64,000 bases of DNA from positions 6,525,501-6,589,500 of the forward strand of contig NZ_CP152049.1 in the NCBI RefSeq assembly GCF_038630985.1, in the 5' to 3' direction. This document shows, one piece after another, positions 1 through 64,000 of the stretch (the stretch's first letter is position 1; every line of letters starts with the position of its first letter). The notes under the pieces are model-generated. The model was not told where the DNA came from. It saw nothing but the letters and a program-made list of their open reading frames with translations, and searched no databases. Both the position numbers and the translations under genes were made by a program. The stretch is from Paenibacillus sp. FSL H8-0548. GTDB lineage: Bacteria; Bacillota; Bacilli; Paenibacillales; Paenibacillaceae.

Positions 1-485
1 TGATTCCGAACGATGTGTTAATATTCCCTAATTATTCCATTCTGAAGGAGCTATCCTTGCTTGATACGCGAACGGGAATCATGATTCCCTATTTCGCCTC
101 GGCGTTCGGCGTGTTCCTGCTAAGACAATTTTTCAAAACAATTCCAGTCGAGCTTGAGGAGGCCGCCAAAGTAGAAGGCCTCTCCAAATGGGCGATCTTG
201 TGGAAAATTTATTTTCCGCTCGGTAAATCAGCCTATATTTCGTTCGCGCTCGTATCCATTAGTTATCACTGGAACAACTTCCTTTGGCCACTCATTGTTA
301 CCAATTCGGTTGAAAAGAGACCTCTTACGGTTGGTTTATCCTTATTCGCCCAATCCTCGGAGACCGGCGCGCAGTGGTCGGAAGTTACAGCAGCAACCTT
401 ACTTGTCTCCGCACCATTGTTAATTGGGTTCTTCTTCTTCCAGAAGCAATTTATCAGCAGCTTTATGCAATCAGGAATTAAATAA
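1..485 (+). CDS. Carbohydrate ABC transporter permease, MalG/UgpE type (5' truncated by window edge)
   Basis: Inner-membrane permease of a sugar importer; only the C-terminal half is inside the window. A GTG near base 15 could be read as a start, but the frame stays open upstream through Ile-Pro-Asn-Asp, the conserved segment before the third helix of MalG-type permeases. So the gene begins before base 1, and roughly 120 residues are missing compared with the usual 280. The EAA loop that contacts the ATPase is visible (Glu-Glu-Ala-Ala with Gly four residues later), followed by hydrophobic helices and a basic C-terminus. A partner permease and binding protein presumably lie to the left. The next gene starts 12 bases downstream, so the two are probably co-transcribed. 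Family assignment is firm; substrate unknown. Confidence 0.88.
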   Translation, partial: IPNDVLIFPNYSILKELSLLDTRTGIMIPYFASAFGVFLLRQFFKTIPVELEEAAKVEGLSKWAILWKIYFPLGKSAYISFALVSISYHWNNFLWPLIVTNSVEKRPLTVGLSLFAQSSETGAQWSEVTAATLLVSAPLLIGFFFFQKQFISSFMQSGIK

Positions 486-497
486 GGGGGATTTGTT

Positions 498-1340
498 ATG
501 GCGGAATTCACGCAATATTCGATATCCACGTTTGCGCTTATCAACCAACCCTTAAAGGAAGCAATCAATCAACTTATTGAAGCAGGTTGGCGATCGATTG
601 AGCTAATGTGTGAAGACGGCCATCGTGAGCTGCTCAGCTGGTCAGCCGAGGAACTTTTGGAGCTTAAGAAGCTCGGCATAAGTAAAGGGATAGCATGGAC
701 AATACACGCTCCAATCCATGGCTTAAACCCCGGTGCCGCATCGGAACAGTCGATAGCAGATAGCAAGCAATGCTTGCTCCAAGCTGCGAAAATAGCTGCA
801 TACTTGAATTGTAATTATGTCGTTCTCCATTGCGGACAAATTCCACCTGCGGAAGAGAGAGGATGGGACTCCCAAGATGATAGGGAAGCACTCTCACGCT
901 GCACGGCATTTATGAAGGATATTCTTCATCTCTCGGCAAGTGAAGAAGTTAAATTCGCATTGGAAAATGTACCGCCATACCCAAATGTTCTAGGAACTAA
1001 GGTTGATTTCATTAATGCGATCGTTGAAGCCGTTAATGATCCGAGACTGAAAATCGTCTTTGATGTGGCGCATGCTCATTTACTTGGTGAGGGAAAATGC
1101 TTACATTCACTACAGCAGGTTATCCCTCATCTTATCGGCCTGCATATTAATGATAATCTCGGAGATATTGACAGCCATCTCGCAGTTGGAGATGGAAACA
1201 TTCCGTTCCCTGCCATCGTAGCTCTTTTGAGAGAACAAGGCTTCAAAGGAAATTGGACGATGGAGACATGCCAGGTTGACTATGCTGAGAAATCCGTTTC
1301 AAGGTTGAGAAATTTGGAAAATCTATTGTTGTTTGAGTAG
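498..1340 (+). CDS. Sugar phosphate isomerase/epimerase, xylose-isomerase-like TIM barrel
   Basis: A 280-residue cytoplasmic protein of the AP endonuclease 2/xylose-isomerase-like TIM-barrel superfamily. Visible barrel features include a Glu-Asn-Val-Pro-Pro strand end (GluX-type metal ligand), Phe-Asp-Val-Ala-His-Ala-His, Gly-Leu-His-Ile-Asn-Asp-Asn and Met-Glu-Thr-Cys near the C-terminus. These supply the Glu/Asp/His ligands expected for a divalent-metal isomerase or epimerase. A Shine-Dalgarno of AAGGGGG lies just before the ATG. It follows an ABC permease gene by 12 bases, which suggests that it acts on the imported sugar or its derivative. Members of this family interconvert very different sugars and inositols, so no exact reaction is assigned. 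It is the last gene of its operon, being followed by a strong terminator. Confidence 0.82.
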   Translation: MAEFTQYSISTFALINQPLKEAINQLIEAGWRSIELMCEDGHRELLSWSAEELLELKKLGISKGIAWTIHAPIHGLNPGAASEQSIADSKQCLLQAAKIAAYLNCNYVVLHCGQIPPAEERGWDSQDDREALSRCTAFMKDILHLSASEEVKFALENVPPYPNVLGTKVDFINAIVEAVNDPRLKIVFDVAHAHLLGEGKCLHSLQQVIPHLIGLHINDNLGDIDSHLAVGDGNIPFPAIVALLREQGFKGNWTMETCQVDYAEKSVSRLRNLENLLLFE

Positions 1341-1369
1341 AGATCGTGTACCAGACTATAGCTCCAAGT

Positions 1370-1418
1370 AAAGGATCGCTTCTTCTAAGCCACTATGGCT
1401 ATGAAGAAGCGATCCTTT
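1370..1418 (+). terminator. Rho-independent terminator
   Basis: A perfect 16-base-pair stem (1370-1385 with 1403-1418) is followed by a short T-rich run. The loop contains a further AGCCA/TGGCT pairing. It sits 30 bases after the isomerase stop codon and between convergent genes. Confidence 0.85.
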
Positions 1419-1487
1419 TCAATAGTGATCCATTCTAGCAAACTTAAGTCACTCGGACTGTGCAGCATTCTAAATGTTAATGGTTAT

Positions 1488-4400
1488 TTACAAGGCTGCT
1501 GTTAAATCCGCCTGAATCGTATCAAACCAAAGGTCACCCATTTTATCATAACCGCTCGCATTAGGATGCATGCCATCAGCCAAATCTGAAGTTGTCAAAG
1601 CATTATAAACGTCTACCGCATGCACTGGCTTCCCTTGATTTGCTTTCCCTTGGACAACGGCTATCAATGCATTATTATAGGTTATAACTTTTGCGTCCAG
1701 CGTAGGATCGGATAATGGTGTAATGGTGGCCACATACAGTTTTCCGCCAGATGGCAGCTTGCTGACTATTAAATCTATCACATTGCTCAGTCTATCAGGA
1801 GCAGCATCAAGCTCGTAATTCTGCGCAATATCATTGGTGCCTATTTGTAAAAGCACGATTTGCGGCAAGCTCGCGTCCATCCAGCCCATAATATGTTCTG
1901 TTATTTGATCTATTCTCCATCCGGTATGGCCTTCATGATTTTTATCCGTTAAGCTAGATGGTCCATTAGAGGATGATCCCACAAAATCTATACCCAATCC
2001 GTTATTTACAATGCGATCCCAAAGCTTTATTCGATAACCCCCAGATACGTTATATCCGTCTGTAATTGAATCTCCCAAAGGCATCACTTTTTTTAAGACA
2101 ACTGCAGAAGGATTGTTAGATACAACAAACTCAATAATTACAAAATGCTGCCAGGTCAAATTAGCGTTATTGATCTTGATCCGCACCCCCTTCTTATTGG
2201 TAACCTGGGCAAAGGTCAGCTCTTTTGTTTCTATATTCGTACTGTTCGTCGTGTAGCTAATTGCTCCTGATGAGGCAACGTTAGTCCAGCCTGTGGACCC
2301 ATCTTCCGATACTTCAACGTCAAAGTTCGTAATGCCCTGTCCCTGGCAATAGCTGCATGAAATCGAAATCCCGTTAAACGATTGTCCAGATGGCCAATTT
2401 AGCATGAAGTATTGCGGGGAGCCAGGACTATCTGCGCTGACATAGCCTGTGGCTGTGCTTCCATCAATGGCTTGTGCCGCTTGCTGTCCAGCGACGCCAT
2501 TGTTGCTTGTTGCGCTTGCCGTCGCCAATGAAGCTAGTGGATCGTTATAGACAGCAAATTCATTAATAACATAATGATTCCAAGCTAGGTTCGCATTGTT
2601 GACCTTAATCCGCACGCCTTTCTTATTAGCAACCTGGGCAAAAGTTAGTACTTTCGTTTCTATGTTAGAACCATTCGTTGTGTAGTTAAATACCCCGGAT
2701 GAAGCAACATTAGTCCAACCTGTGAGTCCATCGGTAGACACTTCAACATCGAAGTCAGTTATACCCTGTCCGATACAAAAGGAGCATGAGATCGCAATCC
2801 TGCTAAACGTTTGTCCGAATGCCCAATTCAAGGTGAAATATTGTGGGAAGCCTGGACTATTGGCGCTGACATATCCTGTGGTTGCATTCCCATCGATGGC
2901 TTGTGCCGGCTGCTGTAAGGCGACCCCATTATTGCTTGTTGTACTTGGCGTAGCTGTGGATGCCAAATTCGCTTTATATACGGTAGTAAACGAATCATTA
3001 TTCGTAAGCCTCATGTGTACCGTATTGCTGTATCCGCTGGAAATCGAAATGGTTTTGTAAAGACCGTTGCAGCATGGTGTCATGTCGGTGACCGACCAAA
3101 GATTATTGATATTGAAACGGACGTTGTCACCACTTATTGCGGCACGAACAGATCCTGTCCCATCCCCCTCCGCACGAAGACGGTTATTTGACCCAGCCAA
3201 TACAAGAGATCCATAGATAAAGTTCATTTTAGAGCTTCTGAAATCGGTTGTTCCTTTATTTCCAGGATCGCTCGGACCAAAATCCGCATACGTTTTCTCG
3301 TCGAGAGAATATGACCAAGCTGGTTGCACTCCGAAAGTATCAATAAGCCCTGCTGTTTTCGTTTTGGAGGCTGTTCCTTGATTACGGCCAATGTTGTCCG
3401 CTGGATATGAGGACCACATTCCTTGGCGCTTCCATGTTAGAGTAGAAGCCGTTCCCGAAACATTGTAGGCAACCCCAACCTCTGTATATATGCTTGGCGG
3501 GTTATTCGCAAGTGTATACGTGGTTGCAATATGGCCCTCCCCATCAATTTTCACAACAAATGTGGTTCCTAATGTTCCGCCATAGCTTCCAACAATCGTA
3601 ATGACAGCTTCATTCCCACTGGTCGTGCTGTTTATTGATGCAAGCCCCCAGGTACCTAACGTAGCATTACCCAGATTCAAATAAGGCCCACCTGTTAATA
3701 CCGTACTTCCGCCATAGCTACCTGATGAAATCATACCCGTGCTTTTACTAAAAACGACCTCGAAATTGGAACCGGTCACGGAAATCTCTGTCCCGCTGCT
3801 TGTAATCGTCGGCGCTGGACCTGTTGGGGCTTGGAATGAATACTCCGGTGTGCCGATACTAAAGTTATATTCGTCTTCAATAATGCCTTGCGGACTAGTA
3901 AACCTCAGGTATACGTTCTCCCCGAGTGTCCAGTTGCGGGCTGGAATGGTAATAAATCCGCTTTGATGAGGCGCAATATTAGCAGTGATCGTTCCTGAAT
4001 TCTCCCCCACGCTATAGTAGATTGTCATCTCGTTCATATTGGTATGATCATGTCGGTTTGTTACTTTGATGTTAAGCGGATTGCCTACTCCCGGGTTCTG
4101 TAAAGGCCCTTCTTCTATATGATCCGGACTGTACACTTTTTTCACATTGTAGTATTCTGTCTTCTCTCTTCCCCATGCATCCAGGAGTGTCCCCCAGTTG
4201 CTACTGCCGCCATTACTTCCCGGCGTCTCAAAATAGCTGTCTATAGCATTCCATATGCCTCCGCCAAGAATGCCAGGTCCATTGTATATGCTTTCCCACG
4301 AGCTCTTTAGATATTGGCCGTACCAATCCCGTAATCCAGGATCGAATCCGAGGTTGACGCCGCCCGAAAAACCATGTGCGTATTCATCCACTATTTCTGG

Positions 4401-5855
4401 CTGAACGGGATTGTTGAAGCTGCTTCCATAATGCGAGCTGTATATCGAAGTTCCAACCGCATTATATCCCCAGCTGAACTTGTTGGGCCGGGTCGGATCT
4501 TCCAGTTTTACGTAATCAAGCATCTTCTGCATATTGGTTCCCCATGAGCTTTCGTTGCCAATGGACCAATATAGAATACTAGGATGAGTTTTATCGGCTT
4601 CGATATTCTCAGATAATTGATCCATATATTCCGCTGTTCTTGTTGTATCATTTTGTGTAGGGGCATTCGGATCGGAATTGATAAAGGTCACGGATGTCTC
4701 ATATTCAACGTATAAACCCAGCTGATCCGCCAAATCCAATACATACCCGGGCGGCGCCATATGAGCGGTCCGAATGAAATTAACATTGGCAGCCTTCAGC
4801 TTGGTTAGGTTATGGAGGTGCTCAGCATCGGAGGCGATCAATCCTTTGGTGGCAGATCCGAATAAATAGTTGACGCCGCGCAATTTGACAGGTTTGCCGT
4901 TCACCAGAAGCTGGTTTCCGCTTACGACAATTTCACGAAAACCAATTTTTTTGGTCACGGTCTCTACAGTTGCTCCATCTACCACGTAAGTAGCTGTTAG
5001 TGTATATAAATTCGGATGCTCTGCATCCCATTTGAGAGGAGAAGTTACCGGAATCGAGACGCTTCCTTCCGGTGTAGTTGCGTTTACGTTAATCGTACTC
5101 GGACTAATGGCTACGGTATTACCAGATGGATCCTTCAGGTTTAAGTTAACGTTCGCATTAGTCCCCCCGTTAAAAACAATGCCGCTTTCAACATTTAAGG
5201 TTGCATGGTTATAGGAGACATCGAAATCCGTTGTTGCATGCAGCCTTTTTGCATAATTTAGCGGTGCTGCATATAATTTCAGATCACGCGGAATTCCCCT
5301 TACATGCCTTAACTCAATCATATCCGTTTCAGCAGTTACACCTATCGTAATCCATGCCGTTGAACCCGGTGTTACGTAATCCGTAATATCCGCATCCCAT
5401 TGTGAGAAAGCCCCGCGATGGGTTTTGACCAAATTACCGTTTACCCAAACTCGTGCATAATTGAAAGCAGATTCAAAACGAATAAATACTTTCTTGCCAG
5501 TGAAATCGGATGGAATAGTGATCTGCTTCTTAAAAGGAAACTCAATGTCTTTATCCGTCGTGCAAGGATAACTGCAAAAGCTCAATAAATCTTGCACCAG
5601 CAAATCACTTGGAATCTGAACATCGTTCCAAGCAGCAGGATTGGTCGTATTAAGCCAAAAATTAGCCGGCGGCGTTTTCGTCCATTTCCATGTCCCATTT
5701 AGGCTTATCTCCGGATTGGCTACGCCTGTTACCGTGCTTGGTATAGGCGGTACGATCGGGCGCGGCCACACCGTGTTTGCTTGAACTGAACCTGTCTTTA
5801 TGATTATGACTGCTAATAAAGCAACAAACATAAACATCATTGCTATTTTTTTCAT
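1488..5855 (-). CDS. Secreted GH2 glycosidase with two discoidin-like modules and a C-terminal SGNH esterase
   Basis: A 1455-residue exported bifunctional enzyme. Residues 1-26 form a signal peptide ending Val-Gln-Ala. Residues ~45-600 are a GH2 enzyme (jelly roll, Ig-like domain, TIM barrel) close to the LacZ/beta-galactosidase type. The acid/base is Glu435 in Ser-Ile-Gly-Asn-Glu-Ser and the likely nucleophile Glu491 in Asp-Glu-Tyr-Ala-His. Residues ~620-960 are beta-sandwich material. Residues 965-1107 and 1108-1254 are tandem F5/8-type-C (CBM32-like) modules. Residues 1255-1455 are an SGNH/GDSL hydrolase with Gly-Asp-Ser1263, Gly-Thr-Asn-Asp 1339-1342 and Asp1427...His1430. Exo-galactosidase plus deacetylase in one chain fits acetylated pectic galactan or a similar decorated polymer; this is inferred. 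It lies downstream of the DUF5054 gene with a 215-base gap, so it may have its own promoter. The start has a clear GAGGAGGG site. Confidence 0.9.
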   Translation of the reverse strand: MKKIAMMFMFVALLAVIIIKTGSVQANTVWPRPIVPPIPSTVTGVANPEISLNGTWKWTKTPPANFWLNTTNPAAWNDVQIPSDLLVQDLLSFCSYPCTTDKDIEFPFKKQITIPSDFTGKKVFIRFESAFNYARVWVNGNLVKTHRGAFSQWDADITDYVTPGSTAWITIGVTAETDMIELRHVRGIPRDLKLYAAPLNYAKRLHATTDFDVSYNHATLNVESGIVFNGGTNANVNLNLKDPSGNTVAISPSTINVNATTPEGSVSIPVTSPLKWDAEHPNLYTLTATYVVDGATVETVTKKIGFREIVVSGNQLLVNGKPVKLRGVNYLFGSATKGLIASDAEHLHNLTKLKAANVNFIRTAHMAPPGYVLDLADQLGLYVEYETSVTFINSDPNAPTQNDTTRTAEYMDQLSENIEADKTHPSILYWSIGNESSWGTNMQKMLDYVKLEDPTRPNKFSWGYNAVGTSIYSSHYGSSFNNPVQPEIVDEYAHGFSGGVNLGFDPGLRDWYGQYLKSSWESIYNGPGILGGGIWNAIDSYFETPGSNGGSSNWGTLLDAWGREKTEYYNVKKVYSPDHIEEGPLQNPGVGNPLNIKVTNRHDHTNMNEMTIYYSVGENSGTITANIAPHQSGFITIPARNWTLGENVYLRFTSPQGIIEDEYNFSIGTPEYSFQAPTGPAPTITSSGTEISVTGSNFEVVFSKSTGMISSGSYGGSTVLTGGPYLNLGNATLGTWGLASINSTTSGNEAVITIVGSYGGTLGTTFVVKIDGEGHIATTYTLANNPPSIYTEVGVAYNVSGTASTLTWKRQGMWSSYPADNIGRNQGTASKTKTAGLIDTFGVQPAWSYSLDEKTYADFGPSDPGNKGTTDFRSSKMNFIYGSLVLAGSNNRLRAEGDGTGSVRAAISGDNVRFNINNLWSVTDMTPCCNGLYKTISISSGYSNTVHMRLTNNDSFTTVYKANLASTATPSTTSNNGVALQQPAQAIDGNATTGYVSANSPGFPQYFTLNWAFGQTFSRIAISCSFCIGQGITDFDVEVSTDGLTGWTNVASSGVFNYTTNGSNIETKVLTFAQVANKKGVRIKVNNANLAWNHYVINEFAVYNDPLASLATASATSNNGVAGQQAAQAIDGSTATGYVSADSPGSPQYFMLNWPSGQSFNGISISCSYCQGQGITNFDVEVSEDGSTGWTNVASSGAISYTTNSTNIETKELTFAQVTNKKGVRIKINNANLTWQHFVIIEFVVSNNPSAVVLKKVMPLGDSITDGYNVSGGYRIKLWDRIVNNGLGIDFVGSSSNGPSSLTDKNHEGHTGWRIDQITEHIMGWMDASLPQIVLLQIGTNDIAQNYELDAAPDRLSNVIDLIVSKLPSGGKLYVATITPLSDPTLDAKVITYNNALIAVVQGKANQGKPVHAVDVYNALTTSDLADGMHPNASGYDKMGDLWFDTIQADLTAAL
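2094..2963 (-). repeat. Tandem duplication encoding two F5/8C modules
   Basis: Two adjacent ~430-440-base units (2535-2963 and 2094-2534) encode modules of 143 and 147 residues. By eye they are about three-quarters identical, sharing the Thr-Ser-Asn-Asn-Gly-Val-Ala start and the Lys-Lys-Gly-Val-Arg-Ile-Lys core. This is a recent intragenic duplication. Confidence 0.85.
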
Positions 5856-5922
5856 TACATTCCCTCCTCATCGATCTTACAAATATCTATGTAAACGCAG
5901 GAGCGCGGTGATCACCCAAGAA

Positions 5923-5936
5923 TGTAAGCACTTACA
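5923..5936 (-). promoter_or_regulatory. cre-like palindrome upstream of the GH2 gene
   Basis: TGTAAG-CA-CTTACA is a dyad 68 bases before the GH2 start codon. It differs from the CcpA cre consensus WTGNAANCGNWNNCW at one core position. This suggests catabolite control of the secreted enzyme; binding is inferred only. Confidence 0.45.
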
Positions 5937-6070
5937 ATAATCTAAAAATTCAAGATTCCAGCATCCAATTCGAATCGATTGACTGGAATCTCGTGTTCAT
6001 CTTATCCAACGTACTTGTCTAATAATCGTCCAAGCCTCCTGGTCTTGGATTCCTCCTGCATCATACTGTT

Positions 6071-8212
6071 TCATGAACCGTCTGCATTGAAATCAAGCTT
6101 AAAGCGGAATGAGGCATCATCTCCATACCACATTGGGAAATTAGTTCCCCATACATTGTTATGCAGGTTGAAATGCATGCCGCCGTCAAGAGGAACAAAG
6201 ACGTTATCGAAGCGCAGCAGCCGTCTTGCTCCCGGTGCAACAAGCGCCGCGTCAAGCGTATCGATGGCTAGCGATCCGTCCGCCCCCTGATAGGTTATTC
6301 CCCGATTCACCGCATGAAGATAGCGATTGCCGTCCTTAACAACGTCTAGCGGATTGACCAGCTGGCCCATCTTATCTAATCGCCATCTGCTCGCGTTGTC
6401 CAATCTCGGAACAAAAGACAGCCAAGAAGCCTCAGGCAGACGATTCGCATCCTTATTGCTCCACGAAAGAACGAGATTAATCGTCGGTTTGTGCTTGTCG
6501 AAACGGTATTCCAATTGTATTGTGCGCGGTGCTCCAAAGCATTCCGTCGCTTCTTCGGGCATGGCGAGAACAACGTAGACAACATCCTCAACGTTTAATG
6601 AATGATAGCGTATGTTTACAACTTCACCGATATAAATCAGATTGGACGGCCGTGGGTCGAGAAGCTCGATTCCCGGCTTTCCAAAGTCAGCGTCCGCCCA
6701 AGGATGGGTAACCACCAGATTCTCAGAATAGGAGGCGAACCAATGCTCATAATTGGCTGGGCCGAACGTCTCATATGCATAAAGCCCGATCGGATAATCT
6801 TGGTCAGCCCATCGCTTTCCTCCTTTGTCTTTGAGGTGACGGATCGAACCATCTAACCCGAAAGCAATCTCGAAGACACCAAGCTTGTAATTTGTGTTTG
6901 CCGCCAGCCACTGTGCATCTGAAGGTATTTGAGTCGTGTACGATAGAGATTTCAACGAGAAAAGCGCCTCTTCTCTCTTCGGCTCGCTTAATGCTTCTAT
7001 CGCGCCATTTACGTAGTTTCTTTGTTCGTCCCATGACGATGCGAACCGGGAATATGATCGGGCTGAAGCTTCCTCCTGAAAGAGACCCTCTGACAATCGA
7101 TCCGCTTCATCCATTGCGAAAGCTCCAATATAACTATATTTAGCAGGTACGGCGTTTTCCGCAATCAGGTCTACCTCCCTTGCGCTTTGGAAGTCAGATT
7201 TCGAATAGTTGCGAAAATCACACAAGTGCTTTTTCTCGTCCATCCCCCAGGTATGCTCGGGAACGAGTAGCAGCGACTCGCAGAAAGACTTGTATTCCTC
7301 CGATTCTTCACTCCACTTTCCCTCTTGGAGCCACTTGTCCTTCAAGCGCAGCAGCTCACGGTAACGCGAAACTTTAAAAGGATCAGTTCCCGCTCCATGA
7401 ATCCACGTATCCCCGATTTCCTCGCAAACGATGGGGAGCTGCTCTCTATGCGGCAGTAGCTTCTCCGCGAAGGCATCGAGAGTCGATGCCTTGATCTCTG
7501 CGTTCGGGTACTTGGCCGCAAGTGCCGCGAACTGCCGAACGATTTCCTCTGCGGATGGAGGCCCGCAATTGTCTCCGGTATGCGCGAAGACGAGGACATC
7601 ATTCATTCCTTCTAAGACAAGGTCTTCTCCATAATTGGAAGCATAATTGACGATGAGTTCAGAGCCATCCTGTTCGTTCATCCAGCGAAATAATTTCGGA
7701 ACAGACGGCACCTTAGACGCCGGGTTTACTCCAAGATGCAAATAGCGAAGACCCGCTTGCGCCATTAGAGGAACCATCGCGATCGTATGTCCGGGAACGT
7801 CAGTCATCTTGGCTGCGATCGTCTTTTTCCCGAAGCTGGCGTCCATTGTGGACGATAAGGAAAGTCCGTATCGGAATAAGGAGGCATCCATCAATTCGGT
7901 ATGCGTCGTGAATGGAAGGCCGTGCCATGCAATATGCCCGGCTTCGATAGCTTTCCTAAGTCTCTCGGCTTCCTCGGATGTACCATAACGCAATACATAG
8001 TGAATCAGCCACGAGCCTGTCGTCCAGATAAAGCGCTCAGCCCCATTGCGTTCCGCGAGCTTCTCTGCAAGCGCAATCGCTTTGGGAATAAAATCGCATC
8101 TGTATCTCTCAATGACACGTGCAGCCAGGTCCGTAAAGCCAATATCTAGATGCGTCTTGAACACAACATGTACGGTTTCTATTCGGTCATTAGCATCATT
8201 TGATATCGACAT
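6071..8212 (-). CDS. DUF5054-type, GH38-like glycoside hydrolase family protein
   Basis: A 713-residue protein without a signal peptide, so probably cytoplasmic. Its N-terminus carries His21-Leu-Asp23-Ile-Gly-Phe-Thr-Asp, the metal-binding His-x-Asp signature of the GH38/GH57 alpha-mannosidase-like superfamily. Thr-Asp-Val-Pro-Gly-His-Thr (137-143) follows where the second metal or nucleophile motif is expected. A C-terminal beta-sandwich resembles the GH38 tail. The overall pattern matches Pfam DUF5054, whose activity I do not know. It starts 7 bases after the permease stop and is the intracellular enzyme of this importer operon, so it likely processes the imported oligosaccharide. The start ATG has a GGGTGAG site. 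An alpha-mannosidase-like retaining glycosidase is the best guess. Confidence 0.8.
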   Translation of the reverse strand: MSISNDANDRIETVHVVFKTHLDIGFTDLAARVIERYRCDFIPKAIALAEKLAERNGAERFIWTTGSWLIHYVLRYGTSEEAERLRKAIEAGHIAWHGLPFTTHTELMDASLFRYGLSLSSTMDASFGKKTIAAKMTDVPGHTIAMVPLMAQAGLRYLHLGVNPASKVPSVPKLFRWMNEQDGSELIVNYASNYGEDLVLEGMNDVLVFAHTGDNCGPPSAEEIVRQFAALAAKYPNAEIKASTLDAFAEKLLPHREQLPIVCEEIGDTWIHGAGTDPFKVSRYRELLRLKDKWLQEGKWSEESEEYKSFCESLLLVPEHTWGMDEKKHLCDFRNYSKSDFQSAREVDLIAENAVPAKYSYIGAFAMDEADRLSEGLFQEEASARSYSRFASSWDEQRNYVNGAIEALSEPKREEALFSLKSLSYTTQIPSDAQWLAANTNYKLGVFEIAFGLDGSIRHLKDKGGKRWADQDYPIGLYAYETFGPANYEHWFASYSENLVVTHPWADADFGKPGIELLDPRPSNLIYIGEVVNIRYHSLNVEDVVYVVLAMPEEATECFGAPRTIQLEYRFDKHKPTINLVLSWSNKDANRLPEASWLSFVPRLDNASRWRLDKMGQLVNPLDVVKDGNRYLHAVNRGITYQGADGSLAIDTLDAALVAPGARRLLRFDNVFVPLDGGMHFNLHNNVWGTNFPMWYGDDASFRFKLDFNADGS

Positions 8213-8219
8213 ATGCTTC

Positions 8220-9056
8220 TCACCCTTTCACAGCTCCGGTGACGATACCGCTAATAATAAATCTTTGCATGAAAACGTAAAACAACAAGAGCGGCGCAAT
8301 GCCCAGCACCATCATTGGGAAGAATGCCGTCCAGTCAACCGCGAATTTACCGATATTGCGATACACCTCTAGTAAAATCACGCCCTTCTCTCGGCTCTGA
8401 AGGAACAATAATGGCGTAAAAAAATCGTTCCAGGTCGTAAGTGTGTTCAGAATGGCAACCGTAGCGATTACCGGGAGCAGCAGCGGCAACGTAATCCGGA
8501 AGAACGTTCCTGCGACACCGCAGCCGTCGATCGACGCAGACTCCTCCAATTCGATAGGCACCGTATTCATAAAGTTCTTAATCAAGAAAATATTAAAAGA
8601 GATAAGTGTAAAAATATAAATGAAAATGACGGATAATGGATTATCGATTAATCCAAGATTGCGAATAAGACGGAACAAAGGAATCGTCGCTACCTGGAAG
8701 GGGATCGTAACACCTATGAGAATAAAATAAAAAGTTAAGTTATTTAGCCGTGTCTGTCTACGAGCGAACGAGTAGGCTGCAAGCGATGCAAAGAGTAGAA
8801 CGCCGAGCACCGAGCTGACCGTTATGAACAGGTTGTTCAAGAAGACGCGGGGATAGTTCATTGCCTTCCATGCATCCGCATACCCTGAGAATTTCCAATC
8901 AGCGGGGAGCCACAATGGATGCAGAGTAGCCTCGCTTGAGCTCTTGAACGTCGTAATCAACAAGTAGTAGATGGGAATAACCATGCCGATTGCCAGTATA
9001 ACCAAGAGGGCTTCCAGAATGAAGTCCGTTTTTTTATAGGAGTCCAATGTCTTCAA
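8220..9056 (-). CDS. Carbohydrate ABC transporter permease, MalG/AraQ type
   Basis: Inner-membrane permease with six predicted helices. The EAA loop reads Glu-Leu-Glu-Glu-Ser-Ala-Ser-Ile-Asp-Gly, and the C-terminus ends Ile-Val-Thr-Gly-Ala-Val-Lys-Gly as in MalG-type partners. An ATG at 9074 is possible, but it precedes the ribosome binding site. GGGAGG lies about ten bases before a TTG at 9056 that overlaps the stop of the upstream permease as TTGA, so TTG with translational coupling is preferred (278 residues). It pairs with the 9053-9946 permease and the 10021-11322 lipoprotein. No ATPase gene is nearby. Confidence 0.87.
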   Translation of the reverse strand: MKTLDSYKKTDFILEALLVILAIGMVIPIYYLLITTFKSSSEATLHPLWLPADWKFSGYADAWKAMNYPRVFLNNLFITVSSVLGVLLFASLAAYSFARRQTRLNNLTFYFILIGVTIPFQVATIPLFRLIRNLGLIDNPLSVIFIYIFTLISFNIFLIKNFMNTVPIELEESASIDGCGVAGTFFRITLPLLLPVIATVAILNTLTTWNDFFTPLLFLQSREKGVILLEVYRNIGKFAVDWTAFFPMMVLGIAPLLLFYVFMQRFIISGIVTGAVKG

Positions 9057-9946
9057 AATAATTTCGCCTCCCATTTATTAAGTACTTTTAACTGTACAAA
9101 GGCGACAATCATGATCATGAATGAGAAGACTACTGCGAATGCAGAACCATATCCGAACTGAGACTCGGTAATCCCCTTGTTGATAAGGGTCATGACGATA
9201 GTTTCCGTAGAATGTCCCGGACCGCCACCCGTCATGGAAAATATGACGTCGAATACCTTCAGGCCGCCAATCATGGCCATTACCGTATTGAAGCTAATCG
9301 ACGGCAGTAATAGAGGAAGCGTAATCTTGCTGAATACCGTCCAAGCTTTCGCGCCGTCGATGGATGCAGCTTCATAGTAGTCCTTGGAAATACCCTGCAA
9401 ATTGGCCAGATAAATGATCATTGCATAACCCGTCCATTGCCATACCTGAGTAAGCAGAATTGAATATAAAGCGAGCTTCGGATTGCCGAGCCAATTGACA
9501 TTGTTCAAACCAATCGCACGCAATCCCTGATTGATCAATCCGTAATCAGAAGAACTCATCAGATAGGACCATAGGAAGCCCACCACTAGCGGACTTAGCA
9601 CCGCAGGGGCGAAGAAGACAAGTCGGAGCCCATTGCGGCTCTTCAAAGGTCGATTCAGTGCTATCGCAAGCGGGATGGCAAGTGCATTCTGAAGCAAGGT
9701 CATAAGCAAAGCGTAGATGACCGTATTCTTAATGCCTATAATCACGGTGTCGTCCTTGAACAACCTGATATAATTGTCAATCCCGATCCATTTCATATTT
9801 GGATGGTACATGGAATAATTCGTGAAGCTGTAAATAGCCGTTTGAATAAGCGGATAGATATAGAAAATTAAGTAGCCGATCAAAGCCGGCAGGACGAATA
9901 ACTGGAACACGACATTGCGTCTAAAATTCCATTTCGTTGTGTTCAT
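9053..9946 (-). CDS. Carbohydrate ABC transporter permease, MalF/UgpA type
   Basis: A 297-residue inner-membrane protein with an N-terminal basic stretch and six hydrophobic helices. Tyr-Tyr-Glu-Ala-Ala-Ser-Ile-Asp-Gly-Ala is the cytoplasmic EAA loop, and Met-Thr-Gly-Gly-Gly-Pro-Gly marks the conserved segment near the last periplasm-facing loop of UgpA/MsmF-like permeases. It lies between the binding lipoprotein and the second permease. A hairpin followed by T residues separates it from the lipoprotein gene, so it is probably made at a lower level than the lipoprotein. Start ATG is preceded by GGAGTGGG. Confidence 0.9.
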   Translation of the reverse strand: MNTTKWNFRRNVVFQLFVLPALIGYLIFYIYPLIQTAIYSFTNYSMYHPNMKWIGIDNYIRLFKDDTVIIGIKNTVIYALLMTLLQNALAIPLAIALNRPLKSRNGLRLVFFAPAVLSPLVVGFLWSYLMSSSDYGLINQGLRAIGLNNVNWLGNPKLALYSILLTQVWQWTGYAMIIYLANLQGISKDYYEAASIDGAKAWTVFSKITLPLLLPSISFNTVMAMIGGLKVFDVIFSMTGGGPGHSTETIVMTLINKGITESQFGYGSAFAVVFSFMIMIVAFVQLKVLNKWEAKLF

Positions 9947-9970
9947 GCTTTATCCCACTCCTATCCCAAT

Positions 9971-10004
9971 AAAAAGATGCGGCGACTGTTTATATCGCCG
10001 CATC
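9971..10004 (-). terminator. Intercistronic hairpin with T-tract (attenuator-like)
   Basis: A perfect 10-base-pair stem (9976-9985 with 9995-10004), followed on the minus strand by TTTTT, sits between the lipoprotein stop and the permease start. Partial termination or 3'-end protection here would give more binding protein than permease. Confidence 0.7.
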
Positions 10005-10020
10005 CTCCTATCTAGTATCT

Positions 10021-11322
10021 TTATTTCATCGAATCTCTAATTTCCTGTGCCTTTTTGTCCGTATTCTTAAGCACCTCTTCGATGCTCGTTCCACCAGCGA
10101 GGTGATCCTGTAGTTGTTTTCCAAGCTCCAAGATAAGGTCGGCTCCAGAAAGCATCCCCCAGTTGGCCCAAGGTGCGTATACATTCCCCTCGTCGAATGC
10201 CGATTTCGAATCCGAATATTGTTCTGGAAGCTCACTGTTGTCGGCCCCCTTCAGGAAAGAAGTACCGAAGCTGTCTTTAATCAGTGCCGCTTGCGCTTCA
10301 GGCGTAGAGGTGAAATCCAGCACCTTGAGCGCCGCGTCCTTGTTCTTAGCGTTCTTGTTAAGCGCCCAAGCGCTGCCTGGACCTCCGACCAACCAACCGC
10401 TACCTTCCGCGGTTCCTGGAATCGGGAACATGCCTAGTTTCAGATCCGGGTTCTTTTGGATCATCGTATCGTATGCCCAAGGACCACTCTCCCACATCGC
10501 CGCTTTGCCAGTGGCGAACTCGTCGAGTGCCTGATCGTATTCCACGCCAAGCATATCGGGAGTTAGATTCTTCTTCGCAATGGTCTCGTCCCATTTCGTA
10601 AACGCCGGCAACCATGCTTCCGACAAAGTCACTTCACCCTTGCCGAACTTCTCATCGAAGTCCTTGTTCTCTGGTTTCGAATAGAAGTCGTTAAGAGCGA
10701 CGCCCATCGCTTGTTTATCCATCGGTTCCCAAGATTTGGCGCCCATTGCTTGTGGCTTTACACCGACTGCCCGCAGCTTATCGTGTAGATCCATCCACTC
10801 GTCGAACGATTTAGGCGGCGTCAGGTTATGCTGCGTGAATATATCTTTGTTGTACCAAATGCCTTCGAACCACGATTGCAATGGAATTGCATACACTTTA
10901 CCATTTATCGTAGACGACTTGAGTCCCGTTTCGTAATACTTGGAAACGAAAGGCTGGCTCGTAAGATCCTCCAAGTAGCCTGCCGCGATCCAGCGAGCGT
11001 CAGCTCCTTCGATAATATCCGGACCTTCGCCACTAGCCAGGTACGTCGTCACTACGTTCGTGAATTGCTTGTTGTCGACGAATTGATACTGAATGTCGTA
11101 ATTCGGGAATTGCTGGCGGAGCAATTCGAGGTAGGTCTTACGCACCTCTTCTTTGTTAAAACCAATAATCTTGACCGTTGCCTTCTCGGTGTTGTCATTT
11201 GCAGAAGGACTGGTCGGTTCGGTGTTATCGCCGGCCTTGTTGCCTTCATTGCCTCCGCAAGCAGATAAAATAGCTGTAAACAAAAATAATAATGCGATGA
11301 CCCCTGCTAATGATTTCTTCAG
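10021..11322 (-). CDS. Extracellular solute-binding lipoprotein of sugar ABC importer
   Basis: A family-1 extracellular solute-binding protein anchored by a lipid. The first ATG/GTG/TTG-type start in frame (TTG at 11283) would leave only eight residues before the lipobox Leu-Ser-Ala-Cys and no basic N-region. The frame continues upstream to a CTG at 11322 placed 8 bases after AGGAGG. This gives Leu/Met-Lys-Lys-Ser followed by a hydrophobic helix and Cys22, a normal lipoprotein signal of 433 residues total. Maltose-binding-like motifs (Gly-Lys-Ala-Ala-Met-Trp-Glu-Ser-Gly and Ala-Ala-Leu-Lys-Val-Leu-Asp-Phe) are visible. It is followed by an attenuating hairpin and two permeases. It is preceded by its own promoter with the shared regulator element, so the adjacent two-component system probably induces it. 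Confidence 0.9.
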   Translation of the reverse strand: MKKSLAGVIALLFLFTAILSACGGNEGNKAGDNTEPTSPSANDNTEKATVKIIGFNKEEVRKTYLELLRQQFPNYDIQYQFVDNKQFTNVVTTYLASGEGPDIIEGADARWIAAGYLEDLTSQPFVSKYYETGLKSSTINGKVYAIPLQSWFEGIWYNKDIFTQHNLTPPKSFDEWMDLHDKLRAVGVKPQAMGAKSWEPMDKQAMGVALNDFYSKPENKDFDEKFGKGEVTLSEAWLPAFTKWDETIAKKNLTPDMLGVEYDQALDEFATGKAAMWESGPWAYDTMIQKNPDLKLGMFPIPGTAEGSGWLVGGPGSAWALNKNAKNKDAALKVLDFTSTPEAQAALIKDSFGTSFLKGADNSELPEQYSDSKSAFDEGNVYAPWANWGMLSGADLILELGKQLQDHLAGGTSIEEVLKNTDKKAQEIRDSMK

Positions 11323-11364
11323 TTGAAACCCCTCCTCATTTTATGTTTCGAAAACGCGGCAACT

Positions 11365-11379
11365 TGTTTGCGCTTTCAT
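11365..11379 (-). promoter_or_regulatory. cre site (CcpA) downstream of the lipoprotein promoter
   Basis: On the minus strand ATGAAAGCGCAAACA fits every position of WTGNAANCGNWNNCW. It lies just downstream of the predicted transcription start, where CcpA usually represses. Confidence 0.65.
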
Positions 11380-11397
11380 TATTCGCTTACAATTCTG

Positions 11398-11461
11398 ATT
11401 ATAGTCTTGTATGCAGGTAGGGGCTGACGCACTATTCTCCACTTTATAATCCAATATTACT
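11398..11461 (-). promoter_or_regulatory. Activator-type promoter of the lipoprotein operon
   Basis: A consensus TATAAT -10 box (11398-11403) has no recognisable -35, which suggests activator dependence. AGTAATATTGGATTA (11447-11461) lies 43 bases upstream. The identical 15 bases occur 42 bases upstream of the TATAAT of the kinase gene. It is the probable binding site of the response regulator at 11478-12680. Confidence 0.6.
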
Positions 11462-11477
11462 TTGTTCCTATCTGCCA

Positions 11478-12680
11478 TCACACTTTTCTTCCGTGCTGCA
11501 GCCGGTACTCTTGAGGTCCGATTCCAACCCACTTCTTAAACGTCTTCGTAAAATAGCTCGGATTCTCGTAGCCGATTTCTAGAGCGATCTCATAGTTTTT
11601 CAGATGGGTTGATACCAGCAGCTCCTTAGCACGCTCCGTCCTATACTCGCTCAGGAAATCCCAAACATTTTTACCGGTTTCCTTCTTAAATAACGTGCTA
11701 AAATAGTTCTTGCTAACGTTAACCTTCTCGCAAATTTGTTCCAATGATAGATCCGTATTGAAATGATCCATCATGTATTGCTTGGCTTGTTGAATAAGCG
11801 GATTTTGATCGCCACGTTCCAAATAGGAAAAGATTGGCCCTGTTTGCTCCGTGGTTCTCTTTTTAATGGCGGCTAGCGCTTCATGATACGCTGGGGGCAT
11901 CTCCTGCAGATCATCTCTCTCACCACTGATTCCTACAACGATGATTAGACCGGTATTTATCAAAGCCTCTTCGGCAGCTTGTCTGATTTGTTCATCCGTT
12001 GCTTTGCTCGAAACGACGGCTACCCATTCTCCAGGATGATGCTCGAATAGCAATTCTTTGACGAGAAATGCGCCAAGCGATTTGCTAAAGGATGCTTTCA
12101 AGCTGTCAGACAAATCCGAGGCATTTTGTTCCCAGCGTATGTGACCGCTATATGTGACGTTCTCCGCTTGAATAACAGTTAACCGAAACCTACCCGCAAT
12201 CATTTCGTTCCCGTGTTGAATCAGTAATGGAACGTATAAGCGATCGCGCATCTCCCTCTCCTGCGCAATCCGCAGAAGTTTAGTTTGCTCCTTCTCTCGT
12301 TCTATTTGCTCCAACCATTGTTGTCTGATACGCATAACAAGAGTCAACAAAACAGCCTCGTCAAGCGGCTTTAACAAGTAATCCTTGGCGCCTTGACGAA
12401 TTGCTTCCTGGGCCAGTTCAAATTCGGCATATGCGCTAATGATGACGATATGCAGATCTGGCTTTATACGGAGCGCCTGCCGGATGAGCTCCATTCCGTC
12501 CATGTTTGGCATTCGTATATCCGTTAGAAGCAAGTCGGGCATCTTGTTCTTTATAAGCGCTAGCGCCTCCAAACCATCCATGGCCAGCCCAGCAATCTCG
12601 ATTCCGATGGAACGCCAATCGATGACATGCTCCATTAATTGCAAACTCAAAACCTCGTCGTCCGCTAATATCATTTTCAT
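11478..12680 (-). CDS. YesN-type response regulator with AraC DNA-binding domain
   Basis: Cytoplasmic two-component regulator of 400 residues. The receiver domain (1-125) has the acidic pair Asp-Asp near residue 7, phospho-acceptor Asp54 in Leu-Thr-Asp-Ile-Arg-Met-Pro, and Lys in Tyr-Leu-Leu-Lys-Pro-Leu-Asp. A linker region follows. The last ~100 residues hold two AraC helix-turn-helix units with Val-Ser-Lys-Asn-Tyr-Phe-Ser-Thr-Leu-Phe-Lys and the Gly-Tyr-Glu-Asn-Pro-Ser-Tyr-Phe signature. A start at 12698 is possible, but GGAGG seven bases before the ATG at 12680 and the ATGA overlap with the kinase stop decide the shorter form. Kinase and regulator form one transcript. The shared element before the kinase and lipoprotein genes is its likely target. 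Confidence 0.93.
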   Translation of the reverse strand: MKMILADDEVLSLQLMEHVIDWRSIGIEIAGLAMDGLEALALIKNKMPDLLLTDIRMPNMDGMELIRQALRIKPDLHIVIISAYAEFELAQEAIRQGAKDYLLKPLDEAVLLTLVMRIRQQWLEQIEREKEQTKLLRIAQEREMRDRLYVPLLIQHGNEMIAGRFRLTVIQAENVTYSGHIRWEQNASDLSDSLKASFSKSLGAFLVKELLFEHHPGEWVAVVSSKATDEQIRQAAEEALINTGLIIVVGISGERDDLQEMPPAYHEALAAIKKRTTEQTGPIFSYLERGDQNPLIQQAKQYMMDHFNTDLSLEQICEKVNVSKNYFSTLFKKETGKNVWDFLSEYRTERAKELLVSTHLKNYEIALEIGYENPSYFTKTFKKWVGIGPQEYRLQHGRKV

Positions 12681-14491
12681 ATTGATTCCTCCAAACAAGG
12701 GAGTTGAATTTTCATGCAGGTTCCTCGGCCCAAAGCAGTATCGAAAAAAATTCCATAGCCTTCGCCATATTTCATCCGAATGCGGTGATGGACGTTGATC
12801 AAGCCAACACCTCCGACACTATCTGGGTTCGATATTGCTCTCGTTTCTAGTTTGCTTCGCAGATTCGCTGCTTCTTCAGGGTACATTCCTTTTCCATTAT
12901 CACTAATGCTTATCAGCACTCCCGCCTCCGTGTTTTCCACCCGAACCGAAATTCCCCCCTTCATACCGCCTTCGAAGCCATGTAGGATGGCATTCTCAAT
13001 AACGGGCTGCAAAATAAGCTTGGGCATCCTCGTACCCTCTAAGCCATTCTCGCAATAAACCTCGTAAAAGAATTGATTGGGATAACGATATTGCTGAATT
13101 TTCATATACGTTTCCGAATGCTGCAGCTCCTGTTCTACCGTAACGGACTCCTGCACGTTATTGATCGCATATCTAAGCATCCCGCCAATCAAAGTTACCA
13201 TGGTACTGATGTCAGCGGTTCGGCCGGTTACAGCCAAAGCCTTAACGGATTGTAGCGTGTTATACAAAAAATGAGGGTTAATTTGACTCTGCAATGCCTG
13301 CAGCTCCATTACTTTTCCGTGAATTTGATAAGCATAAATATCCCGGGTCAAGCTCTGAATGTTTTCGATCATCGAATCCATGCGCAGCGTTACTTTATGC
13401 ATCTCATCCGAGCTGTCGTCCAGCAAGTGCACATCCGGATCTCCTCTCTCGATACGCTGCATCTTTCTCATGAGAGTGGCAAATGGACGCGTAATTTGCG
13501 CCGAAAGAACATAAGAAGCGAATGCTACGAGCAGGATCGAAGCCGCTAATCCCCATATAATGTAGGTCCCGATGTTCTGCATATGACTCTGTACTTCCCG
13601 CATGGGAATAAATGCGGCAATTTTCCAACCAGTCACTTTAGATGTTGTATATACTACTTTGTAGGATTCTGAATTGTCGTTTAGAATAAAATCGCCGGAT
13701 GGCTGTAATATCTTTTCTTTAAGCAAACGCGGGATGGATTCAATGCGGTGATCCGTATGCGGAAGATAGATAGGTGCTCCATTCTCGTCTAAAATAATTA
13801 AGAATCCCGATTTCTCCAACCGAGTCTCTTTAGCTACGGCTTCGATTTCGCTAACGTTTAAATTGAGAAGCAGCGTGGCACGCGTATTAGGCACGGAGCG
13901 GTTGAAGTCGTAAATTGGCGCTACCGCTGAAATGATAAGCTCGGAATCGTCTTCATTGCTGTAATAATTTTGGACATGCATACCCAGAAATTTGACTTTA
14001 AAAAACGGATAAGGCGCGTCTCCCATCCAAGCCTGTTCGTAAAATCGGTAATCCTTACTTACCACCGGCCCCGTCTGATCATAAACGATGCCGTTCCTAT
14101 CAATGACAATTAAATCTTTAATTTTTGTATTGAATTTCTGCATATCCGTAAGATACGCTTCCACCTGCCGTTGGTATACGAGCAGCTTGCTATAATCGGT
14201 GCGATTTACCTGCAGCATGGCGTCAGCCAACAGGGAGTTGCTGGCGCTCATCTGCAGCAGAGTAACGATTTGCGAGAAAAAAGAATCAATATTCCCCTTC
14301 TTTTCCTCGACTATTTTCTCTGAATAATGACCGATCTCGCTCATCAGCGTGTTGGAAATATAACGATAGCCAGCAAAGCCTACTAAAAGAATTACAATTG
14401 CGAAAATGAGGCTAAAATAAACCATGATGCGGCTACGAATAGTCCGAAGTTGGAAACGGAACGGGATTAGATTTATCACGTAAGACCTCAT
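12677..14491 (-). CDS. YesM-type membrane sensor histidine kinase
   Basis: A 604-residue sensor kinase. Helix 1 (about 24-43) and helix 2 (about 308-330) flank an extracellular Cache-like domain that should sense the sugar or its binding protein. A HAMP segment follows. The kinase domain belongs to the LytS/YesM family: the phospho-accepting His407 lies in Asn-Pro-His-Phe-Leu-Tyr-Asn, the N box is Leu-Gln-Pro-Val-Ile-Glu-Asn500, and G boxes are Asp-Asn-Gly-Lys-Gly and Gly-Val-Gly-Leu-Ile-Asn. It overlaps the regulator gene by four bases (ATGA). Its promoter carries the same 15-base element as the lipoprotein operon plus a consensus cre just downstream of the start site, which suggests autoinduction under carbon catabolite control. 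Confidence 0.93.
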   Translation of the reverse strand: MRSYVINLIPFRFQLRTIRSRIMVYFSLIFAIVILLVGFAGYRYISNTLMSEIGHYSEKIVEEKKGNIDSFFSQIVTLLQMSASNSLLADAMLQVNRTDYSKLLVYQRQVEAYLTDMQKFNTKIKDLIVIDRNGIVYDQTGPVVSKDYRFYEQAWMGDAPYPFFKVKFLGMHVQNYYSNEDDSELIISAVAPIYDFNRSVPNTRATLLLNLNVSEIEAVAKETRLEKSGFLIILDENGAPIYLPHTDHRIESIPRLLKEKILQPSGDFILNDNSESYKVVYTTSKVTGWKIAAFIPMREVQSHMQNIGTYIIWGLAASILLVAFASYVLSAQITRPFATLMRKMQRIERGDPDVHLLDDSSDEMHKVTLRMDSMIENIQSLTRDIYAYQIHGKVMELQALQSQINPHFLYNTLQSVKALAVTGRTADISTMVTLIGGMLRYAINNVQESVTVEQELQHSETYMKIQQYRYPNQFFYEVYCENGLEGTRMPKLILQPVIENAILHGFEGGMKGGISVRVENTEAGVLISISDNGKGMYPEEAANLRSKLETRAISNPDSVGGVGLINVHHRIRMKYGEGYGIFFDTALGRGTCMKIQLPCLEESI

Positions 14492-14504
14492 TTCAGGTGG
14501 TTTT

Positions 14505-14519
14505 TTGAAACCGTTTACT
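14505..14519 (-). promoter_or_regulatory. cre site (CcpA) in the kinase promoter
   Basis: TTGAAACCGTTTACT, read on the plus strand, fits every position of the cre consensus WTGNAANCGNWNNCW. It lies between the predicted start site and the kinase start codon. Confidence 0.65.
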
Positions 14520-14528
14520 ATTAATCTT

Positions 14529-14591
14529 ATTATAAGGCATTGTGTCGAATCCTTATCATCCGATATTCCGAAGTTCTAATCCAATATTACT
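14529..14591 (-). promoter_or_regulatory. Activator-type promoter of the kinase-regulator operon
   Basis: TATAAT (14529-14534, minus) lies 42 bases from AGTAATATTGGATTA (14577-14591). That element is followed 21 bases later by a degenerate copy (GGAATATCGGATGA), the two-turn direct-repeat spacing typical of AraC-type proteins. No good -35 is visible. Confidence 0.6.
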
Positions 14592-14848
14592 GTTGAAGGA
14601 ATGATCTTGTATTCGAGGGGGTTAACTAACTCAAACTTCGCAGCTTGAAATTTGTCGATTCCTTCTGTGATCCCATTGATTGTAGCATGATCTTCAAATC
14701 TGGCGAGCAGTTCCACCGTTTCTACGCACGGGTGCTTGATTCGTCTTCCGCAAGAGATTTGGCTGGACGAATTCCACTCAAAAGAGTGGCAACGAACGGA
14801 TGAAGGGTCTGTTCCAAAAGTGCTCGCACGACATGGGAATATCCCGAT
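14576..14848 (-). pseudogene. Possible decayed coding fragment (unrecognised)
   Basis: This 482-base gap (14492-14973) lacks an intact gene. A 90-codon open frame on the minus strand has no start codon and ends at TAG 14576-14578. It looks coding-like toward its end (Val-Glu-Leu-Leu-Ala-Arg-Phe, later Pro-Leu-Glu-Tyr-Lys-Ile-Ile-Pro-Ser), faintly like the C-terminus of LacI/GntR-LacI sensor domains. The upstream part reads better in another frame, suggesting a frameshift. It could also be non-coding. Confidence 0.22.
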
Positions 14849-14973
14849 TTATACACGAAAGAACCCCTAATTCCACTGTAAAGGGAAGGTAGAGGTCCTT
14901 TTGTTCGAAAGTATTTGGTTCTAAGCAGAGCTCAAATAATTACATATGGACTTTTGGGATAATAGAGCAGGCG

Positions 14974-16104
14974 TTATGAATGAATGATTTGTTCCACTTC
15001 AAGCGCCGCGAGCAGCAGCGGGCCTACACCCATATAATGATCGGAGACGATCTCTTCGGAAATATAGTAATCGAACGAGCCGTTGCGATCCTTGCTGAGT
15101 CCCGCGCCATTGCAAATCCGATGAAGATGTACGCCTTGCTTATCCTCCGTAACCAGCTTTCCGATAATACCCTCGTAGCCCTTCAGCATAGCAGGCTGGA
15201 AGACCTGACTGAGATAGCCGAGCCGCAGCCCCTTGGCCATCGCATAGACAAACATGATCGAACCGCTCGCCTCCAAATAATTGCCCTTCCTGTCGCCTTG
15301 ATCGAGCACTTGATACCATAGTCCGCTGGACGAATCCTGTACGCGCACAAGCGCATGGCACATGCGCTCAAACAGGCCGATTATGGTGCCGCGCTGCCGA
15401 TGCGCAACTGGGAAATGCTCCAGGGAATCGACGAGCGCCATAGCGTACCAGCCCATCGCCCGGCTCCAGAAGTTCGGCGACAAGCCGGTAAGCGAGTCCG
15501 CCCAATCCTGCTCGCCCGACTCGTCCCAGCCGTGATAGAGAAGGCCGCTTCGCTTGTCACGAGTTCTTCGTTCAATGAGTATCAACTGATGGGCCGTCTC
15601 GTCGAGCAGTTCCGGACGATTGAATACAGCGGCATACTCCGCTAGGAACGGCGATGCCATATAAAGTCCGTCCAGCCACATTTGGAACGGATACACCTTC
15701 TTGTGCCAGAAGCCGCCCTCCGAGGTGCGGGGCTGGCTCATAAGCTGCGTCGCAAGCATATGCGCAGCATTGGCATAACGAGTGTCGCCGGTGCCCGCAT
15801 ACTGCAAGAACAAGCTTTTTCCCTGATTGATTTGGTCGAGATTATATTCCTCCAGCATATACGTGCGGATCGTTCCATCCTCCACAACAAAGTGGTCCAT
15901 ATGGCGCTGCATAAAGGAATAATAGCGGTTATCGTTCAGTTGATTCCCCGCACGCGCCATCGCCATGAGCAGCATGCCCGGCACGTAAGCCCATCGTTCC
16001 AGCGTATAGTCATGGAAGCCGTCTTCCCGGCACTGGCCTAGAATCGTATCAGCGATCTTACGCGACCAGCCTTTCAATTGAATGTGCTTCTGTTCAGTCG
16101 TCAT
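14974..16104 (-). CDS. GH105 unsaturated rhamnogalacturonyl/glucuronyl hydrolase (YteR/YesR-like)
   Basis: A 376-residue cytoplasmic (alpha/alpha)6-barrel enzyme. GH105 removes the 4,5-unsaturated uronic acid left at the non-reducing end by pectate or rhamnogalacturonan lyases, through hydration of the double bond. The catalytic Asp145 lies in Gln-Met-Trp-Leu-Asp-Gly-Leu-Tyr-Met-Ala; other family motifs are Phe-Trp-Ser-Arg-Ala-Met-Gly-Trp and Glu-Ala-Ser-Gly-Ser. A longer start at 16161 would overlap the esterase gene. GGAGGAG before the ATG at 16104 and a one-base stop/start overlap with that gene favour the short form. It is the last gene of the GH43-pectinesterase-esterase-GH105 operon. 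Its presence implies that lyase products enter the cell, although no lyase gene is in the window. Confidence 0.92.
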   Translation of the reverse strand: MTTEQKHIQLKGWSRKIADTILGQCREDGFHDYTLERWAYVPGMLLMAMARAGNQLNDNRYYSFMQRHMDHFVVEDGTIRTYMLEEYNLDQINQGKSLFLQYAGTGDTRYANAAHMLATQLMSQPRTSEGGFWHKKVYPFQMWLDGLYMASPFLAEYAAVFNRPELLDETAHQLILIERRTRDKRSGLLYHGWDESGEQDWADSLTGLSPNFWSRAMGWYAMALVDSLEHFPVAHRQRGTIIGLFERMCHALVRVQDSSSGLWYQVLDQGDRKGNYLEASGSIMFVYAMAKGLRLGYLSQVFQPAMLKGYEGIIGKLVTEDKQGVHLHRICNGAGLSKDRNGSFDYYISEEIVSDHYMGVGPLLLAALEVEQIIHS

Positions 16105-17153
16105 TATGTCTCTCCTCCAATGGTTCCGGTTGGATCCGCAGTCAACTGGCTGCGCAGCCATGCAAATGCCGGCGCCCCGTTAATTTCATGTCCGCCTTGA
16201 AAATAATCGCAAAGCACGGCATTTGGTGCTCCTGCCGCCGCGTACAGGCTTTGCAGCTCGCCGAACGCCTTCACCGCCGACTCGCGCGGGAACACTCGGT
16301 CCATCTCTCCCGATTCTAAAAACAAACCTCTTGGCACGATCAAGCCCAGCAGCTCGGGCAACTCCGCCTCCTGCAAAATCCCCGGAATGTAATTGTCCAG
16401 GCAATGATTGCGGGCCAATATGCTGTCTTCGAACAGATTGGCATATCCGCTGACGACCGCACATCTTATTCTCGCATCCAGCGCCGCTGTAAAGCCTGCG
16501 ACAAGTCCACCGCCGGAGATGCCCATGATCGCGATCCGGTCTGCGTCCACGCCTGCCCGGCTTTCCAAATAATCGACGACTCTCGACGTTTCGCGGACTC
16601 GAAGGCCGGGGAGAGTCCGGCCGGTCATAAGGAGATGGGCGGCAAGCCGGAAACAAGAGCTCCTGCCCGGGCCTTCCCCTTTGTCCTCAGCGAGTCTCCG
16701 ACCGCCGAAGCCGATCAACTCAGGCGCGGCAACGACGTAGCCTTCCCGTACAAGCGAGACGGCAAAATTCTTATGGAGCCCGGGATTGCCTACGCGCTCC
16801 GAGCCGTCCGGCTCCAGCCCGACAATCTCCCGGTTCCCGTAGCCATGACCGTGCAGAGCGATGACCGCAGGCACGGGATCAGCAGCCTGCTGTTCCGGAA
16901 CGAGAATGTACATCGACATGCACAGCCCTTCCACTGTCGCGATTTCGATATGCTCGCGCACGTAGCCTTCGCATTCTGTTATTTCAAGCAGGCGCGTTTG
17001 GAGCTCCCCGTCGGCGGGGAATTCACCAATCAGCCGACTGAAAGCCGCAGAAAGCTCTTGTCTTCTCTCCTCGCTGCCGGGCACCGGGCCGGCTGTCCTA
17101 CTCATCGCAGCCTGCTCTATCAGCGTATTTAAATAATGTTCAACGTCCATCAT
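16104..17153 (-). CDS. Alpha/beta-hydrolase, acetylesterase-like (dienelactone hydrolase/Abhydrolase_7 type)
   Basis: A 349-residue cytoplasmic esterase. The oxyanion motif His-Gly-His-Gly (101-104), nucleophile Ser213 in Gly-Ile-Ser-Gly-Gly-Gly, probable Asp285 in Glu-Met-Asp-Arg-Val, and His322 in Gly-Gly-His-Glu-Ile form a complete catalytic triad. The family includes acetylxylan-esterase-like and dienelactone-hydrolase-like enzymes. Within this operon (GH43, pectin methylesterase, GH105) it most likely removes acetyl groups from imported pectic oligosaccharides. It overlaps the GH105 start by one base and follows the pectinesterase by 33 bases. The first two codons are both ATG, so the start is uncertain by one residue. 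Confidence 0.85.
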   Translation of the reverse strand: MMDVEHYLNTLIEQAAMSRTAGPVPGSEERRQELSAAFSRLIGEFPADGELQTRLLEITECEGYVREHIEIATVEGLCMSMYILVPEQQAADPVPAVIALHGHGYGNREIVGLEPDGSERVGNPGLHKNFAVSLVREGYVVAAPELIGFGGRRLAEDKGEGPGRSSCFRLAAHLLMTGRTLPGLRVRETSRVVDYLESRAGVDADRIAIMGISGGGLVAGFTAALDARIRCAVVSGYANLFEDSILARNHCLDNYIPGILQEAELPELLGLIVPRGLFLESGEMDRVFPRESAVKAFGELQSLYAAAGAPNAVLCDYFQGGHEINGAPAFAWLRSQLTADPTGTIGGET

Positions 17154-17186
17154 TATCGCCTTCTCCCATCCGGCTCCAACAAAACA

Positions 17187-18083
17187 TTAATTCCCTTCCG
17201 GATGCCAGCCACCGAAAATACGAATAATCCGATAGTTCGCCACCTCTTCCGATGTCAGCTGTCGCGACCAGGATATGCGCTTGTCGGCTGCCGCTCCATC
17301 TCCCGTGCTGGCGTACTCCTCATAACGGCTCGTCGTCTCGCGATCCCGCTGTCCCCAGTTATGCCAGCCCTCCGCCGCAATCGATCCGTCGATCGATGTG
17401 CGGATGAATGCCACATGAGCGTATGGCCGCCAAGGCCTGCCCAAATAAACGTCCCGCACCCCTTCGCCGCCCGTAATGGTACAATCGAGGAACACGTAAC
17501 CAAAAGCTTCGCCATGCGGCGTAGACGCAGCCGTTATATAACCTCTTGAACGCTTATTATGCAGCTGGCATCGATCGAATACCGCCGTGGCCGCCCCGAA
17601 TATATAGTCCACATCGCCTTCGATGTAGCATTCGTTATAGTATTGCTTGCCCTTGCCCGTATACAGCGTATCCTGATCTCCCAGCAGCCTGACGCGGCGG
17701 AATACCACATGGCCGGCGTCAACGAAGGCAGCCACCGCTTGGCCCGTCCCCGGTCCGGAGGCGTTACGGATCGTGATGTTTTCCACTGTGAACCTTTCTG
17801 CGAGCACGTTCAGCGTACCCGTACGGAACGTCCCTAGCGGCTCGCCGTCGGCACCCAGCGTATGGGCGTTATCCGACCAAGTCAATATCGTTCGCTCTTG
17901 GTCTTCACCAAGAAGCAGAATAGGTGGAGCGGATGCAGGAATCGTTATCTTCTCCTCGTAAATGCCAGGCTTGATGCGGATCGTGACCGCTGCATCGCTT
18001 CCCTCCGGAACGGCATCGATCGCCTCCTGTAAACGGCTGTAGTCTGCTCTCTCCTTTTCGTCTATAGATACGGTAATCACCAT
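17187..18083 (-). CDS. Pectin methylesterase (CE8), lacking a signal peptide
   Basis: A 298-residue right-handed beta-helix enzyme that removes methyl esters from galacturonate. All CE8 signature positions are present: Gln115 in Gly-Gln-Ala-Val-Ala, Asp138 in Gly-Asp-Gln-Asp-Thr-Leu, nucleophile Asp159 in Asp-Val-Asp-Tyr-Ile-Phe-Gly, and Arg216 in Leu-Gly-Arg-Pro-Trp. The protein begins directly with the first beta-helix strand and has no signal peptide, unlike the usual secreted pectinesterases. It should therefore act in the cytoplasm on imported oligogalacturonides or methylated rhamnogalacturonan pieces. It sits 33 bases after the GH43 gene and 33 before the esterase, in one transcript. 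Confidence 0.93.
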   Translation of the reverse strand: MVITVSIDEKERADYSRLQEAIDAVPEGSDAAVTIRIKPGIYEEKITIPASAPPILLLGEDQERTILTWSDNAHTLGADGEPLGTFRTGTLNVLAERFTVENITIRNASGPGTGQAVAAFVDAGHVVFRRVRLLGDQDTLYTGKGKQYYNECYIEGDVDYIFGAATAVFDRCQLHNKRSRGYITAASTPHGEAFGYVFLDCTITGGEGVRDVYLGRPWRPYAHVAFIRTSIDGSIAAEGWHNWGQRDRETTSRYEEYASTGDGAAADKRISWSRQLTSEEVANYRIIRIFGGWHPEGN

Positions 18084-18116
18084 GGCTGCACTCCTTCCTG
18101 AGCAGAGATACGTTTC

Positions 18117-19688
18117 CTAATCATAGTCAAGCGGTTCATAGCTGAACCAATCAAAGTCCGCGTAATGGACGCGTCCTTCCTCGGCTCCAGCCGCATACAT
18201 CCCCATATACGCGCCGGTGAATCCTCCGGCCTTATCGGTGCTTAGTACGGTGCCGTCAGCATCCTCGCAAAGCGGCTGCCATTGCTCCGACTCGACCGGG
18301 CGCCAGTAGAAGCCGTATCGCTGACCGCGCGCCTCCACTCTTAAGAAGAGGCTCTCCCAGCTGTACGCGCTCGCCCCGAGTACACTTTCTTCCCCGTCCC
18401 TTCGCTGCGTAAGACGGATTTCCGTTACGCCGTCGAAGTTTCCGTATTCCACACGGAATTGGAAATCCGCGTTCTGAAGCAGCGCGATTCCCGCCGTGTC
18501 ACCCGCTTCCTGCGGGGCAAAGCACAACGACGTCTCGGCGCGGAAGCTCATATGCTGCTGCCGCCGTCCCACAAAAGACGGATTGTCGACGGAGGCCATG
18601 GACACCGGCTTCAGTGCCAGTCGCAAGAAACCGACATGCTCACTCAAGCTCCAGAACTCGTCGCGTGGCGTGCGAATAAAGTTCCAAATCGGCGACAGTT
18701 CCGGCGCATCGAAGTCGTCTCGCGAAGGAAGCTTCGGCCATGCAGTCTCCGGCAAGTCCGGTGCTTCGGCTACCTGCTCTACCATTCCTTTTCCCGGACT
18801 GACGACCGGCCACTCGCGCTCCCAAATAACGGGAACAAGGAATGTCTCGCGCCCTAGGTTTCGATAATAGCCGCCGTACGGACGCGAAGCGAGACATAGC
18901 ATCCACCAGTCGCCCTTCTGCGTCTCGATCAGCTCGCCATGGCCGACGTTCACGATCGGATAACTCCGTCCCAAATGCCGGTGAGTTAAAATCGGATTGC
19001 CTTTGTAGCCCTCGTACGGGCCTCCCGGCAACTCGCTGCGCGCAATCGTAATGGCATGGGTATGGCCCGTGCCGCCCTCCGCGATCAATAGATAATACCA
19101 ACTGCCGATTTTGTACAAATGCGGCCCTTCTTGGGCATGTCCAACCTTGAGCGCTCCCTGCCAAATGCTCGTCTTCGGCCCGACGAGACGTCCGCTCGCC
19201 AAATCCAGCTCCTGCAGCCAAATGTCCATATGCTTCGGATACAGCTGACCTTCCGGAGGAACCCTGTTGCCGGTATAATACACTTTGCCGTCTTCGTCAA
19301 AGAAGAGCGACGGATCAATTCCTGGCGCGTCATCCAGCCATACCGGATCGGACCAATTGCCCGCTGGATCGGTTGCCGTAACGTAAAAGTTATGGCACTC
19401 CTTCTCATTATCGACGAAAGTCGTGATCATATAATAAATGCCGTTATGATAGCGAATCGTAGGTGCCCATATGCCTCTTGAGGGTTGAATACCGTCCAGA
19501 TTGAGCTGGGACGGACGGTCAAGCACATGGCCAAGCTGGCGCCAATTCACAAGATCCTTACTGTGGAATATCGGCACCCCCGGAAAAAACTCGAAGCTGG
19601 ACGTTACCAGATAATAGTCCTCGCCGACTCGTATGGCGGATGGATCTGGATAAAAGCCCGACAAAATCGGATTTTGAAACTTGCGCAT
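18117..19688 (-). CDS. GH43 beta-xylosidase/alpha-L-arabinofuranosidase family enzyme
   Basis: A 523-residue cytoplasmic enzyme with a five-blade propeller (about 1-310) and a C-terminal beta-sandwich (about 320-520), the XynB/XylB layout. Catalytic residues are base Asp15 in Phe-Tyr-Pro-Asp-Pro-Ser, pKa-modulating Asp125 in Gly-Ile-Asp-Pro-Ser, and acid Glu187 in Gln-Glu-Gly-Pro-His. A start at 19730 is possible, but GGGAGG before the ATG at 19688 decides the shorter form; the extra residues are unlike the family. It leads the minus-strand operon and is divergent from the AraC sensor at 19886. In this context arabinose or xylose side chains of pectin are the likely targets. Its promoter carries a cre-like site. 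Confidence 0.92.
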   Translation of the reverse strand: MRKFQNPILSGFYPDPSAIRVGEDYYLVTSSFEFFPGVPIFHSKDLVNWRQLGHVLDRPSQLNLDGIQPSRGIWAPTIRYHNGIYYMITTFVDNEKECHNFYVTATDPAGNWSDPVWLDDAPGIDPSLFFDEDGKVYYTGNRVPPEGQLYPKHMDIWLQELDLASGRLVGPKTSIWQGALKVGHAQEGPHLYKIGSWYYLLIAEGGTGHTHAITIARSELPGGPYEGYKGNPILTHRHLGRSYPIVNVGHGELIETQKGDWWMLCLASRPYGGYYRNLGRETFLVPVIWEREWPVVSPGKGMVEQVAEAPDLPETAWPKLPSRDDFDAPELSPIWNFIRTPRDEFWSLSEHVGFLRLALKPVSMASVDNPSFVGRRQQHMSFRAETSLCFAPQEAGDTAGIALLQNADFQFRVEYGNFDGVTEIRLTQRRDGEESVLGASAYSWESLFLRVEARGQRYGFYWRPVESEQWQPLCEDADGTVLSTDKAGGFTGAYMGMYAAGAEEGRVHYADFDWFSYEPLDYD

Positions 19689-19714
19689 GTCTCTGCCTCC
19701 CTGTACGGTATGAA

Positions 19715-19765
19715 ATGTAAGCATTAACAAGTATAGTTCAAGAAAACGTTAGAATGTTCGAACAT
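19715..19765 (-). promoter_or_regulatory. Promoter region of the GH43 operon with cre-like site and palindrome
   Basis: On the minus strand, TATACT (19730-19735) is a good -10 box. ATGTTCGAACAT (19754-19765), a perfect 12-base palindrome, covers the -35 position and may be an operator. ATGTAAGCATTAACA (19715-19729) follows the -10 and matches the cre consensus except for one core base. The region is shared with the divergent regulator gene. Confidence 0.45.
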
Positions 19766-19885
19766 CCTTGCTTACTTTCCGATTTCTTATAGATCCTTGC
19801 TATCTAGACAAGCTGATTAGACAATCAAGCAGTTACGTTTCCTTGCAAATATGTGTATAGTTATGAGCGTAAAGGAGTGATTGCG

Positions 19886-22147
19886 ATGAGGGGAGAAAGG
19901 CAGCTGAAAATCAGATTTTTTATGAGTCTGACCTTAATATCGATCTGTTCGGTGCTTGTACTGGCTACCGCCTTGTTTTTGTGGTTCCGGGAAAAAACGA
20001 TCGCCAATGTCAATCAAGTAAATGAAAGCGTTCTCTTGAATACGGAGACAGTATTTGCGAAGTACATGGAATTGGTTCAAAACTATACGATGGACTTCTA
20101 TCGCAACCCCAACATTAATACAGTGATGCAGAGCGGCGACAACAGCTGGAGCGACCAGCTGTACAGCGCGCTAAGCCAAATGCGCGGCACGCTGACGGTC
20201 AACGCTTTTCTGGAAAATGCCTATATTATGGGACAGAACGGTCCGGTCCTCATGTTCGAGAACAATCCGCTCAGCGTGCCGGCAAAGGAAGAGCTGTATC
20301 GGCGTGTCAAGGACAGCGAGATCAAACAATCGCCGTATGTATGGACGGCTACGATGAACAGCGGCGCGGAGGAGACGCTGATGACGACCTTCTTTAATGA
20401 CCGGGCTTTCACCAGCAGCGAATATAACGGAGCGATTGCTATGACCATCAATTTGCGAAAGCTTCAAGAAAACGTGTTCCGAAGCAACGATGACGGCGGT
20501 ACGCGATATGCGGTTCTGGATGCGAATGGCCTACTCCTCATGCAGAACGGACCGTCAGGAACGAATTTTGACACCGACATGCTGCGGCAGATCGTAACCG
20601 GTGAGGACAATATCGGTACGCTTATATGGAAGTACGGCAACGGGAGCAAGGAGATGATTACGTTTCGCAAGGCGCAGCAGGGCGAACTGTGGTTTCTTTC
20701 GGAAACGTCATACAAGGACAGCATCCGCGACATATCGAACGCCTTGAACTTGATGATCGGGCTTTGTCTGGCGCTGATCGCCGCCGCTGCGGCCGTCGCC
20801 GCGTTCGTCTCGCATCGCATGTACAAGCCTATAGGTCGTTTGTTCGGCAATATCCGCAATCTGACCGGCGATCGGCCGGCCTTCGCCCATGGTGGAGGCT
20901 TCGAAGAGGCAAATCGGGAGCTGGAGCGAATCGCCGGCCGGTTCGGGGAGCTGAAGCGAGAGAACGAGGACAGCGAACTGCTTCGCTGGCTCACTTCGCC
21001 CTACCGTTCCGGTGAGCATCTGCCGTCCGCGCTTCCGCCAACCGAAGATTCTTCGGGCAATGCTGCATTTGTCGTGGCGGTGCTGCAGTTGAATCGCTCC
21101 GTCTTTACGAGCGGCGTCAATGACGAGGCATGGATGGAGCAGATCAAACGGCTGCCTAAGCTGACCGAGCAATTGTTCGGCAATATGGCCGCTTGCCGAG
21201 GGTTTTTCCCTCATCCGGAGTCCGCTGTCCTCATTGTCAGCGAGACGACCACAGGCAGCTTCGGCGATTACGGCCTGTCGCGCGAACGATGGGCACAGCT
21301 AGAGAAACAAATACGCTCATGGCCGGAAATGACATGCGGGATCGGCATCAGCCGACTGTCAACGGACGCCGCCCAGTTGAAGCAGTTGTATGACGAAGCA
21401 AGCGGCTGCTTGCAATATATGAAGTTTCAATATCACGCAACCGTTATTTATGCGGATGACTCGATTCACCTGAACAGCAGTCCGATACCGGATCCTACGC
21501 TGGAGGCTGTGCTTCAGGTCGTACGAAACCAGGAGCTTGAGCTGATTCCCGCAGCAATCGAGCGGCTGCTGGCCGCGGCAGGCAGCTACCGAGCGGAACA
21601 AGTAACGATTGCTCTATCCAGACTTGCCTCGGGGCTGAATAAAATCGGAGTTGCTGGCCTTACAGACGGAGCCGAACGACATTCGGACTTTTTGGAGCAT
21701 TACCAGCGCATATGGCGCATCACGAGTTATGAAGAGCTTAGAGGCTGGCTGGAGCAGCTCTGCTTGAGTGTCTGCGCGAAGCTGAAGGAGCTAAATACGG
21801 TGCAGACCCGCGACTTGGCGAACGAAGCGATGGACTATATCCAGAAGCGCTACGGCGACCAGACGTTATCGCTCAACAACTTAGCCGACAAGCTGGCGAT
21901 CAGCCCTCCGTATCTGAGCCGCCTCATAACCGAGGCGACGGGCAGCAGCTTCCCTGACTTCGTCAACTTCGTCCGGCTAGAGCATGCGCGCACCTTGCTC
22001 ATGTCCGAGCTTGAGCTCGATATTCGGGAGATCGCGGAAAGATCGGGTTACAGCAGCAGCACCTATTTCACCACCTTGTTCAAAAAACGTTACGGCGTTA
22101 CACCCTCCAAATGGCGCTTGAATCATATCCTACAGCAAAATGATTAA
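19886..22147 (+). CDS. Membrane-bound AraC-family regulator with extracellular sensor domain
   Basis: A 753-residue one-component sensor common in Paenibacillus. Helix 1 lies just after a short basic N-terminus (about residues 10-36), then an extracellular domain of about 240 residues, then helix 2 (Leu/Ile/Ala-rich, about 285-310). A cytoplasmic linker follows, with the C-terminal ~100 residues forming the AraC DNA-binding domain (Leu-Ala-Ile-Ser-Pro-Pro-Tyr-Leu-Ser-Arg-Leu and Gly-Tyr-Ser-Ser-Ser-Thr-Tyr-Phe-Thr-Thr-Leu-Phe). No kinase or receiver domain is present. AAAGGAG before the ATG at 19886 is preferred over a start at 19853. It lies upstream of the LplB/YtcP-type importer genes and divergent from the GH43 operon, so it likely controls both. 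The 18-base direct repeats at 22324-22384 are its probable target. Confidence 0.9.
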   Translation: MRGERQLKIRFFMSLTLISICSVLVLATALFLWFREKTIANVNQVNESVLLNTETVFAKYMELVQNYTMDFYRNPNINTVMQSGDNSWSDQLYSALSQMRGTLTVNAFLENAYIMGQNGPVLMFENNPLSVPAKEELYRRVKDSEIKQSPYVWTATMNSGAEETLMTTFFNDRAFTSSEYNGAIAMTINLRKLQENVFRSNDDGGTRYAVLDANGLLLMQNGPSGTNFDTDMLRQIVTGEDNIGTLIWKYGNGSKEMITFRKAQQGELWFLSETSYKDSIRDISNALNLMIGLCLALIAAAAAVAAFVSHRMYKPIGRLFGNIRNLTGDRPAFAHGGGFEEANRELERIAGRFGELKRENEDSELLRWLTSPYRSGEHLPSALPPTEDSSGNAAFVVAVLQLNRSVFTSGVNDEAWMEQIKRLPKLTEQLFGNMAACRGFFPHPESAVLIVSETTTGSFGDYGLSRERWAQLEKQIRSWPEMTCGIGISRLSTDAAQLKQLYDEASGCLQYMKFQYHATVIYADDSIHLNSSPIPDPTLEAVLQVVRNQELELIPAAIERLLAAAGSYRAEQVTIALSRLASGLNKIGVAGLTDGAERHSDFLEHYQRIWRITSYEELRGWLEQLCLSVCAKLKELNTVQTRDLANEAMDYIQKRYGDQTLSLNNLADKLAISPPYLSRLITEATGSSFPDFVNFVRLEHARTLLMSELELDIREIAERSGYSSSTYFTTLFKKRYGVTPSKWRLNHILQQND

Positions 22148-22262
22148 TTAACCATAGCTTGCAAGGTGGAACGGCTGTCGCCGTCCTTATGGCGGTGCGC
22201 GTTTCGTTCCGGAGAAATATAGAGAAAGTATGGCCAAATGATATACTTTCCTATATTTTTAG

Positions 22263-22296
22263 AAATCCCTCCAAAGGATGCTTGGAGGGATTTTTT
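22263..22296 (+). terminator. Rho-independent terminator after the AraC sensor gene
   Basis: A perfect 12-base-pair stem (22263-22274 with 22282-22293) and a run of T residues separate the regulator transcript from the importer operon. Confidence 0.9.
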
Positions 22297-22323
22297 ATGG
22301 TCAAAAATGATTGTCCAAATGGT

Positions 22324-22384
22324 TATTTAAGCTTTTTCACTTTTTTTAAGCCATCTGAACCCGTCATATTTAAGCTTTTTCACT
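22324..22384 (+). promoter_or_regulatory. Exact 18-base direct repeat, probable AraC-type operator
   Basis: TATTTAAGCTTTTTCACT occurs at 22324-22341 and 22367-22384, 43 bases apart start to start (about four helical turns). The downstream copy ends 14 bases before the predicted -35. Direct repeats beside a -35 are the typical arrangement for AraC-family activators. Confidence 0.65.
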
Positions 22385-22390
22385 TCTTTA

Positions 22391-22428
22391 TGATAGCGTT
22401 TACATTTCCGGCGGATATATGCTGTATT
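22391..22428 (+). promoter_or_regulatory. Promoter of the importer operon with cre site
   Basis: TTTACA (22399-22404) and TGTATT (22423-22428) with an 18-base spacer form a plausible promoter. The minus strand of 22391-22405 (ATGTAAACGCTATCA) fits the cre consensus at every position and overlaps the -35, so CcpA could block it. Confidence 0.6.
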
Positions 22429-22508
22429 CAGGTAAGCACACCGCCTCTTCGTTACATCAAGCGACGGCAGGCTTCCATTTTACCGAGATCTTGAAGGAGT
22501 GATTAACG

Positions 22509-23465
22509 ATGTCAGACGAAGCGTTACAGGCGTCCAGACCCGCAGGCCGCAAGAGCCGACTCCAAGCGCTGCGCAACGACAGCCCGCTTCTGCTGCTTGC
22601 GCTGCCCGGAGTTATTGTATTGATTCTGTTCGCCTACCTGCCTATGAGCGGCCTCATCCTCGTTTTCAAAAACTACAATTATAATGGAGGCATATTCGGA
22701 AGCCCTTGGGCGGGCTTCGAAAATTTCAATTTTTTCTTCTCCAGCATGGACAGCGCGATTCGCGCGACTCGCAACACCGTCATGCTGAACGTACTGTATA
22801 TGCTGACTGGCACGTTCTTCTCGGTCTCGATCGCCATTATATTGAACGAGCTGAGAAGCAAGTCCTTCATTAAAATCACGCAAAGCGTCATGTTTTTTCC
22901 TTATTTTATTTCCTGGATCGTCATCGGCGCCATTCTGTTCTCCCTCCTGGACTACGATAAGGGGCTGATCAACCGACTGTTCAGCACGTTCGGCATGGCG
23001 CCAGTCGACTGGTATTCCGATCCGTGGATGTTCGTCGTCATTCTGGTCGCCGCGAACATCTGGAAGAGCGCGGGCTATGGAGCAATCATCTATTACGCGG
23101 TCCTCCAAGGCATCGATACGTCTTATTATGAAGCAGCCCGAATAGACGGCGCATCCAGAATTCAGTTGATTACGCGCATTACGCTGCCGCTGCTCATTCC
23201 ATCAATTATCCTACTGACGCTGCTCAGCATCGGCGGCATGCTGAAGGGCGACCTCAGCATGATTATGGGGGTTACGTTCCTCAATCCGCTGTTGCTTCCG
23301 ACGACCGACATTATCGACGTGTACGTGTATCGGACGGCGATCCGATCAGGGGAGTTCGGCTTCGCTTCGGCGATTACGTTGTATCAGTCCGTATTCGGAT
23401 TTATCCTTGTCCTGGTCGCGAACAAGCTCGCAGGCTGGTATGACAAAGAAAGCAAACTATTTTAG
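22509..23465 (+). CDS. ABC transporter permease, LplB/YteP type
   Basis: A 318-residue inner-membrane permease. It carries the LplB-family N-terminal segment Tyr-Leu-Pro-Met-Ser-Gly-Leu-Ile-Leu-Val-Phe-Lys-Asn-Tyr, six hydrophobic helices, and the EAA loop Tyr-Tyr-Glu-Ala-Ala-Arg-Ile-Asp-Gly-Ala. In Bacillus subtilis the related YteP works with YtcP and YtcQ to import rhamnogalacturonan oligosaccharides; here the same gene set stands beside pectin genes. GAAGGAG precedes the ATG. It is the first gene of the importer operon, downstream of a promoter with direct repeats and a cre site. Confidence 0.92.
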   Translation: MSDEALQASRPAGRKSRLQALRNDSPLLLLALPGVIVLILFAYLPMSGLILVFKNYNYNGGIFGSPWAGFENFNFFFSSMDSAIRATRNTVMLNVLYMLTGTFFSVSIAIILNELRSKSFIKITQSVMFFPYFISWIVIGAILFSLLDYDKGLINRLFSTFGMAPVDWYSDPWMFVVILVAANIWKSAGYGAIIYYAVLQGIDTSYYEAARIDGASRIQLITRITLPLLIPSIILLTLLSIGGMLKGDLSMIMGVTFLNPLLLPTTDIIDVYVYRTAIRSGEFGFASAITLYQSVFGFILVLVANKLAGWYDKESKLF

Positions 23466-23477
23466 GAGACATGCGCT

Positions 23478-24365
23478 ATGGCTACTATGCAAGAAAATCG
23501 AACGCTTATCATTATTTTCTACATTTGCATCGGCATATTCGCCCTCATCTGTCTGGCGCCGTTCGTGCTTGCCTTATCCGGCTCGCTGTCGACGGAATCG
23601 AAGCTCGCAGCGGAAGGCTACTCCTTCCTGCCTCGCGGATTCAGCCTGGACACTTACGCCTTCATGTTCAACTCGAAGGCAGATCAGATCTTCCAGGCTT
23701 ACTTGACCTCCGTCGTCGTCACGGTGCTCGGCACCGCATGCGCTGTGCTCGTTACGACCGCTTATGCTTACGTGATCTCGGCCAAAGGCTTCCGCTATCG
23801 CAATTTTTTCGCCTTTCTGGCGTATTTCACAATGCTCTTCAGCGGGGGCACGCTGCCTTGGTATATTTTGAGCACCAAATATTATCATCTAGACGACACG
23901 CTTGCGGGGCTGTTCGTTCCTTATCTGCTCAACGTATTTCTCATGTACCTGCAAGCCAACTATTTCAAAAGCATTCCGCACGAGATTGTCGAATCGGCGC
24001 AAATCGACGGGGCGGGCCACATCCGCATCTTCTTCCGGATCATGCTGCCGCTCGGCCAAGTCGGCCTCGTCACCATCTCGCTGTTCTACGCGCTGCAGTT
24101 CTGGAACGACTTCTACCTCTCGTTAATGCTGATCTCGGACCAGAATCTGTACACGATTCAATACATGATGTACTTCATGATGTCGAACATTCAATATCTT
24201 GCGTCGGGAAACAGTACGCAGATCGGCGGCGCTGTAATCGCCCCGCCGCTCGAAACCGCCAAGATGGCCATGACCTGCCTGACCGTGCTGCCTATCGCCA
24301 TCTTGTATCCGTTCCTCCAGCGTTATTTTGTCAGGGGCATTATCGTCGGCTCCGTTAAGGGCTAG
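23478..24365 (+). CDS. ABC transporter permease, LplC/YtcP type
   Basis: A 295-residue inner-membrane permease, partner of the preceding gene, 12 bases downstream. It has six helices, Met-Leu-Phe-Ser-Gly-Gly-Thr-Leu-Pro-Trp-Tyr typical of LplC/YtcP, the EAA loop Glu-Ile-Val-Glu-Ser-Ala-Gln-Ile-Asp-Gly-Ala, and the C-terminus Gly-Ile-Ile-Val-Gly-Ser-Val-Lys-Gly. Start ATG follows an AGGAG site. No ATPase accompanies it, as usual for this family in Firmicutes, where a shared MsmX-like ATPase serves several importers. Confidence 0.93.
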   Translation: MATMQENRTLIIIFYICIGIFALICLAPFVLALSGSLSTESKLAAEGYSFLPRGFSLDTYAFMFNSKADQIFQAYLTSVVVTVLGTACAVLVTTAYAYVISAKGFRYRNFFAFLAYFTMLFSGGTLPWYILSTKYYHLDDTLAGLFVPYLLNVFLMYLQANYFKSIPHEIVESAQIDGAGHIRIFFRIMLPLGQVGLVTISLFYALQFWNDFYLSLMLISDQNLYTIQYMMYFMMSNIQYLASGNSTQIGGAVIAPPLETAKMAMTCLTVLPIAILYPFLQRYFVRGIIVGSVKG

Positions 24366-24486
24366 CTTGTTCATCATCGAACTGGTTGTACATGGTATGA
24401 TGGAACCATCCAAGCGATAAGTATCGGGGCCGTTCCCTCATGCCATTAAACAATAAATAAACAGAACATAACAGGAGGGTTCACGC

Positions 24487-25995
24487 ATGTTAAAGAAACG
24501 AGTATGGGTAAGTCTGTTCCTCGCAACGCTGCTTCTCCTCTCTGCCTGCAGCAAGGGCGGCGAGACGGGTGGAACGCCGGGAAGCACTGCCGGCGGAAAT
24601 AATGAAAGCGCTGGCACGGAGCTTAAGCCTGCCGAGCTGAAGATCATTCTCTATGGAGAGGAATCTCCACGTATGAAGGCGCTTGCGAAAGCCGAATTCA
24701 AGGATCTTGTCAAAAAAGAAATTAACGCCGACATCGAGTTTCAATTTATCCCATGGACCGAATACGGCGGCGGCAAAACCGATCTCATGCTGTCGACCGG
24801 CGAAGATTTCGCAACCTACACCGATACGAACTATATGGTCAAATCCGTAGCCAAAGGAATGTACGCAGACCTGACTCCTTATATGGAAACCGTTGCCGCG
24901 GATATGAAAAAAACAGTCGACGACAATTCATTCAAAGCGTTCCAGCTAGGCGGCAAGCAATATGCCATTCCGGTCGGCAACAAGCCAAACTCTGGCGAAT
25001 TCTACAGCGTGCTCGTCCGTCAGGATCTTCTCGAGGAGGTTGGCATGAGCAGTGTGTCGTCGCTCGCGGAGCTTGAGCAATTTTACGATAAAGTGCATGC
25101 CGCTCATCCGGAGCTGGTCGGCTATGCAAGCACGGATGCCCGCAGAATGCTGATGTACGAATATACGGACAAAAATCTGTATTGGCAAAACGATTTCCTT
25201 GCGATTGACGAATCGAGCGATGACGATCAATTGATTAGCTGGTTCGAAAGCGAAGAGTTCAAAGCCTACTCCCAGCTTATGAGAAGCTGGTACGTGAAGG
25301 GGATTATTCCAAGGTACGCCGCGACCAATACGCCGCAGCTGCAATCCGATTGGAACTCGGGCAAAGCGATGTTCTGGGCAGGTACGGCGGCGCGTCCGTT
25401 CGAAGGCGCAGCGACGATCTCCCAAGCCGTCCCGACAGCCAAGCTCACGAACTATTTCCTAAGCAAGGATTTGCCTAAGATCAGCCGCGGCACGTACAGC
25501 ACCGCTTGGTTCGTATCCTCCAATGCCGCCGATCCGGAACGTTATGTGATGTTCTTCAATCTGCTGCAAAAAAATCAGGAGCTATACGACCTGTTTGCTT
25601 ACGGCATCCTGGATAAAGACTACTCACTTGACGAAAACGGCCGTCTGACGCGAATTACGTCCGATTCCCTTATTCCCGACTGGCTGCTGATGAACAAAAA
25701 CTTTATTCGCTTCGACAAAACCGTACCCGACGATTTCATTGCGCAATACAAAGTATGGGACGACGAAGCGATCATTTCCAAAGGCGCGGGCTTCAACTTC
25801 GACAATGCTCCGGTCAAAAATGAAGAAACGAAGATCAACGGCGTCTTCTCCGAGTTTCTGGCGCCGATCGCCAGCGGCTTCCTTGACTACGAGGAAAACT
25901 TCCCGAGAGCGCTTGATAAGCTAAAGGCAGCGGGCTTCTACACCTATCTCGCGGAATACCAAAAGCAATTCTCGGCATGGTACGCAGCAAACTAA
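24487..25995 (+). CDS. Solute-binding lipoprotein, LplA/YtcQ type
   Basis: A 502-residue lipoprotein with an N-terminal Met-Leu-Lys-Lys-Arg signal and lipobox Leu-Leu-Ser-Ala-Cys21. It is longer than maltose-type binding proteins, as expected for LplA/YtcQ relatives, which bind larger oligosaccharides. Tyr-Ala-Ile-Pro-Val-Gly-Asn-Lys-Pro-Asn and Val-Arg-Gln-Asp-Leu-Leu-Glu are family-like segments. It follows the permeases by 121 bases, a gap with no clear hairpin, and has a strong AGGAGGG site. A hairpin after its stop closes the operon. The likely ligand is a rhamnogalacturonan-derived oligosaccharide, inferred from the adjoining enzymes and the B. subtilis counterpart. Confidence 0.92.
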   Translation: MLKKRVWVSLFLATLLLLSACSKGGETGGTPGSTAGGNNESAGTELKPAELKIILYGEESPRMKALAKAEFKDLVKKEINADIEFQFIPWTEYGGGKTDLMLSTGEDFATYTDTNYMVKSVAKGMYADLTPYMETVAADMKKTVDDNSFKAFQLGGKQYAIPVGNKPNSGEFYSVLVRQDLLEEVGMSSVSSLAELEQFYDKVHAAHPELVGYASTDARRMLMYEYTDKNLYWQNDFLAIDESSDDDQLISWFESEEFKAYSQLMRSWYVKGIIPRYAATNTPQLQSDWNSGKAMFWAGTAARPFEGAATISQAVPTAKLTNYFLSKDLPKISRGTYSTAWFVSSNAADPERYVMFFNLLQKNQELYDLFAYGILDKDYSLDENGRLTRITSDSLIPDWLLMNKNFIRFDKTVPDDFIAQYKVWDDEAIISKGAGFNFDNAPVKNEETKINGVFSEFLAPIASGFLDYEENFPRALDKLKAAGFYTYLAEYQKQFSAWYAAN

Positions 25996-26009
25996 AAAAT
26001 AAAACCAAA

Positions 26010-26046
26010 AGGCGAAACAGCAGCTTATCCAAGCTCTGTTTCGCCT
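26010..26046 (+). terminator. Terminator hairpin after the binding lipoprotein
   Basis: An 11-base-pair stem (26010-26020 with 26036-26046) with a further AGCTT/AAGCT pairing inside lies 15 bases after the stop codon. The T-tract is weak on the plus strand. Confidence 0.65.
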
Positions 26047-26105
26047 CTTGCTTACCGGCCATGCAAAGCGATACTTGATAGAATGACTAAGGGGGCACTA
26101 TAAGG

Positions 26106-26948
26106 ATGAATGACCTAATCGGCAAGAAACATATGATCGGTGATGCTTCGTTCGTCATTCAGCATATGCGCAGCACTAGCTCCTCCGCCATGCCTCGCGC
26201 CCACTCTCATGCCTGCTACGAGCTGTATTGCCTGCTGGAGGGAGAGCGGGTGTATCTTGTAAACGGCAAAATATTTACCGCGCAGAAAGGCGATATCGTC
26301 GTGATCGTCCCCCACGAGCTTCACTCCACCGCGAGCTCGCAGGTGAAGTATTTCGAGCGGGTGCTTATTCATTTCGCGCCTGAATTTCTTCGCGAATCGG
26401 ACGGCAACGTTCTGAATTTTCCTCCCTTTCAACAATCGACCTTGCTGCGGACTCCCGTGAAGGAGCAGCCCGAGATTGAGCGTCTCCTTGTCCAAATGGT
26501 TGCCGAATGCAAGGAAGAGAATTCTCTTTACGATAGCTACGTACGCCATCTGCTCCTTGAGCTGCTGATTCGGCTGAACCGCCTGCATGCGGTCAGTCCC
26601 GAAGCGCCAGGCTCGAACCATCCGATGCATGAGAAGGTTGCTGAGATAATGGCTTATATCGAAGCACACTACCGCGAAGCGCTGACGCTGGAGCAGTTGG
26701 CCAAACATTTTTTCATTAGCCCGGCATACTTGAGCCGCGTCTTCTTGAAGCTGACTGGCTTCCATATCAGCGAATACGTACGGGTGATCCGCATCCGCGA
26801 AGCGCAGAAGCTGCTCCGAACGACCCGCCAGAAGGTGCATGCCATAGCGGAGCAGGTCGGCTTCGAGCATATTTCCCATTTCAACAAAACGTTCAAAAAA
26901 TTCGCGGGCGTAGCGCCCATACGCTACAGGCAATCCCATAAATATTAA
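26106..26948 (+). CDS. AraC-family transcriptional regulator with cupin sensor domain
   Basis: A 280-residue cytoplasmic regulator. The N-terminal ~110 residues form a cupin-like barrel (His-Ser-His-Ala-Cys-Tyr-Glu-Leu and Val-Pro-His-Glu-Leu-His-Ser) that would bind a sugar. The C-terminal ~100 residues contain two helix-turn-helix units (Phe-Phe-Ile-Ser-Pro-Ala-Tyr-Leu-Ser-Arg-Val-Phe and Gly-Phe-Glu-His-Ile-Ser-His-Phe-Asn-Lys-Thr-Phe-Lys-Lys-Phe). It is convergent with the GH28 gene and their coding ends overlap by four bases. Placement suggests control of the GH28 gene or the adjoining pectin genes; its target is unknown. Confidence 0.9.
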   Translation: MNDLIGKKHMIGDASFVIQHMRSTSSSAMPRAHSHACYELYCLLEGERVYLVNGKIFTAQKGDIVVIVPHELHSTASSQVKYFERVLIHFAPEFLRESDGNVLNFPPFQQSTLLRTPVKEQPEIERLLVQMVAECKEENSLYDSYVRHLLLELLIRLNRLHAVSPEAPGSNHPMHEKVAEIMAYIEAHYREALTLEQLAKHFFISPAYLSRVFLKLTGFHISEYVRVIRIREAQKLLRTTRQKVHAIAEQVGFEHISHFNKTFKKFAGVAPIRYRQSHKY

Positions 26949-28561
26949 ACGGGGCGAACAATCGCCGCGTTCCTGTCAACGTCTGGGGCTGCCCATACAG
27001 CCCGCTGCGTGACAGCCGTTCGCGGGTCACGGCATTGTATTCCCGCTGTGAGGCTGCCCGATAACGCTAGCATCATGCCGTCATTATTCGCTCCCGTTCC
27101 GTCTAGACGAATAATGTCTACATCCCGGCTCTGGTGCAGCCTCACGAGCGGGCTTTCTTCCGTGTAGAGCGCAACATCCTCGAGCGTCAGGCGATTGACG
27201 TGATGACAAATGACACCTTGCCGGCTGGATGCGGTAAACCGTCGCACCGCCACTCCCTCAAGCGGCATTTCCGCCAGCCCATTTACAAGCAACGCTATGT
27301 CCGCTCCATCGCAATAGACATCATGAATTTGAATGCCGCGGAACACCGGCGTCTGGGCCGTAGCCGGAAACCATTCATCGCGCGCGGATCCCGAACCCTC
27401 GACGCCTTCGTAAAAGAGGTGGAAGGAGATCGCCTCGCCCGCAATGTCCGTCATACGAATACGTTCGATGACGATATCCTCGACGACTCCTCCACGCCCC
27501 CTGGCACTCTTGAACCGAAGCCCGATATCGGTTCCCATGAAATTGCAGTCGCTCACATGGACATAACGGACGCCTCCGGACATTTCACTGCCAATCACGA
27601 AGCCACCGTGTCCGTGGTATACAGTGCAATTGTTAATGCTGATATATTCGCTCGGCATACTTAATGTCCGCCCCGCTTCATCCTTGCCCGACTTCAAGCA
27701 GATGGCGTCGTCGCCTACGTCGAAGGAACAGCCTTCCACAGCGACATAACGGCATGAGTCGATATCGAGCCCGTCGCCGTTCTGTCCGAACCACGGATTG
27801 CGCACCGTTATGTTGCGGATCGTCACATGCTCCGATGCCCACGGATGAAGATTCCATGCCGGTGAGTTTTGGAAGGTCGGCCCGTCAAGCAAGACGCGTC
27901 CGCATCTGCGGAAGCTAAGCAGATTCGGACGCAAGAAGTCTCGGCAAGACAAATAATCCTTCGGCTCCCGCTTCCCTTCGCCTATCAATCGCTCTACGAG
28001 GGCGGCACCTTCCATCGCCGCTACAGACGGCCACCATATGTCTCCTTCTTTATCCAAAACGCCGCCGGTGCGCTGAAGATTGTCCCATTGCTTTGCCGTC
28101 ACTTTCAACCGCTTGACCGGACGCCACGCATCCCCTCCACCGTCAAATACGCCTTTTCCCGTAATGGCCAGGTGCTCCGCATCTTCTGCATCGAGCGGCG
28201 ATTGGCAGCGAATTGACGGCTTGCCCTCGAACTGGGAAGCTATGAGTGGATAATCACCCGATCGCTTGCTGAACTGTACAACTGCCCCAGCCTCCGCATG
28301 CAATTCCAAGCGGCTCGCAAGCTTAATCGGGCCCGTCGACCAGATGCCCGGCGGTATAACCACTTTCCCTCCCCCCGCGTTCACGCAACAGGCGATCGCT
28401 TGGCGGAAAGCATCCGTATTGTCGGTTCGTCCATCGCCAACTGCGCCGAAGTCGGTTATCACCACCGCATAATCCGGTATTTCCGGCAATAGCACCTCCG
28501 GCATGCTCCAACGGCAATCTGTATGATTCGTACTCTCCCATTTCGATGTCATTGCCAACAC
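26945..28561 (-). CDS. GH28 polygalacturonase-family enzyme, cytoplasmic
   Basis: A right-handed beta-helix hydrolase that cuts galacturonan or rhamnogalacturonan linkages. The GH28 catalytic motifs are in order, counted from the earliest ATG at 28618: Asn280-Gly-Asp282, Gly-Asp303-Asp304, Gly336-His337-Gly338, and Arg-Phe-Lys 368-370 in place of the common Arg-Ile-Lys. There is no signal peptide, so exo-hydrolysis of imported oligosaccharides is likely. Start: AGAGG lies seven bases before a GTG at 28561, which I prefer. The ATGs at 28618 and 28552 are alternatives; GAGGAGG near 28597 has no normal start codon at the right distance. It is transcribed alone, convergent with an AraC gene. Confidence 0.9.
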   Translation of the reverse strand: MLAMTSKWESTNHTDCRWSMPEVLLPEIPDYAVVITDFGAVGDGRTDNTDAFRQAIACCVNAGGGKVVIPPGIWSTGPIKLASRLELHAEAGAVVQFSKRSGDYPLIASQFEGKPSIRCQSPLDAEDAEHLAITGKGVFDGGGDAWRPVKRLKVTAKQWDNLQRTGGVLDKEGDIWWPSVAAMEGAALVERLIGEGKREPKDYLSCRDFLRPNLLSFRRCGRVLLDGPTFQNSPAWNLHPWASEHVTIRNITVRNPWFGQNGDGLDIDSCRYVAVEGCSFDVGDDAICLKSGKDEAGRTLSMPSEYISINNCTVYHGHGGFVIGSEMSGGVRYVHVSDCNFMGTDIGLRFKSARGRGGVVEDIVIERIRMTDIAGEAISFHLFYEGVEGSGSARDEWFPATAQTPVFRGIQIHDVYCDGADIALLVNGLAEMPLEGVAVRRFTASSRQGVICHHVNRLTLEDVALYTEESPLVRLHQSRDVDIIRLDGTGANNDGMMLALSGSLTAGIQCRDPRTAVTQRAVWAAPDVDRNAAIVRPV

Positions 28562-28731
28562 ATCCCATCCTCTTCTGTCGATTCCGATGATCGCCTCCTC
28601 ATTATAGAACAATAACATTCCTGCTTACTTACCAAATACATGTCCAATTGCTTCGGAATTACATCTAGTTGTCCTGCCTTGCTTGACGGCGCTATGCACG
28701 TCGTCAAAAATGAGAGGAAATAAGAAACTAA

Positions 28732-29016
28732 CTCCCTAGAAAGGAAGGAACGCGGATCGGTTACACCCAAATTCAGTGCGAAGAAGACAGACCTGTCCCT
28801 TTATATGACGATCAATTGGGCTACGGCTTTGTCTATCGTACCTGCGCGATCCCCCACAGAATTGTGCACCAGGAGAGCAAGCGGATGAACGAAAGTGGCT
28901 CCGTCGTCTCGGAAGGACAATTCGCTGAGAGGCCTGGCTTCGGGCAGGACGACTATAATCGTTTCGGGATGGCTTTTCGGATTAAGGCGCCCCCAGGCGC
29001 TTGCCAAATGAGCTGA
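28732..29016 (+). pseudogene. N-terminal remnant, probably of a pectin/rhamnogalacturonan SGNH acetylesterase
   Basis: An open frame without a good start codon runs from after a TAA (28729-28731) to TGA at 29014-29016. It encodes Arg-Ile-Gly-Tyr-Thr-Gln-Ile followed by Leu-Gly-Tyr-Gly-Phe-Val-Tyr, then Asp-Asp-Tyr-Asn-Arg-Phe-Gly-Met-Ala-Phe-Arg. That order resembles the N-terminal beta-sandwich of secreted rhamnogalacturonan acetylesterases and related pectinolytic enzymes, recognised from memory only. The catalytic part is missing after the stop. I read it as a truncated, inactive gene. An imperfect hairpin follows at about 29052-29085. Confidence 0.45.
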
Positions 29017-29265
29017 AGAGCAGGAGAAAAGAGCGAGAAAAAAAGCCAAGCGAGATTCAGGGGGGAAGTCCTGAAAATCGCTCGGCGAAAGTTTTTGAGA
29101 TCCATGATTTCATCAGACCCACTAGAGCAAATGTTTCGTTGTTATTAATTGAATAACCACGCAATAAAACCCAACAATTATGCCAGGTTTTATTTGACGG
29201 AATGAACTTTACTTCAGTAGGAAAAATCATTGTTCAAGCTATAGGTTATCAATTACACAAATTAC

Positions 29266-29433
29266 TCATTTGCTATATCCAAGAACCTTACCAATGATGT
29301 CTTCTATAGGTAAAGGACCAAAATTAAGACTTCCAAGGCCTCTTAGTGCGTTGTCCGCTAAAATAAAAACATTTCCTTTTGGTATCTTTATTTCCAGGTC
29401 GGTTTCAAAAAAAAATTTCGTGTATTGTGACAT
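29266..29433 (-). pseudogene. C-terminal fragment of a type I signal peptidase (S26)
   Basis: A 55-codon frame encodes Ile-Pro-Lys-Gly-Asn-Val-Phe-Ile-Leu-Ala-Asp-Asn, then Phe-Gly-Pro-Leu-Pro-Ile-Glu-Asp-Ile-Ile-Gly-Lys-Val. This matches the end of S26 signal peptidases, where Pro-x-Gly...Leu-Gly-Asp-Asn and Gly-Lys are conserved; here Ala replaces the usual Gly. The membrane helix and the catalytic Ser and Lys are absent and were not found in the 150 bases upstream. A short real protein cannot be excluded, but a decayed remnant is more likely. The rest of the 28562-29581 gap shows nothing else I can support. Confidence 0.5.
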
Positions 29434-29581
29434 TCTTCAGTGCTCCCAAGATCATCTGAAGAAAAAAATTCTTTTTCATCTCTAATATTTCCAAGACAAT
29501 GGGTACCACGGTGGTTAGTGTTGGCGGTTCTTTTCATGTTCTGATATCAGTTCGCCCAGGACACAAGTCTGCAACTATCAA

Positions 29582-30352
29582 CTAATTCGCCACTTCCAGT
29601 CGGACCCCCGCCTCTCGGCACGCCAATTGCAGACTCTCATCCGGCCATTGATCCGATACGATCCGATCTACACCGGACAAAGATACGAATGATACGAGCA
29701 CCTTAGCTCCGAATTTGGAATGATCTAACAAAATATTCGTTTCCGAGGCTTGGCGAATAGCTGTCTGTTTGATCTCAGCCTCATAAATATTGGAATTGCT
29801 AAAACCATGCTCGATATTGAGGCCGGTCGCCCCAAGAAAAGCACGATCGAACGCCATGCTCGCCAAGCTCTGCGCAGCGATCGGACCGACGAGCGAGTTC
29901 GTTGCTTCCAGCAGCATGCCACCGGTCACAAGCACCGGAATTTGCTTGCCGGACAATTCCGCTGCTACGTTTAACGCATTCGTAACGACGGTAATATTCA
30001 TGCCGGACGGCAAAAATTTGGCCAGCTGCAGCGTCGTCGTTCCCCCATCGATGAAGATTGATTCTCCCGTGCAGATTAGGCTTGCGGCATATCGGCCGAT
30101 CTTGGCCTTTTCTTCCGTCAGAATACCGGCCCTCTCCTGCAGTGCGATATCTTTGCCGACGAAAATCGCGCCTCCAAAGGTTCTCTTGATCGCCCCGGCT
30201 TCTTCCAGCTTTTCGAGGTCACGACGTATGGTCATTTCCGTTACTTGATACGTTTCTTTCAAAGCTGCGATACGGAGCTCGCCTTCGCGGGAGAAATGCT
30301 CCAGCATCTGCTGCTGTCGAGCATTTAATCCTTGATATAAACTTGGTTTCAT
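29582..30352 (-). CDS. DeoR/GlpR-family transcriptional repressor
   Basis: A 256-residue regulator. The N-terminal winged helix (about 1-60) has Val-Thr-Glu-Met-Thr-Ile-Arg-Arg-Asp-Leu-Glu-Lys-Leu-Glu and a basic Ile-Lys-Arg-Thr-Phe-Gly-Gly-Ala turn. The effector domain has Ile-Phe-Ile-Asp-Gly-Gly-Thr-Thr-Thr, the sugar-phosphate-binding loop of this family. GGAGG precedes the ATG. It lies 194 bases downstream of the D-lyxose-isomerase-like gene, in the same direction as the aldolase-oxidoreductase-kinase-isomerase operon. It probably senses that pathway's phosphorylated intermediate and represses the promoter at ~34400. Confidence 0.92.
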   Translation of the reverse strand: MKPSLYQGLNARQQQMLEHFSREGELRIAALKETYQVTEMTIRRDLEKLEEAGAIKRTFGGAIFVGKDIALQERAGILTEEKAKIGRYAASLICTGESIFIDGGTTTLQLAKFLPSGMNITVVTNALNVAAELSGKQIPVLVTGGMLLEATNSLVGPIAAQSLASMAFDRAFLGATGLNIEHGFSNSNIYEAEIKQTAIRQASETNILLDHSKFGAKVLVSFVSLSGVDRIVSDQWPDESLQLACREAGVRLEVAN

Positions 30353-30546
30353 AAGTACTGGCCTCCGATGACCTCAATTTCCGGTATGCCTCTATTATCC
30401 ACGCTCATGTAGCGATATTCAACTCCAGCCGGTAAGAAAGTGATTCTTTCGGCTGAATCACGGGCTATCCCTCGCAGCTCCGTTGAACTGTGCGTCCTGT
30501 TATCCCCACATAGCAGTACCCAAGCGCTGCCTGCATTTTACCCGAA

Positions 30547-32347
<1,801 letters not shown>

Positions 32348-32351
<4 letters not shown>

Positions 32352-33514
32352 GCCAAGCCCCCCCAGTCAATAACCGCTGTTCCGCCCGACTTATCGGATT
32401 CCAGTGCCGCAGTGAACAGACAATGGCTACCTGCAGCTTCTTCGGGCAATGCGCATGTGAACGGCTGACTCATGCCTTCAAGGCCGTTCACTATCTCATC
32501 GCAGAACGCCGCCCACATTTGCAGGATGGAATCTGAAAATCCGAATTCGAAGATGCTGCCGGTAATCGTACCGTAAGCGGACTTGTAAGGCATATCGATG
32601 ACATGCCAAGCCTGCTGCCCGCCCGGTTCATACGGAAGGGAGGACACCTGTTTTGGATTTTTCGTCGTATACTCCGCTGACATTCTCGTACCTTGGATAC
32701 GAATAAACCATGTGTTGGCATGTCCCGGCGCAATCCGCTTCGTGGACAGAACCATTGGAAATTGCTGATCGTCCGTCTTAACGTCGCAAGCGAGGATCGC
32801 GTTGTCCCACGTCTCGCAAGGCGCGGTTCCGCCTTTTCCGTCCGGTCTTTCTTCAACGATTTTGGATAGCAAAGCCCGAACGCTCGCGGGCTTCCAGCCA
32901 AACCGAAGCGGTAAGTGAAGCACATGCAGGCCAAGATCGCCCATGCAGCCATATTCTCCATTTGTTGCAATCCGTCTTTTCCAATTGATCGCTTTGGTGG
33001 GGTCCAGGTCGCTGGAATGCCAGAAACCCGCTTCGACTTCAATGATTTTCCCGAATTCCCCGTCGTTCACCCACTGTACAATTTGCTGCGCTCCAGGGAA
33101 AAACGGAAATTCGGAAGAACTGCGCACGACCACTCCAGGGTTTTCCTTAATCGCGGCCATTATCGCGGCATTGGCTTTACGATCTATTCCGAACGGTTTT
33201 TCCCCCAGCAAATGCTTGCCTGCGCGGATAATGTCGATATAAATTTGCTCATGCAGATTATGCGGCACCGCACAATAAACCGCCTCTACGGAAGGATCCG
33301 CAAGCAGCTCCTTATAATCCGTGTACGCATTCCTGACGCTCGATACATGGTCTTGAAACCACTGGGTCGCGGCAGGATTGGCATCGCAGACGGCTACGAT
33401 ATGCGGTTCGAAGCCTACATCCGTCAGATGGCACCAGCGCGCCGCAGCGCTTGTAAACTCCTTGCCCATTAGGCCGCAGCCAATGACGCCAAACGAGATA
33501 GTTTTTCTAGCCAT
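32348..33514 (-). CDS. Gfo/Idh/MocA-family NAD(P)-dependent oxidoreductase
   Basis: A 388-residue cytoplasmic dehydrogenase. An N-terminal Rossmann fold has Gly-Val-Ile-Gly-Cys-Gly-Leu-Met-Gly and the Glu-Lys-Pro-Phe-Gly motif, whose Lys is catalytic; a C-terminal alpha/beta domain follows. Family members oxidise sugar or inositol hydroxyls, often at C1 or C3. It overlaps the aldolase stop by one base and the kinase start by four, so all three are translationally coupled. Together with the isomerase and aldolase it suggests a route in which a sugar is oxidised or epimerised before cleavage. Confidence 0.88.
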
Positions 33515-34356
33515 TAGTTTTGCTCTCCCTTCAGAATAGCCAGAGCTTGCTCGGCTGTCGCTCCGTTATGCACAACGCTCATTAGAGCGGATGTCATGCC
33601 CGCAGGGTTGGGATGCTGAACGACGTTACGGCCGTATACGATCCCGGAGGCTCCTTGCTTGATCAGTTCGACCGTACGGCCGACGATTTCCTCGTCGCTT
33701 GCGCGTCCGCCGCCCCGAACCAGTACCGGGATACCGGAGGCTACTTCAATCACACGATGATATTCCGTCACGTCGTCGCAAGGATCCGCCTTGATGACAT
33801 CCGCGCCGAGCTCTACGCCTTGACGGACAAGGGGCATTATCTTGCGAAGATCTCCGTCCACCATATAGCCGCCTTTCTCTTCATTCGGCAGCATGACAAG
33901 CGGCTCTACCATCAGAGGCATTCCGTATTTCTCGCATTCCGTCTTTAGCAGCGTAATATTGCGTATGCACTGATGGTGCAGCTCAGGCTGGCCCGGGAGC
34001 AGAAGCAGATTGACGCACACTGCGACGGCATCAAGACGTACAGCCTGCTCAATCGCCCGATCAATCAGCTCGCTGAACAGGAAGCGCGGAAGCACGTTTC
34101 CATAAATGTTGGCAGCATCCGTCCTGAGCACAAGTCCCGGCTTCTGCTTGCCCGGAATTTCCTGCAGGTGCCTCGCCTGCCCCGCACTCAGCTGGATACA
34201 ATCCGGCGCCGCTTGAACGACTGTTTCAACTGCGTTTTTCATATTCTCGATACCGGAAAGAAAAGAAAACTCATTAAAGAATCCGTGGTCTATGGCAACA
34301 TCAAAACATTTCCCTTGAGCGCTGAACATTCGGTTTAATCTAACTTTTGCAGACAT
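33514..34356 (-). CDS. Class I aldolase, DhnA/FbaB-LsrF family
   Basis: A 280-residue TIM-barrel aldolase using a Schiff-base lysine, likely in Ala-Asp-Val-Ile-Lys-Ala-Asp-Pro. Other family features are Ala-Ile-Asp-His-Gly-Phe near the N-terminus, Leu-Val-Arg-Gly-Gly-Gly in the phosphate-binding strand, and Gly-Ile-Val-Tyr-Gly-Arg-Asn-Val-Val-Gln-His-Pro. FbaB and LsrF relatives cleave or thiolyse phosphorylated sugars. It is the first gene of the operon, directly below a promoter with a dyad operator. GGAGATG precedes the ATG. The product is probably dihydroxyacetone phosphate or a related three-carbon unit, inferred from family. Confidence 0.85.
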   Translation of the reverse strand: MSAKVRLNRMFSAQGKCFDVAIDHGFFNEFSFLSGIENMKNAVETVVQAAPDCIQLSAGQARHLQEIPGKQKPGLVLRTDAANIYGNVLPRFLFSELIDRAIEQAVRLDAVAVCVNLLLLPGQPELHHQCIRNITLLKTECEKYGMPLMVEPLVMLPNEEKGGYMVDGDLRKIMPLVRQGVELGADVIKADPCDDVTEYHRVIEVASGIPVLVRGGGRASDEEIVGRTVELIKQGASGIVYGRNVVQHPNPAGMTSALMSVVHNGATAEQALAILKGEQN

Positions 34357-34390
34357 TCCTTAACATCTCCTCTTATGCTTTCTTTTTGTT

Positions 34391-34412
34391 GTGTTCGTTT
34401 TAAACATAACAC
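34391..34412 (-). promoter_or_regulatory. Dyad operator at the aldolase operon promoter
   Basis: GTGTT-N3-TTTAAA-N3-AACAC is a symmetric element 35 bases before the aldolase ATG. It lies just downstream of a likely TATAGT -10 (minus strand) with a weak TAGACA -35. Its position fits repression by the operon's DeoR protein. The rest of the 363-base gap holds only the hairpin at 34648. Confidence 0.45.
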
Positions 34413-34647
34413 TATAATAAACAAACATTTTTGTCTACTTAAAAAAATTCAGACCGATATGAAGGCTTCCAGAACGAAAGCAGTTACTGTATCGCGTACT
34501 GCCACGAGAACCGCACGCCGCTTAGTCTAGTACAGGATGACATAGAAACCATGAAGATTCTTTGCGGTATCTATTAATCGTCCGAACTTGGTAGGGAGAT
34601 TGTGTTTGACTTACACATTAAACTCTTGAATATTACGTAAATTGCTT

Positions 34648-34680
34648 AGAGCCCGTCAGGAATTTGTCCTGACGGGCTCT
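34648..34680 (-). terminator. Hairpin, probable terminator of the SASA-esterase transcript
   Basis: A perfect 14-base-pair stem (34648-34661 with 34667-34680) with a five-base loop lies 39 bases after the stop codon of the esterase gene. Neither side has a long T-tract. Confidence 0.65.
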
Positions 34681-34719
34681 TCGAGTTTTGTAGATATATT
34701 CATTTACAATGAATTGAGA

Positions 34720-36120
34720 TTACACACCTAACTTTACTTGCTGTTTATAAAAGGCAAGCATCGGCATATAAGTGCCCGTATCCAACGGCAAATGACTGGA
34801 AGGATTCATTTCATATGCACCATGAACGAAAGTATCCCCTTCGGGATCCCTAGATAAGCGCAGCGTGATCTCATTGCGAGCCGTTATTTCCCACTGGGTA
34901 CACGCCATTTCTCCGTTTGCGTCTTCAACAGTGAACACTTTATCCGTCGGGCCAATGGCAATAAGATAACCAGCCACATTGGCAAACCTCAAGCAAATAC
35001 TAGCAATCTTACCTTCATGGAGCCAAACAGCGGATGATAGATTAGGGGCGGCTGCGGATACACGTGCATTCGTATATATATGAGCTAATGCAACCTTAGC
35101 CAATCTCTCGCCAATGATTATATTTCCGGCAGGACTGTTATGTATGCTATCTGACAACGGACAATCCAAGGCAGGGACTGTGTACACATCAGGGATGGTA
35201 AGAGCAGCTTGTCTCTGGGCTTCCCTCACTCTTCCCCATGATTGATTACCCTCTATGGTAGCTGCATCCGTGCATCGATTAAGCTGAACCGTTAATATAG
35301 GCAAATCCATAACGTTCAGATCTCGACGGATATGTTGAATCATCTTCTCAAATCGTACTAGGTAGCTGGAGGATTCCTCAGGATTGCAGTCCGAACAGCC
35401 TTGATACCATAATATACCGCGAACTTTGCCTCCTGCGGATGCAATGATTTTCATCATATGGCGGTATAAAAAACCATCCTCATCCGTATTCCAAGCCTTT
35501 AAAGGCGATCCGCCAAATGCGGTTTGCAGGAATCCGATTGGTAGACTCGTTTTATCCTGAATCATTTTACCAAAGGCTAGAAACGGGGAATGGCCCGGAT
35601 TCGCAAATTCTCTATTCTCATAGTGAATGGAAGCTGTAGACTCGTTAAACGGATGGGATGCCAAACCCCATATCCCGTTATGTCGCTGCAAATGAATGCC
35701 GAGCTGCGGCGCATCTTGAATAGGACCTTTGCCATAACCAGCAGCATTGCTTTGCCCAGCTATAACCCAGATATCTCCCACTCCGATATGGTGGATCATA
35801 TCCCCTCGGGCAGCCCATTCCAAAGCCGGATGGTTATCGATTTGCATGCAGGTTTCAAGTCGATATAATCCTCCTGCCGGAATTTCATCCAAGATGATCT
35901 CCCAAGCCTGCCCCTCTTGCATCTTACAGGGCCGCCAAGGGACAGCTATTCTTCCATCCGCTTCGTTAACGATTCGAGCCAAAACCTGAGCGTGGGTAAT
36001 TACCCGATCGATCATGCCCGCCCAGACTCCCGATAAAGCTACGCTTCCAAAGCCATTTTCCTGCTGAATAATCGCCCAATGCTGTGGGCCTTGCTGAATG
36101 ATCACGCCTATTTGCGCCAT
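34720..36120 (-). CDS. Sialate-O-acetylesterase-like (SASA/CE6-type) carbohydrate esterase
   Basis: A 466-residue cytoplasmic protein with the SASA fold. Nucleophile Ser124 lies in Val-Ile-Ala-Gly-Gln-Ser-Asn; Trp-Tyr-Gln-Gly-Cys-Ser-Asp marks block III and Asp-Ser-Ile-His-Asn-Ser the catalytic Asp/His block. N-terminal (1-110) and C-terminal sandwich segments flank the catalytic region, as in plant-polysaccharide deacetylases of this group. It follows an SGNH hydrolase gene by 52 bases in the same direction, suggesting that two esterases act together on acetylated oligosaccharides. The substrate is not fixed by the sequence; sialic acid is unlikely in this setting. Confidence 0.86.
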   Translation of the reverse strand: MAQIGVIIQQGPQHWAIIQQENGFGSVALSGVWAGMIDRVITHAQVLARIVNEADGRIAVPWRPCKMQEGQAWEIILDEIPAGGLYRLETCMQIDNHPALEWAARGDMIHHIGVGDIWVIAGQSNAAGYGKGPIQDAPQLGIHLQRHNGIWGLASHPFNESTASIHYENREFANPGHSPFLAFGKMIQDKTSLPIGFLQTAFGGSPLKAWNTDEDGFLYRHMMKIIASAGGKVRGILWYQGCSDCNPEESSSYLVRFEKMIQHIRRDLNVMDLPILTVQLNRCTDAATIEGNQSWGRVREAQRQAALTIPDVYTVPALDCPLSDSIHNSPAGNIIIGERLAKVALAHIYTNARVSAAAPNLSSAVWLHEGKIASICLRFANVAGYLIAIGPTDKVFTVEDANGEMACTQWEITARNEITLRLSRDPEGDTFVHGAYEMNPSSHLPLDTGTYMPMLAFYKQQVKLGV

Positions 36121-36172
36121 TTAAATACCCAGCTCCTTCTAATAAAGCTCTCGATCATACGCATAGGATTGA

Positions 36173-36892
36173 TTACTCCAGAAGCCTAGCTTCAAGCAGA
36201 GCAGACAACTGTTGATGGAAGGCAATATCCGGATGATTGATTCCATTCGACAAGCGTGTATGAATATCAACACCTGCTTGCTCCATCTGCTCCCAGATCG
36301 CATATACGTCAAGCAAAGGTATAGCATGATCAGCAGCAAAGCTGCGAAGCGCCTGGTTATACTTTAGTAAGGTACCCTCTTCGTATAGGAGGATAAAATC
36401 AGGAACCATAGCTTGATAAAGGTTTGGTACGTTTGGATTACCGGTTTTGAGCATCATAATCGTGGATAAAATTAGTATTTCCGCTTCTGTCTCTATCCGT
36501 ATCCGATTAACAAGGTCACCAATAGCCGTTATATACGTTTCTATTCCTGCTTCGCCCCCATGACAATCGTTGAGACCAAAGCAAATCGTTACTAAGTCCG
36601 GCTTGTAGAGAAGGACATCACGCTCCCAGCGTGATCTGGACTGCTCCGCCGTATTCCCGCCGACTCCTGAATTAATGACATTAAAATTAGCCTCGGGATA
36701 ATGTTTCTCTACTCGACGACGCAGAAGCTCATGATAGACTTGTTCATGCTCAATCTCATTCGGGCCTAGGCAGCCTTGGGTCACACTGTCCCCAATGGCA
36801 ACATAGATCACCGTTCTTGCTCCCGGATTCTCGGACTTCTCCTGCAGCCGTTGATGAAGACGTGGGAATTCATCTTTACTCATAAATGGCAT
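36173..36892 (-). CDS. SGNH/GDSL hydrolase
   Basis: A 239-residue cytoplasmic lipase/esterase-fold protein. Block I is Gly-Asp-Ser36-Val-Thr, block II a Gly in Ser-Gly-Val-Gly-Gly-Asn, block III Gly-Leu-Asn108-Asp, and block V contains His220 in Asn-Gly-Ile-Asn-His-Pro. The usual Asp three residues before the His is Gly here, so the triad may use another acid or be shifted. Related acetylesterases act on xylan, pectin and rhamnogalacturonan. It precedes the SASA esterase in one transcript and follows an AraC regulator gene by 75 bases. Confidence 0.85.
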   Translation of the reverse strand: MPFMSKDEFPRLHQRLQEKSENPGARTVIYVAIGDSVTQGCLGPNEIEHEQVYHELLRRRVEKHYPEANFNVINSGVGGNTAEQSRSRWERDVLLYKPDLVTICFGLNDCHGGEAGIETYITAIGDLVNRIRIETEAEILILSTIMMLKTGNPNVPNLYQAMVPDFILLYEEGTLLKYNQALRSFAADHAIPLLDVYAIWEQMEQAGVDIHTRLSNGINHPDIAFHQQLSALLEARLLE

Positions 36893-36967
36893 TCTCCCTT
36901 AGTTATCTGATCGTAAATCAAGATCAGTCTACCTTAATAGGCTAGGGAAGTATTTACAGAATATTAG

Positions 36968-37864
36968 CTATTCCGATGCTGATTTCTGCTTTCGCCAGTT
37001 CGTTGGGCTTAGACCTGTTTTCCGTTTGAATTCTCCACTGAAATGATGGATATTGGGATACCCTGTTTCCTCAGCCACCTTTTGAATCGGCATTTCCGTA
37101 GTGGATAAGTACGTTTTCGCTGCCTCCATGCGCAGCTCCAATAAGTAATCAATCGGAGTAAATCCCGTTTCCTCTTTGAATCTTTTAATTAAATAGGTAG
37201 CTTGAAAATTACTAATACGCGTTAAATCATGTAATGTAATTTTGCTTTTATAGGTGGATTCCATGTAACCTGCTAACGCTTTGATTACTTCTTTGCTTAA
37301 AGAATAACCTGATGAGAGTGCCGTGCTGCTGTTACTCAGCTTCCTATCTTTTCCGTACAACTCGAGCGTACCCTTAACCAGAAGTAAAATTTTTTGCACG
37401 TTTAGCAGCAGTAATTGTTCGCCATAGGGTTGATCGTGAAGCTTCATGTCCAGCATTTGGCTGACTTCGCTCAAACATAGCTGCATGAGAGGGGACGAAG
37501 TGAAATGGGGATCTAATCCGGATTGCAGCCTATTCCATAATAAAATATTTTGCAATTTCGAGAGATAAGGCTCCTCCTCAATGCCCGTTAATTCGATATA
37601 CCAAAAAACAGCATTTTTGGAGTGGATGATTAAATCATGCGGGGTATTGGGCGTTAAAATAAATAATGATGACGTTGAGACCTCGTATTGTTCACCCAAC
37701 CAATGCAATTGGTAAGAACCCGACGCAAGAAAAAGCAATTCATAGGTCGGATGTATGCCACCCGTTCTGTATTCAGGTCTAGTCGTAACCGTAGAATCAT
37801 GATAGACCTTACCATAATTTCTTATCCTCAATTCATCCCGCCTCCCTTTTCCGTACACGTCCAT
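36968..37864 (-). CDS. AraC-family regulator with cupin sensor domain
   Basis: A 298-residue cytoplasmic regulator. The N-terminal cupin has His-Pro-Thr-Tyr-Glu-Leu-Leu-Phe-Leu and Thr-Pro-Asn-Thr-Pro-His-Asp. The C-terminal AraC domain has Ser-Asn-Phe-Gln-Ala-Thr-Tyr-Leu-Ile-Lys-Arg-Phe-Lys and Gly-Tyr-Pro-Asn-Ile-His-His-Phe-Ser-Gly-Glu-Phe-Lys. The start site is weakly supported (only TAGG upstream), so the first residues are uncertain. It is divergent from the MDR dehydrogenase pair at 38094 and upstream of the two esterases, and may control either group. Confidence 0.87.
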   Translation of the reverse strand: MDVYGKGRRDELRIRNYGKVYHDSTVTTRPEYRTGGIHPTYELLFLASGSYQLHWLGEQYEVSTSSLFILTPNTPHDLIIHSKNAVFWYIELTGIEEEPYLSKLQNILLWNRLQSGLDPHFTSSPLMQLCLSEVSQMLDMKLHDQPYGEQLLLLNVQKILLLVKGTLELYGKDRKLSNSSTALSSGYSLSKEVIKALAGYMESTYKSKITLHDLTRISNFQATYLIKRFKEETGFTPIDYLLELRMEAAKTYLSTTEMPIQKVAEETGYPNIHHFSGEFKRKTGLSPTNWRKQKSASE

Positions 37865-38093
37865 ATGCCTAACATTAGTTAAAGCCGAATCGCTTGTAAA
37901 CCCTTTTCAATTGAATATATTCGAAAGAGTGAAATATTATATAAATCAAAAGTGTATATAGGTGTTGAATATGTACAATTTAACTGCTGCTTACGTGAAT
38001 CCAAGTAAGATTTAACAAATACTTCGAAGGATATATCTCTTACAATGAAGGTGGAATGATATTCACACTTCAACTATAGAATGGAGCTTTGAT

Positions 38094-39074
38094 ATGAAAG
38101 CATTGCAAATTTCTGGAAAAGAGCAATATTCAATTATCGAGACTGCAATCCCTGATGCTAAAGACTTTGAAATACTGGTGGAGATTCAAATTGTTTCGAC
38201 TTGTCCGCGCTGGGATATGAATATGCTTGGCGGAATTAATATGTTCGATTATTCGCTTGCTCCCGAGTATCCTTTGCCATACGGTTTTCCCGGACATGAA
38301 ATGGCGGGTGTAGTAAAAGCGATCGGAAGCGGGATCCGTAAATTTAAAGTGGGTGATCGTGTTGCGGCGCTTGAACATATTGGCGATGCTCCAGGTGCTT
38401 ATGCGCAATATGTTTGCTTTAGAGAAGAGGATTTACTGAAGCTGCCCGATTCGATTACTTATAAACAAGCGGTTTCATTCGAGCTGCTTAAATGCGTCAT
38501 GATCGGAATGCTGCAGCTTGGGGATTTGAAAGGGAAAACCATACTTATCTCAGGGCTTGGACCTGCAGGGATTCTGGCCGTACAAATGGCTAAATTATGG
38601 GGAGCCGCCCGTGTTGTAGGGATAGACTTGAACCAAGAACGCGTTCAGTTTATCCATGATCTTGGTCTTGCTGAAGCCAAGCTAGTTAGCGATTTGACCG
38701 ATGAAAAGTTCGACTTTGGCTACGACTGTGTGGGAGCAGCACCTTCCGTGCAAAATCTATTCAACTTCGTAGGGGAGCATATCGTTATTTTTGGCGTATT
38801 AAGAGGGGAATTGAAATACGCCGACCATTTATGGTTTAAAGGCTTTAAGCTGGAGTCTTACAAATATCGGGGACTCATTCAAAGAGATCATGATCTGTTG
38901 ATAGATCTGGTGGCGAATAAAGGCTTAAACATGGAGTGCCTCCAAACCCATCATGGTTGGTTTACTAAATATGATGAAGCGGTGCAGCTACTAAGAGAGC
39001 AAAAAGCGCTTAAGGTTTATTTCCACCCCCAAGAGGACTTCGAAGAAGCTTCCGTTAACGGTGATTCCCTATGA
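38094..39074 (+). CDS. Zinc-type MDR dehydrogenase (medium-chain), atypical
   Basis: A 326-residue medium-chain dehydrogenase/reductase. The catalytic-zinc region is visible as Ser-Thr-Cys-Pro-Arg-Trp-Asp and Gly-His-Glu-Met-Ala-Gly. The structural-zinc four-Cys loop is absent, and the nucleotide fold reads Ser-Gly-Leu-Gly-Pro-Ala-Gly. It shares a four-base ATGA overlap with the next MDR gene, so the two are co-translated and may act on sequential steps or as a heteromer. Neighbours are an AraC regulator and further dehydrogenases on the opposite strand. A polyol or sugar substrate is likely; the exact reaction is unknown. Confidence 0.82.
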   Translation: MKALQISGKEQYSIIETAIPDAKDFEILVEIQIVSTCPRWDMNMLGGINMFDYSLAPEYPLPYGFPGHEMAGVVKAIGSGIRKFKVGDRVAALEHIGDAPGAYAQYVCFREEDLLKLPDSITYKQAVSFELLKCVMIGMLQLGDLKGKTILISGLGPAGILAVQMAKLWGAARVVGIDLNQERVQFIHDLGLAEAKLVSDLTDEKFDFGYDCVGAAPSVQNLFNFVGEHIVIFGVLRGELKYADHLWFKGFKLESYKYRGLIQRDHDLLIDLVANKGLNMECLQTHHGWFTKYDEAVQLLREQKALKVYFHPQEDFEEASVNGDSL

Positions 39075-40060
39075 TAGGAAAAGGGGTCGTTTTTACTGAG
39101 AAACTGAAGGTAGCCTATCAAGATGTCAGCATTCCCGATCTACAGGATGATGAGGTTATGATAGACGTCGAGCATTCTTGGATTAGCAATGGAACGGAGT
39201 CCTCGTTTCTCCGTGGGGAGAGAACCGATGGGGAAACACCGTTCAGGGACGGTGATCCGCTTCCTTTTCCGCAGGTAGCAGGGTATCAAAAGGTTGGCAC
39301 AATCACTTCTCTGGGAAAAGGCGTACAAGGCTTTGCAGTTGGCGATCGAGTCTTTGCTACGATCAGCAAGGTGAATGGGATGTTTTATTCTACTGGAGGA
39401 CATGTCAGTCCTGCTGTCACCCATGAAAGCCAGGTTTGGAAGCTACCGGCTGAAGCGGAACCCATTGCTTATTCAGGGCTCGTATTGACTCAGGTTGGTT
39501 ATAGCTGTGGCATGTGTCCACCCGTTAAAAAGGGCGATTATGCAGTCGTTATTGGAGATGGAATGGTTGGGCAATGGGCTGCCCAAACGCTAATGCATCG
39601 CGGAGCTCATGTCATTGTACTTGGTAGACATAATAACCGCTTGGACCTGCTTCCTGAAGGTATTCGCAAAGTAAACACGAAAGTATCTTCTATGAAGGAA
39701 GCCCTTCAGGATGTCAGGGATACCTTCTCGATTATAGTGGATACGGTGGGATCATTAGCAACGGTAACGGAATTAATTTCTTTCGCGCAGTACGGCTGCC
39801 ACTTGGTTTCGGCTGGATTTCTCGGCGAGGATGGCCGGATTGATATCCAAATGCTCCGTACCAAAAAGGTCACCTTGCATTGTCCATCCGGCTGGAGCCA
39901 AGAAGATATGGATGCGACCTTGCGAGGGATCGCAGAAGGTTGGCTTCAAACCACATCGCTTGTTACTCATCGCTTTCCTACCGAGCAGGCAAAGGAAGCA
40001 TGGGATTTACTATTGGATTCGAAACAGGCGAAGCTTGGCGTTGTTTTAGATTGGATTTGA
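39071..40060 (+). CDS. MDR-superfamily dehydrogenase (BchC-like, without structural zinc loop)
   Basis: A 329-residue Rossmann-fold protein of the medium-chain dehydrogenase superfamily. The N-terminal domain has Ser-Trp-Ile-Ser-Asn-Gly-Thr-Glu-Ser-Ser where Cys-Gly-Ser-Asp is usual, and lacks both zinc motifs. The cofactor motif is Val-Ile-Gly-Asp-Gly-Met-Val-Gly. The pattern resembles the bacteriochlorophyllide-a-dehydrogenase-like branch, here in a heterotroph. It overlaps the preceding dehydrogenase by four bases and ends before a terminator hairpin. Loss of zinc ligands suggests reductase, epimerase or partner function, not classical alcohol oxidation. Confidence 0.8.
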   Translation: MIGKGVVFTEKLKVAYQDVSIPDLQDDEVMIDVEHSWISNGTESSFLRGERTDGETPFRDGDPLPFPQVAGYQKVGTITSLGKGVQGFAVGDRVFATISKVNGMFYSTGGHVSPAVTHESQVWKLPAEAEPIAYSGLVLTQVGYSCGMCPPVKKGDYAVVIGDGMVGQWAAQTLMHRGAHVIVLGRHNNRLDLLPEGIRKVNTKVSSMKEALQDVRDTFSIIVDTVGSLATVTELISFAQYGCHLVSAGFLGEDGRIDIQMLRTKKVTLHCPSGWSQEDMDATLRGIAEGWLQTTSLVTHRFPTEQAKEAWDLLLDSKQAKLGVVLDWI

Positions 40061-40137
40061 TCGGGAGCAACACATGCAATGGTCATCTTAATCGATCTGG
40101 CTGAATTCATAAGCCATTGTATTTATAGCTACACAAC

Positions 40138-40171
40138 AACAAACCCGCCATGTTACATTGGCGGGTTTGTT
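40138..40171. terminator. Bidirectional terminator between convergent genes
   Basis: A perfect 13-base-pair stem (40138-40150 with 40159-40171) sits between the plus-strand dehydrogenase and the stop of the minus-strand regulator. Confidence 0.8.
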
Positions 40172-40173
40172 AA

Positions 40174-41310
40174 TTACATGTTCAATTTCCGAACACTTCC
40201 ACGTTCAATAATCTGGGTAGGAAGCTTAACGCTTTCAATTCTGCTACCCTCTGAGGCCATCTTCTGCAGGAGTAAGCCAAAAGCTTTTTTGCCTAATTGT
40301 TCTGGAGATTTCATTACGGTCGTTAGCGAAACTCTACCTACTCTGGAAATCATCAGGTCTGTAAACCCGACTACGGATAAGTCTTCCGGAATTTTACGGC
40401 CTAATTCTTCGGCTATATTCATCACTTGTATCGCGACTAAATCATTCGAACAAAATAGAGCCGTCATGTCTGGGTTCTGCTCAAAAAAACGCTCCAATCT
40501 GCTAGAATCCTTTTGATTGTTATCCCAATCCGAGATGATGGCATTGATCATAAAGGGAATCTCGGCATCAAGCTGAGCTTGAATAAACCCATAATAGCGG
40601 TCTTCCCTGCTCATAATGCCCGTAATCGGCTCAGAAATAAAACCCACATTGCGGTGTCCTTTGTCGATTAAATACTTGGTCATCTCATAAGCTCCCAAGA
40701 AATGATCATGGTAGATCGCCGTAATATCCACTTCACGAAACACCCGGTCGATAATAACGACCGGAAAATCGTTCAGGTGCAGCCGTAATACCTCTTGCCC
40801 GCACATCCTCCGCTCGCCCGGAAATAGCACAATACCGCGTACTCTTCCCCCGCTGCTAATCTCCCGTAGAATTGCGTCCTCTTGCTCAAGATCGTTACCC
40901 GTCACTCGGATGAGTACTTCCCAACCATGAAAAGCCCCCTCCTGCAGGAACGCAGTAACGGCCAAACCAATAAACTCATCCAGCATAGGAACAACAATGA
41001 CGACCGCTTGCTGGGGCACGAGCGACATTCCTGACAGAGCTGCAGCTTTAAGCATCGTCTCCGTATTCTCTGCAAGGAAAGTCCCTCTCCGAGGCAAGCG
41101 ATAGAGAATACCTTCCTTGGCGAGAAGCTCGAGCGCCTGTTTGCTTGTTCTTCGGCTTACGCCAAACAGATCGGCAAGCTCTCCCTCTGACGGAACCGGG
41201 TCATGAGGCTTCAGTTGTCTCTCCACAATTAAAGCCATTACCTTCTGCCTCATTTGCTCATATAACGCGATCGGTCCTTTAGTCAGCTGTTCCTTTATGT
41301 TTTTGTTCAT
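40174..41310 (-). CDS. GntR/LacI-type regulator (GntR winged helix plus LacI-like sensor)
   Basis: A 378-residue regulator of AraR-like architecture. A GntR winged helix (about 15-80) has Val-Pro-Ser-Glu-Gly-Glu-Leu-Ala and Val-Ser-Arg-Arg-Thr-Ser-Lys-Gln-Ala-Leu; the LacI-type periplasmic-binding fold occupies the rest, with Val-Val-Gly-Phe-Thr-Asp-Leu. Its own promoter region carries GTATCA-C-TGATAC, and variants precede the isomerase at 45110, so it probably represses both itself and the 41380-45110 operon. It follows the Rpe-like gene by 69 bases. AGGATGAG precedes the ATG. Confidence 0.9.
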   Translation of the reverse strand: MNKNIKEQLTKGPIALYEQMRQKVMALIVERQLKPHDPVPSEGELADLFGVSRRTSKQALELLAKEGILYRLPRRGTFLAENTETMLKAAALSGMSLVPQQAVVIVVPMLDEFIGLAVTAFLQEGAFHGWEVLIRVTGNDLEQEDAILREISSGGRVRGIVLFPGERRMCGQEVLRLHLNDFPVVIIDRVFREVDITAIYHDHFLGAYEMTKYLIDKGHRNVGFISEPITGIMSREDRYYGFIQAQLDAEIPFMINAIISDWDNNQKDSSRLERFFEQNPDMTALFCSNDLVAIQVMNIAEELGRKIPEDLSVVGFTDLMISRVGRVSLTTVMKSPEQLGKKAFGLLLQKMASEGSRIESVKLPTQIIERGSVRKLNM

Positions 41311-41333
41311 ATCCGCTCATCCTTCATCAGCAA

Positions 41334-41348
41334 TGTATCACTGATACT
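41334..41348 (-). promoter_or_regulatory. Operator for the GntR/LacI regulator
   Basis: TGTATCACTGATACT contains a perfect inverted repeat GTATCA-C-TGATAC, 24 bases before the regulator's ATG. The same core recurs before the first gene of the adjacent operon. Confidence 0.6.
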
Positions 41349-41379
41349 AACATAATGCATCTGGATCGACTAATCAACC

Positions 41380-42045
41380 TCACGCAATATACTCGCGGAA
41401 CTTCTCCGTCAATTCGTATAAATCCTGATCCTTCTTAAAAATACTGGAGGTGCCTGCCACGAATATATCCGCACCTGCCAAGCGCATCTTTTGCGCATTT
41501 TCACAGCTAACGTTGCCATCTACTTCAATCTCGATATGCGAATGGCCGGATTGTTGAAGATATTGCTTCAATTTATGGATCTTTCCTAGAGTCGCAGGGA
41601 TAAGCTTCTGGCCAGCAAATCCCGGATTAACCGTCATAATCAATACGATATCGATATCGTCGAGAATATCGTCTAGCGTATAAATTGGCGTGGAAGGATT
41701 TAGTGCGACCGAAACCCTCGCCCCCTTGTCCCTAATTTGCTGAAGCGTTCGTTGCAGATGAATCGTGGCTTCCTGGTGGACCGATACGATATCACCGGGA
41801 CGAATCGCGAAGATCGGAAGAAAATCTTCTGGCCGGTTGATCATCAGGTGAATATCGAGCGGAATTTCCGTCATCTCTCTGACACTGTTCATAAAGTCTG
41901 GGCCGAGGGTGAAATTAGGCACGAAGCTTCCATCCATGATGTCCACGTGCAAATAATCAACACGGGCTCGCTCCAAGGCTCTTATCGTTGTTTCCAAATT
42001 TCTGAAATCCGCGCACATGATAGACGGCGATATTCTGCCTCCCAT
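41380..42045 (-). CDS. Ribulose-phosphate 3-epimerase-like enzyme
   Basis: A 221-residue TIM-barrel epimerase. Family motifs are Ser-Ile-Met-Cys-Ala-Asp-Phe, His-Val-Asp-Ile-Met-Asp-Gly-Ser-Phe-Val-Pro-Asn-Phe, Ile-His-Leu-Met and Met-Thr-Val-Asn-Pro-Gly-Phe-Ala-Gly-Gln, with the metal-binding His and Asp residues in place. A second catalytic Asp is in Glu-Val-Asp-Gly-Asn-Val. Its location in a dehydrogenase/isomerase operon suggests a paralogue for a specific ketose phosphate (ribulose-, xylulose- or allulose-type), with the housekeeping enzyme elsewhere. Confidence 0.9.
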   Translation of the reverse strand: MGGRISPSIMCADFRNLETTIRALERARVDYLHVDIMDGSFVPNFTLGPDFMNSVREMTEIPLDIHLMINRPEDFLPIFAIRPGDIVSVHQEATIHLQRTLQQIRDKGARVSVALNPSTPIYTLDDILDDIDIVLIMTVNPGFAGQKLIPATLGKIHKLKQYLQQSGHSHIEIEVDGNVSCENAQKMRLAGADIFVAGTSSIFKKDQDLYELTEKFREYIA

Positions 42046-42071
42046 ACCTGCACCTCCTTAGTTATTAAGGC

Positions 42072-43112
42072 TTACGGTTGCACAATAACCCGCATCCCGA
42101 CATGCTCTTCTGCCGCGCTTATCGCTTGGTTGATCTCATCAAGGGGATAGCGATGAGAGATATAACGCTTCATATCGATGACGCCGGAGCCGATTAAATC
42201 AATGGCTTTCTGATGATGTGCAGGCAAGGAGCCGTGCGCCCCGTGAACGAACAACTCTTTGTAGTGAATAATATTAGTATCTAGCGTAACCATCGACTTC
42301 CCCTTAGGCAGACCGCCGAAGAAGTTCACCCGTGCGCGGTTTTTCGCCATATAGATCGCATCCACCTGTGCTTCCGGCGAGGGGTTCGAAGTGATGACCA
42401 CGTCTGCTCCGAGTCCGCCCGTTTCCTCCAATACCCGTTCGATGGCGTTCTCCTCGGATGAACAGATATACGCATGTGCACCGAACTGCTTAGCCATCTC
42501 CAATCGGGGTCTGGAACGTTGTACGAGGATCACCTTCGTGGCCCCCATCAGCTTTGCAACCTCTATAATCATGCAGCCGATTGGGCCTGCACCGATTACA
42601 ACAACTGAATCACCCAGCTTAATGTTCGATAGCTCCAAGGCATTTAGAACACAGGCAAGCGGTTCGGCCAAAGCGGCCTCCTCATAGGAGATATGATCCG
42701 GGATTTTGTGGATCGGACCGAAATTTACCATTGTCTTGTTCAGAAGCACATATTCTGCGAAGCTGCCCGCGAATTGGTAGCCCATAGCGTAATTGATCTG
42801 ACAATTGTTGCCGATTCCAGCCTTGCAGAAGATACATTCCCCGCAAGGTACGTCTGCACCAAGAGAAATTCGATCTCCGATTTTGAACTTGATTACATTC
42901 GAACCTAGTTCAACAATTCGCCCCGCAGATTCATGCCCAAGCACTTGAGGAAGCGTCACCCTGTTATTCCCATGGCGGAATATCCGGATATCCGAACCGC
43001 AAATACCTACAGCCTCGACCTTCATTAGAATACTGTCCCCATCTACGGATGGTCTTTCCACTTCCTGTACGACCATTTGCTCCAATTGCTCTAAAACAGC
43101 TGCCTTCATCAT
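42072..43112 (-). CDS. Zinc-dependent MDR dehydrogenase (sorbitol/threonine dehydrogenase-like)
   Basis: A 346-residue dehydrogenase with all zinc ligands visible: Gly-Ile-Cys-Gly-Ser-Asp and Gly-His-Glu-Ser-Ala-Gly for the catalytic site, and Cys-Gly-Glu-Cys-x-x-Cys with a later Cys for the structural site. The nucleotide-binding motif is Gly-Ala-Gly-Pro-Ile-Gly. It overlaps the next MDR gene by four bases. Polyol or sugar oxidation at a secondary alcohol is the likely role, in an operon with an isomerase and Rpe-like epimerase. Confidence 0.9.
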   Translation of the reverse strand: MMKAAVLEQLEQMVVQEVERPSVDGDSILMKVEAVGICGSDIRIFRHGNNRVTLPQVLGHESAGRIVELGSNVIKFKIGDRISLGADVPCGECIFCKAGIGNNCQINYAMGYQFAGSFAEYVLLNKTMVNFGPIHKIPDHISYEEAALAEPLACVLNALELSNIKLGDSVVVIGAGPIGCMIIEVAKLMGATKVILVQRSRPRLEMAKQFGAHAYICSSEENAIERVLEETGGLGADVVITSNPSPEAQVDAIYMAKNRARVNFFGGLPKGKSMVTLDTNIIHYKELFVHGAHGSLPAHHQKAIDLIGSGVIDMKRYISHRYPLDEINQAISAAEEHVGMRVIVQP

Positions 43113-44179
43113 TTATCCTCTCCCACCTTCATTGACTCGTTAGAATTGACATACATGACTTTGTTAAAGAAGCCTTTACGGTCACGCATCATAACCATTC
43201 CCTCATAGATTTCCTCAAGCGCAAGCTTATGGCTAATGAGTGGTTTCACATCCAGCTTGCCCGCTGCCATATAGTCGACGGCTAGCTTCCATTCGTTCCT
43301 TGGAATGTCCGCATAGGAAGAATTCCAAGTACCGCTTAGCGTAAGCTGTTTGCGGAGAATTTCCCAATAGCCATCCTGCGTCAGGCTCATGCCCCCTGTT
43401 GGATTGCCCATCAACACTACCTTACCAAAGTTCCGGGTCGACTTTAGACAATTCTCCCATGAAACCTGGCTTCCGGCTCCTTCTACCGCTACATCTACGC
43501 CTCGTCCTGTCAGCCCGTATACCCACTTCTTGATATCGACCTGCAAGGGATTGCATACATCCGGAAACCCCTGATCTACGGCAAAATCAAGCTTAGCCGG
43601 ATCAATATCCGCGAGCAATACACGGGATGCCCCCCAGGCTCTGGCCCACAATGCCAGCATCATGCCGATCGGACCAGCTCCGCTGATCAGAACCTGATCG
43701 CCAATGCCAATTCCAGCTTGCCGCAAGGCGTGTACGGCTACTGCTGCTGGTTCAACCATGGCTAACTCCTCATAGGACAACGTGTCGGGCGCAGCGACCA
43801 AATTCCATATCGGGATGCAGATAAATTCCGCGAAAGCACCATCCCGCCGCGAACCCATGTAATCGTAGTCCTCGCACTGGGCGAATTCGCCGATCTCGCA
43901 AGAAGCGCATTTGCGACAAGGCAGCAAAGGAAAAACTGCTGCTCTTCTTCCGATCCAGCCGGGATCAACGCCTTCTCCCGCTTGTACGACTAGCCCTGAG
44001 AATTCATGCCCGGGTATTGTCGGGAAGCGGTAGGTTCCCTTGGTGAATACTCGTGGAATGTCGGATCCGCACACCCCGCATGCTTTGATCTGCAGAAGCA
44101 CTTCGCCCTCTTTGGGCGTAGGAGTATCGACTTCCTCCACTCGCAAATCTCCGAGTCCGTGCAGTACGCAGCCCTTCAT
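43109..44179 (-). CDS. Zinc-dependent MDR dehydrogenase (galactitol-1-phosphate/sorbitol dehydrogenase-like)
   Basis: A 356-residue dehydrogenase with Gly-Val-Cys-Gly-Ser-Asp, Gly-His-Glu-Phe-Ser-Gly, structural-zinc Cys-Arg-Lys-Cys-x-x-Cys plus Cys, and Gly-Ala-Gly-Pro-Ile-Gly. The overall pattern is close to GatD-type galactitol-1-phosphate or L-threonine dehydrogenases. It is the second gene of the operon, 31 bases after the TIM-barrel isomerase and overlapping the other zinc dehydrogenase. Two zinc dehydrogenases in a row imply two oxidation steps or stereochemical inversion by oxidation and reduction. Confidence 0.9.
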   Translation of the reverse strand: MKGCVLHGLGDLRVEEVDTPTPKEGEVLLQIKACGVCGSDIPRVFTKGTYRFPTIPGHEFSGLVVQAGEGVDPGWIGRRAAVFPLLPCRKCASCEIGEFAQCEDYDYMGSRRDGAFAEFICIPIWNLVAAPDTLSYEELAMVEPAAVAVHALRQAGIGIGDQVLISGAGPIGMMLALWARAWGASRVLLADIDPAKLDFAVDQGFPDVCNPLQVDIKKWVYGLTGRGVDVAVEGAGSQVSWENCLKSTRNFGKVVLMGNPTGGMSLTQDGYWEILRKQLTLSGTWNSSYADIPRNEWKLAVDYMAAGKLDVKPLISHKLALEEIYEGMVMMRDRKGFFNKVMYVNSNESMKVGEDK

Positions 44180-44210
44180 CCTTCCCCCTCCAATCTGTTA
44201 TCCGTGCTGC

Positions 44211-45110
44211 TTAGTTCTTAATAAACTGGCGCCAGTAGTTTACCGACTCTACGTGATCCTGGATAATTCTGAAATCGGTCGACCACGCCTCCCGATGGGA
44301 GAGCTCGAATATAATTTCCGCATCGGTTGCACCCGATTGTTCAATAGCTTCGATCAATGGCTCACCATGAATGATGCCGAGCTTATTGTATTCTTCCGTG
44401 AATGGCCAATGCCGACTGTGGTCCTTCTCGGTTTGCTGGATATGGATGATTGGCGAGACGCTGCCAAGCTCCCTAACCCACCGGTATGGATCACGATCAT
44501 TCGGATGGGGAGCGTGCCCTACGTCCAGACATACCTTGAACGGAATTCCGGCACCATCGTTTAATCTCGCCAGCAGCTCCTTGGTATCCTCGACCGTATT
44601 CGCCATTTCCCGCGGAATAGACATCGGCTCGAAATTCAAATATTCCATACCGAGCTCCTTACAGTACCAGCTAAGCTCCTGCCAATTCTTGATCCCTTCT
44701 TCGATCATATATTCCCTGCGCCGAACATCGTCATAATCAGCAAAGGTGAGTATGCCGAAGTGGCTGCCTGTCGTTCTCGCTCCCATCTGAACAGAGATGT
44801 CAGCGAATCGCTTAAACCAATTCAGCCACGCTTTGCGGGTATCTGCATCCGGATGCATGAAGTGGTTAACACGCGTGAATGCACTCGTAAACGTACTCGT
44901 GATCGCAAGATCATGCTTCTGTGTACACGTATTGATCCTCTCCACCTGTCGGTCCACAATGTCGGGCGGTAGAAAAACATTCAACAAATCGGCGACGAAT
45001 TGAACGTATTTGATTCCTAAATCTTCAGCCACAATACGCGTCCACACTTCTGGCTCAACGTACTTGTTGATTGCAAAACCAAGATTGATTCCCAGCTTTA
45101 AATTGGCCAT
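44211..45110 (-). CDS. Sugar isomerase/epimerase, xylose-isomerase-like TIM barrel
   Basis: A 299-residue cytoplasmic TIM-barrel protein. Phe-Glu-Pro-Met-Ser, Leu-Asp-Val-Gly-His-Ala-Pro, Ile-His-Ile-Gln-Gln-Thr-Glu and Ile-Phe-Glu-Leu-Ser provide metal ligands of the AP endonuclease 2-like family. A longer start at 45191 is excluded by AGAGGAG just before the ATG at 45110. It is the first gene of the GntR/LacI-controlled operon and probably makes the keto or epimeric sugar oxidised by the following dehydrogenases. Confidence 0.85.
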   Translation of the reverse strand: MANLKLGINLGFAINKYVEPEVWTRIVAEDLGIKYVQFVADLLNVFLPPDIVDRQVERINTCTQKHDLAITSTFTSAFTRVNHFMHPDADTRKAWLNWFKRFADISVQMGARTTGSHFGILTFADYDDVRRREYMIEEGIKNWQELSWYCKELGMEYLNFEPMSIPREMANTVEDTKELLARLNDGAGIPFKVCLDVGHAPHPNDRDPYRWVRELGSVSPIIHIQQTEKDHSRHWPFTEEYNKLGIIHGEPLIEAIEQSGATDAEIIFELSHREAWSTDFRIIQDHVESVNYWRQFIKN

Positions 45111-45143
45111 TCCGACACTCCTCTGATCGATTGATCCTAATTG

Positions 45144-45186
45144 GTATGTTCTGATACATTTAATACTATTACGTGTCACTGATACA
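45144..45186 (-). promoter_or_regulatory. Operator pair of the GntR/LacI-controlled operon
   Basis: GTATGTTCTGATAC (45144-45157) and CGTGTCACTGATACA (45172-45186) match the GTATCACTGATAC operator before the regulator gene, the second at 12 of 15 bases. They flank a TAGTAT-like -10 region 34-76 bases before the isomerase start. Confidence 0.55.
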
Positions 45187-45297
45187 TTCAAGAGGTATTT
45201 TAAATAAAATAATGATTGTTGGATACGTCCGCTTCCTTACCCTCATATCCGCCAAACACAGGAGAAATCGGAGAAGACAAGCACAAGGATCAACACG

Positions 45298-45339
45298 AAA
45301 AGAGAGGCTCCAAGGCAATTGCAGCCTTGGAGCCTCTCT
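45298..45339 (-). terminator. Rho-independent terminator of the GH78/GH42 operon
   Basis: A perfect 16-base-pair stem (45301-45316 with 45324-45339), followed on the minus strand by TTTT, lies 21 bases after the rhamnosidase stop codon. Confidence 0.9.
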
Positions 45340-45360
45340 TCATTAATAACATAGCTAAGC

Positions 45361-48273
45361 TTATATAATTCCCAGCTTTATTTCCGTAATTGATCCGGTA
45401 TAACCTTCCGGCAGCCGGAAACGAGCCACCATACCTTCCGGATAGGACACGTTAAGCTGCATCGTCCGGTTACTCTCATCAGCGGTCCATGAAACGTCAA
45501 TTCGCCCGCCTGCAGGGTGCGGAACACTGCCCTTCGCCCATGTTAGTCCGCATGGAACAGGTGCAATTTCAACTTCGGTCCAGCCCGTCGTCAAGCTTCT
45601 CACGCCAAGTAACTCACGACCTAAGAAATAGGCCGGCGCAGACGACCATGCATGGCAGTGACTGCGGCTTAGCATATCCGGATTAGCCCGATTCTCGAGG
45701 AAATTCGGATATTGCTCCCAGCATGTAGTCGCGCCATGACGGATCATCATGCCATAGTGGTGGCGGATATCGTCCAAGATGAGGCGAACCTCACCCAGCT
45801 TGGCCAGCGCCTCATAATAGAAGAAGGACATAAACGGACTACCGATTTGCACAAAGCGTTCCGGAGGCTGAACGAGATAAGCATCGATAATCTGCTTGCG
45901 TTCTCCCTCAGCGACTCCCGTAAGTGAGGCTACAACCTGCGAATGTATGCTAAGGCTGTCGGAGCGACGACCATCCGCATGGATACAATCGATATATGCC
46001 TTCTTGTCTTCATCCCATAGCTGCTCATTGATTGCACGCGCAAGATCGTTAGCCGCTGCTTCGAATTTCGCAGCGCCTCCCACATCCTTCGCAATCCTCC
46101 CCATTTGTGCGGCTACATATAACGTCCGAACCAAGAACATGTTCTGATGCGTGACGATACCGTCGTTCGGCTGGTCGATTGGCGACCAATCCAGCATGTT
46201 CCAGCCTTCTACATTAAACAAGCCGCGTTCGTCAATCTTGAGCAAATAATGCTCCCCCGTGTACCGAATAGCGTCATACATCTCCACCGCGAACGCTTCA
46301 TCCCCGGTCTGTTCGTAATATTCCGCACAAGCAATTGCCCAGAAGAACGTCCAATTCGGAATCACGCTGCTCCAGCCGCTCGGCACTTGGTTCGCATAAA
46401 GCGGCGACTGGTGCTTGGAGCCTGGGACAAGTCGTAAGCAACGCTTCAGAATATCCTGCACCCCATACAAGTAATTGCTTACAAGCGCTTCGTTGCGGCT
46501 GTCGCCAACCCAGAAGGTTTGTTCATACGCCGGGCAATCAACGAACGTGTCTTCCATGCACAGCTTTGTCGTATGCCGGCTTATTTCCCAGATGTCGTTC
46601 AGTAGTGTGTCCGAGCATTCAAACCGCCCGATTTCGGCCATCGGATAGTTGCTTTGAATAAAGGTCACGCCATAAATACGCACCGGTGCCTTTGCGCCGC
46701 GCACCGTCAACGCCAAGTAACGGAAGCCACGGCGAATAGGTGTCTCATACACTTGTCTGCCTTCGTGGCATACGTAACGGAGCGTATGATCTAGATCGAA
46801 CGTATCCTGTCGGTACTGTCCAGATAGGTATTCGAATCCGTACCAATCAAGTATCGTTCCAGCATCCGCCTCGACTTCGAATGATAGATACCCGGAATAT
46901 TCCTTGCCTAGATCGAACAGCACCTCGGTATCGCAGCCTTCGAATACGGGCACGATACCCGCCTCCGTATTCGGAATGATAGCGTTCTGAAGCTGTGCGG
47001 GAACGGCAAATTTCACATTTTCTTTCCGCCAAACACTTAGCGCGAACACATCGACCTCGGACACGTACTTCGGATTAATGGGGCTTATCCAATTTCCGTA
47101 CCGCTTCAAATCCTCCGGTCGTTTCAGCGCACCCAGCAATTCAAGATAGGTCGGATGATTCCAATCGAGCGCTCGAACGGGCTGATGATCAATCGGAATG
47201 ATCGCATCGAATGGGCCGATCCGGAAGAAAGTTGATGCAGAATGATCAGCTTGCAGCTCTGAAGGGGCAACGAATGACAATTCCCCGGTTTCTTCTCCGT
47301 ATATGCCGAGCTGCAGCTTGCCGGCGTGGAGGCTGCCCGATACATCGATAATGAGCAGGTTATCCCCTTCGTTCAGGAAAACATCCATATAGCGCTCGGG
47401 AGCCGTTCCATATATCCGATCCTGGGAGACCATTTCCCCATTAACGGACAGCTCACGAAAGCATTCTCCCCCCTGCAGGAAGCCAAGTGTTGCTGCACCC
47501 GCACAATTTGTGCGAATCGCAGTCACCACGAATCCCGTAAATTCCAACCTATTCGCATGGTCCTCACTGCCATCGTTCAGCGCATTGCGAACATCAATCG
47601 CTGTTGTCGCATGGAACGACCTCACCTTCGCCAATGACTCCACCCGCACGGGGTACACCGTCTCGTCCGTCAGCATCGGGATGTCCCTGGGCTTAAGCGT
47701 CGTCCACGGCGACATACCGACCGAACCAAGGGAGATCGCATTGGACCATCCCGTATTGTTAGCTGCCAGCTCCATCCATGATGAATCCCATGCTGTGGCA
47801 TCAATGTATTCGGAGAATGCTTGCTGAACCGACATCCGCGGTGCGCGTGGATGCTGTCCAAGATGACGCGAGGTCAGCCAAGTCGTGTCGGTCGAGACGA
47901 CGACTTCCCCATCCGCATCATTAAGCTCAACCAACAAACCTCCCCGTCCCCTTACATAGTAGAACGTCGACAACCCGAAGTGCATGACGAGCACAGCAAT
48001 CGTATTTTCTTCGCCAGCCTTTAGAAGATGACTAACTTCGTACGTATCATAAGACTGCTCGTTCGGCCATGAGCGAACAGGTCCCCGCCCAAGCCTCGTC
48101 CCGTTTACGTACAGGACATACCGTGAATCAGCCGTAATTCTTAGTTTAGCGCCGGAGCGTAACTCGGCTGCAGCCGATACGTCGAATGTTTTACGGAAGC
48201 ATCTCCATTCATTGCGAGGACTTTCCTCCCCTTCTCCCCAAATCCACTCGGCTTGCCAATCCATCGTCATCAT
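45361..48273 (-). CDS. GH78 alpha-L-rhamnosidase family enzyme (cytoplasmic)
   Basis: A 970-residue enzyme without a signal peptide. N-terminal beta-sandwich domains (about 1-360) carry the Bac_rhamnosid_N pattern with Tyr-Val-Leu-Tyr-Val-Asn-Gly. The (alpha/alpha)6 barrel begins near 540 with Glu574-Asp-Thr-Phe-Val-Asp-Cys-Pro-Ala-Tyr-Glu584, then Trp-Val-Gly-Asp-Ser-Arg, the acid-rich active-site block of GH78. The usual Arg-Asp-Glu-Arg stretch is replaced by Ala-Tyr-Glu-Gln, so this is a divergent subgroup. It is last in the operon after the binding protein, permeases, surface enzyme and GH42, so it should trim imported rhamnose-containing oligosaccharides. Start ATG has no strong site; the fourth codon is also ATG. 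Confidence 0.88.
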   Translation of the reverse strand: MMTMDWQAEWIWGEGEESPRNEWRCFRKTFDVSAAAELRSGAKLRITADSRYVLYVNGTRLGRGPVRSWPNEQSYDTYEVSHLLKAGEENTIAVLVMHFGLSTFYYVRGRGGLLVELNDADGEVVVSTDTTWLTSRHLGQHPRAPRMSVQQAFSEYIDATAWDSSWMELAANNTGWSNAISLGSVGMSPWTTLKPRDIPMLTDETVYPVRVESLAKVRSFHATTAIDVRNALNDGSEDHANRLEFTGFVVTAIRTNCAGAATLGFLQGGECFRELSVNGEMVSQDRIYGTAPERYMDVFLNEGDNLLIIDVSGSLHAGKLQLGIYGEETGELSFVAPSELQADHSASTFFRIGPFDAIIPIDHQPVRALDWNHPTYLELLGALKRPEDLKRYGNWISPINPKYVSEVDVFALSVWRKENVKFAVPAQLQNAIIPNTEAGIVPVFEGCDTEVLFDLGKEYSGYLSFEVEADAGTILDWYGFEYLSGQYRQDTFDLDHTLRYVCHEGRQVYETPIRRGFRYLALTVRGAKAPVRIYGVTFIQSNYPMAEIGRFECSDTLLNDIWEISRHTTKLCMEDTFVDCPAYEQTFWVGDSRNEALVSNYLYGVQDILKRCLRLVPGSKHQSPLYANQVPSGWSSVIPNWTFFWAIACAEYYEQTGDEAFAVEMYDAIRYTGEHYLLKIDERGLFNVEGWNMLDWSPIDQPNDGIVTHQNMFLVRTLYVAAQMGRIAKDVGGAAKFEAAANDLARAINEQLWDEDKKAYIDCIHADGRRSDSLSIHSQVVASLTGVAEGERKQIIDAYLVQPPERFVQIGSPFMSFFYYEALAKLGEVRLILDDIRHHYGMMIRHGATTCWEQYPNFLENRANPDMLSRSHCHAWSSAPAYFLGRELLGVRSLTTGWTEVEIAPVPCGLTWAKGSVPHPAGGRIDVSWTADESNRTMQLNVSYPEGMVARFRLPEGYTGSITEIKLGII

Positions 48274-48342
48274 TGTTCAAGTCCCCATCCATTTCGTTAG
48301 ATTGTGTTCTTTTGTAAAAATCAGAAAGCGCTGCTGATGGTA

Positions 48343-50499
48343 TCAACGAATAAATGGCTCATGCAATTGAAACACTTGAATATCGCCTGCTTTTAGGGAG
48401 AGTCGTATAGAATCGGTCACATCGTTCCCTGCCAAGGCATGAGCTCCTTCTGGGAACCATGGCGTTACACCATCATAAGCAAAAGGCAAACTCACCGTAA
48501 AATCCGTATCCCTATTCGTCGTGTTATGAACAAATAGAAAGGCTCCCTCTTCGCCATCATGCTTCCATTCCAGAACATCCGCACGAGCCTGACCGCCATG
48601 AACCTTCACATACGGCTCCAAACCAAGCTCTTTCTCCATTATTTCCCTCAAGAATTCGAGCGTATTCCTATCCTCTTCTTGCCAATAGGATGCGCCGAGT
48701 AAGGTACCTATCCAAACCGCTTTCCCTTTCCCGTAATCTGCAACGGTTACGGCAGCCGAGCTATCTTCGCTGAACGTAGCGGCAACTCTTACATCCCTTA
48801 GCAGCTCAATTTCCGTTTTGTAGTAGGAACCTTGAGCAGGATCATTTCCAAGCGCACTGTTCAATGGAATTTTCTGCTTGGATTGAACCGTAACATTATG
48901 ATAGCTATGATCTAAATTTTCTATAGAATGAATCCACGTTTCACGTATTCCAAATACCTCATCAAATCCATAGCCAGGCACTTGATAGCTATGCGTGCCA
49001 TCCTCCGCCTGCAAGGCTCCAAAGGAGCATTCGGATAGAACAATTCCGCCTTCGCTTACCCACTCACGAATGACATCCGTCATTTGTTTGTTTAAATAGA
49101 GCGGATAAGGCATCCACAGGCATTTATACTTGGCCAATTCCTCTTTCGAAATATCATGGTCATGAATAAATTCGACCTTATAGTTCAAATCATGCAGAAG
49201 CTTATGTGCTCCTTGCACGGAATCCGTATAGGTATCCAAATGCGCGTAAACGGAGAAATTAGCAATTTGGTTTTCCGAGCTGAACAAAATTGCAATTCCA
49301 TCCGACGGTCTTTTTGAACACAGCAATGGGTTGCGATTCGCTTGAATCGTCTGGTTTAAGCTCGCCATTTCTCTCAGCCATGGTGTCTCACTTCCATCCA
49401 GGTAAGTGCTTCCCCATGCTGGCGCCTCATGTCCAAGCACTTCCGGGCGGTATTGCCAGAATAAAAAACCGCTAATGCCTCTAGCGAGTGGGATTAATAT
49501 ATGTTTTTTCAGCTCTTGCCATGAAAGCTTTTGTGGTTTGAGTGCCGTATTTCCAGGCAACGCATGAATTTCCGAATTAATAATCGGCTTTCCCTTCGCC
49601 GCTGAGATCAAGAGGTCCGCTGACCAGGCTGACGATCCCAAGCTATTACCGAATAAGTCGCAAGGCTCCGCCAATTTGAAATCATCCGACCCTGCCGTAA
49701 TGAGATTAAAAATCGGAGAGGGAACGGTGTGCACCATCACAGGGTGGACGGTATCGAGTTGCTTGACTACCGCTATGCGACATTTCAAGTCATCCGTTAA
49801 AGCATCTGACATAAACAAGCGCCAATCGACCATATCGTTAAATACAGCTTGCCCGCGAGGGGGTTCAATTTCATCCCAATCTTGATAGGTACGCTGCCAT
49901 TTGTAATTAAGGGCTTCAAGCGTGCCATATTTATGCTCCAGCCATCCTCCGAATGCTTGCAAAGAATGCTCGCAATAACAAACCTGATTATCAAAGGAAA
50001 GCTCACGTTTAATTCCTGCTGTCAGCTCAGGTTCGTTCCATAAATCCCATACCCACAAAGCAGGATGATCTCTAAACGCCTTTACCGCTTCCGCTAAAAA
50101 CTTGTCTTTCTCCAGTTGTCCCGGCGCATGATGATAACAAGGACCAGGGGCTCCACCTATTTGTCGGTAACTTAATGCTCTCGGTTCAATAACTGTTCCA
50201 TCTGATGTAATCATTTTGGAATCTGGATATTTCTTGTAAAACCACGCTGGAGCGACGTCAAATAGGGTGTTTAGCACAACCTTTAATCCATTGCGGCCTG
50301 CTATATCCATTAGCTCCCTGATATCGTCAAACACAAAAGCGTTTTCGGCTGGATGGCTCGCCCGCCACTGCACCCAGAACTTTACGCAATTGAATCCCAT
50401 TTGGGATAGGTTGCGTAAATCCTCTTCCCATTGATCCCGGTAAGGAGTTGGGGAACGGTAATACTGAAAACCAAAAGGAATGAAACCTGCTTCCGACAT
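48343..50499 (-). CDS. GH42 beta-galactosidase (cytoplasmic)
   Basis: A 718-residue GH-A clan enzyme. A TIM barrel (about 1-390) has acid/base Glu156 in Leu-Trp-Asn-Glu-Pro-Glu and nucleophile Glu310 in Ile-Asn-Ser-Glu-Ile-His. A flavodoxin-like trimerisation domain (about 395-600) and a C-terminal beta domain follow, the standard GH42 plan. There is no signal peptide. It releases beta-galactose from imported galacto-oligosaccharides, fitting pectic galactan or arabinogalactan side chains. It follows the 2056-residue surface enzyme by 110 bases, with a hairpin between, and precedes the rhamnosidase by 69 bases. Confidence 0.92.
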   Translation of the reverse strand: MSEAGFIPFGFQYYRSPTPYRDQWEEDLRNLSQMGFNCVKFWVQWRASHPAENAFVFDDIRELMDIAGRNGLKVVLNTLFDVAPAWFYKKYPDSKMITSDGTVIEPRALSYRQIGGAPGPCYHHAPGQLEKDKFLAEAVKAFRDHPALWVWDLWNEPELTAGIKRELSFDNQVCYCEHSLQAFGGWLEHKYGTLEALNYKWQRTYQDWDEIEPPRGQAVFNDMVDWRLFMSDALTDDLKCRIAVVKQLDTVHPVMVHTVPSPIFNLITAGSDDFKLAEPCDLFGNSLGSSAWSADLLISAAKGKPIINSEIHALPGNTALKPQKLSWQELKKHILIPLARGISGFLFWQYRPEVLGHEAPAWGSTYLDGSETPWLREMASLNQTIQANRNPLLCSKRPSDGIAILFSSENQIANFSVYAHLDTYTDSVQGAHKLLHDLNYKVEFIHDHDISKEELAKYKCLWMPYPLYLNKQMTDVIREWVSEGGIVLSECSFGALQAEDGTHSYQVPGYGFDEVFGIRETWIHSIENLDHSYHNVTVQSKQKIPLNSALGNDPAQGSYYKTEIELLRDVRVAATFSEDSSAAVTVADYGKGKAVWIGTLLGASYWQEEDRNTLEFLREIMEKELGLEPYVKVHGGQARADVLEWKHDGEEGAFLFVHNTTNRDTDFTVSLPFAYDGVTPWFPEGAHALAGNDVTDSIRLSLKAGDIQVFQLHEPFIR

Positions 50500-50568
50500 A
50501 CTAACACCTCGTATTTATGATGAGTAACCTGTTGCCCAAATGAGCTGCTTTAAATGAAGCGGAGGGTA

Positions 50569-50596
50569 GCGGCCTCGCGAAAGACTATGAGGCCGC
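50569..50596 (-). terminator. Hairpin after the S-layer-anchored enzyme gene
   Basis: GCGGCCTC (50569-50576) pairs with GAGGCCGC (50589-50596), 14 bases beyond the stop codon, with weaker flanking pairing. No T-tract is seen, so termination may be partial. Confidence 0.5.
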
Positions 50597-50609
50597 CATC
50601 CTAACCGTC

Positions 50610-53600
50610 TTAGTTCTTATCCTTGATGATGGCAAATATAAAGGTTGCCGCTTCCGCCCTCGTTGCCTTTTCCTGTGGTTCGAAACGATTGTTTGTTCTG
50701 CCTTGCACAAGGCCTGCAAGCTTAAGCTCCGTTACATAAGATACTGCCCAGCTTGGTATGTCTTGCGTATCGGAGAACAGATCACCGTTAGTGGTATTCC
50801 CTGTTAGCTTAAGCGCTCTTCCCATCAGAACCGCTATTTCTGCACGTGTGATGGGTTGATTCGGCCCGAAGCTGTCTTCGCTTATTCCTGTAACAATACC
50901 CGCGGCTACAGCAGCTTGAACGCTATTCGCGTACCACGAATCCGCTTTGACATCCTTAAATCCTGTAGCAACGTCTGAGAGCTCAAGATCTAACGCTCGA
51001 ACCAGAAGCGCAGTGAATTCTGCTCGGGTCGTCAAAGCTGCAGGCTTGAATATGGTTTCGGTCACTCCGGTTACAAGATGCTTAGCTGCTAGCACCTGAA
51101 GTGTTCTAGCAGCCCAATGTGCTGCTGGAACATCCTCGAAAGTCTTCTTATACTCCAGCACCGCGTATTTACTAAGATGTTTCAGCTTAACCCTTATCGT
51201 ATCCGTAACCTTATCTACTGTACCGCCTACATACTCCCATTGCTTAGTAGACTCGTTGTAGAAATAAATGCCTAGAAGATCCTGATCCAATCCAGTTGTA
51301 AAAGGTAGTGAGATTTCCACGTCACCCGATACTTGTTGGGCTGTATAAACCGTTCCATCTAGCTTCGTTAACGTAATGCTAAGTTCATAGACCTGACCTG
51401 CGAATGCGAAGACTACTCGCGCTTTCCCTCCCAGTACTGGAGAATTCGAGATATTCGAATCTACTACAGGTAACATTTGAACCTCGAGAATAGCGCCCGA
51501 TGCTGCCCCCGCCTGCTCCGATAGCCTGCTAAGTACGGCTGGACTAATTGTAAATACGGCTGCTCCCGATTTCACCTGCACAGGAAGATTACCCACTTTC
51601 TCCATGGGTACTGAGAAGACAGTTTCATTGCTGCCAAGCTCTACAATCACCTTGCCCTCATCGACCACAAAACGACTTGTTTTATTGCCATTGTTGCTTG
51701 TCGGTGTTGGTGTCGCCGTCGGTGGTGTTGGTGTCGGCGTTGTTGGTGATGGCGATGGTGTCGGCGGTGTACCATTTACAGCTGAAAAATCCAACTGATC
51801 AATGTACTTGGCCGTTCCTTTCGGCTCCTTGCCTTCAAAGCTTTGTATCCAATTTGTATCTCCAATAATCCAAAGGTTTCCGTCCCTGAGTGCCCATACT
51901 TTGCCTTCGGTAGTCTGATATACAATCTCAGCAGTAGCACTTGCTTGCGGATTCAGGACCTGAACGACCGCACCATTCTCTAACGTTGTAAATTCGTTCG
52001 TGAAATAGCTATCAATCTCCGGCAATGCGCCTAAATTTCGGCGATAACCCATATAGACGGTATCCCGCGTTCCATCCTTTAAGCTCCCTAACTCCAGCAA
52101 TGCTTTTCCATAAACAGTCGTCGCTGGGTCATCCTCGAGATTGACGAGCAGTACGTCGGTTTTCACCTTAGGATCGAATGTAGGCACCACCCATTTGTCA
52201 TTCGCAGTCGTGAGCGTTGCTCCACCCTGATAGTCATTTCCAGGCAATACGACATTACGTCTGTTAGGTCCCCACCACATTTCTCCTGCGGGATAGGCAT
52301 AATAAACCTCCGGACGATAAGCAACCAGCTCAGCTAACGAATCTGGAGCTAATAGATTCGTCCGATATTCATCCAGCCATTCAAATTGAATAGGCTTGGC
52401 TGTGTAATAGGCATAAGCTTCGGTACAGGCTGTATGATAGCTGCAATTGAGCAAGAAATCATAAATGCCTTTCGAGCCGCTCTTGATCAAGTTATCGAAA
52501 TGATCGTACATCGTTTGCTGATCCGGGTAGCCTTTCACACCCGAATTATACTTCTGCTCCATGTTCTCATCTAACTGTGTTTCGGTTGTAATCAGCCACA
52601 TCGTTTGCGCAGACTGTTCGGCTGCCGAGTAAGGATATCCGGCCCGCTCCCTTACCAAATACTCGGAATTTCCGTACACTTCTCCACCTATGCCTTGAAA
52701 ACCGCCGGCTTGTTGATGGTTGATAAAATACTTCCTTTGGCTTGAAACGTATTTATAAATAACAGGTATGGAAACAATTTCATTAATAGCGTCTGCAACC
52801 TTCATTTGATAATCGTTGAAGGAGTCGTCTCTGAAATCCGCATAATCATCCCACAGTCGGCCCTGATAAGCATCTGCCTTATACGTAACATCAGGAGATG
52901 CTGAATCGACTAGTAAAAGCTGGTTTTTCCAAGCTTCTTCCCTTTCCCCCCTCACGATAGGAACGAGACGGGCTGCTGTTTCGTAGGAAGGAAGTGGTGT
53001 AAGCATTTTCCATGCCTCATTCAAATCCTCAATCGTGGAATAACGATTATTCAGCCACGTAATAAATTGAGCGCGATAGACAGGCGAATCAATCAACATA
53101 CTCTCGTTCTCAGCATATACACCCGATTCGTTATTGACCGGGTCTACGAATAACCGGAAGTTAGGTCCAAGCCTTAACTTGCTGACATGGCTCTTGATTT
53201 TATCAAGAAAGAGATCTCCCTTATCCCAAATATTGACCAGTACGTGACTCTTGTATTTCACCTGTGGAGTAAAGTAGACCGTATAAGTACCCTCGCTTAA
53301 AGTCGGCACCGTGACATCGGCCTTAAATTCAAGCATGCTGCCGCTTTGCTTCTCCACCGTCCCTTTGCCCGAGGCGACCACTTCCCCCGTCTTAGGGTTA
53401 ACGACTGTAAACAAATTAGATATAGCCGTTATGCTAAAGCTCGAAGCTGGCGCTACAGCATTCTGAACGTTAGCGGATGGAACAATGAGAGAGACTTCGC
53501 CACTTTGAGTAATATCCTCCACTTTCAACCAACCAGATAAATAGGCTCCCGTAACGTTCCCTGATTCCGCTTCAATCCAGGCGTAGTCATTGATTGGATG

Positions 53601-56600
53601 ATTCGGTTTAGCGATTCCGCTCGGTGTCCATGCCCAATCTTCAGGTACTACCGCAATCGCGTCGAGTCCTTGGGCGTATAAGCCGTCATTGATACTTTGT
53701 CTCGGCGTGTCGGTCAAGAAGCCCAGTGAATGCGTTCCGCTTGCTAACTCTACAGAATCCAGCTTATGCCATCCGAACTGCAAAGCCTCAATGGTACTGA
53801 ATACCGGTTCGCCAGATGCATCGCCAGTTGATTGATAAGCCCCGTTGTCAAGCTTCCACTGATAAGAGGAAGCATAGGATTGATTATTCGGCGTGCCTAG
53901 CACCCAAATGTCATAGTTCCCCGCGGCAGGAAGATGAAATGAATAATCTGCTGTCCCCTTAGAACCCGGAATTTTAGTGTACATCTTCAGGAATTGTCCG
54001 CCGCTGGCTGCCTTGAGTGACGTAGCCCCATCGCTCGCCCTAGGCATATACGCAGTCTGAACGACCTCCTCCTCGTCCCCATGGTTGATCGCGTTAAATT
54101 GAATACCGTAAGTAAATCCTTCTTCATCCAAATAATCGAGCAGCCACTGCCATGCCCATGCCGGTATTCCAGCTCCATGCACGACAGCATTGATATACAA
54201 ATCCTTTAACCCTTGAGCCTTCATATATTGTAAAACCCGCTTATCGTCTTCCCAACGCGCTTTGTTTGCAGCAGCGTCCGTTGTGGAGAAATAAATCAAA
54301 TAGTCAGAGGTAAACAATCCCCCGATGGGAACAAATGGTACCCCATCCCATATCATCGTGTGGTTTTGGTCTGCATACCAAAAGTGGGTTTCCCCTAGCT
54401 TCTTGTCAACGAAGCCGCCATTCGTGAGCGGCTTGTAGCCATCGCTCGATGCCGTGGCGGAAACAACCGTCAAGCTCGGTTCCGATGGTAAAGCTTGCAG
54501 CTTATGAAGTCCAAATTTGACAACATAGCTCGCGGCTGGAATGTCTTTGGGAAGCTGGAAATCGAATACAACTTCCTTATTTTCACCGACCGGTAAGCTA
54601 GATGTATTCACCGAAGCAAGCTCCGATACGCCCCACAATACATCATCTTTCCAGAAGCTCAGATAGGCTGTCGTATCGAAATCCACAGCTTGCAGCAATT
54701 CGAAGGAAGCCGTTCCCTGCAGGGTCGCCTCTCGGTTCATTTGTTGCGGTACTATTAATTCCTGTATTTCCACCTTAAGCTCCGGTGCATCCCCTTGAGC
54801 TGAACCCATTGCGAATGACTGCACGAGTACGGAGTCGTTACCATCCGGTGCATTCGTGTAAGGAATATCGACGATTCCGGTTCTTACCTCGTAAGAGCCG
54901 TCAGGTGCATTAAATGGAATTTTCAGTTGCATCGTCTGAACGTTTTCTTCCCCGTTCGTCCAGGTCTTCTTAACGGAGGGAACAACCTCGCGTGATACGA
55001 CCTCTTCGTTTAGCATCAGATCGGCAAAGAAGTACAGCTCGCCATTAAAGTCTGCTTCCACCTTATTCGTAGTGGTGACGGTCACTATATCCTCTCTTTG
55101 CACAATGGTCTTATCTAGTTCGCCGCTAACAAAACTAAATTTCACTTCTTGCCCATTAAAAGGCTTATTGAGGCCTTTCGGTGACCATCCCCACGAATCC
55201 GGAACGATGACCCAAGCATCAATAGCTTGCGAATACAAGCCATCTAGAGAGGCTTGCCTTGGCGTATCCGTTAAGAAGCCTAGCGAATGCTGACCTTGGC
55301 TTAATTCAGATACACCTAGCTTTTGCCATGACATAGGCAATCCTTCCGGTGTGACATACACCGTATTAGCTGAAGGGGAATCGACGACTTTATAGCTGGC
55401 GGCATCCAGCTTCCACTTAAATGGAGATAGCCATGGGTTATCTCCGGGTGAAGCCAATACCCAAACGGAATAGTTGCCGGCTTCAGGAATATCAAACTCA
55501 TAATCCGCTGTACCCGTCGCCCCCGGTGTCATGGTATACATTTCGAGAATTTGTTTGTCGCTTGCCTTAGCATTATATTTCGAACGATACTCTCCGGTTA
55601 TCGAAGCAGCTTCGCCTTCCATCCAGACATATTTAGGAGGAATAATAGGTTTGGGTGCAGGATGTTCCAATCCATTAGGTGTCCATTCCCACACCTGCGG
55701 CACGACAGCCACAGCATCAATCCCTTGAGAATATAAACCGTCCAACGCGGCTTGTCTTGGGGTATCTGTTAGAAATCTCAAGTCGTGCTGACCCTGCTCC
55801 AAATCCATTGAGCTTAGTTTTACCCAATAGAACGGCATGCCTTCCGGCGTACCAAACACGCTTTCTCCGAAAGCTTCGCCAACAGCGCTATAAGCACCTG
55901 TATCCAGCTTCCACTTGTAACCTGATAACCACTCGTTATCCCCAGGCGTACCCAATACCCAAACATCATATTTAGCCGTTGCTGGAATATCCAATTGATA
56001 ATCCGCCGTAGCGACCGTATTCACATCGTAAGTATATAATTTCAAATAACTAGCTCCGCTGGAGGCGCCTTCACCCGCGACTTGATATCCTCCATTGATG
56101 GCTTGCGCGTCCTCTCCTTCTACCCACAGGGAATCCGCTTCAGGAAGAACCATATTTGTAGGCTGTTCCAATCCATTAGGCTTCCATTCCCATGCATGCG
56201 GCACAGCTACCACTGCATCAATTCCTTGCGAGTATAACCCGTCCGAATTTCCCTGTCTCGGGGTATTCGTTTGAAACCCCAAATCGTGCTGACCCTGCTC
56301 CAAATCAGTTGAGCTCAGCTTAATCCAATAGAATGGCATGCCATCCGGCGTAGTAAATACGCTTTCGCCGTAAAAGGAGCCTGCAGCGCTGTAAGCACCT
56401 GTATCCAGCTTCCAATTGTAACCCGACAGCCATATGTTATCTCCAGGCGTACCCAGCACCCAAATATCATATTTAGCCGTTGCTGGAATATCCAATTGAT
56501 AATCCGCCGTAGCGACGGTATTCGCATCATGAGTATATAACTTCAGAAAACTGGATCCGCTGGAAGCCCCTTCTCCGACAACTTGGTAGCCTCCGTCGTA

Positions 56601-56780
56601 GGCTTGTGCATTCTCTCCTTCTAGCCATAAGTATTCAGAAGTTGATTGTAAAATGGGTGAATCAACGCCACTATCATCTTCAGCGTAAATAACATAAGAC
56701 GGAAAAGTAGCCACCAATACAGCAAAAACGAGTGTTACCGTTAGAAGTTTATTTTTCATCATTTTCATAGCTTGTATCAT
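50610..56780 (-). CDS. 2056-residue S-layer-anchored multimodular glycosidase-like protein
   Basis: A secreted cell-wall protein. The signal peptide ends near Ile-Tyr-Ala33. Three CBM-like repeats (about 50-205, 216-373, 384-538) share Trp-x-Glu-Gly-Glu and Gly-Leu-Tyr-Ser-Gln-Gly-Ile-Asp-Ala. Beta-sandwich modules fill 540-780. From about 790 a GH-A-like catalytic region begins, with Asn-Asn-Glu1218-Ser-Gly as probable acid/base and GH42-like Trp-Leu-x-x-Arg-Tyr-Ser-Thr-Ile-Glu-Asp-Leu-Asn-Glu-Ala-Trp. This region is interrupted (about 905-1085) by a fourth repeat plus the start of a fifth. A Pro/Thr linker lies at 1671-1695 and three SLH domains at 1881-2050, each with Thr-Arg-Ala-Glu. It lies between the permeases and GH42, so it probably degrades galactan or rhamnogalacturonan at the cell surface. 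Activity is not proven. Confidence 0.88.
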   Translation of the reverse strand: MIQAMKMMKNKLLTVTLVFAVLVATFPSYVIYAEDDSGVDSPILQSTSEYLWLEGENAQAYDGGYQVVGEGASSGSSFLKLYTHDANTVATADYQLDIPATAKYDIWVLGTPGDNIWLSGYNWKLDTGAYSAAGSFYGESVFTTPDGMPFYWIKLSSTDLEQGQHDLGFQTNTPRQGNSDGLYSQGIDAVVAVPHAWEWKPNGLEQPTNMVLPEADSLWVEGEDAQAINGGYQVAGEGASSGASYLKLYTYDVNTVATADYQLDIPATAKYDVWVLGTPGDNEWLSGYKWKLDTGAYSAVGEAFGESVFGTPEGMPFYWVKLSSMDLEQGQHDLRFLTDTPRQAALDGLYSQGIDAVAVVPQVWEWTPNGLEHPAPKPIIPPKYVWMEGEAASITGEYRSKYNAKASDKQILEMYTMTPGATGTADYEFDIPEAGNYSVWVLASPGDNPWLSPFKWKLDAASYKVVDSPSANTVYVTPEGLPMSWQKLGVSELSQGQHSLGFLTDTPRQASLDGLYSQAIDAWVIVPDSWGWSPKGLNKPFNGQEVKFSFVSGELDKTIVQREDIVTVTTTNKVEADFNGELYFFADLMLNEEVVSREVVPSVKKTWTNGEENVQTMQLKIPFNAPDGSYEVRTGIVDIPYTNAPDGNDSVLVQSFAMGSAQGDAPELKVEIQELIVPQQMNREATLQGTASFELLQAVDFDTTAYLSFWKDDVLWGVSELASVNTSSLPVGENKEVVFDFQLPKDIPAASYVVKFGLHKLQALPSEPSLTVVSATASSDGYKPLTNGGFVDKKLGETHFWYADQNHTMIWDGVPFVPIGGLFTSDYLIYFSTTDAAANKARWEDDKRVLQYMKAQGLKDLYINAVVHGAGIPAWAWQWLLDYLDEEGFTYGIQFNAINHGDEEEVVQTAYMPRASDGATSLKAASGGQFLKMYTKIPGSKGTADYSFHLPAAGNYDIWVLGTPNNQSYASSYQWKLDNGAYQSTGDASGEPVFSTIEALQFGWHKLDSVELASGTHSLGFLTDTPRQSINDGLYAQGLDAIAVVPEDWAWTPSGIAKPNHPINDYAWIEAESGNVTGAYLSGWLKVEDITQSGEVSLIVPSANVQNAVAPASSFSITAISNLFTVVNPKTGEVVASGKGTVEKQSGSMLEFKADVTVPTLSEGTYTVYFTPQVKYKSHVLVNIWDKGDLFLDKIKSHVSKLRLGPNFRLFVDPVNNESGVYAENESMLIDSPVYRAQFITWLNNRYSTIEDLNEAWKMLTPLPSYETAARLVPIVRGEREEAWKNQLLLVDSASPDVTYKADAYQGRLWDDYADFRDDSFNDYQMKVADAINEIVSIPVIYKYVSSQRKYFINHQQAGGFQGIGGEVYGNSEYLVRERAGYPYSAAEQSAQTMWLITTETQLDENMEQKYNSGVKGYPDQQTMYDHFDNLIKSGSKGIYDFLLNCSYHTACTEAYAYYTAKPIQFEWLDEYRTNLLAPDSLAELVAYRPEVYYAYPAGEMWWGPNRRNVVLPGNDYQGGATLTTANDKWVVPTFDPKVKTDVLLVNLEDDPATTVYGKALLELGSLKDGTRDTVYMGYRRNLGALPEIDSYFTNEFTTLENGAVVQVLNPQASATAEIVYQTTEGKVWALRDGNLWIIGDTNWIQSFEGKEPKGTAKYIDQLDFSAVNGTPPTPSPSPTTPTPTPPTATPTPTSNNGNKTSRFVVDEGKVIVELGSNETVFSVPMEKVGNLPVQVKSGAAVFTISPAVLSRLSEQAGAASGAILEVQMLPVVDSNISNSPVLGGKARVVFAFAGQVYELSITLTKLDGTVYTAQQVSGDVEISLPFTTGLDQDLLGIYFYNESTKQWEYVGGTVDKVTDTIRVKLKHLSKYAVLEYKKTFEDVPAAHWAARTLQVLAAKHLVTGVTETIFKPAALTTRAEFTALLVRALDLELSDVATGFKDVKADSWYANSVQAAVAAGIVTGISEDSFGPNQPITRAEIAVLMGRALKLTGNTTNGDLFSDTQDIPSWAVSYVTELKLAGLVQGRTNNRFEPQEKATRAEAATFIFAIIKDKN
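53607..54065 (-). repeat. Fourth CBM-like repeat inserted in the catalytic region
   Basis: Residues 906-1058 align with repeats one to three from the Phe-Leu-Lys-Met-Tyr-Thr segment to Trp-Ala-Trp-Thr-Pro-Ser-Gly. They are followed by Tyr-Ala-Trp-Ile-Glu-Ala-Glu, the start of another unit that breaks off after about 20 residues. Confidence 0.75.
55167..56633 (-). repeat. Three tandem CBM-like repeat units at the N-terminus of the surface enzyme
   Basis: Units of 155-158 codons at 56166-56633, 55662-56135 and 55167-55631. The first two are roughly 80% identical by eye in protein and very similar in DNA; the third is more diverged. Each ends Trp-x-Trp-x-Pro-x-Gly-Leu followed by a Pro-containing linker. 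Confidence 0.8.
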
Positions 56781-56826
56781 CTGAGAAAACGCCTCCCATT
56801 ACTCTTATAATGAATTGCTATCTCTA

Positions 56827-57645
56827 TTAACCCTTAACTGCACCAGCAGTAAGACCTGAAACAATGTATTTTTGGACGAATATATACAATAAAATAACGG
56901 GCAACGAGACAATCACAATATTGGCAAACACCAAATTCCAGTCACTGGAATGTTGACCAAAGAAGAAATAAATGGTCATGCTTAACGTAAATCGACTTGC
57001 CGTATTCAGAAAATAAAACGGCGTTTGAAAATCATTCCAGATGTTCATGGATGAAAGGACGACAACAGATGCATTGACTGGCATTAATAACGGAAAGAGA
57101 ATTTTGAAAAATAATTTAAACCTTCCGACTCCATCAATAATAGCCGCTTCGTCAAGTTCTTTAGGTACGCCTCGAAGAAATGAAATATACAAATAAGTCA
57201 TGAAGGGGAAATTGGTGGCTACATAAAGTAAAACAATCCCCGTGAGCGTACGAATGAGATGCAGCGATTGCATTAAATAGTAGGTCGTAATAATTGAGCC
57301 AGGAAGAATCATTCCCGCTATTAGAACGTGCTGCAACAGTCTCATAAGACGGCTGTCTCTGCGTTCAATAACAAAAGCGGCAACTGCACAAACGATAATA
57401 ATAAGGACAACAGACACAACGGTTATAAACAGCGTAATCCAGAACGCTTGTGGAATACGTGCAATTCTAAATACCTCTGTATAATTATTGAAACCTGACC
57501 AATCTTTAGGAAGTGTCAACTTTAGGTCTGCTGCATCGCTTTGATTCTTAAGAGAGTTCACAATAACCATGTATAAGGGAATTGCTACAATTCCGCTTAG
57601 AATCAAGGAAATCAGCTCTAGTAATCTTTTTTTCCATTTGCGCAT
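56827..57645 (-). CDS. Carbohydrate ABC transporter permease, MalG type
   Basis: A 272-residue inner-membrane permease with six helices. The EAA loop is Glu-Leu-Asp-Glu-Ala-Ala-Ile-Ile-Asp-Gly-Val-Gly, and the C-terminus Gly-Leu-Thr-Ala-Gly-Ala-Val-Lys-Gly is typical. It starts 4 bases after the stop of the MalF-type partner. It is followed after 46 bases by the S-layer-anchored enzyme, linking transport to surface digestion. Confidence 0.9.
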   Translation of the reverse strand: MRKWKKRLLELISLILSGIVAIPLYMVIVNSLKNQSDAADLKLTLPKDWSGFNNYTEVFRIARIPQAFWITLFITVVSVVLIIIVCAVAAFVIERRDSRLMRLLQHVLIAGMILPGSIITTYYLMQSLHLIRTLTGIVLLYVATNFPFMTYLYISFLRGVPKELDEAAIIDGVGRFKLFFKILFPLLMPVNASVVVLSSMNIWNDFQTPFYFLNTASRFTLSMTIYFFFGQHSSDWNLVFANIVIVSLPVILLYIFVQKYIVSGLTAGAVKG

Positions 57646-57649
57646 CTGA

Positions 57650-58519
57650 TCACCCTTCTACCTTCCGGTTCAGCACCTTATTGACCAGCAGCACAATCAC
57701 CAGGACAATCAGGAACAACATGACGTTTGCTGCCGTAGCCTCCCCATTCCTGCCTGCAGCAAAATTCTTAAATACGATTGTGTTAATGACCTGAGATGAA
57801 TTTCCTGGTCCTCCCCCTGTCAAGGCATATACGATATCAAATACCTTCAAGCCGCCGATTACACTGAGAATCACGTTTGTATTGACGATTGGCATGATCA
57901 AGGGAAGCGTAATATGTCTGAACATTTGCCAGGAATTAACGCCCTCAACCATGGCCGACTCCTTCAATTCCTGAGGGATCGTTTGTAGTGCCGCTAGGAA
58001 TAGAATCATCGATAGACCCGTCCACTTCCATATTTCAACAAAACTCACAGAAAAGATAACTATTTGCGGATCAGTCAACCATGATTGCGCAAGCATATCC
58101 AAATGAAGCGTTTCCAGAAACACATTTAAAAGCCCTCTGCTAGGATGCAGCAAAGCACTGAATACAAGTGAAACTGCCAATGTACTTAGAAGAACTGGGA
58201 AAAATAGCATCGATCGAAAAAAGAGTGTTGTCCTTAACTTAGCATTGGCCAGCAACGCAAGCAGCAAGCCTAAAACAATCTTAAAAACGGTCGTAATAAT
58301 GGCGAATATAAATGTATTCTTGAACGCGATAACCTGATCATCCTCCTGAAACAAGGATTTGAAATTGTCGAATCCAACAAACCGAGTATATTTAAAACTT
58401 TCGTCCATATTCGTAAAGGCATATAGAAATCCTGTTAGATTCGGATAAATGAAGAAAACACTAAAAATCAACAAGCCAGGCAACAGCAACCAGTAGCTAT
58501 AATACATTTTTTTTATCAT
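57650..58519 (-). CDS. Carbohydrate ABC transporter permease, MalF/UgpA type
   Basis: A 289-residue inner-membrane permease. It has the N-terminal Leu-Leu-Pro-Gly-Leu-Leu segment, the EAA loop Glu-Leu-Lys-Glu-Ser-Ala-Met-Val-Glu-Gly-Val, and Leu-Thr-Gly-Gly-Gly-Pro-Gly-Asn-Ser. It is encoded between the binding lipoprotein and the MalG-type partner. GAGGTG precedes the ATG. As elsewhere in the window, no ATPase gene is adjacent. Confidence 0.9.
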   Translation of the reverse strand: MIKKMYYSYWLLLPGLLIFSVFFIYPNLTGFLYAFTNMDESFKYTRFVGFDNFKSLFQEDDQVIAFKNTFIFAIITTVFKIVLGLLLALLANAKLRTTLFFRSMLFFPVLLSTLAVSLVFSALLHPSRGLLNVFLETLHLDMLAQSWLTDPQIVIFSVSFVEIWKWTGLSMILFLAALQTIPQELKESAMVEGVNSWQMFRHITLPLIMPIVNTNVILSVIGGLKVFDIVYALTGGGPGNSSQVINTIVFKNFAAGRNGEATAANVMLFLIVLVIVLLVNKVLNRKVEG

Positions 58520-58542
58520 TCGGCACCTCTATATAAAAGGAA

Positions 58543-58558
58543 GGGAGTAAGAACTCCC
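58543..58558 (-). other. Small intercistronic hairpin between lipoprotein and permease genes
   Basis: GGGAGT pairs with ACTCCC in the 58-base gap, flanked by purine/pyrimidine runs and followed on the minus strand by TTCCTTTT. It occupies the same place as the hairpin at 9971-10004 and may lower permease expression. Confidence 0.4.
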
Positions 58559-58577
58559 CCCCTTTTTTCTAATGTCT

Positions 58578-59951
58578 TCACTTGAAGTTCGGATCGTCCT
58601 TGGCTTTTGCTGCTTTTTCATAATCCTTTTGTTGTGCTTCTAGCACTTGTTCAGGCGTTTTCCCGCCAATAATGATATCCTGCAAATAAGCTGGGAAAGC
58701 CGCGTTGATATCGTATTTCATACTAAACCCGTCGCCACTCGCTCTACCGGCATCCAAAAAGGCTTTGGCTTCAAGCTCCGCTGGTGTTAATGATGTCACC
58801 GTTACACCCTTAATTGCTGGAATACCGCCATCTTTGCCGAAGAAAATATTTTGCGCTTCTAGAGATTCGAAGAAGTTAACAAACTTCTGTGCAGCTTCTT
58901 CATTTTTACCTTTGACCACAAAGACGGCATTTGGTGCAAAAATATAGCTTTTGTCGGCTTCAGCGCCTTGGTAAGGCATAATGAACGCGCCAATGTCTGC
59001 TGTCTGATCCGGGAATTTACTGGCAATATCGGTCATTACCCAAGTCGCCATAATGTACATGCCTGCTTCGCCCGTTGCCAAAGCCTTCTGTGCATTATCG
59101 TAAGTATCAGAAAGCACGTCCTTGTTTGTCAGCCCTCTAGACGTCACATCTTTAAGGAACTGCAGCCCTGTTTTACGAGCTGTCCAATCTGTGAATTTTG
59201 CTTGATTAACATCGATTTTAGCGAGAATCTCAGTCGTTGAAGGTGTGGCTTGTGCATGCTGCACGGGTAATTGCAATGTCCATGCATCTTTACCGGAAAG
59301 GTATACCGGAATTTTCCCGCCTTTCTTGAGCGCCTCGCTAACGCTCCAGAATTCATCCATCGTCGTGGGTACTTGAAGCCCTAAGCTTTCGAATACCTTT
59401 TTGTTATACAGAACTACACTTGTATTAGAACCGCCATATGGAGCTCCATAATATTTACCGTCTTCAAGAGCTGTCATAATGCCCTTCCAAGATTCCTTGT
59501 CAAAATTAGTTATCCACGGCTGATCCTCTTGGCTAACGAATGTATCGGACATTTTACCGAAGCCTTGTGTATCCCCAAGACCAGCGTAGTAGAACAGTAG
59601 ATCCGGCTTATCTCCAGTAGCAAAGCGGGCTTTGACTAGATTAACGCCATCCATACCCTCGGGGATTTTCTCTATTTCTAATTCAATGCCCGTTTTCTCA
59701 GCTGCTGCGATTAGGACTTCATCCATACCGCTTTTAAACCAGCTAGCATGTCCAATCCCTTTGATCTTGATCTTCTCCAAAGGTGCACTTGGGCTTTCTT
59801 CAGGTGTAGATGGACTAGCACTTGGTGAACCCCCATTGTTTGTGGAACTGCTTGAACCCTCATTATTCCCACTGCCACATGCTGTAACGACCACCATCAA
59901 CAAAGCTAATATCGCTGCAGCAAAAACTTTTCCAAAATGTTTTTTCCTCAA
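58578..59951 (-). CDS. Extracellular solute-binding lipoprotein of sugar ABC importer
   Basis: A family-1 binding protein of 457 residues. An ATG at 60017 would add 22 charged residues before the signal. GAGGGG six bases before a TTG at 59951 gives Leu/Met-Arg-Lys-Lys-His followed by a hydrophobic helix and lipobox Val-Val-Thr-Ala-Cys25, so TTG is preferred. The mature protein begins with a Gly/Ser/Asn/Pro-rich tether, then a maltose-binding-like fold with Gly-Glu-Ala-Gly-Met-Tyr-Ile-Met. It is the first gene of the long operon through the permeases, surface enzyme, GH42 and GH78, and should deliver their substrate. Confidence 0.9.
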   Translation of the reverse strand: MRKKHFGKVFAAAILALLMVVVTACGSGNNEGSSSSTNNGGSPSASPSTPEESPSAPLEKIKIKGIGHASWFKSGMDEVLIAAAEKTGIELEIEKIPEGMDGVNLVKARFATGDKPDLLFYYAGLGDTQGFGKMSDTFVSQEDQPWITNFDKESWKGIMTALEDGKYYGAPYGGSNTSVVLYNKKVFESLGLQVPTTMDEFWSVSEALKKGGKIPVYLSGKDAWTLQLPVQHAQATPSTTEILAKIDVNQAKFTDWTARKTGLQFLKDVTSRGLTNKDVLSDTYDNAQKALATGEAGMYIMATWVMTDIASKFPDQTADIGAFIMPYQGAEADKSYIFAPNAVFVVKGKNEEAAQKFVNFFESLEAQNIFFGKDGGIPAIKGVTVTSLTPAELEAKAFLDAGRASGDGFSMKYDINAAFPAYLQDIIIGGKTPEQVLEAQQKDYEKAAKAKDDPNFK

Positions 59952-60043
59952 AATTTTCCCCTCTTTTCGAATCGATATTGGTTGAGACGTTCTCAGTGTA
60001 CCGTCTGTATCAATCAAACAAAATAGATATTCTTATTCATCGC

Positions 60044-60065
60044 AGGTGGATAATCTTATCCACCT
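60044..60065 (-). promoter_or_regulatory. Perfect inverted repeat upstream of the lipoprotein operon
   Basis: AGGTGGATAA-TC-TTATCCACCT has 10-base arms and a 2-base centre, 92 bases before the TTG start. A two-base loop cannot form a good RNA hairpin, so a protein-binding operator is more likely. Its regulator is not identified in the window. Confidence 0.5.
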
Positions 60066-60580
60066 CTCGATATCATCAGTCTAAGCATCATAGTTAACCT
60101 TGACTCTATTACAATTGATATAGGTTCATGTTACAGCATTAAAAAAATGATTGACTTCTAAGATGCCTATCGAATGAATTTGATAATATAAGCACGCAGC
60201 TCTACCTGAATTATGATACTGTCGACAATACAAAGATCTTCTATCTTAATATTCTTAATAGGTCTACCGATGTAAGCCCATCAATAATAACATCTACGAA
60301 TCGGAAGCCTCTCATTTATGGATTCCCTTAATCGCTCCATTTAGCGGCAACATGTTCTATCGATATTCCGCTAGCGATGAATGGACGAATAAAAAGCAAC
60401 CTGCTGTATTTTCCTTCATAAGCAAAATATTTCCGTGTTGCTCGTAACCAGTAATTTGGCGAAAAGGGCTATCCAAACAAGGAAACGATGTTTAATCATT
60501 TGGATACAGTCTTGGAGGCAGGAACCGTATTAAATGTCAACCAAGTTCAATTGGCAAAACACCCGCCAGCCACACTTGGT
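60066..60580 (+). other. Long non-coding stretch with possible decayed coding remnants
   Basis: No intact gene is present between the operator and the stop of the GH78 gene. Plus-strand frames contain short coding-like pieces, for example Gly-Glu-Lys-Gly-Tyr-Pro-Asn-Lys-Glu-Thr-Met-Phe-Asn-His-Leu near 60458-60502 and a piece with Trp-Ile-Pro-Leu-Ile-Ala-Pro-Phe-Ser-Gly near 60319-60348. They are in different frames and separated by stops. I cannot name the original gene. Confidence 0.3.
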
Positions 60581-63500
60581 TCACCGCGAATGAAACGAAT
60601 AACATCCGGATAAAACGAGATATTCTGTGGAACTTTCTGTCGCTGAGACGAGTGTGACTCCCGCTGCATCGCCAGCTAATACTCCGCTCTCTGTAACCAT
60701 TTGCTGTGGGAAGGTCGGAATAATAACTGTAGCCGATGTGTTGGCCGGCACCTCAACCTTTAAGTGCAACTCCTCCTCATTCTTGCTCCATTCACAAGAA
60801 ATAGTTCCTCGAACTGAGTGGTAAGCAGCCTCCACCCAGTCGATTGAGCCGGCGATCTTCGGCTCAATTCGGACCCGCTTATACGAGGGTGCGTATTCAT
60901 CCGGACGAATGCCGCCGAAGCTTTGCAGCATCCACTCGGCAATGGAGCCGAAACCGGAATGAACAAAGCCGTTCATCGCGCTGGGGTTAAAGCCTAATCC
61001 GGCAACATAGGAGTCGAGGCGCTCCCAAACCGCGGTGGCCCCGTGATCAATCATATGACCAAAAGACGGCGACTCCGACCGCATGGCCATATGGAAAGCC
61101 AACTCATGCTGCCCGTTGTCAGAAAGGGCATTTAACAGAGTATTCGTAGTCGATGTACCCGTAGTGAAGAAGCCGTCATACTGCTCAATCGCCTCAAGCA
61201 TCCTTTTCAGGACAACGGCTGCATCAACAGGCTTCACAAGTCCATAACCAAGTAGCAAACCGTAAAGGGTTTGAGCAGCCACAGCTGGTTCCTGCGAGGC
61301 GACTATCGTACCAACAAATTCCTGAGTCAGCCTCGCAGCAAACCGCTCAAGCTTATCGGCAGCATCCTGGTCACCGACAACACGTGCGGTTTTCTGTACC
61401 AGTTGACTGATCTGCAGAAACGCCAGCATTTCATAATGATATTTGTCCATGCAGGGAGGTCCGGTATCTTTCCATAAGGTCGCTCCCGGCCGGACAGTCA
61501 TGTGAGACGCCAAGTGATCATTCCAGCAATACTCAAAGGGCTCCAGCCCGCTTTCCAGCCGGTTTTGCAGCAACAAACAATAAGCCAGCAGCAAGGGATA
61601 CGTCTCCTCCAACAATCGCTTGTTGCCGTAATTCAAATAAGAAGACCATGCCGTGGTAACAGCTGCATCGGACCAGCCGGCCGAAGGAGAGATTAATCTC
61701 ATCCGCGGGGCCGTGCTGTAGAAATATCCTTCATCGCTCTGCTCATCGGCCATATCGGTGATTCTGCGCGGGAAGTGGGAGGACATATCCAGCATATAAG
61801 GGAGTGATTGGGAATGGGTGGTGAAGCAATCGCCCAGCCAAGGCCAGCGCTCGTCCCGATCCACGACATCAACAAGCACACTTTTCATGCAGGCTTGATA
61901 GGTCGATCGTATATTGGACCAGAGTTGATTCAATCGTCTGTCCGAGGTTTGCAGATTGGATGCCACCGCATAATCATCCGCAATCATAATAGCGGTTATA
62001 TCTACCAGTTGGTCCCGTGCATTCAAGCCCGTTACCTCGATATAACGAAATCCCTGAAAGGTAAATGAGGCTTCAAACGTCTGCACTCCCCGGCCATTCA
62101 AAATATAAACATCACCATTATTATATGCACCCCAGAGACTGTCTGTATAAAGCGAAGCGTCATCCTTCAATTCGGGGATATAGCGCAGCTTGATCCGGGA
62201 ACCTGCCGGACCTTGCAAGGTGACCCGGCAAACGCCGCCGACGGTTTTGCCGAAGTCATATAACCAAACGTTGAGGCCAATCTCCTTGACGGACTCGGAA
62301 GGGAACTCCGTTAAACGGCGGATCGGCTGCACAGTTTGCGGTGATTTCTCCAAAGCCCAAGAAACAGGCGATACTTCAACCAGCTTCCAAGCGGCTGCGC
62401 CTGAGAAAGCGGGCTCAGACCAGCCCGGCATCTCTTGCCGGGAATCATAATGGATTCCATCATACATGCTAGTTTTGCGATAGGGGCCGTCTATGGTATA
62501 TGTCCAGTCGGAGCAGGTGCCTATCGTCACTTGCGAACCATCCGTATATTCGATCTCCAATTGCGAAATTATTCGCGGAATCGCATCTCCGTATCTCCCT
62601 TCGGCAAAGTTCTTGTATTGATCGTATCCGTCGAGGCGAAAGCGTGAGCGGTACCAGCCATCAGCCAATATTGCGCCGATGGCATTAGCGCCTTGATTTA
62701 ATAACGTGGTTACATCGAATGCCTGCACAGCGACCCGTTTGTTGTACTGGGTAAAACCCGGTGCTAGGCAGTGGTCACCGACACGTGAACCATTCAAATA
62801 GAGCTCATAAAGCCCAAGGGCCGTGACATAAATCATAGCCCGTTTAATCGGCTGGCCGATCATAAATTCATTTCTAAAAAACGGAGATGGGCGCAGATTA
62901 CGGCGACTGCCGGGATCATATGCCGTCTGCCCATCTGTCAGAAAGACCGTTCCGAATCCTTCCTCCACATTCTCATAGGAATCCAGCGCACTCACTTTAC
63001 AGCCTAGTGCTATATTAACGCCATTACTCAGCACCTCTAATTCTGCCAGCTTCAAACAGTAGGTCGGGCCTGCGAATGCAGCTTCCGTTTGCTTGAGTGA
63101 AGTCAATCGGATATAACGTCCACTGGTTTCAGCAAAAGCGGAGGTTAAACACGATTCAAATGCGACATCCACTTCAGAATAGTCCACTGCCAGAGTACAG
63201 TCCAGCATATCCGCATTTTCTGAAACTTCGACTTTGAAACGCATAGGAAAGCCATCGGACGGAGGTATTTCACCACCCTCCGGACGTAACCCCCGCCTTC
63301 CGGCTGCAGCAAACATCCGAATGCCATCGACCTTGCGTGATTGGCCAAGATCAATTTGCACCCATTTCTGCTCCAAAGGATTCGTTGTTTCCAAGGACAT
63401 ATAACCGAGACAAACCGGTGAATCCTCGATAAATTCTAAAGCGGTAATCCATTCGGCTTTCCAATCTTCACTCTGCAAGAGCCCTATGGAAAATTCGGCA

Positions 63501-63829
63501 GTCTCATCGGCTTCACTTTTCTCTGCCATACCGCCAGCCGCAACCGTCCATATATATACCGTCCAGAAACAACCGTCTCCTGAAGACAGCACTGACCCAC
63601 CATATTCGATATGGAGCGTGTCATCGGAGTCAATTTTCCCGGAATCCCAGAGGTCAGCCAAGTCCGGCCTTAGTTTAGCCGGATCGGAGGCAACCAGGAT
63701 TTGATAAGCTGCTTGTTTAACGTTTCTTCTTTCATCTGCGATTTCCCAAGAAAATCTGGGTTTAGGAGTGCTGATCCCGAGTGGATTGATCAAATATTCA
63801 CAGCGCAAATAACTGGCTTTACTGGGCAT
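60581..63829 (-). CDS. GH78 alpha-L-rhamnosidase with inserted discoidin-like module
   Basis: A 1082-residue cytoplasmic enzyme (no signal peptide). The N-terminal fibronectin-like domain starts Leu-Arg-Cys-Glu-Tyr-Leu, typical of GH78. Residues ~132-317 are an inserted F5/8C-like module (Trp-Val-Gln-Ile-Asp-Leu-Gly through Arg-Tyr-Ile-Arg-Leu-Thr). It splits Trp-Lys-Ala-Glu-Trp-Ile from the Bac_rhamnosid_N domain containing Leu-Tyr-Leu-Asn-Gly-Ser-Arg-Val-Gly. The catalytic barrel has Asp-Arg-Asp659-Glu660-Arg-Trp and Trp-Leu-Gly-Asp. AAAGGAG before the ATG at 63829 is preferred over the ATG at 63853. It releases rhamnose from imported glycans. It is transcribed alone or with genes beyond the window's right edge. 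Confidence 0.92.
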   Translation of the reverse strand: MPSKASYLRCEYLINPLGISTPKPRFSWEIADERRNVKQAAYQILVASDPAKLRPDLADLWDSGKIDSDDTLHIEYGGSVLSSGDGCFWTVYIWTVAAGGMAEKSEADETAEFSIGLLQSEDWKAEWITALEFIEDSPVCLGYMSLETTNPLEQKWVQIDLGQSRKVDGIRMFAAAGRRGLRPEGGEIPPSDGFPMRFKVEVSENADMLDCTLAVDYSEVDVAFESCLTSAFAETSGRYIRLTSLKQTEAAFAGPTYCLKLAELEVLSNGVNIALGCKVSALDSYENVEEGFGTVFLTDGQTAYDPGSRRNLRPSPFFRNEFMIGQPIKRAMIYVTALGLYELYLNGSRVGDHCLAPGFTQYNKRVAVQAFDVTTLLNQGANAIGAILADGWYRSRFRLDGYDQYKNFAEGRYGDAIPRIISQLEIEYTDGSQVTIGTCSDWTYTIDGPYRKTSMYDGIHYDSRQEMPGWSEPAFSGAAAWKLVEVSPVSWALEKSPQTVQPIRRLTEFPSESVKEIGLNVWLYDFGKTVGGVCRVTLQGPAGSRIKLRYIPELKDDASLYTDSLWGAYNNGDVYILNGRGVQTFEASFTFQGFRYIEVTGLNARDQLVDITAIMIADDYAVASNLQTSDRRLNQLWSNIRSTYQACMKSVLVDVVDRDERWPWLGDCFTTHSQSLPYMLDMSSHFPRRITDMADEQSDEGYFYSTAPRMRLISPSAGWSDAAVTTAWSSYLNYGNKRLLEETYPLLLAYCLLLQNRLESGLEPFEYCWNDHLASHMTVRPGATLWKDTGPPCMDKYHYEMLAFLQISQLVQKTARVVGDQDAADKLERFAARLTQEFVGTIVASQEPAVAAQTLYGLLLGYGLVKPVDAAVVLKRMLEAIEQYDGFFTTGTSTTNTLLNALSDNGQHELAFHMAMRSESPSFGHMIDHGATAVWERLDSYVAGLGFNPSAMNGFVHSGFGSIAEWMLQSFGGIRPDEYAPSYKRVRIEPKIAGSIDWVEAAYHSVRGTISCEWSKNEEELHLKVEVPANTSATVIIPTFPQQMVTESGVLAGDAAGVTLVSATESSTEYLVLSGCYSFHSR

Positions 63830-64000
63830 AGGAGTCTCCTTTATGGTTGGCATGCAAACTCAGTACAACTCGATCGCTCAAAGCGAAACCGTGCATCTTG
63901 TCTTCAAGGCGTACCTTCATATCAAAAGATAGTTAACATTTTGAATAAACGTAAGTAATTTCATGTCGACTTCTAAACTAGGCTACAGCAAAGAAGAAAT

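Follow-up and report, generated by a model that had tools for sequence, protein, structure and literature searches.

Domain insertion and circular permutation are customarily regarded as separate steps. In 2010, Montanier reportedly found that circular permutation links two calcium-dependent CBM families, which are said to be CBM36 and CBM60; that case concerns a relation between families of CBMs, whereas here we describe an insertion into a catalytic barrel. Binding modules within catalytic domains have been described for Xyn10C-type xylanases of the GH10/CBM4 type (Pm25, BACINT_04215, and BACOVA_04390), in which CBMs lie between beta3 and alpha3 of the TIM barrel, and the xylan-degrading profile of a GH10 analogue without CBMs was hardly altered (PMC7848910). 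In the alpha-amylase SusG, CBM58 is inserted in domain B, a subdomain of the catalytic domain (PMC7848910). MalS from E. coli (GH13 subfamily 19) is a glycosidase with a circularly permuted domain order (PMC10223318). Precedents exist for a binding module in the beta3-alpha3 loop (the GH10 enzymes), for one within a subdomain of the catalytic domain (SusG), and, reportedly, for permutation between CBM families. In a literature search of open-licence PMC papers, we found no described case of a repeat of the enzyme's own type inserted as a permuted unit.

Here we analyze a 2056-residue enzyme from Paenibacillus sp. FSL H8-0548, encoded in a stretch of 64,000 nucleotides (the window). We consider it probable that this barrel glycosidase gained a fourth CBM6/CBM35-type unit as one captured, permuted period of repeat, and that the unit holds polysaccharide. 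The module lies at the same beta3-alpha3 position as in the Xyn10C-type enzymes, but those carry two CBM4s, for which the cited passages mention neither permutation nor copying from an N-terminal array (PMC7848910); our enzyme has instead one permuted repeat of its own type, a GH42-like barrel, and SLH domains. SusG belongs to GH13 and has a module from another CBM family that, unlike our insert, is not described as permuted in those passages (PMC7848910). In MalS, it is the C-domain of the enzyme itself that is divided, with the barrel between its parts, and no permuted repeat copy is described inside that barrel (PMC10223318). The original prediction regarded a binding module inside a barrel as unusual, but given the Xyn10C-like precedent in GH10, it is less so than assumed (PMC7848910).

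Table. Features of the 2056-residue protein and of its conserved neighbours, with positions in the window
Feature	Positions	Strand	Basis or remark
Multimodular protein with SLH domains, 2056 aa	50610..56780	-	signal-like N-terminus (by eye)
N-terminal binding unit 1, residues 50-214	56139..56633	-	repeat HMM, 299.8 bits
N-terminal binding unit 2, residues 217-381	55638..56132	-	repeat HMM, 297.6 bits (at 218-383); modelled
N-terminal binding unit 3, residues 384-541	55158..55631	-	repeat HMM, 271.4 bits (at 384-542); Golvesin_C sub-threshold
Linker region, residues 542-780	54441..55157	-	one weak sub-threshold NPCBM_assoc (NEW3) match
Catalytic domain part 1, residues 781-923 (beta1-beta3, start of beta3-alpha3 subdomain)	54012..54440	-	model
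Insert, complete circularly permuted binding unit, residues 924-1086 (163 aa)	53523..54011	-	HMM, alignment, model
Insert body, residues 924-1065	53586..54011	-	repeat HMM
Insert tail, residues 1066-1086 (natural N-terminal strand with W1068, E1070, E1072)	53523..53585	-	
Catalytic domain part 2, residues 1087-1650 (rest of subdomain, alpha3, beta4-beta8, next domain)	51831..53522	-	model
E1218, candidate acid/base, Asn-Glu after beta4	53127..53129	-	invariant in 20 aligned sequences
E1400, candidate nucleophile, T-T-E-T near end of beta7	52581..52583	-	invariant in 20 aligned sequences
Three SLH stretches, residues ~1880-2053	50622..51143	-	Pfam
GH42 beta-galactosidase-family gene, adjoining the insert-bearing gene	48343..50499	-	window and five other genomes
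GH78-type alpha-L-rhamnosidase-family gene	45361..48273	-	likewise conserved neighbour
ABC sugar transporter	56827..60017	-	likewise conserved; two permeases 56827-58519, substrate-binding protein 58578-60017

The 2056-residue reading frame and its three SLH domains were predicted beforehand, and the SLH stretches are the protein's only Pfam matches above the cut-off. Below the cut-off, there are matches to Golvesin_C (residues 413-499), NPCBM_assoc (716-756), Filamin (1135-1182), and GH42 (1215-1258), which is the sole catalytic match. The linker is perhaps Ig-like. The three predicted N-terminal units were also recovered by our repeat HMM, but all three belong to the HMM's seed (along with two units of G027). 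These units form an array with a period of 498-501 nt. A model of unit 2 (with three extra residues) is a CBM6/CBM35-type jelly roll (pLDDT 95.1, pTM 0.90), and in structure comparisons the modelled unit matched both CBM6 and CBM35 structures. By profile comparison, the unit is weakly similar to the xanthan-lyase module MiXBM (E = 5.3e-4), and the CBM35 structure 2wz8 reached E = 0.55. These matches do not support the expectation that the repeats would resemble no CBM family. Still, identity to the CBM35, CBM6, and MiXBM modules was just 12-21% in the rows compared, and unlike CBM35 and CBM6, the units of our protein have no Pfam assignment above the cut-off; Golvesin_C matches 8 of 34 units at E ≤ 0.01. 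We infer that the units bind sugars.

The original prediction placed the in-barrel repeat within a GH-A-like catalytic region, and the model agrees: the flanks (taken there as residues 790-900 and 1085-1640) form one predicted (beta/alpha)8 barrel, as in clan GH-A. The paired glutamates of that clan have candidate counterparts in N1217-E1218, after the predicted beta4 (1208-1212), and in E1400, near the end of the predicted beta7 (1395-1402). A retaining mechanism that uses E1218 and E1400 is plausible. The match to GH42 (PF02449) scores 17.7 bits with the whole protein and 20.2 bits with the catalytic region, as against a cut-off of 21, and 11 of the 20 members of the enzyme family that we scanned match at E ≤ 0.01. 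For the barrel, Foldseek gives low TM-scores (0.28-0.44 for GH42, GH164, and similar enzymes, in the top 41 rows). In structure comparison, the Z of GH35 and GH2-type enzymes is almost as high (about 21), so no single GH family is picked out, and the barrel and the units may belong to recently described GH or CBM families. Against the GH42 protein encoded next door, profile comparison aligned no more than 29 columns (probability 55.3). Identity to GH42, GH164, and GlmA-like enzymes is about 10-14%, and our enzyme also differs from them by its CBM array and SLH domains. These results support the earlier view that the barrel is only distantly GH42-like.

Repeat sequence inside the barrel had been predicted at about residues 905-1085. 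The fourth body stands, as the repeat HMM finds it at 923-1063 with 184.0 bits (this sequence is outside the seed), but the limits do not: residues up to about 923 are host sequence that is also present in insert-free relatives, and the insert comprises residues 924-1086. The body is without the unit's first strand and its motif, and both come after the body, at 1066-1086. The barrel sequence restarts directly after this tail, at V1087. To describe the permuted register, we used an HMM built from pieces of tandem arrays cut from mid-unit to mid-unit, with the insert excluded; it matches the insert with 187.3 bits, from model position 3 to 168 of 174. With tail and body set in natural order, the seam is free of gaps against 7 natural units, and the tail is also gap-free against unit 3 and both units of the paralog. 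The reordered insert is identical to unit 3 at 76 of 158 positions and to the two units of the paralog in the window's genome at 64 of 162 and 65 of 159. The tail alone is weaker evidence (its score was reached by 1 of 5,000 shuffles, and its own HMM match has 6.3 bits in a two-sequence search). Furthermore, all 14 positions that are invariant or nearly invariant in 34 natural units are kept, both in the tail (W1068, E1070, E1072) and in the body (S926, Y956, L961, S971, W1004, G1015, R1027, D1040, V1045, P1046, P1053). The W-x-E-x-E motif, taken with D1040, hints at a metal site like that of CBM6/CBM35 modules. The insert was modelled as a jelly roll with rotated strand order, in which the tail strand completes the body. 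Of the 57 rows in the alignment used for modelling, 34 were short natural-array pieces in permuted register, which biases the model toward folding the insert as a unit, and the left linker is poorly modelled (model positions 143-149 are below pLDDT 50). Sequence comparison and predicted structure together show that body and tail are one unit in permuted order.

At the insertion site, insert-free relatives have AYMPRAYEGAGVLK followed by KENI, while the 2056-residue protein has AYMPRASDGATSLK, the 163 inserted residues, and then VEDI. The insert ends in Leu-Lys, and a host Leu-Lys also lies directly before it. Short-homology recombination at the junction is therefore possible, but the codons of the two flanks differ today (CTC AAG versus TTG AAA or CTG AAA). 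In the model, the module lies between beta3 and alpha3 of a single barrel. Beta-alpha loops sit at the catalytic face of such barrels, so the insert should lie at that face as well.

We found matches in 21 of 394 genomes from the same family, and 9 of these encode full-length catalytic regions. These 9 genomes have at least 11 genes, at least 6 with the insert and at least 5 without it (two candidates were scored per genome, so these are lower bounds). Scanning one genome per GTDB species yielded 18 loci. Besides the window's genome, the insert is present in P. sinopodophylli, P. luteus, P. paridis, P. baekrokdamisoli, and Cohnella sp. WQ 127256. Because the same gene neighbourhood surrounds the insert in six genomes, an artefact of a single assembly is ruled out. 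For a comparison of 42 genes, we began with 44 and dropped L053_9612 and L060_7580, which had no match of more than 350 residues; the set includes two pairs that are identical over the compared region and leaves out P0001 (the P. sinopodophylli protein, which is also L045), P0002 (a near copy of L047), P0022-P0026, and L059. Just 6 of the 42 genes have a unit inside the barrel (one unit, gap of 165-166 residues) and 36 have none (gap of 4-69), which speaks against a known family that normally carries the insertion. The six genes form one side of a branch with support of 100/100, and the insert is confined to this clade.

The window's genome and that of P. baekrokdamisoli each have a second copy without the insert. 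Such insert-free close relatives make natural pairs with and without the in-barrel module, which could be used to probe its effect. In the stretches that we fetched, the nearest insert-free genes (L041, L042, and L048) have other neighbours, so they count as paralogs and do not represent an empty site in the strict sense. No independent second insertion into the barrel was found: P0020 and L052_13720 have five HMM matches each, all outside the barrel. When proteins were searched with the insert region, 4 came up, each belonging to the enzyme family and one of them insert-bearing (P0001, which stands for 9 member sequences); this search is not exhaustive, as it requires shared short words and missed known family members with units.

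How might a permuted unit have arrived in the barrel? We suppose that a glycosidase that is secreted and anchored by SLH domains, and whose clan GH-A barrel is GH42-like, would have captured one period of repeat DNA, from the middle of one unit to the same point of the next, in the beta3-alpha3 region. A one-period piece always encodes the whole domain in circularly permuted form, so insertion and permutation would have come together, in one step. A bolder reading, held with somewhat less than even confidence, is that a single recombination event moved exactly one period of the enzyme's own CBM array into its barrel loop and that the permuted copy has stayed functional. That repeat DNA recombined into the barrel, as originally predicted, is consistent with close relatives that lack the insert at this site and with a mosaic of divergence among four genomes. 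Across residues 1-480, G000 is closest to G047 (nucleotide difference of 1.7-4.2%) and mostly also to G016 (2.1-4.2%, although residues 1-80 differ by 12.9%), and G022 is distant (6.2-13.3%). Beyond residue 480, G022 is mostly the nearest to G000; residues 481-560 and 1361-1600 are exceptions, and 1201-1280 give a tie. This pattern would fit recombination in the array region. The insert has precise limits, close relatives lack it, and a plausible donor array is available; the route is thus testable, and if true, capture of one period may be a general and overlooked route to inserted permuted domains.

The linear order of the sequence matches a different account, the one originally given, of a full fourth repeat with the stray first 20 or so residues of a fifth. 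We find this highly improbable, and we consider it ruled out by the closed seam, the rotated strand order, and the 14 kept positions: the body lacks its first strand, the "stray" tail provides it, and the 187.3-bit match and the gap-free seam assign the tail to the same permuted unit. Alternatively, two or more array units could have been duplicated into the loop and then reduced by deletions to one permuted period. Tandem arrays do grow and shrink (there are 0-5 unit matches per protein among the 42 relatives), but in these 42 genes the barrel never holds more than one unit, and closure at exactly one period requires two well-placed deletions; we think this two-step origin unlikely. The insert could also derive from a different CBM6/CBM35-like array, in another gene or species. 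In a midpoint-rooted tree of 50 units, which omits those of P0001, P0002, P0020-P0022, P0024, and P0026 as well as all matches below 25 bits, the 26 other close units group together at 92/82 and the insert clade falls outside that group. However, once distant rows are removed (a 40-row tree that additionally omits the units of P0014-P0019), the insert groups with unit 3 (69/83) and with all units of the genes that carry it (64/71), in each case weakly; and all four proteins from the non-exhaustive search with the insert region are of the same enzyme family. Grouping of the insert with units 1-2 is not rejected either (p-AU = 0.191). A foreign origin is doubtful but deserves attention, and the reduced tree lends weak support to the gene's own array as donor, as the single-event reading would need.

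In our main reading, the permuted unit is a predicted jelly roll that two linkers attach at the catalytic face, and it would most likely hold polysaccharide near the active site; the N-terminal units and the SLH domains would keep substrate and enzyme at the cell wall. The unit might instead be a structural spacer that has lost sugar binding. Its branch in the 50-row tree is long (0.37), and its dN/dS of 0.085-0.145 (six comparisons, from four of the six insert-bearing genomes) is higher than each of the 12 values obtained for the two parts of the barrel (0-0.075). But the N-terminal units span a dN/dS range (0-0.234) that includes the insert's, and the conserved unit positions are all kept, so a spacer seems rather unlikely to us. 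As judged from these substitution rates, the insert is under purifying selection, constrained but less so than the barrel.

The order of transporter, insert-bearing gene, GH42, and GH78 is common to the window and five other genomes. Near the insert-bearing gene, there are GH78 (twice) and GH42, and GH88, GH43, and GH2 are found further away. By association only, these glycosidase and sugar genes point to pectic side chains, and the simplest guess for the substrate is a pectic polymer rich in rhamnose and galactose. Such a polymer may be cut by the glycosidase held at the cell wall, with fragments imported by the ABC transporter and finished by the GH42 and GH78 enzymes. The neighbourhood also contains genes for a dehydrogenase, an isomerase-like protein, and an epimerase.

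When the gene in the window's genome (G000) was compared with that in three other genomes (G016, G022 and G047), residues 1-480 of the 2056-residue enzyme, its N-terminal array region, showed a divergence pattern unlike that of most of the gene. This difference in the sequences suggests that strains may have recombined within the repeat region of the gene.

The set of SLH proteins in the window's genome is unusually rich: a search with the whole protein found at least 100 matching places, and among the matches listed, 97 begin at residue 1660 or beyond, mostly in the SLH part.

The same genome encodes an insert-free paralog, and this is preceded by a 733-residue ORF for which Pfam gave no hit with an E-value of 0.001 or lower. 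In P. baekrokdamisoli, the neighbors of the two copies differ, with a GH38-type gene at the insert-free copy and GH42/GH78 at the insert-bearing copy.

Coordinates of the features discussed
Feature	Location	Details
Insert-free paralog	L009:2728-7932	1735 aa; same genome as the window
Insert-free P. baekrokdamisoli copy	L048:4951-7494	Adjoins a GH38-type alpha-mannosidase-family gene
N-terminal array region	window 55341-56780	Residues 1-480
713-aa protein	window 6071-8212	DUF5054 domain; sub-threshold GH38 N-terminal match
Substrate-binding-protein gene	window 10021-11283

Five loci from Clostridia MAGs (L051, L052, L053, L055 and L056) contain adjacent members of the enzyme family, or ORFs with multiple copies of the unit. 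Elsewhere in the window, the substrate-binding-protein gene lies close to the DUF5054 gene.
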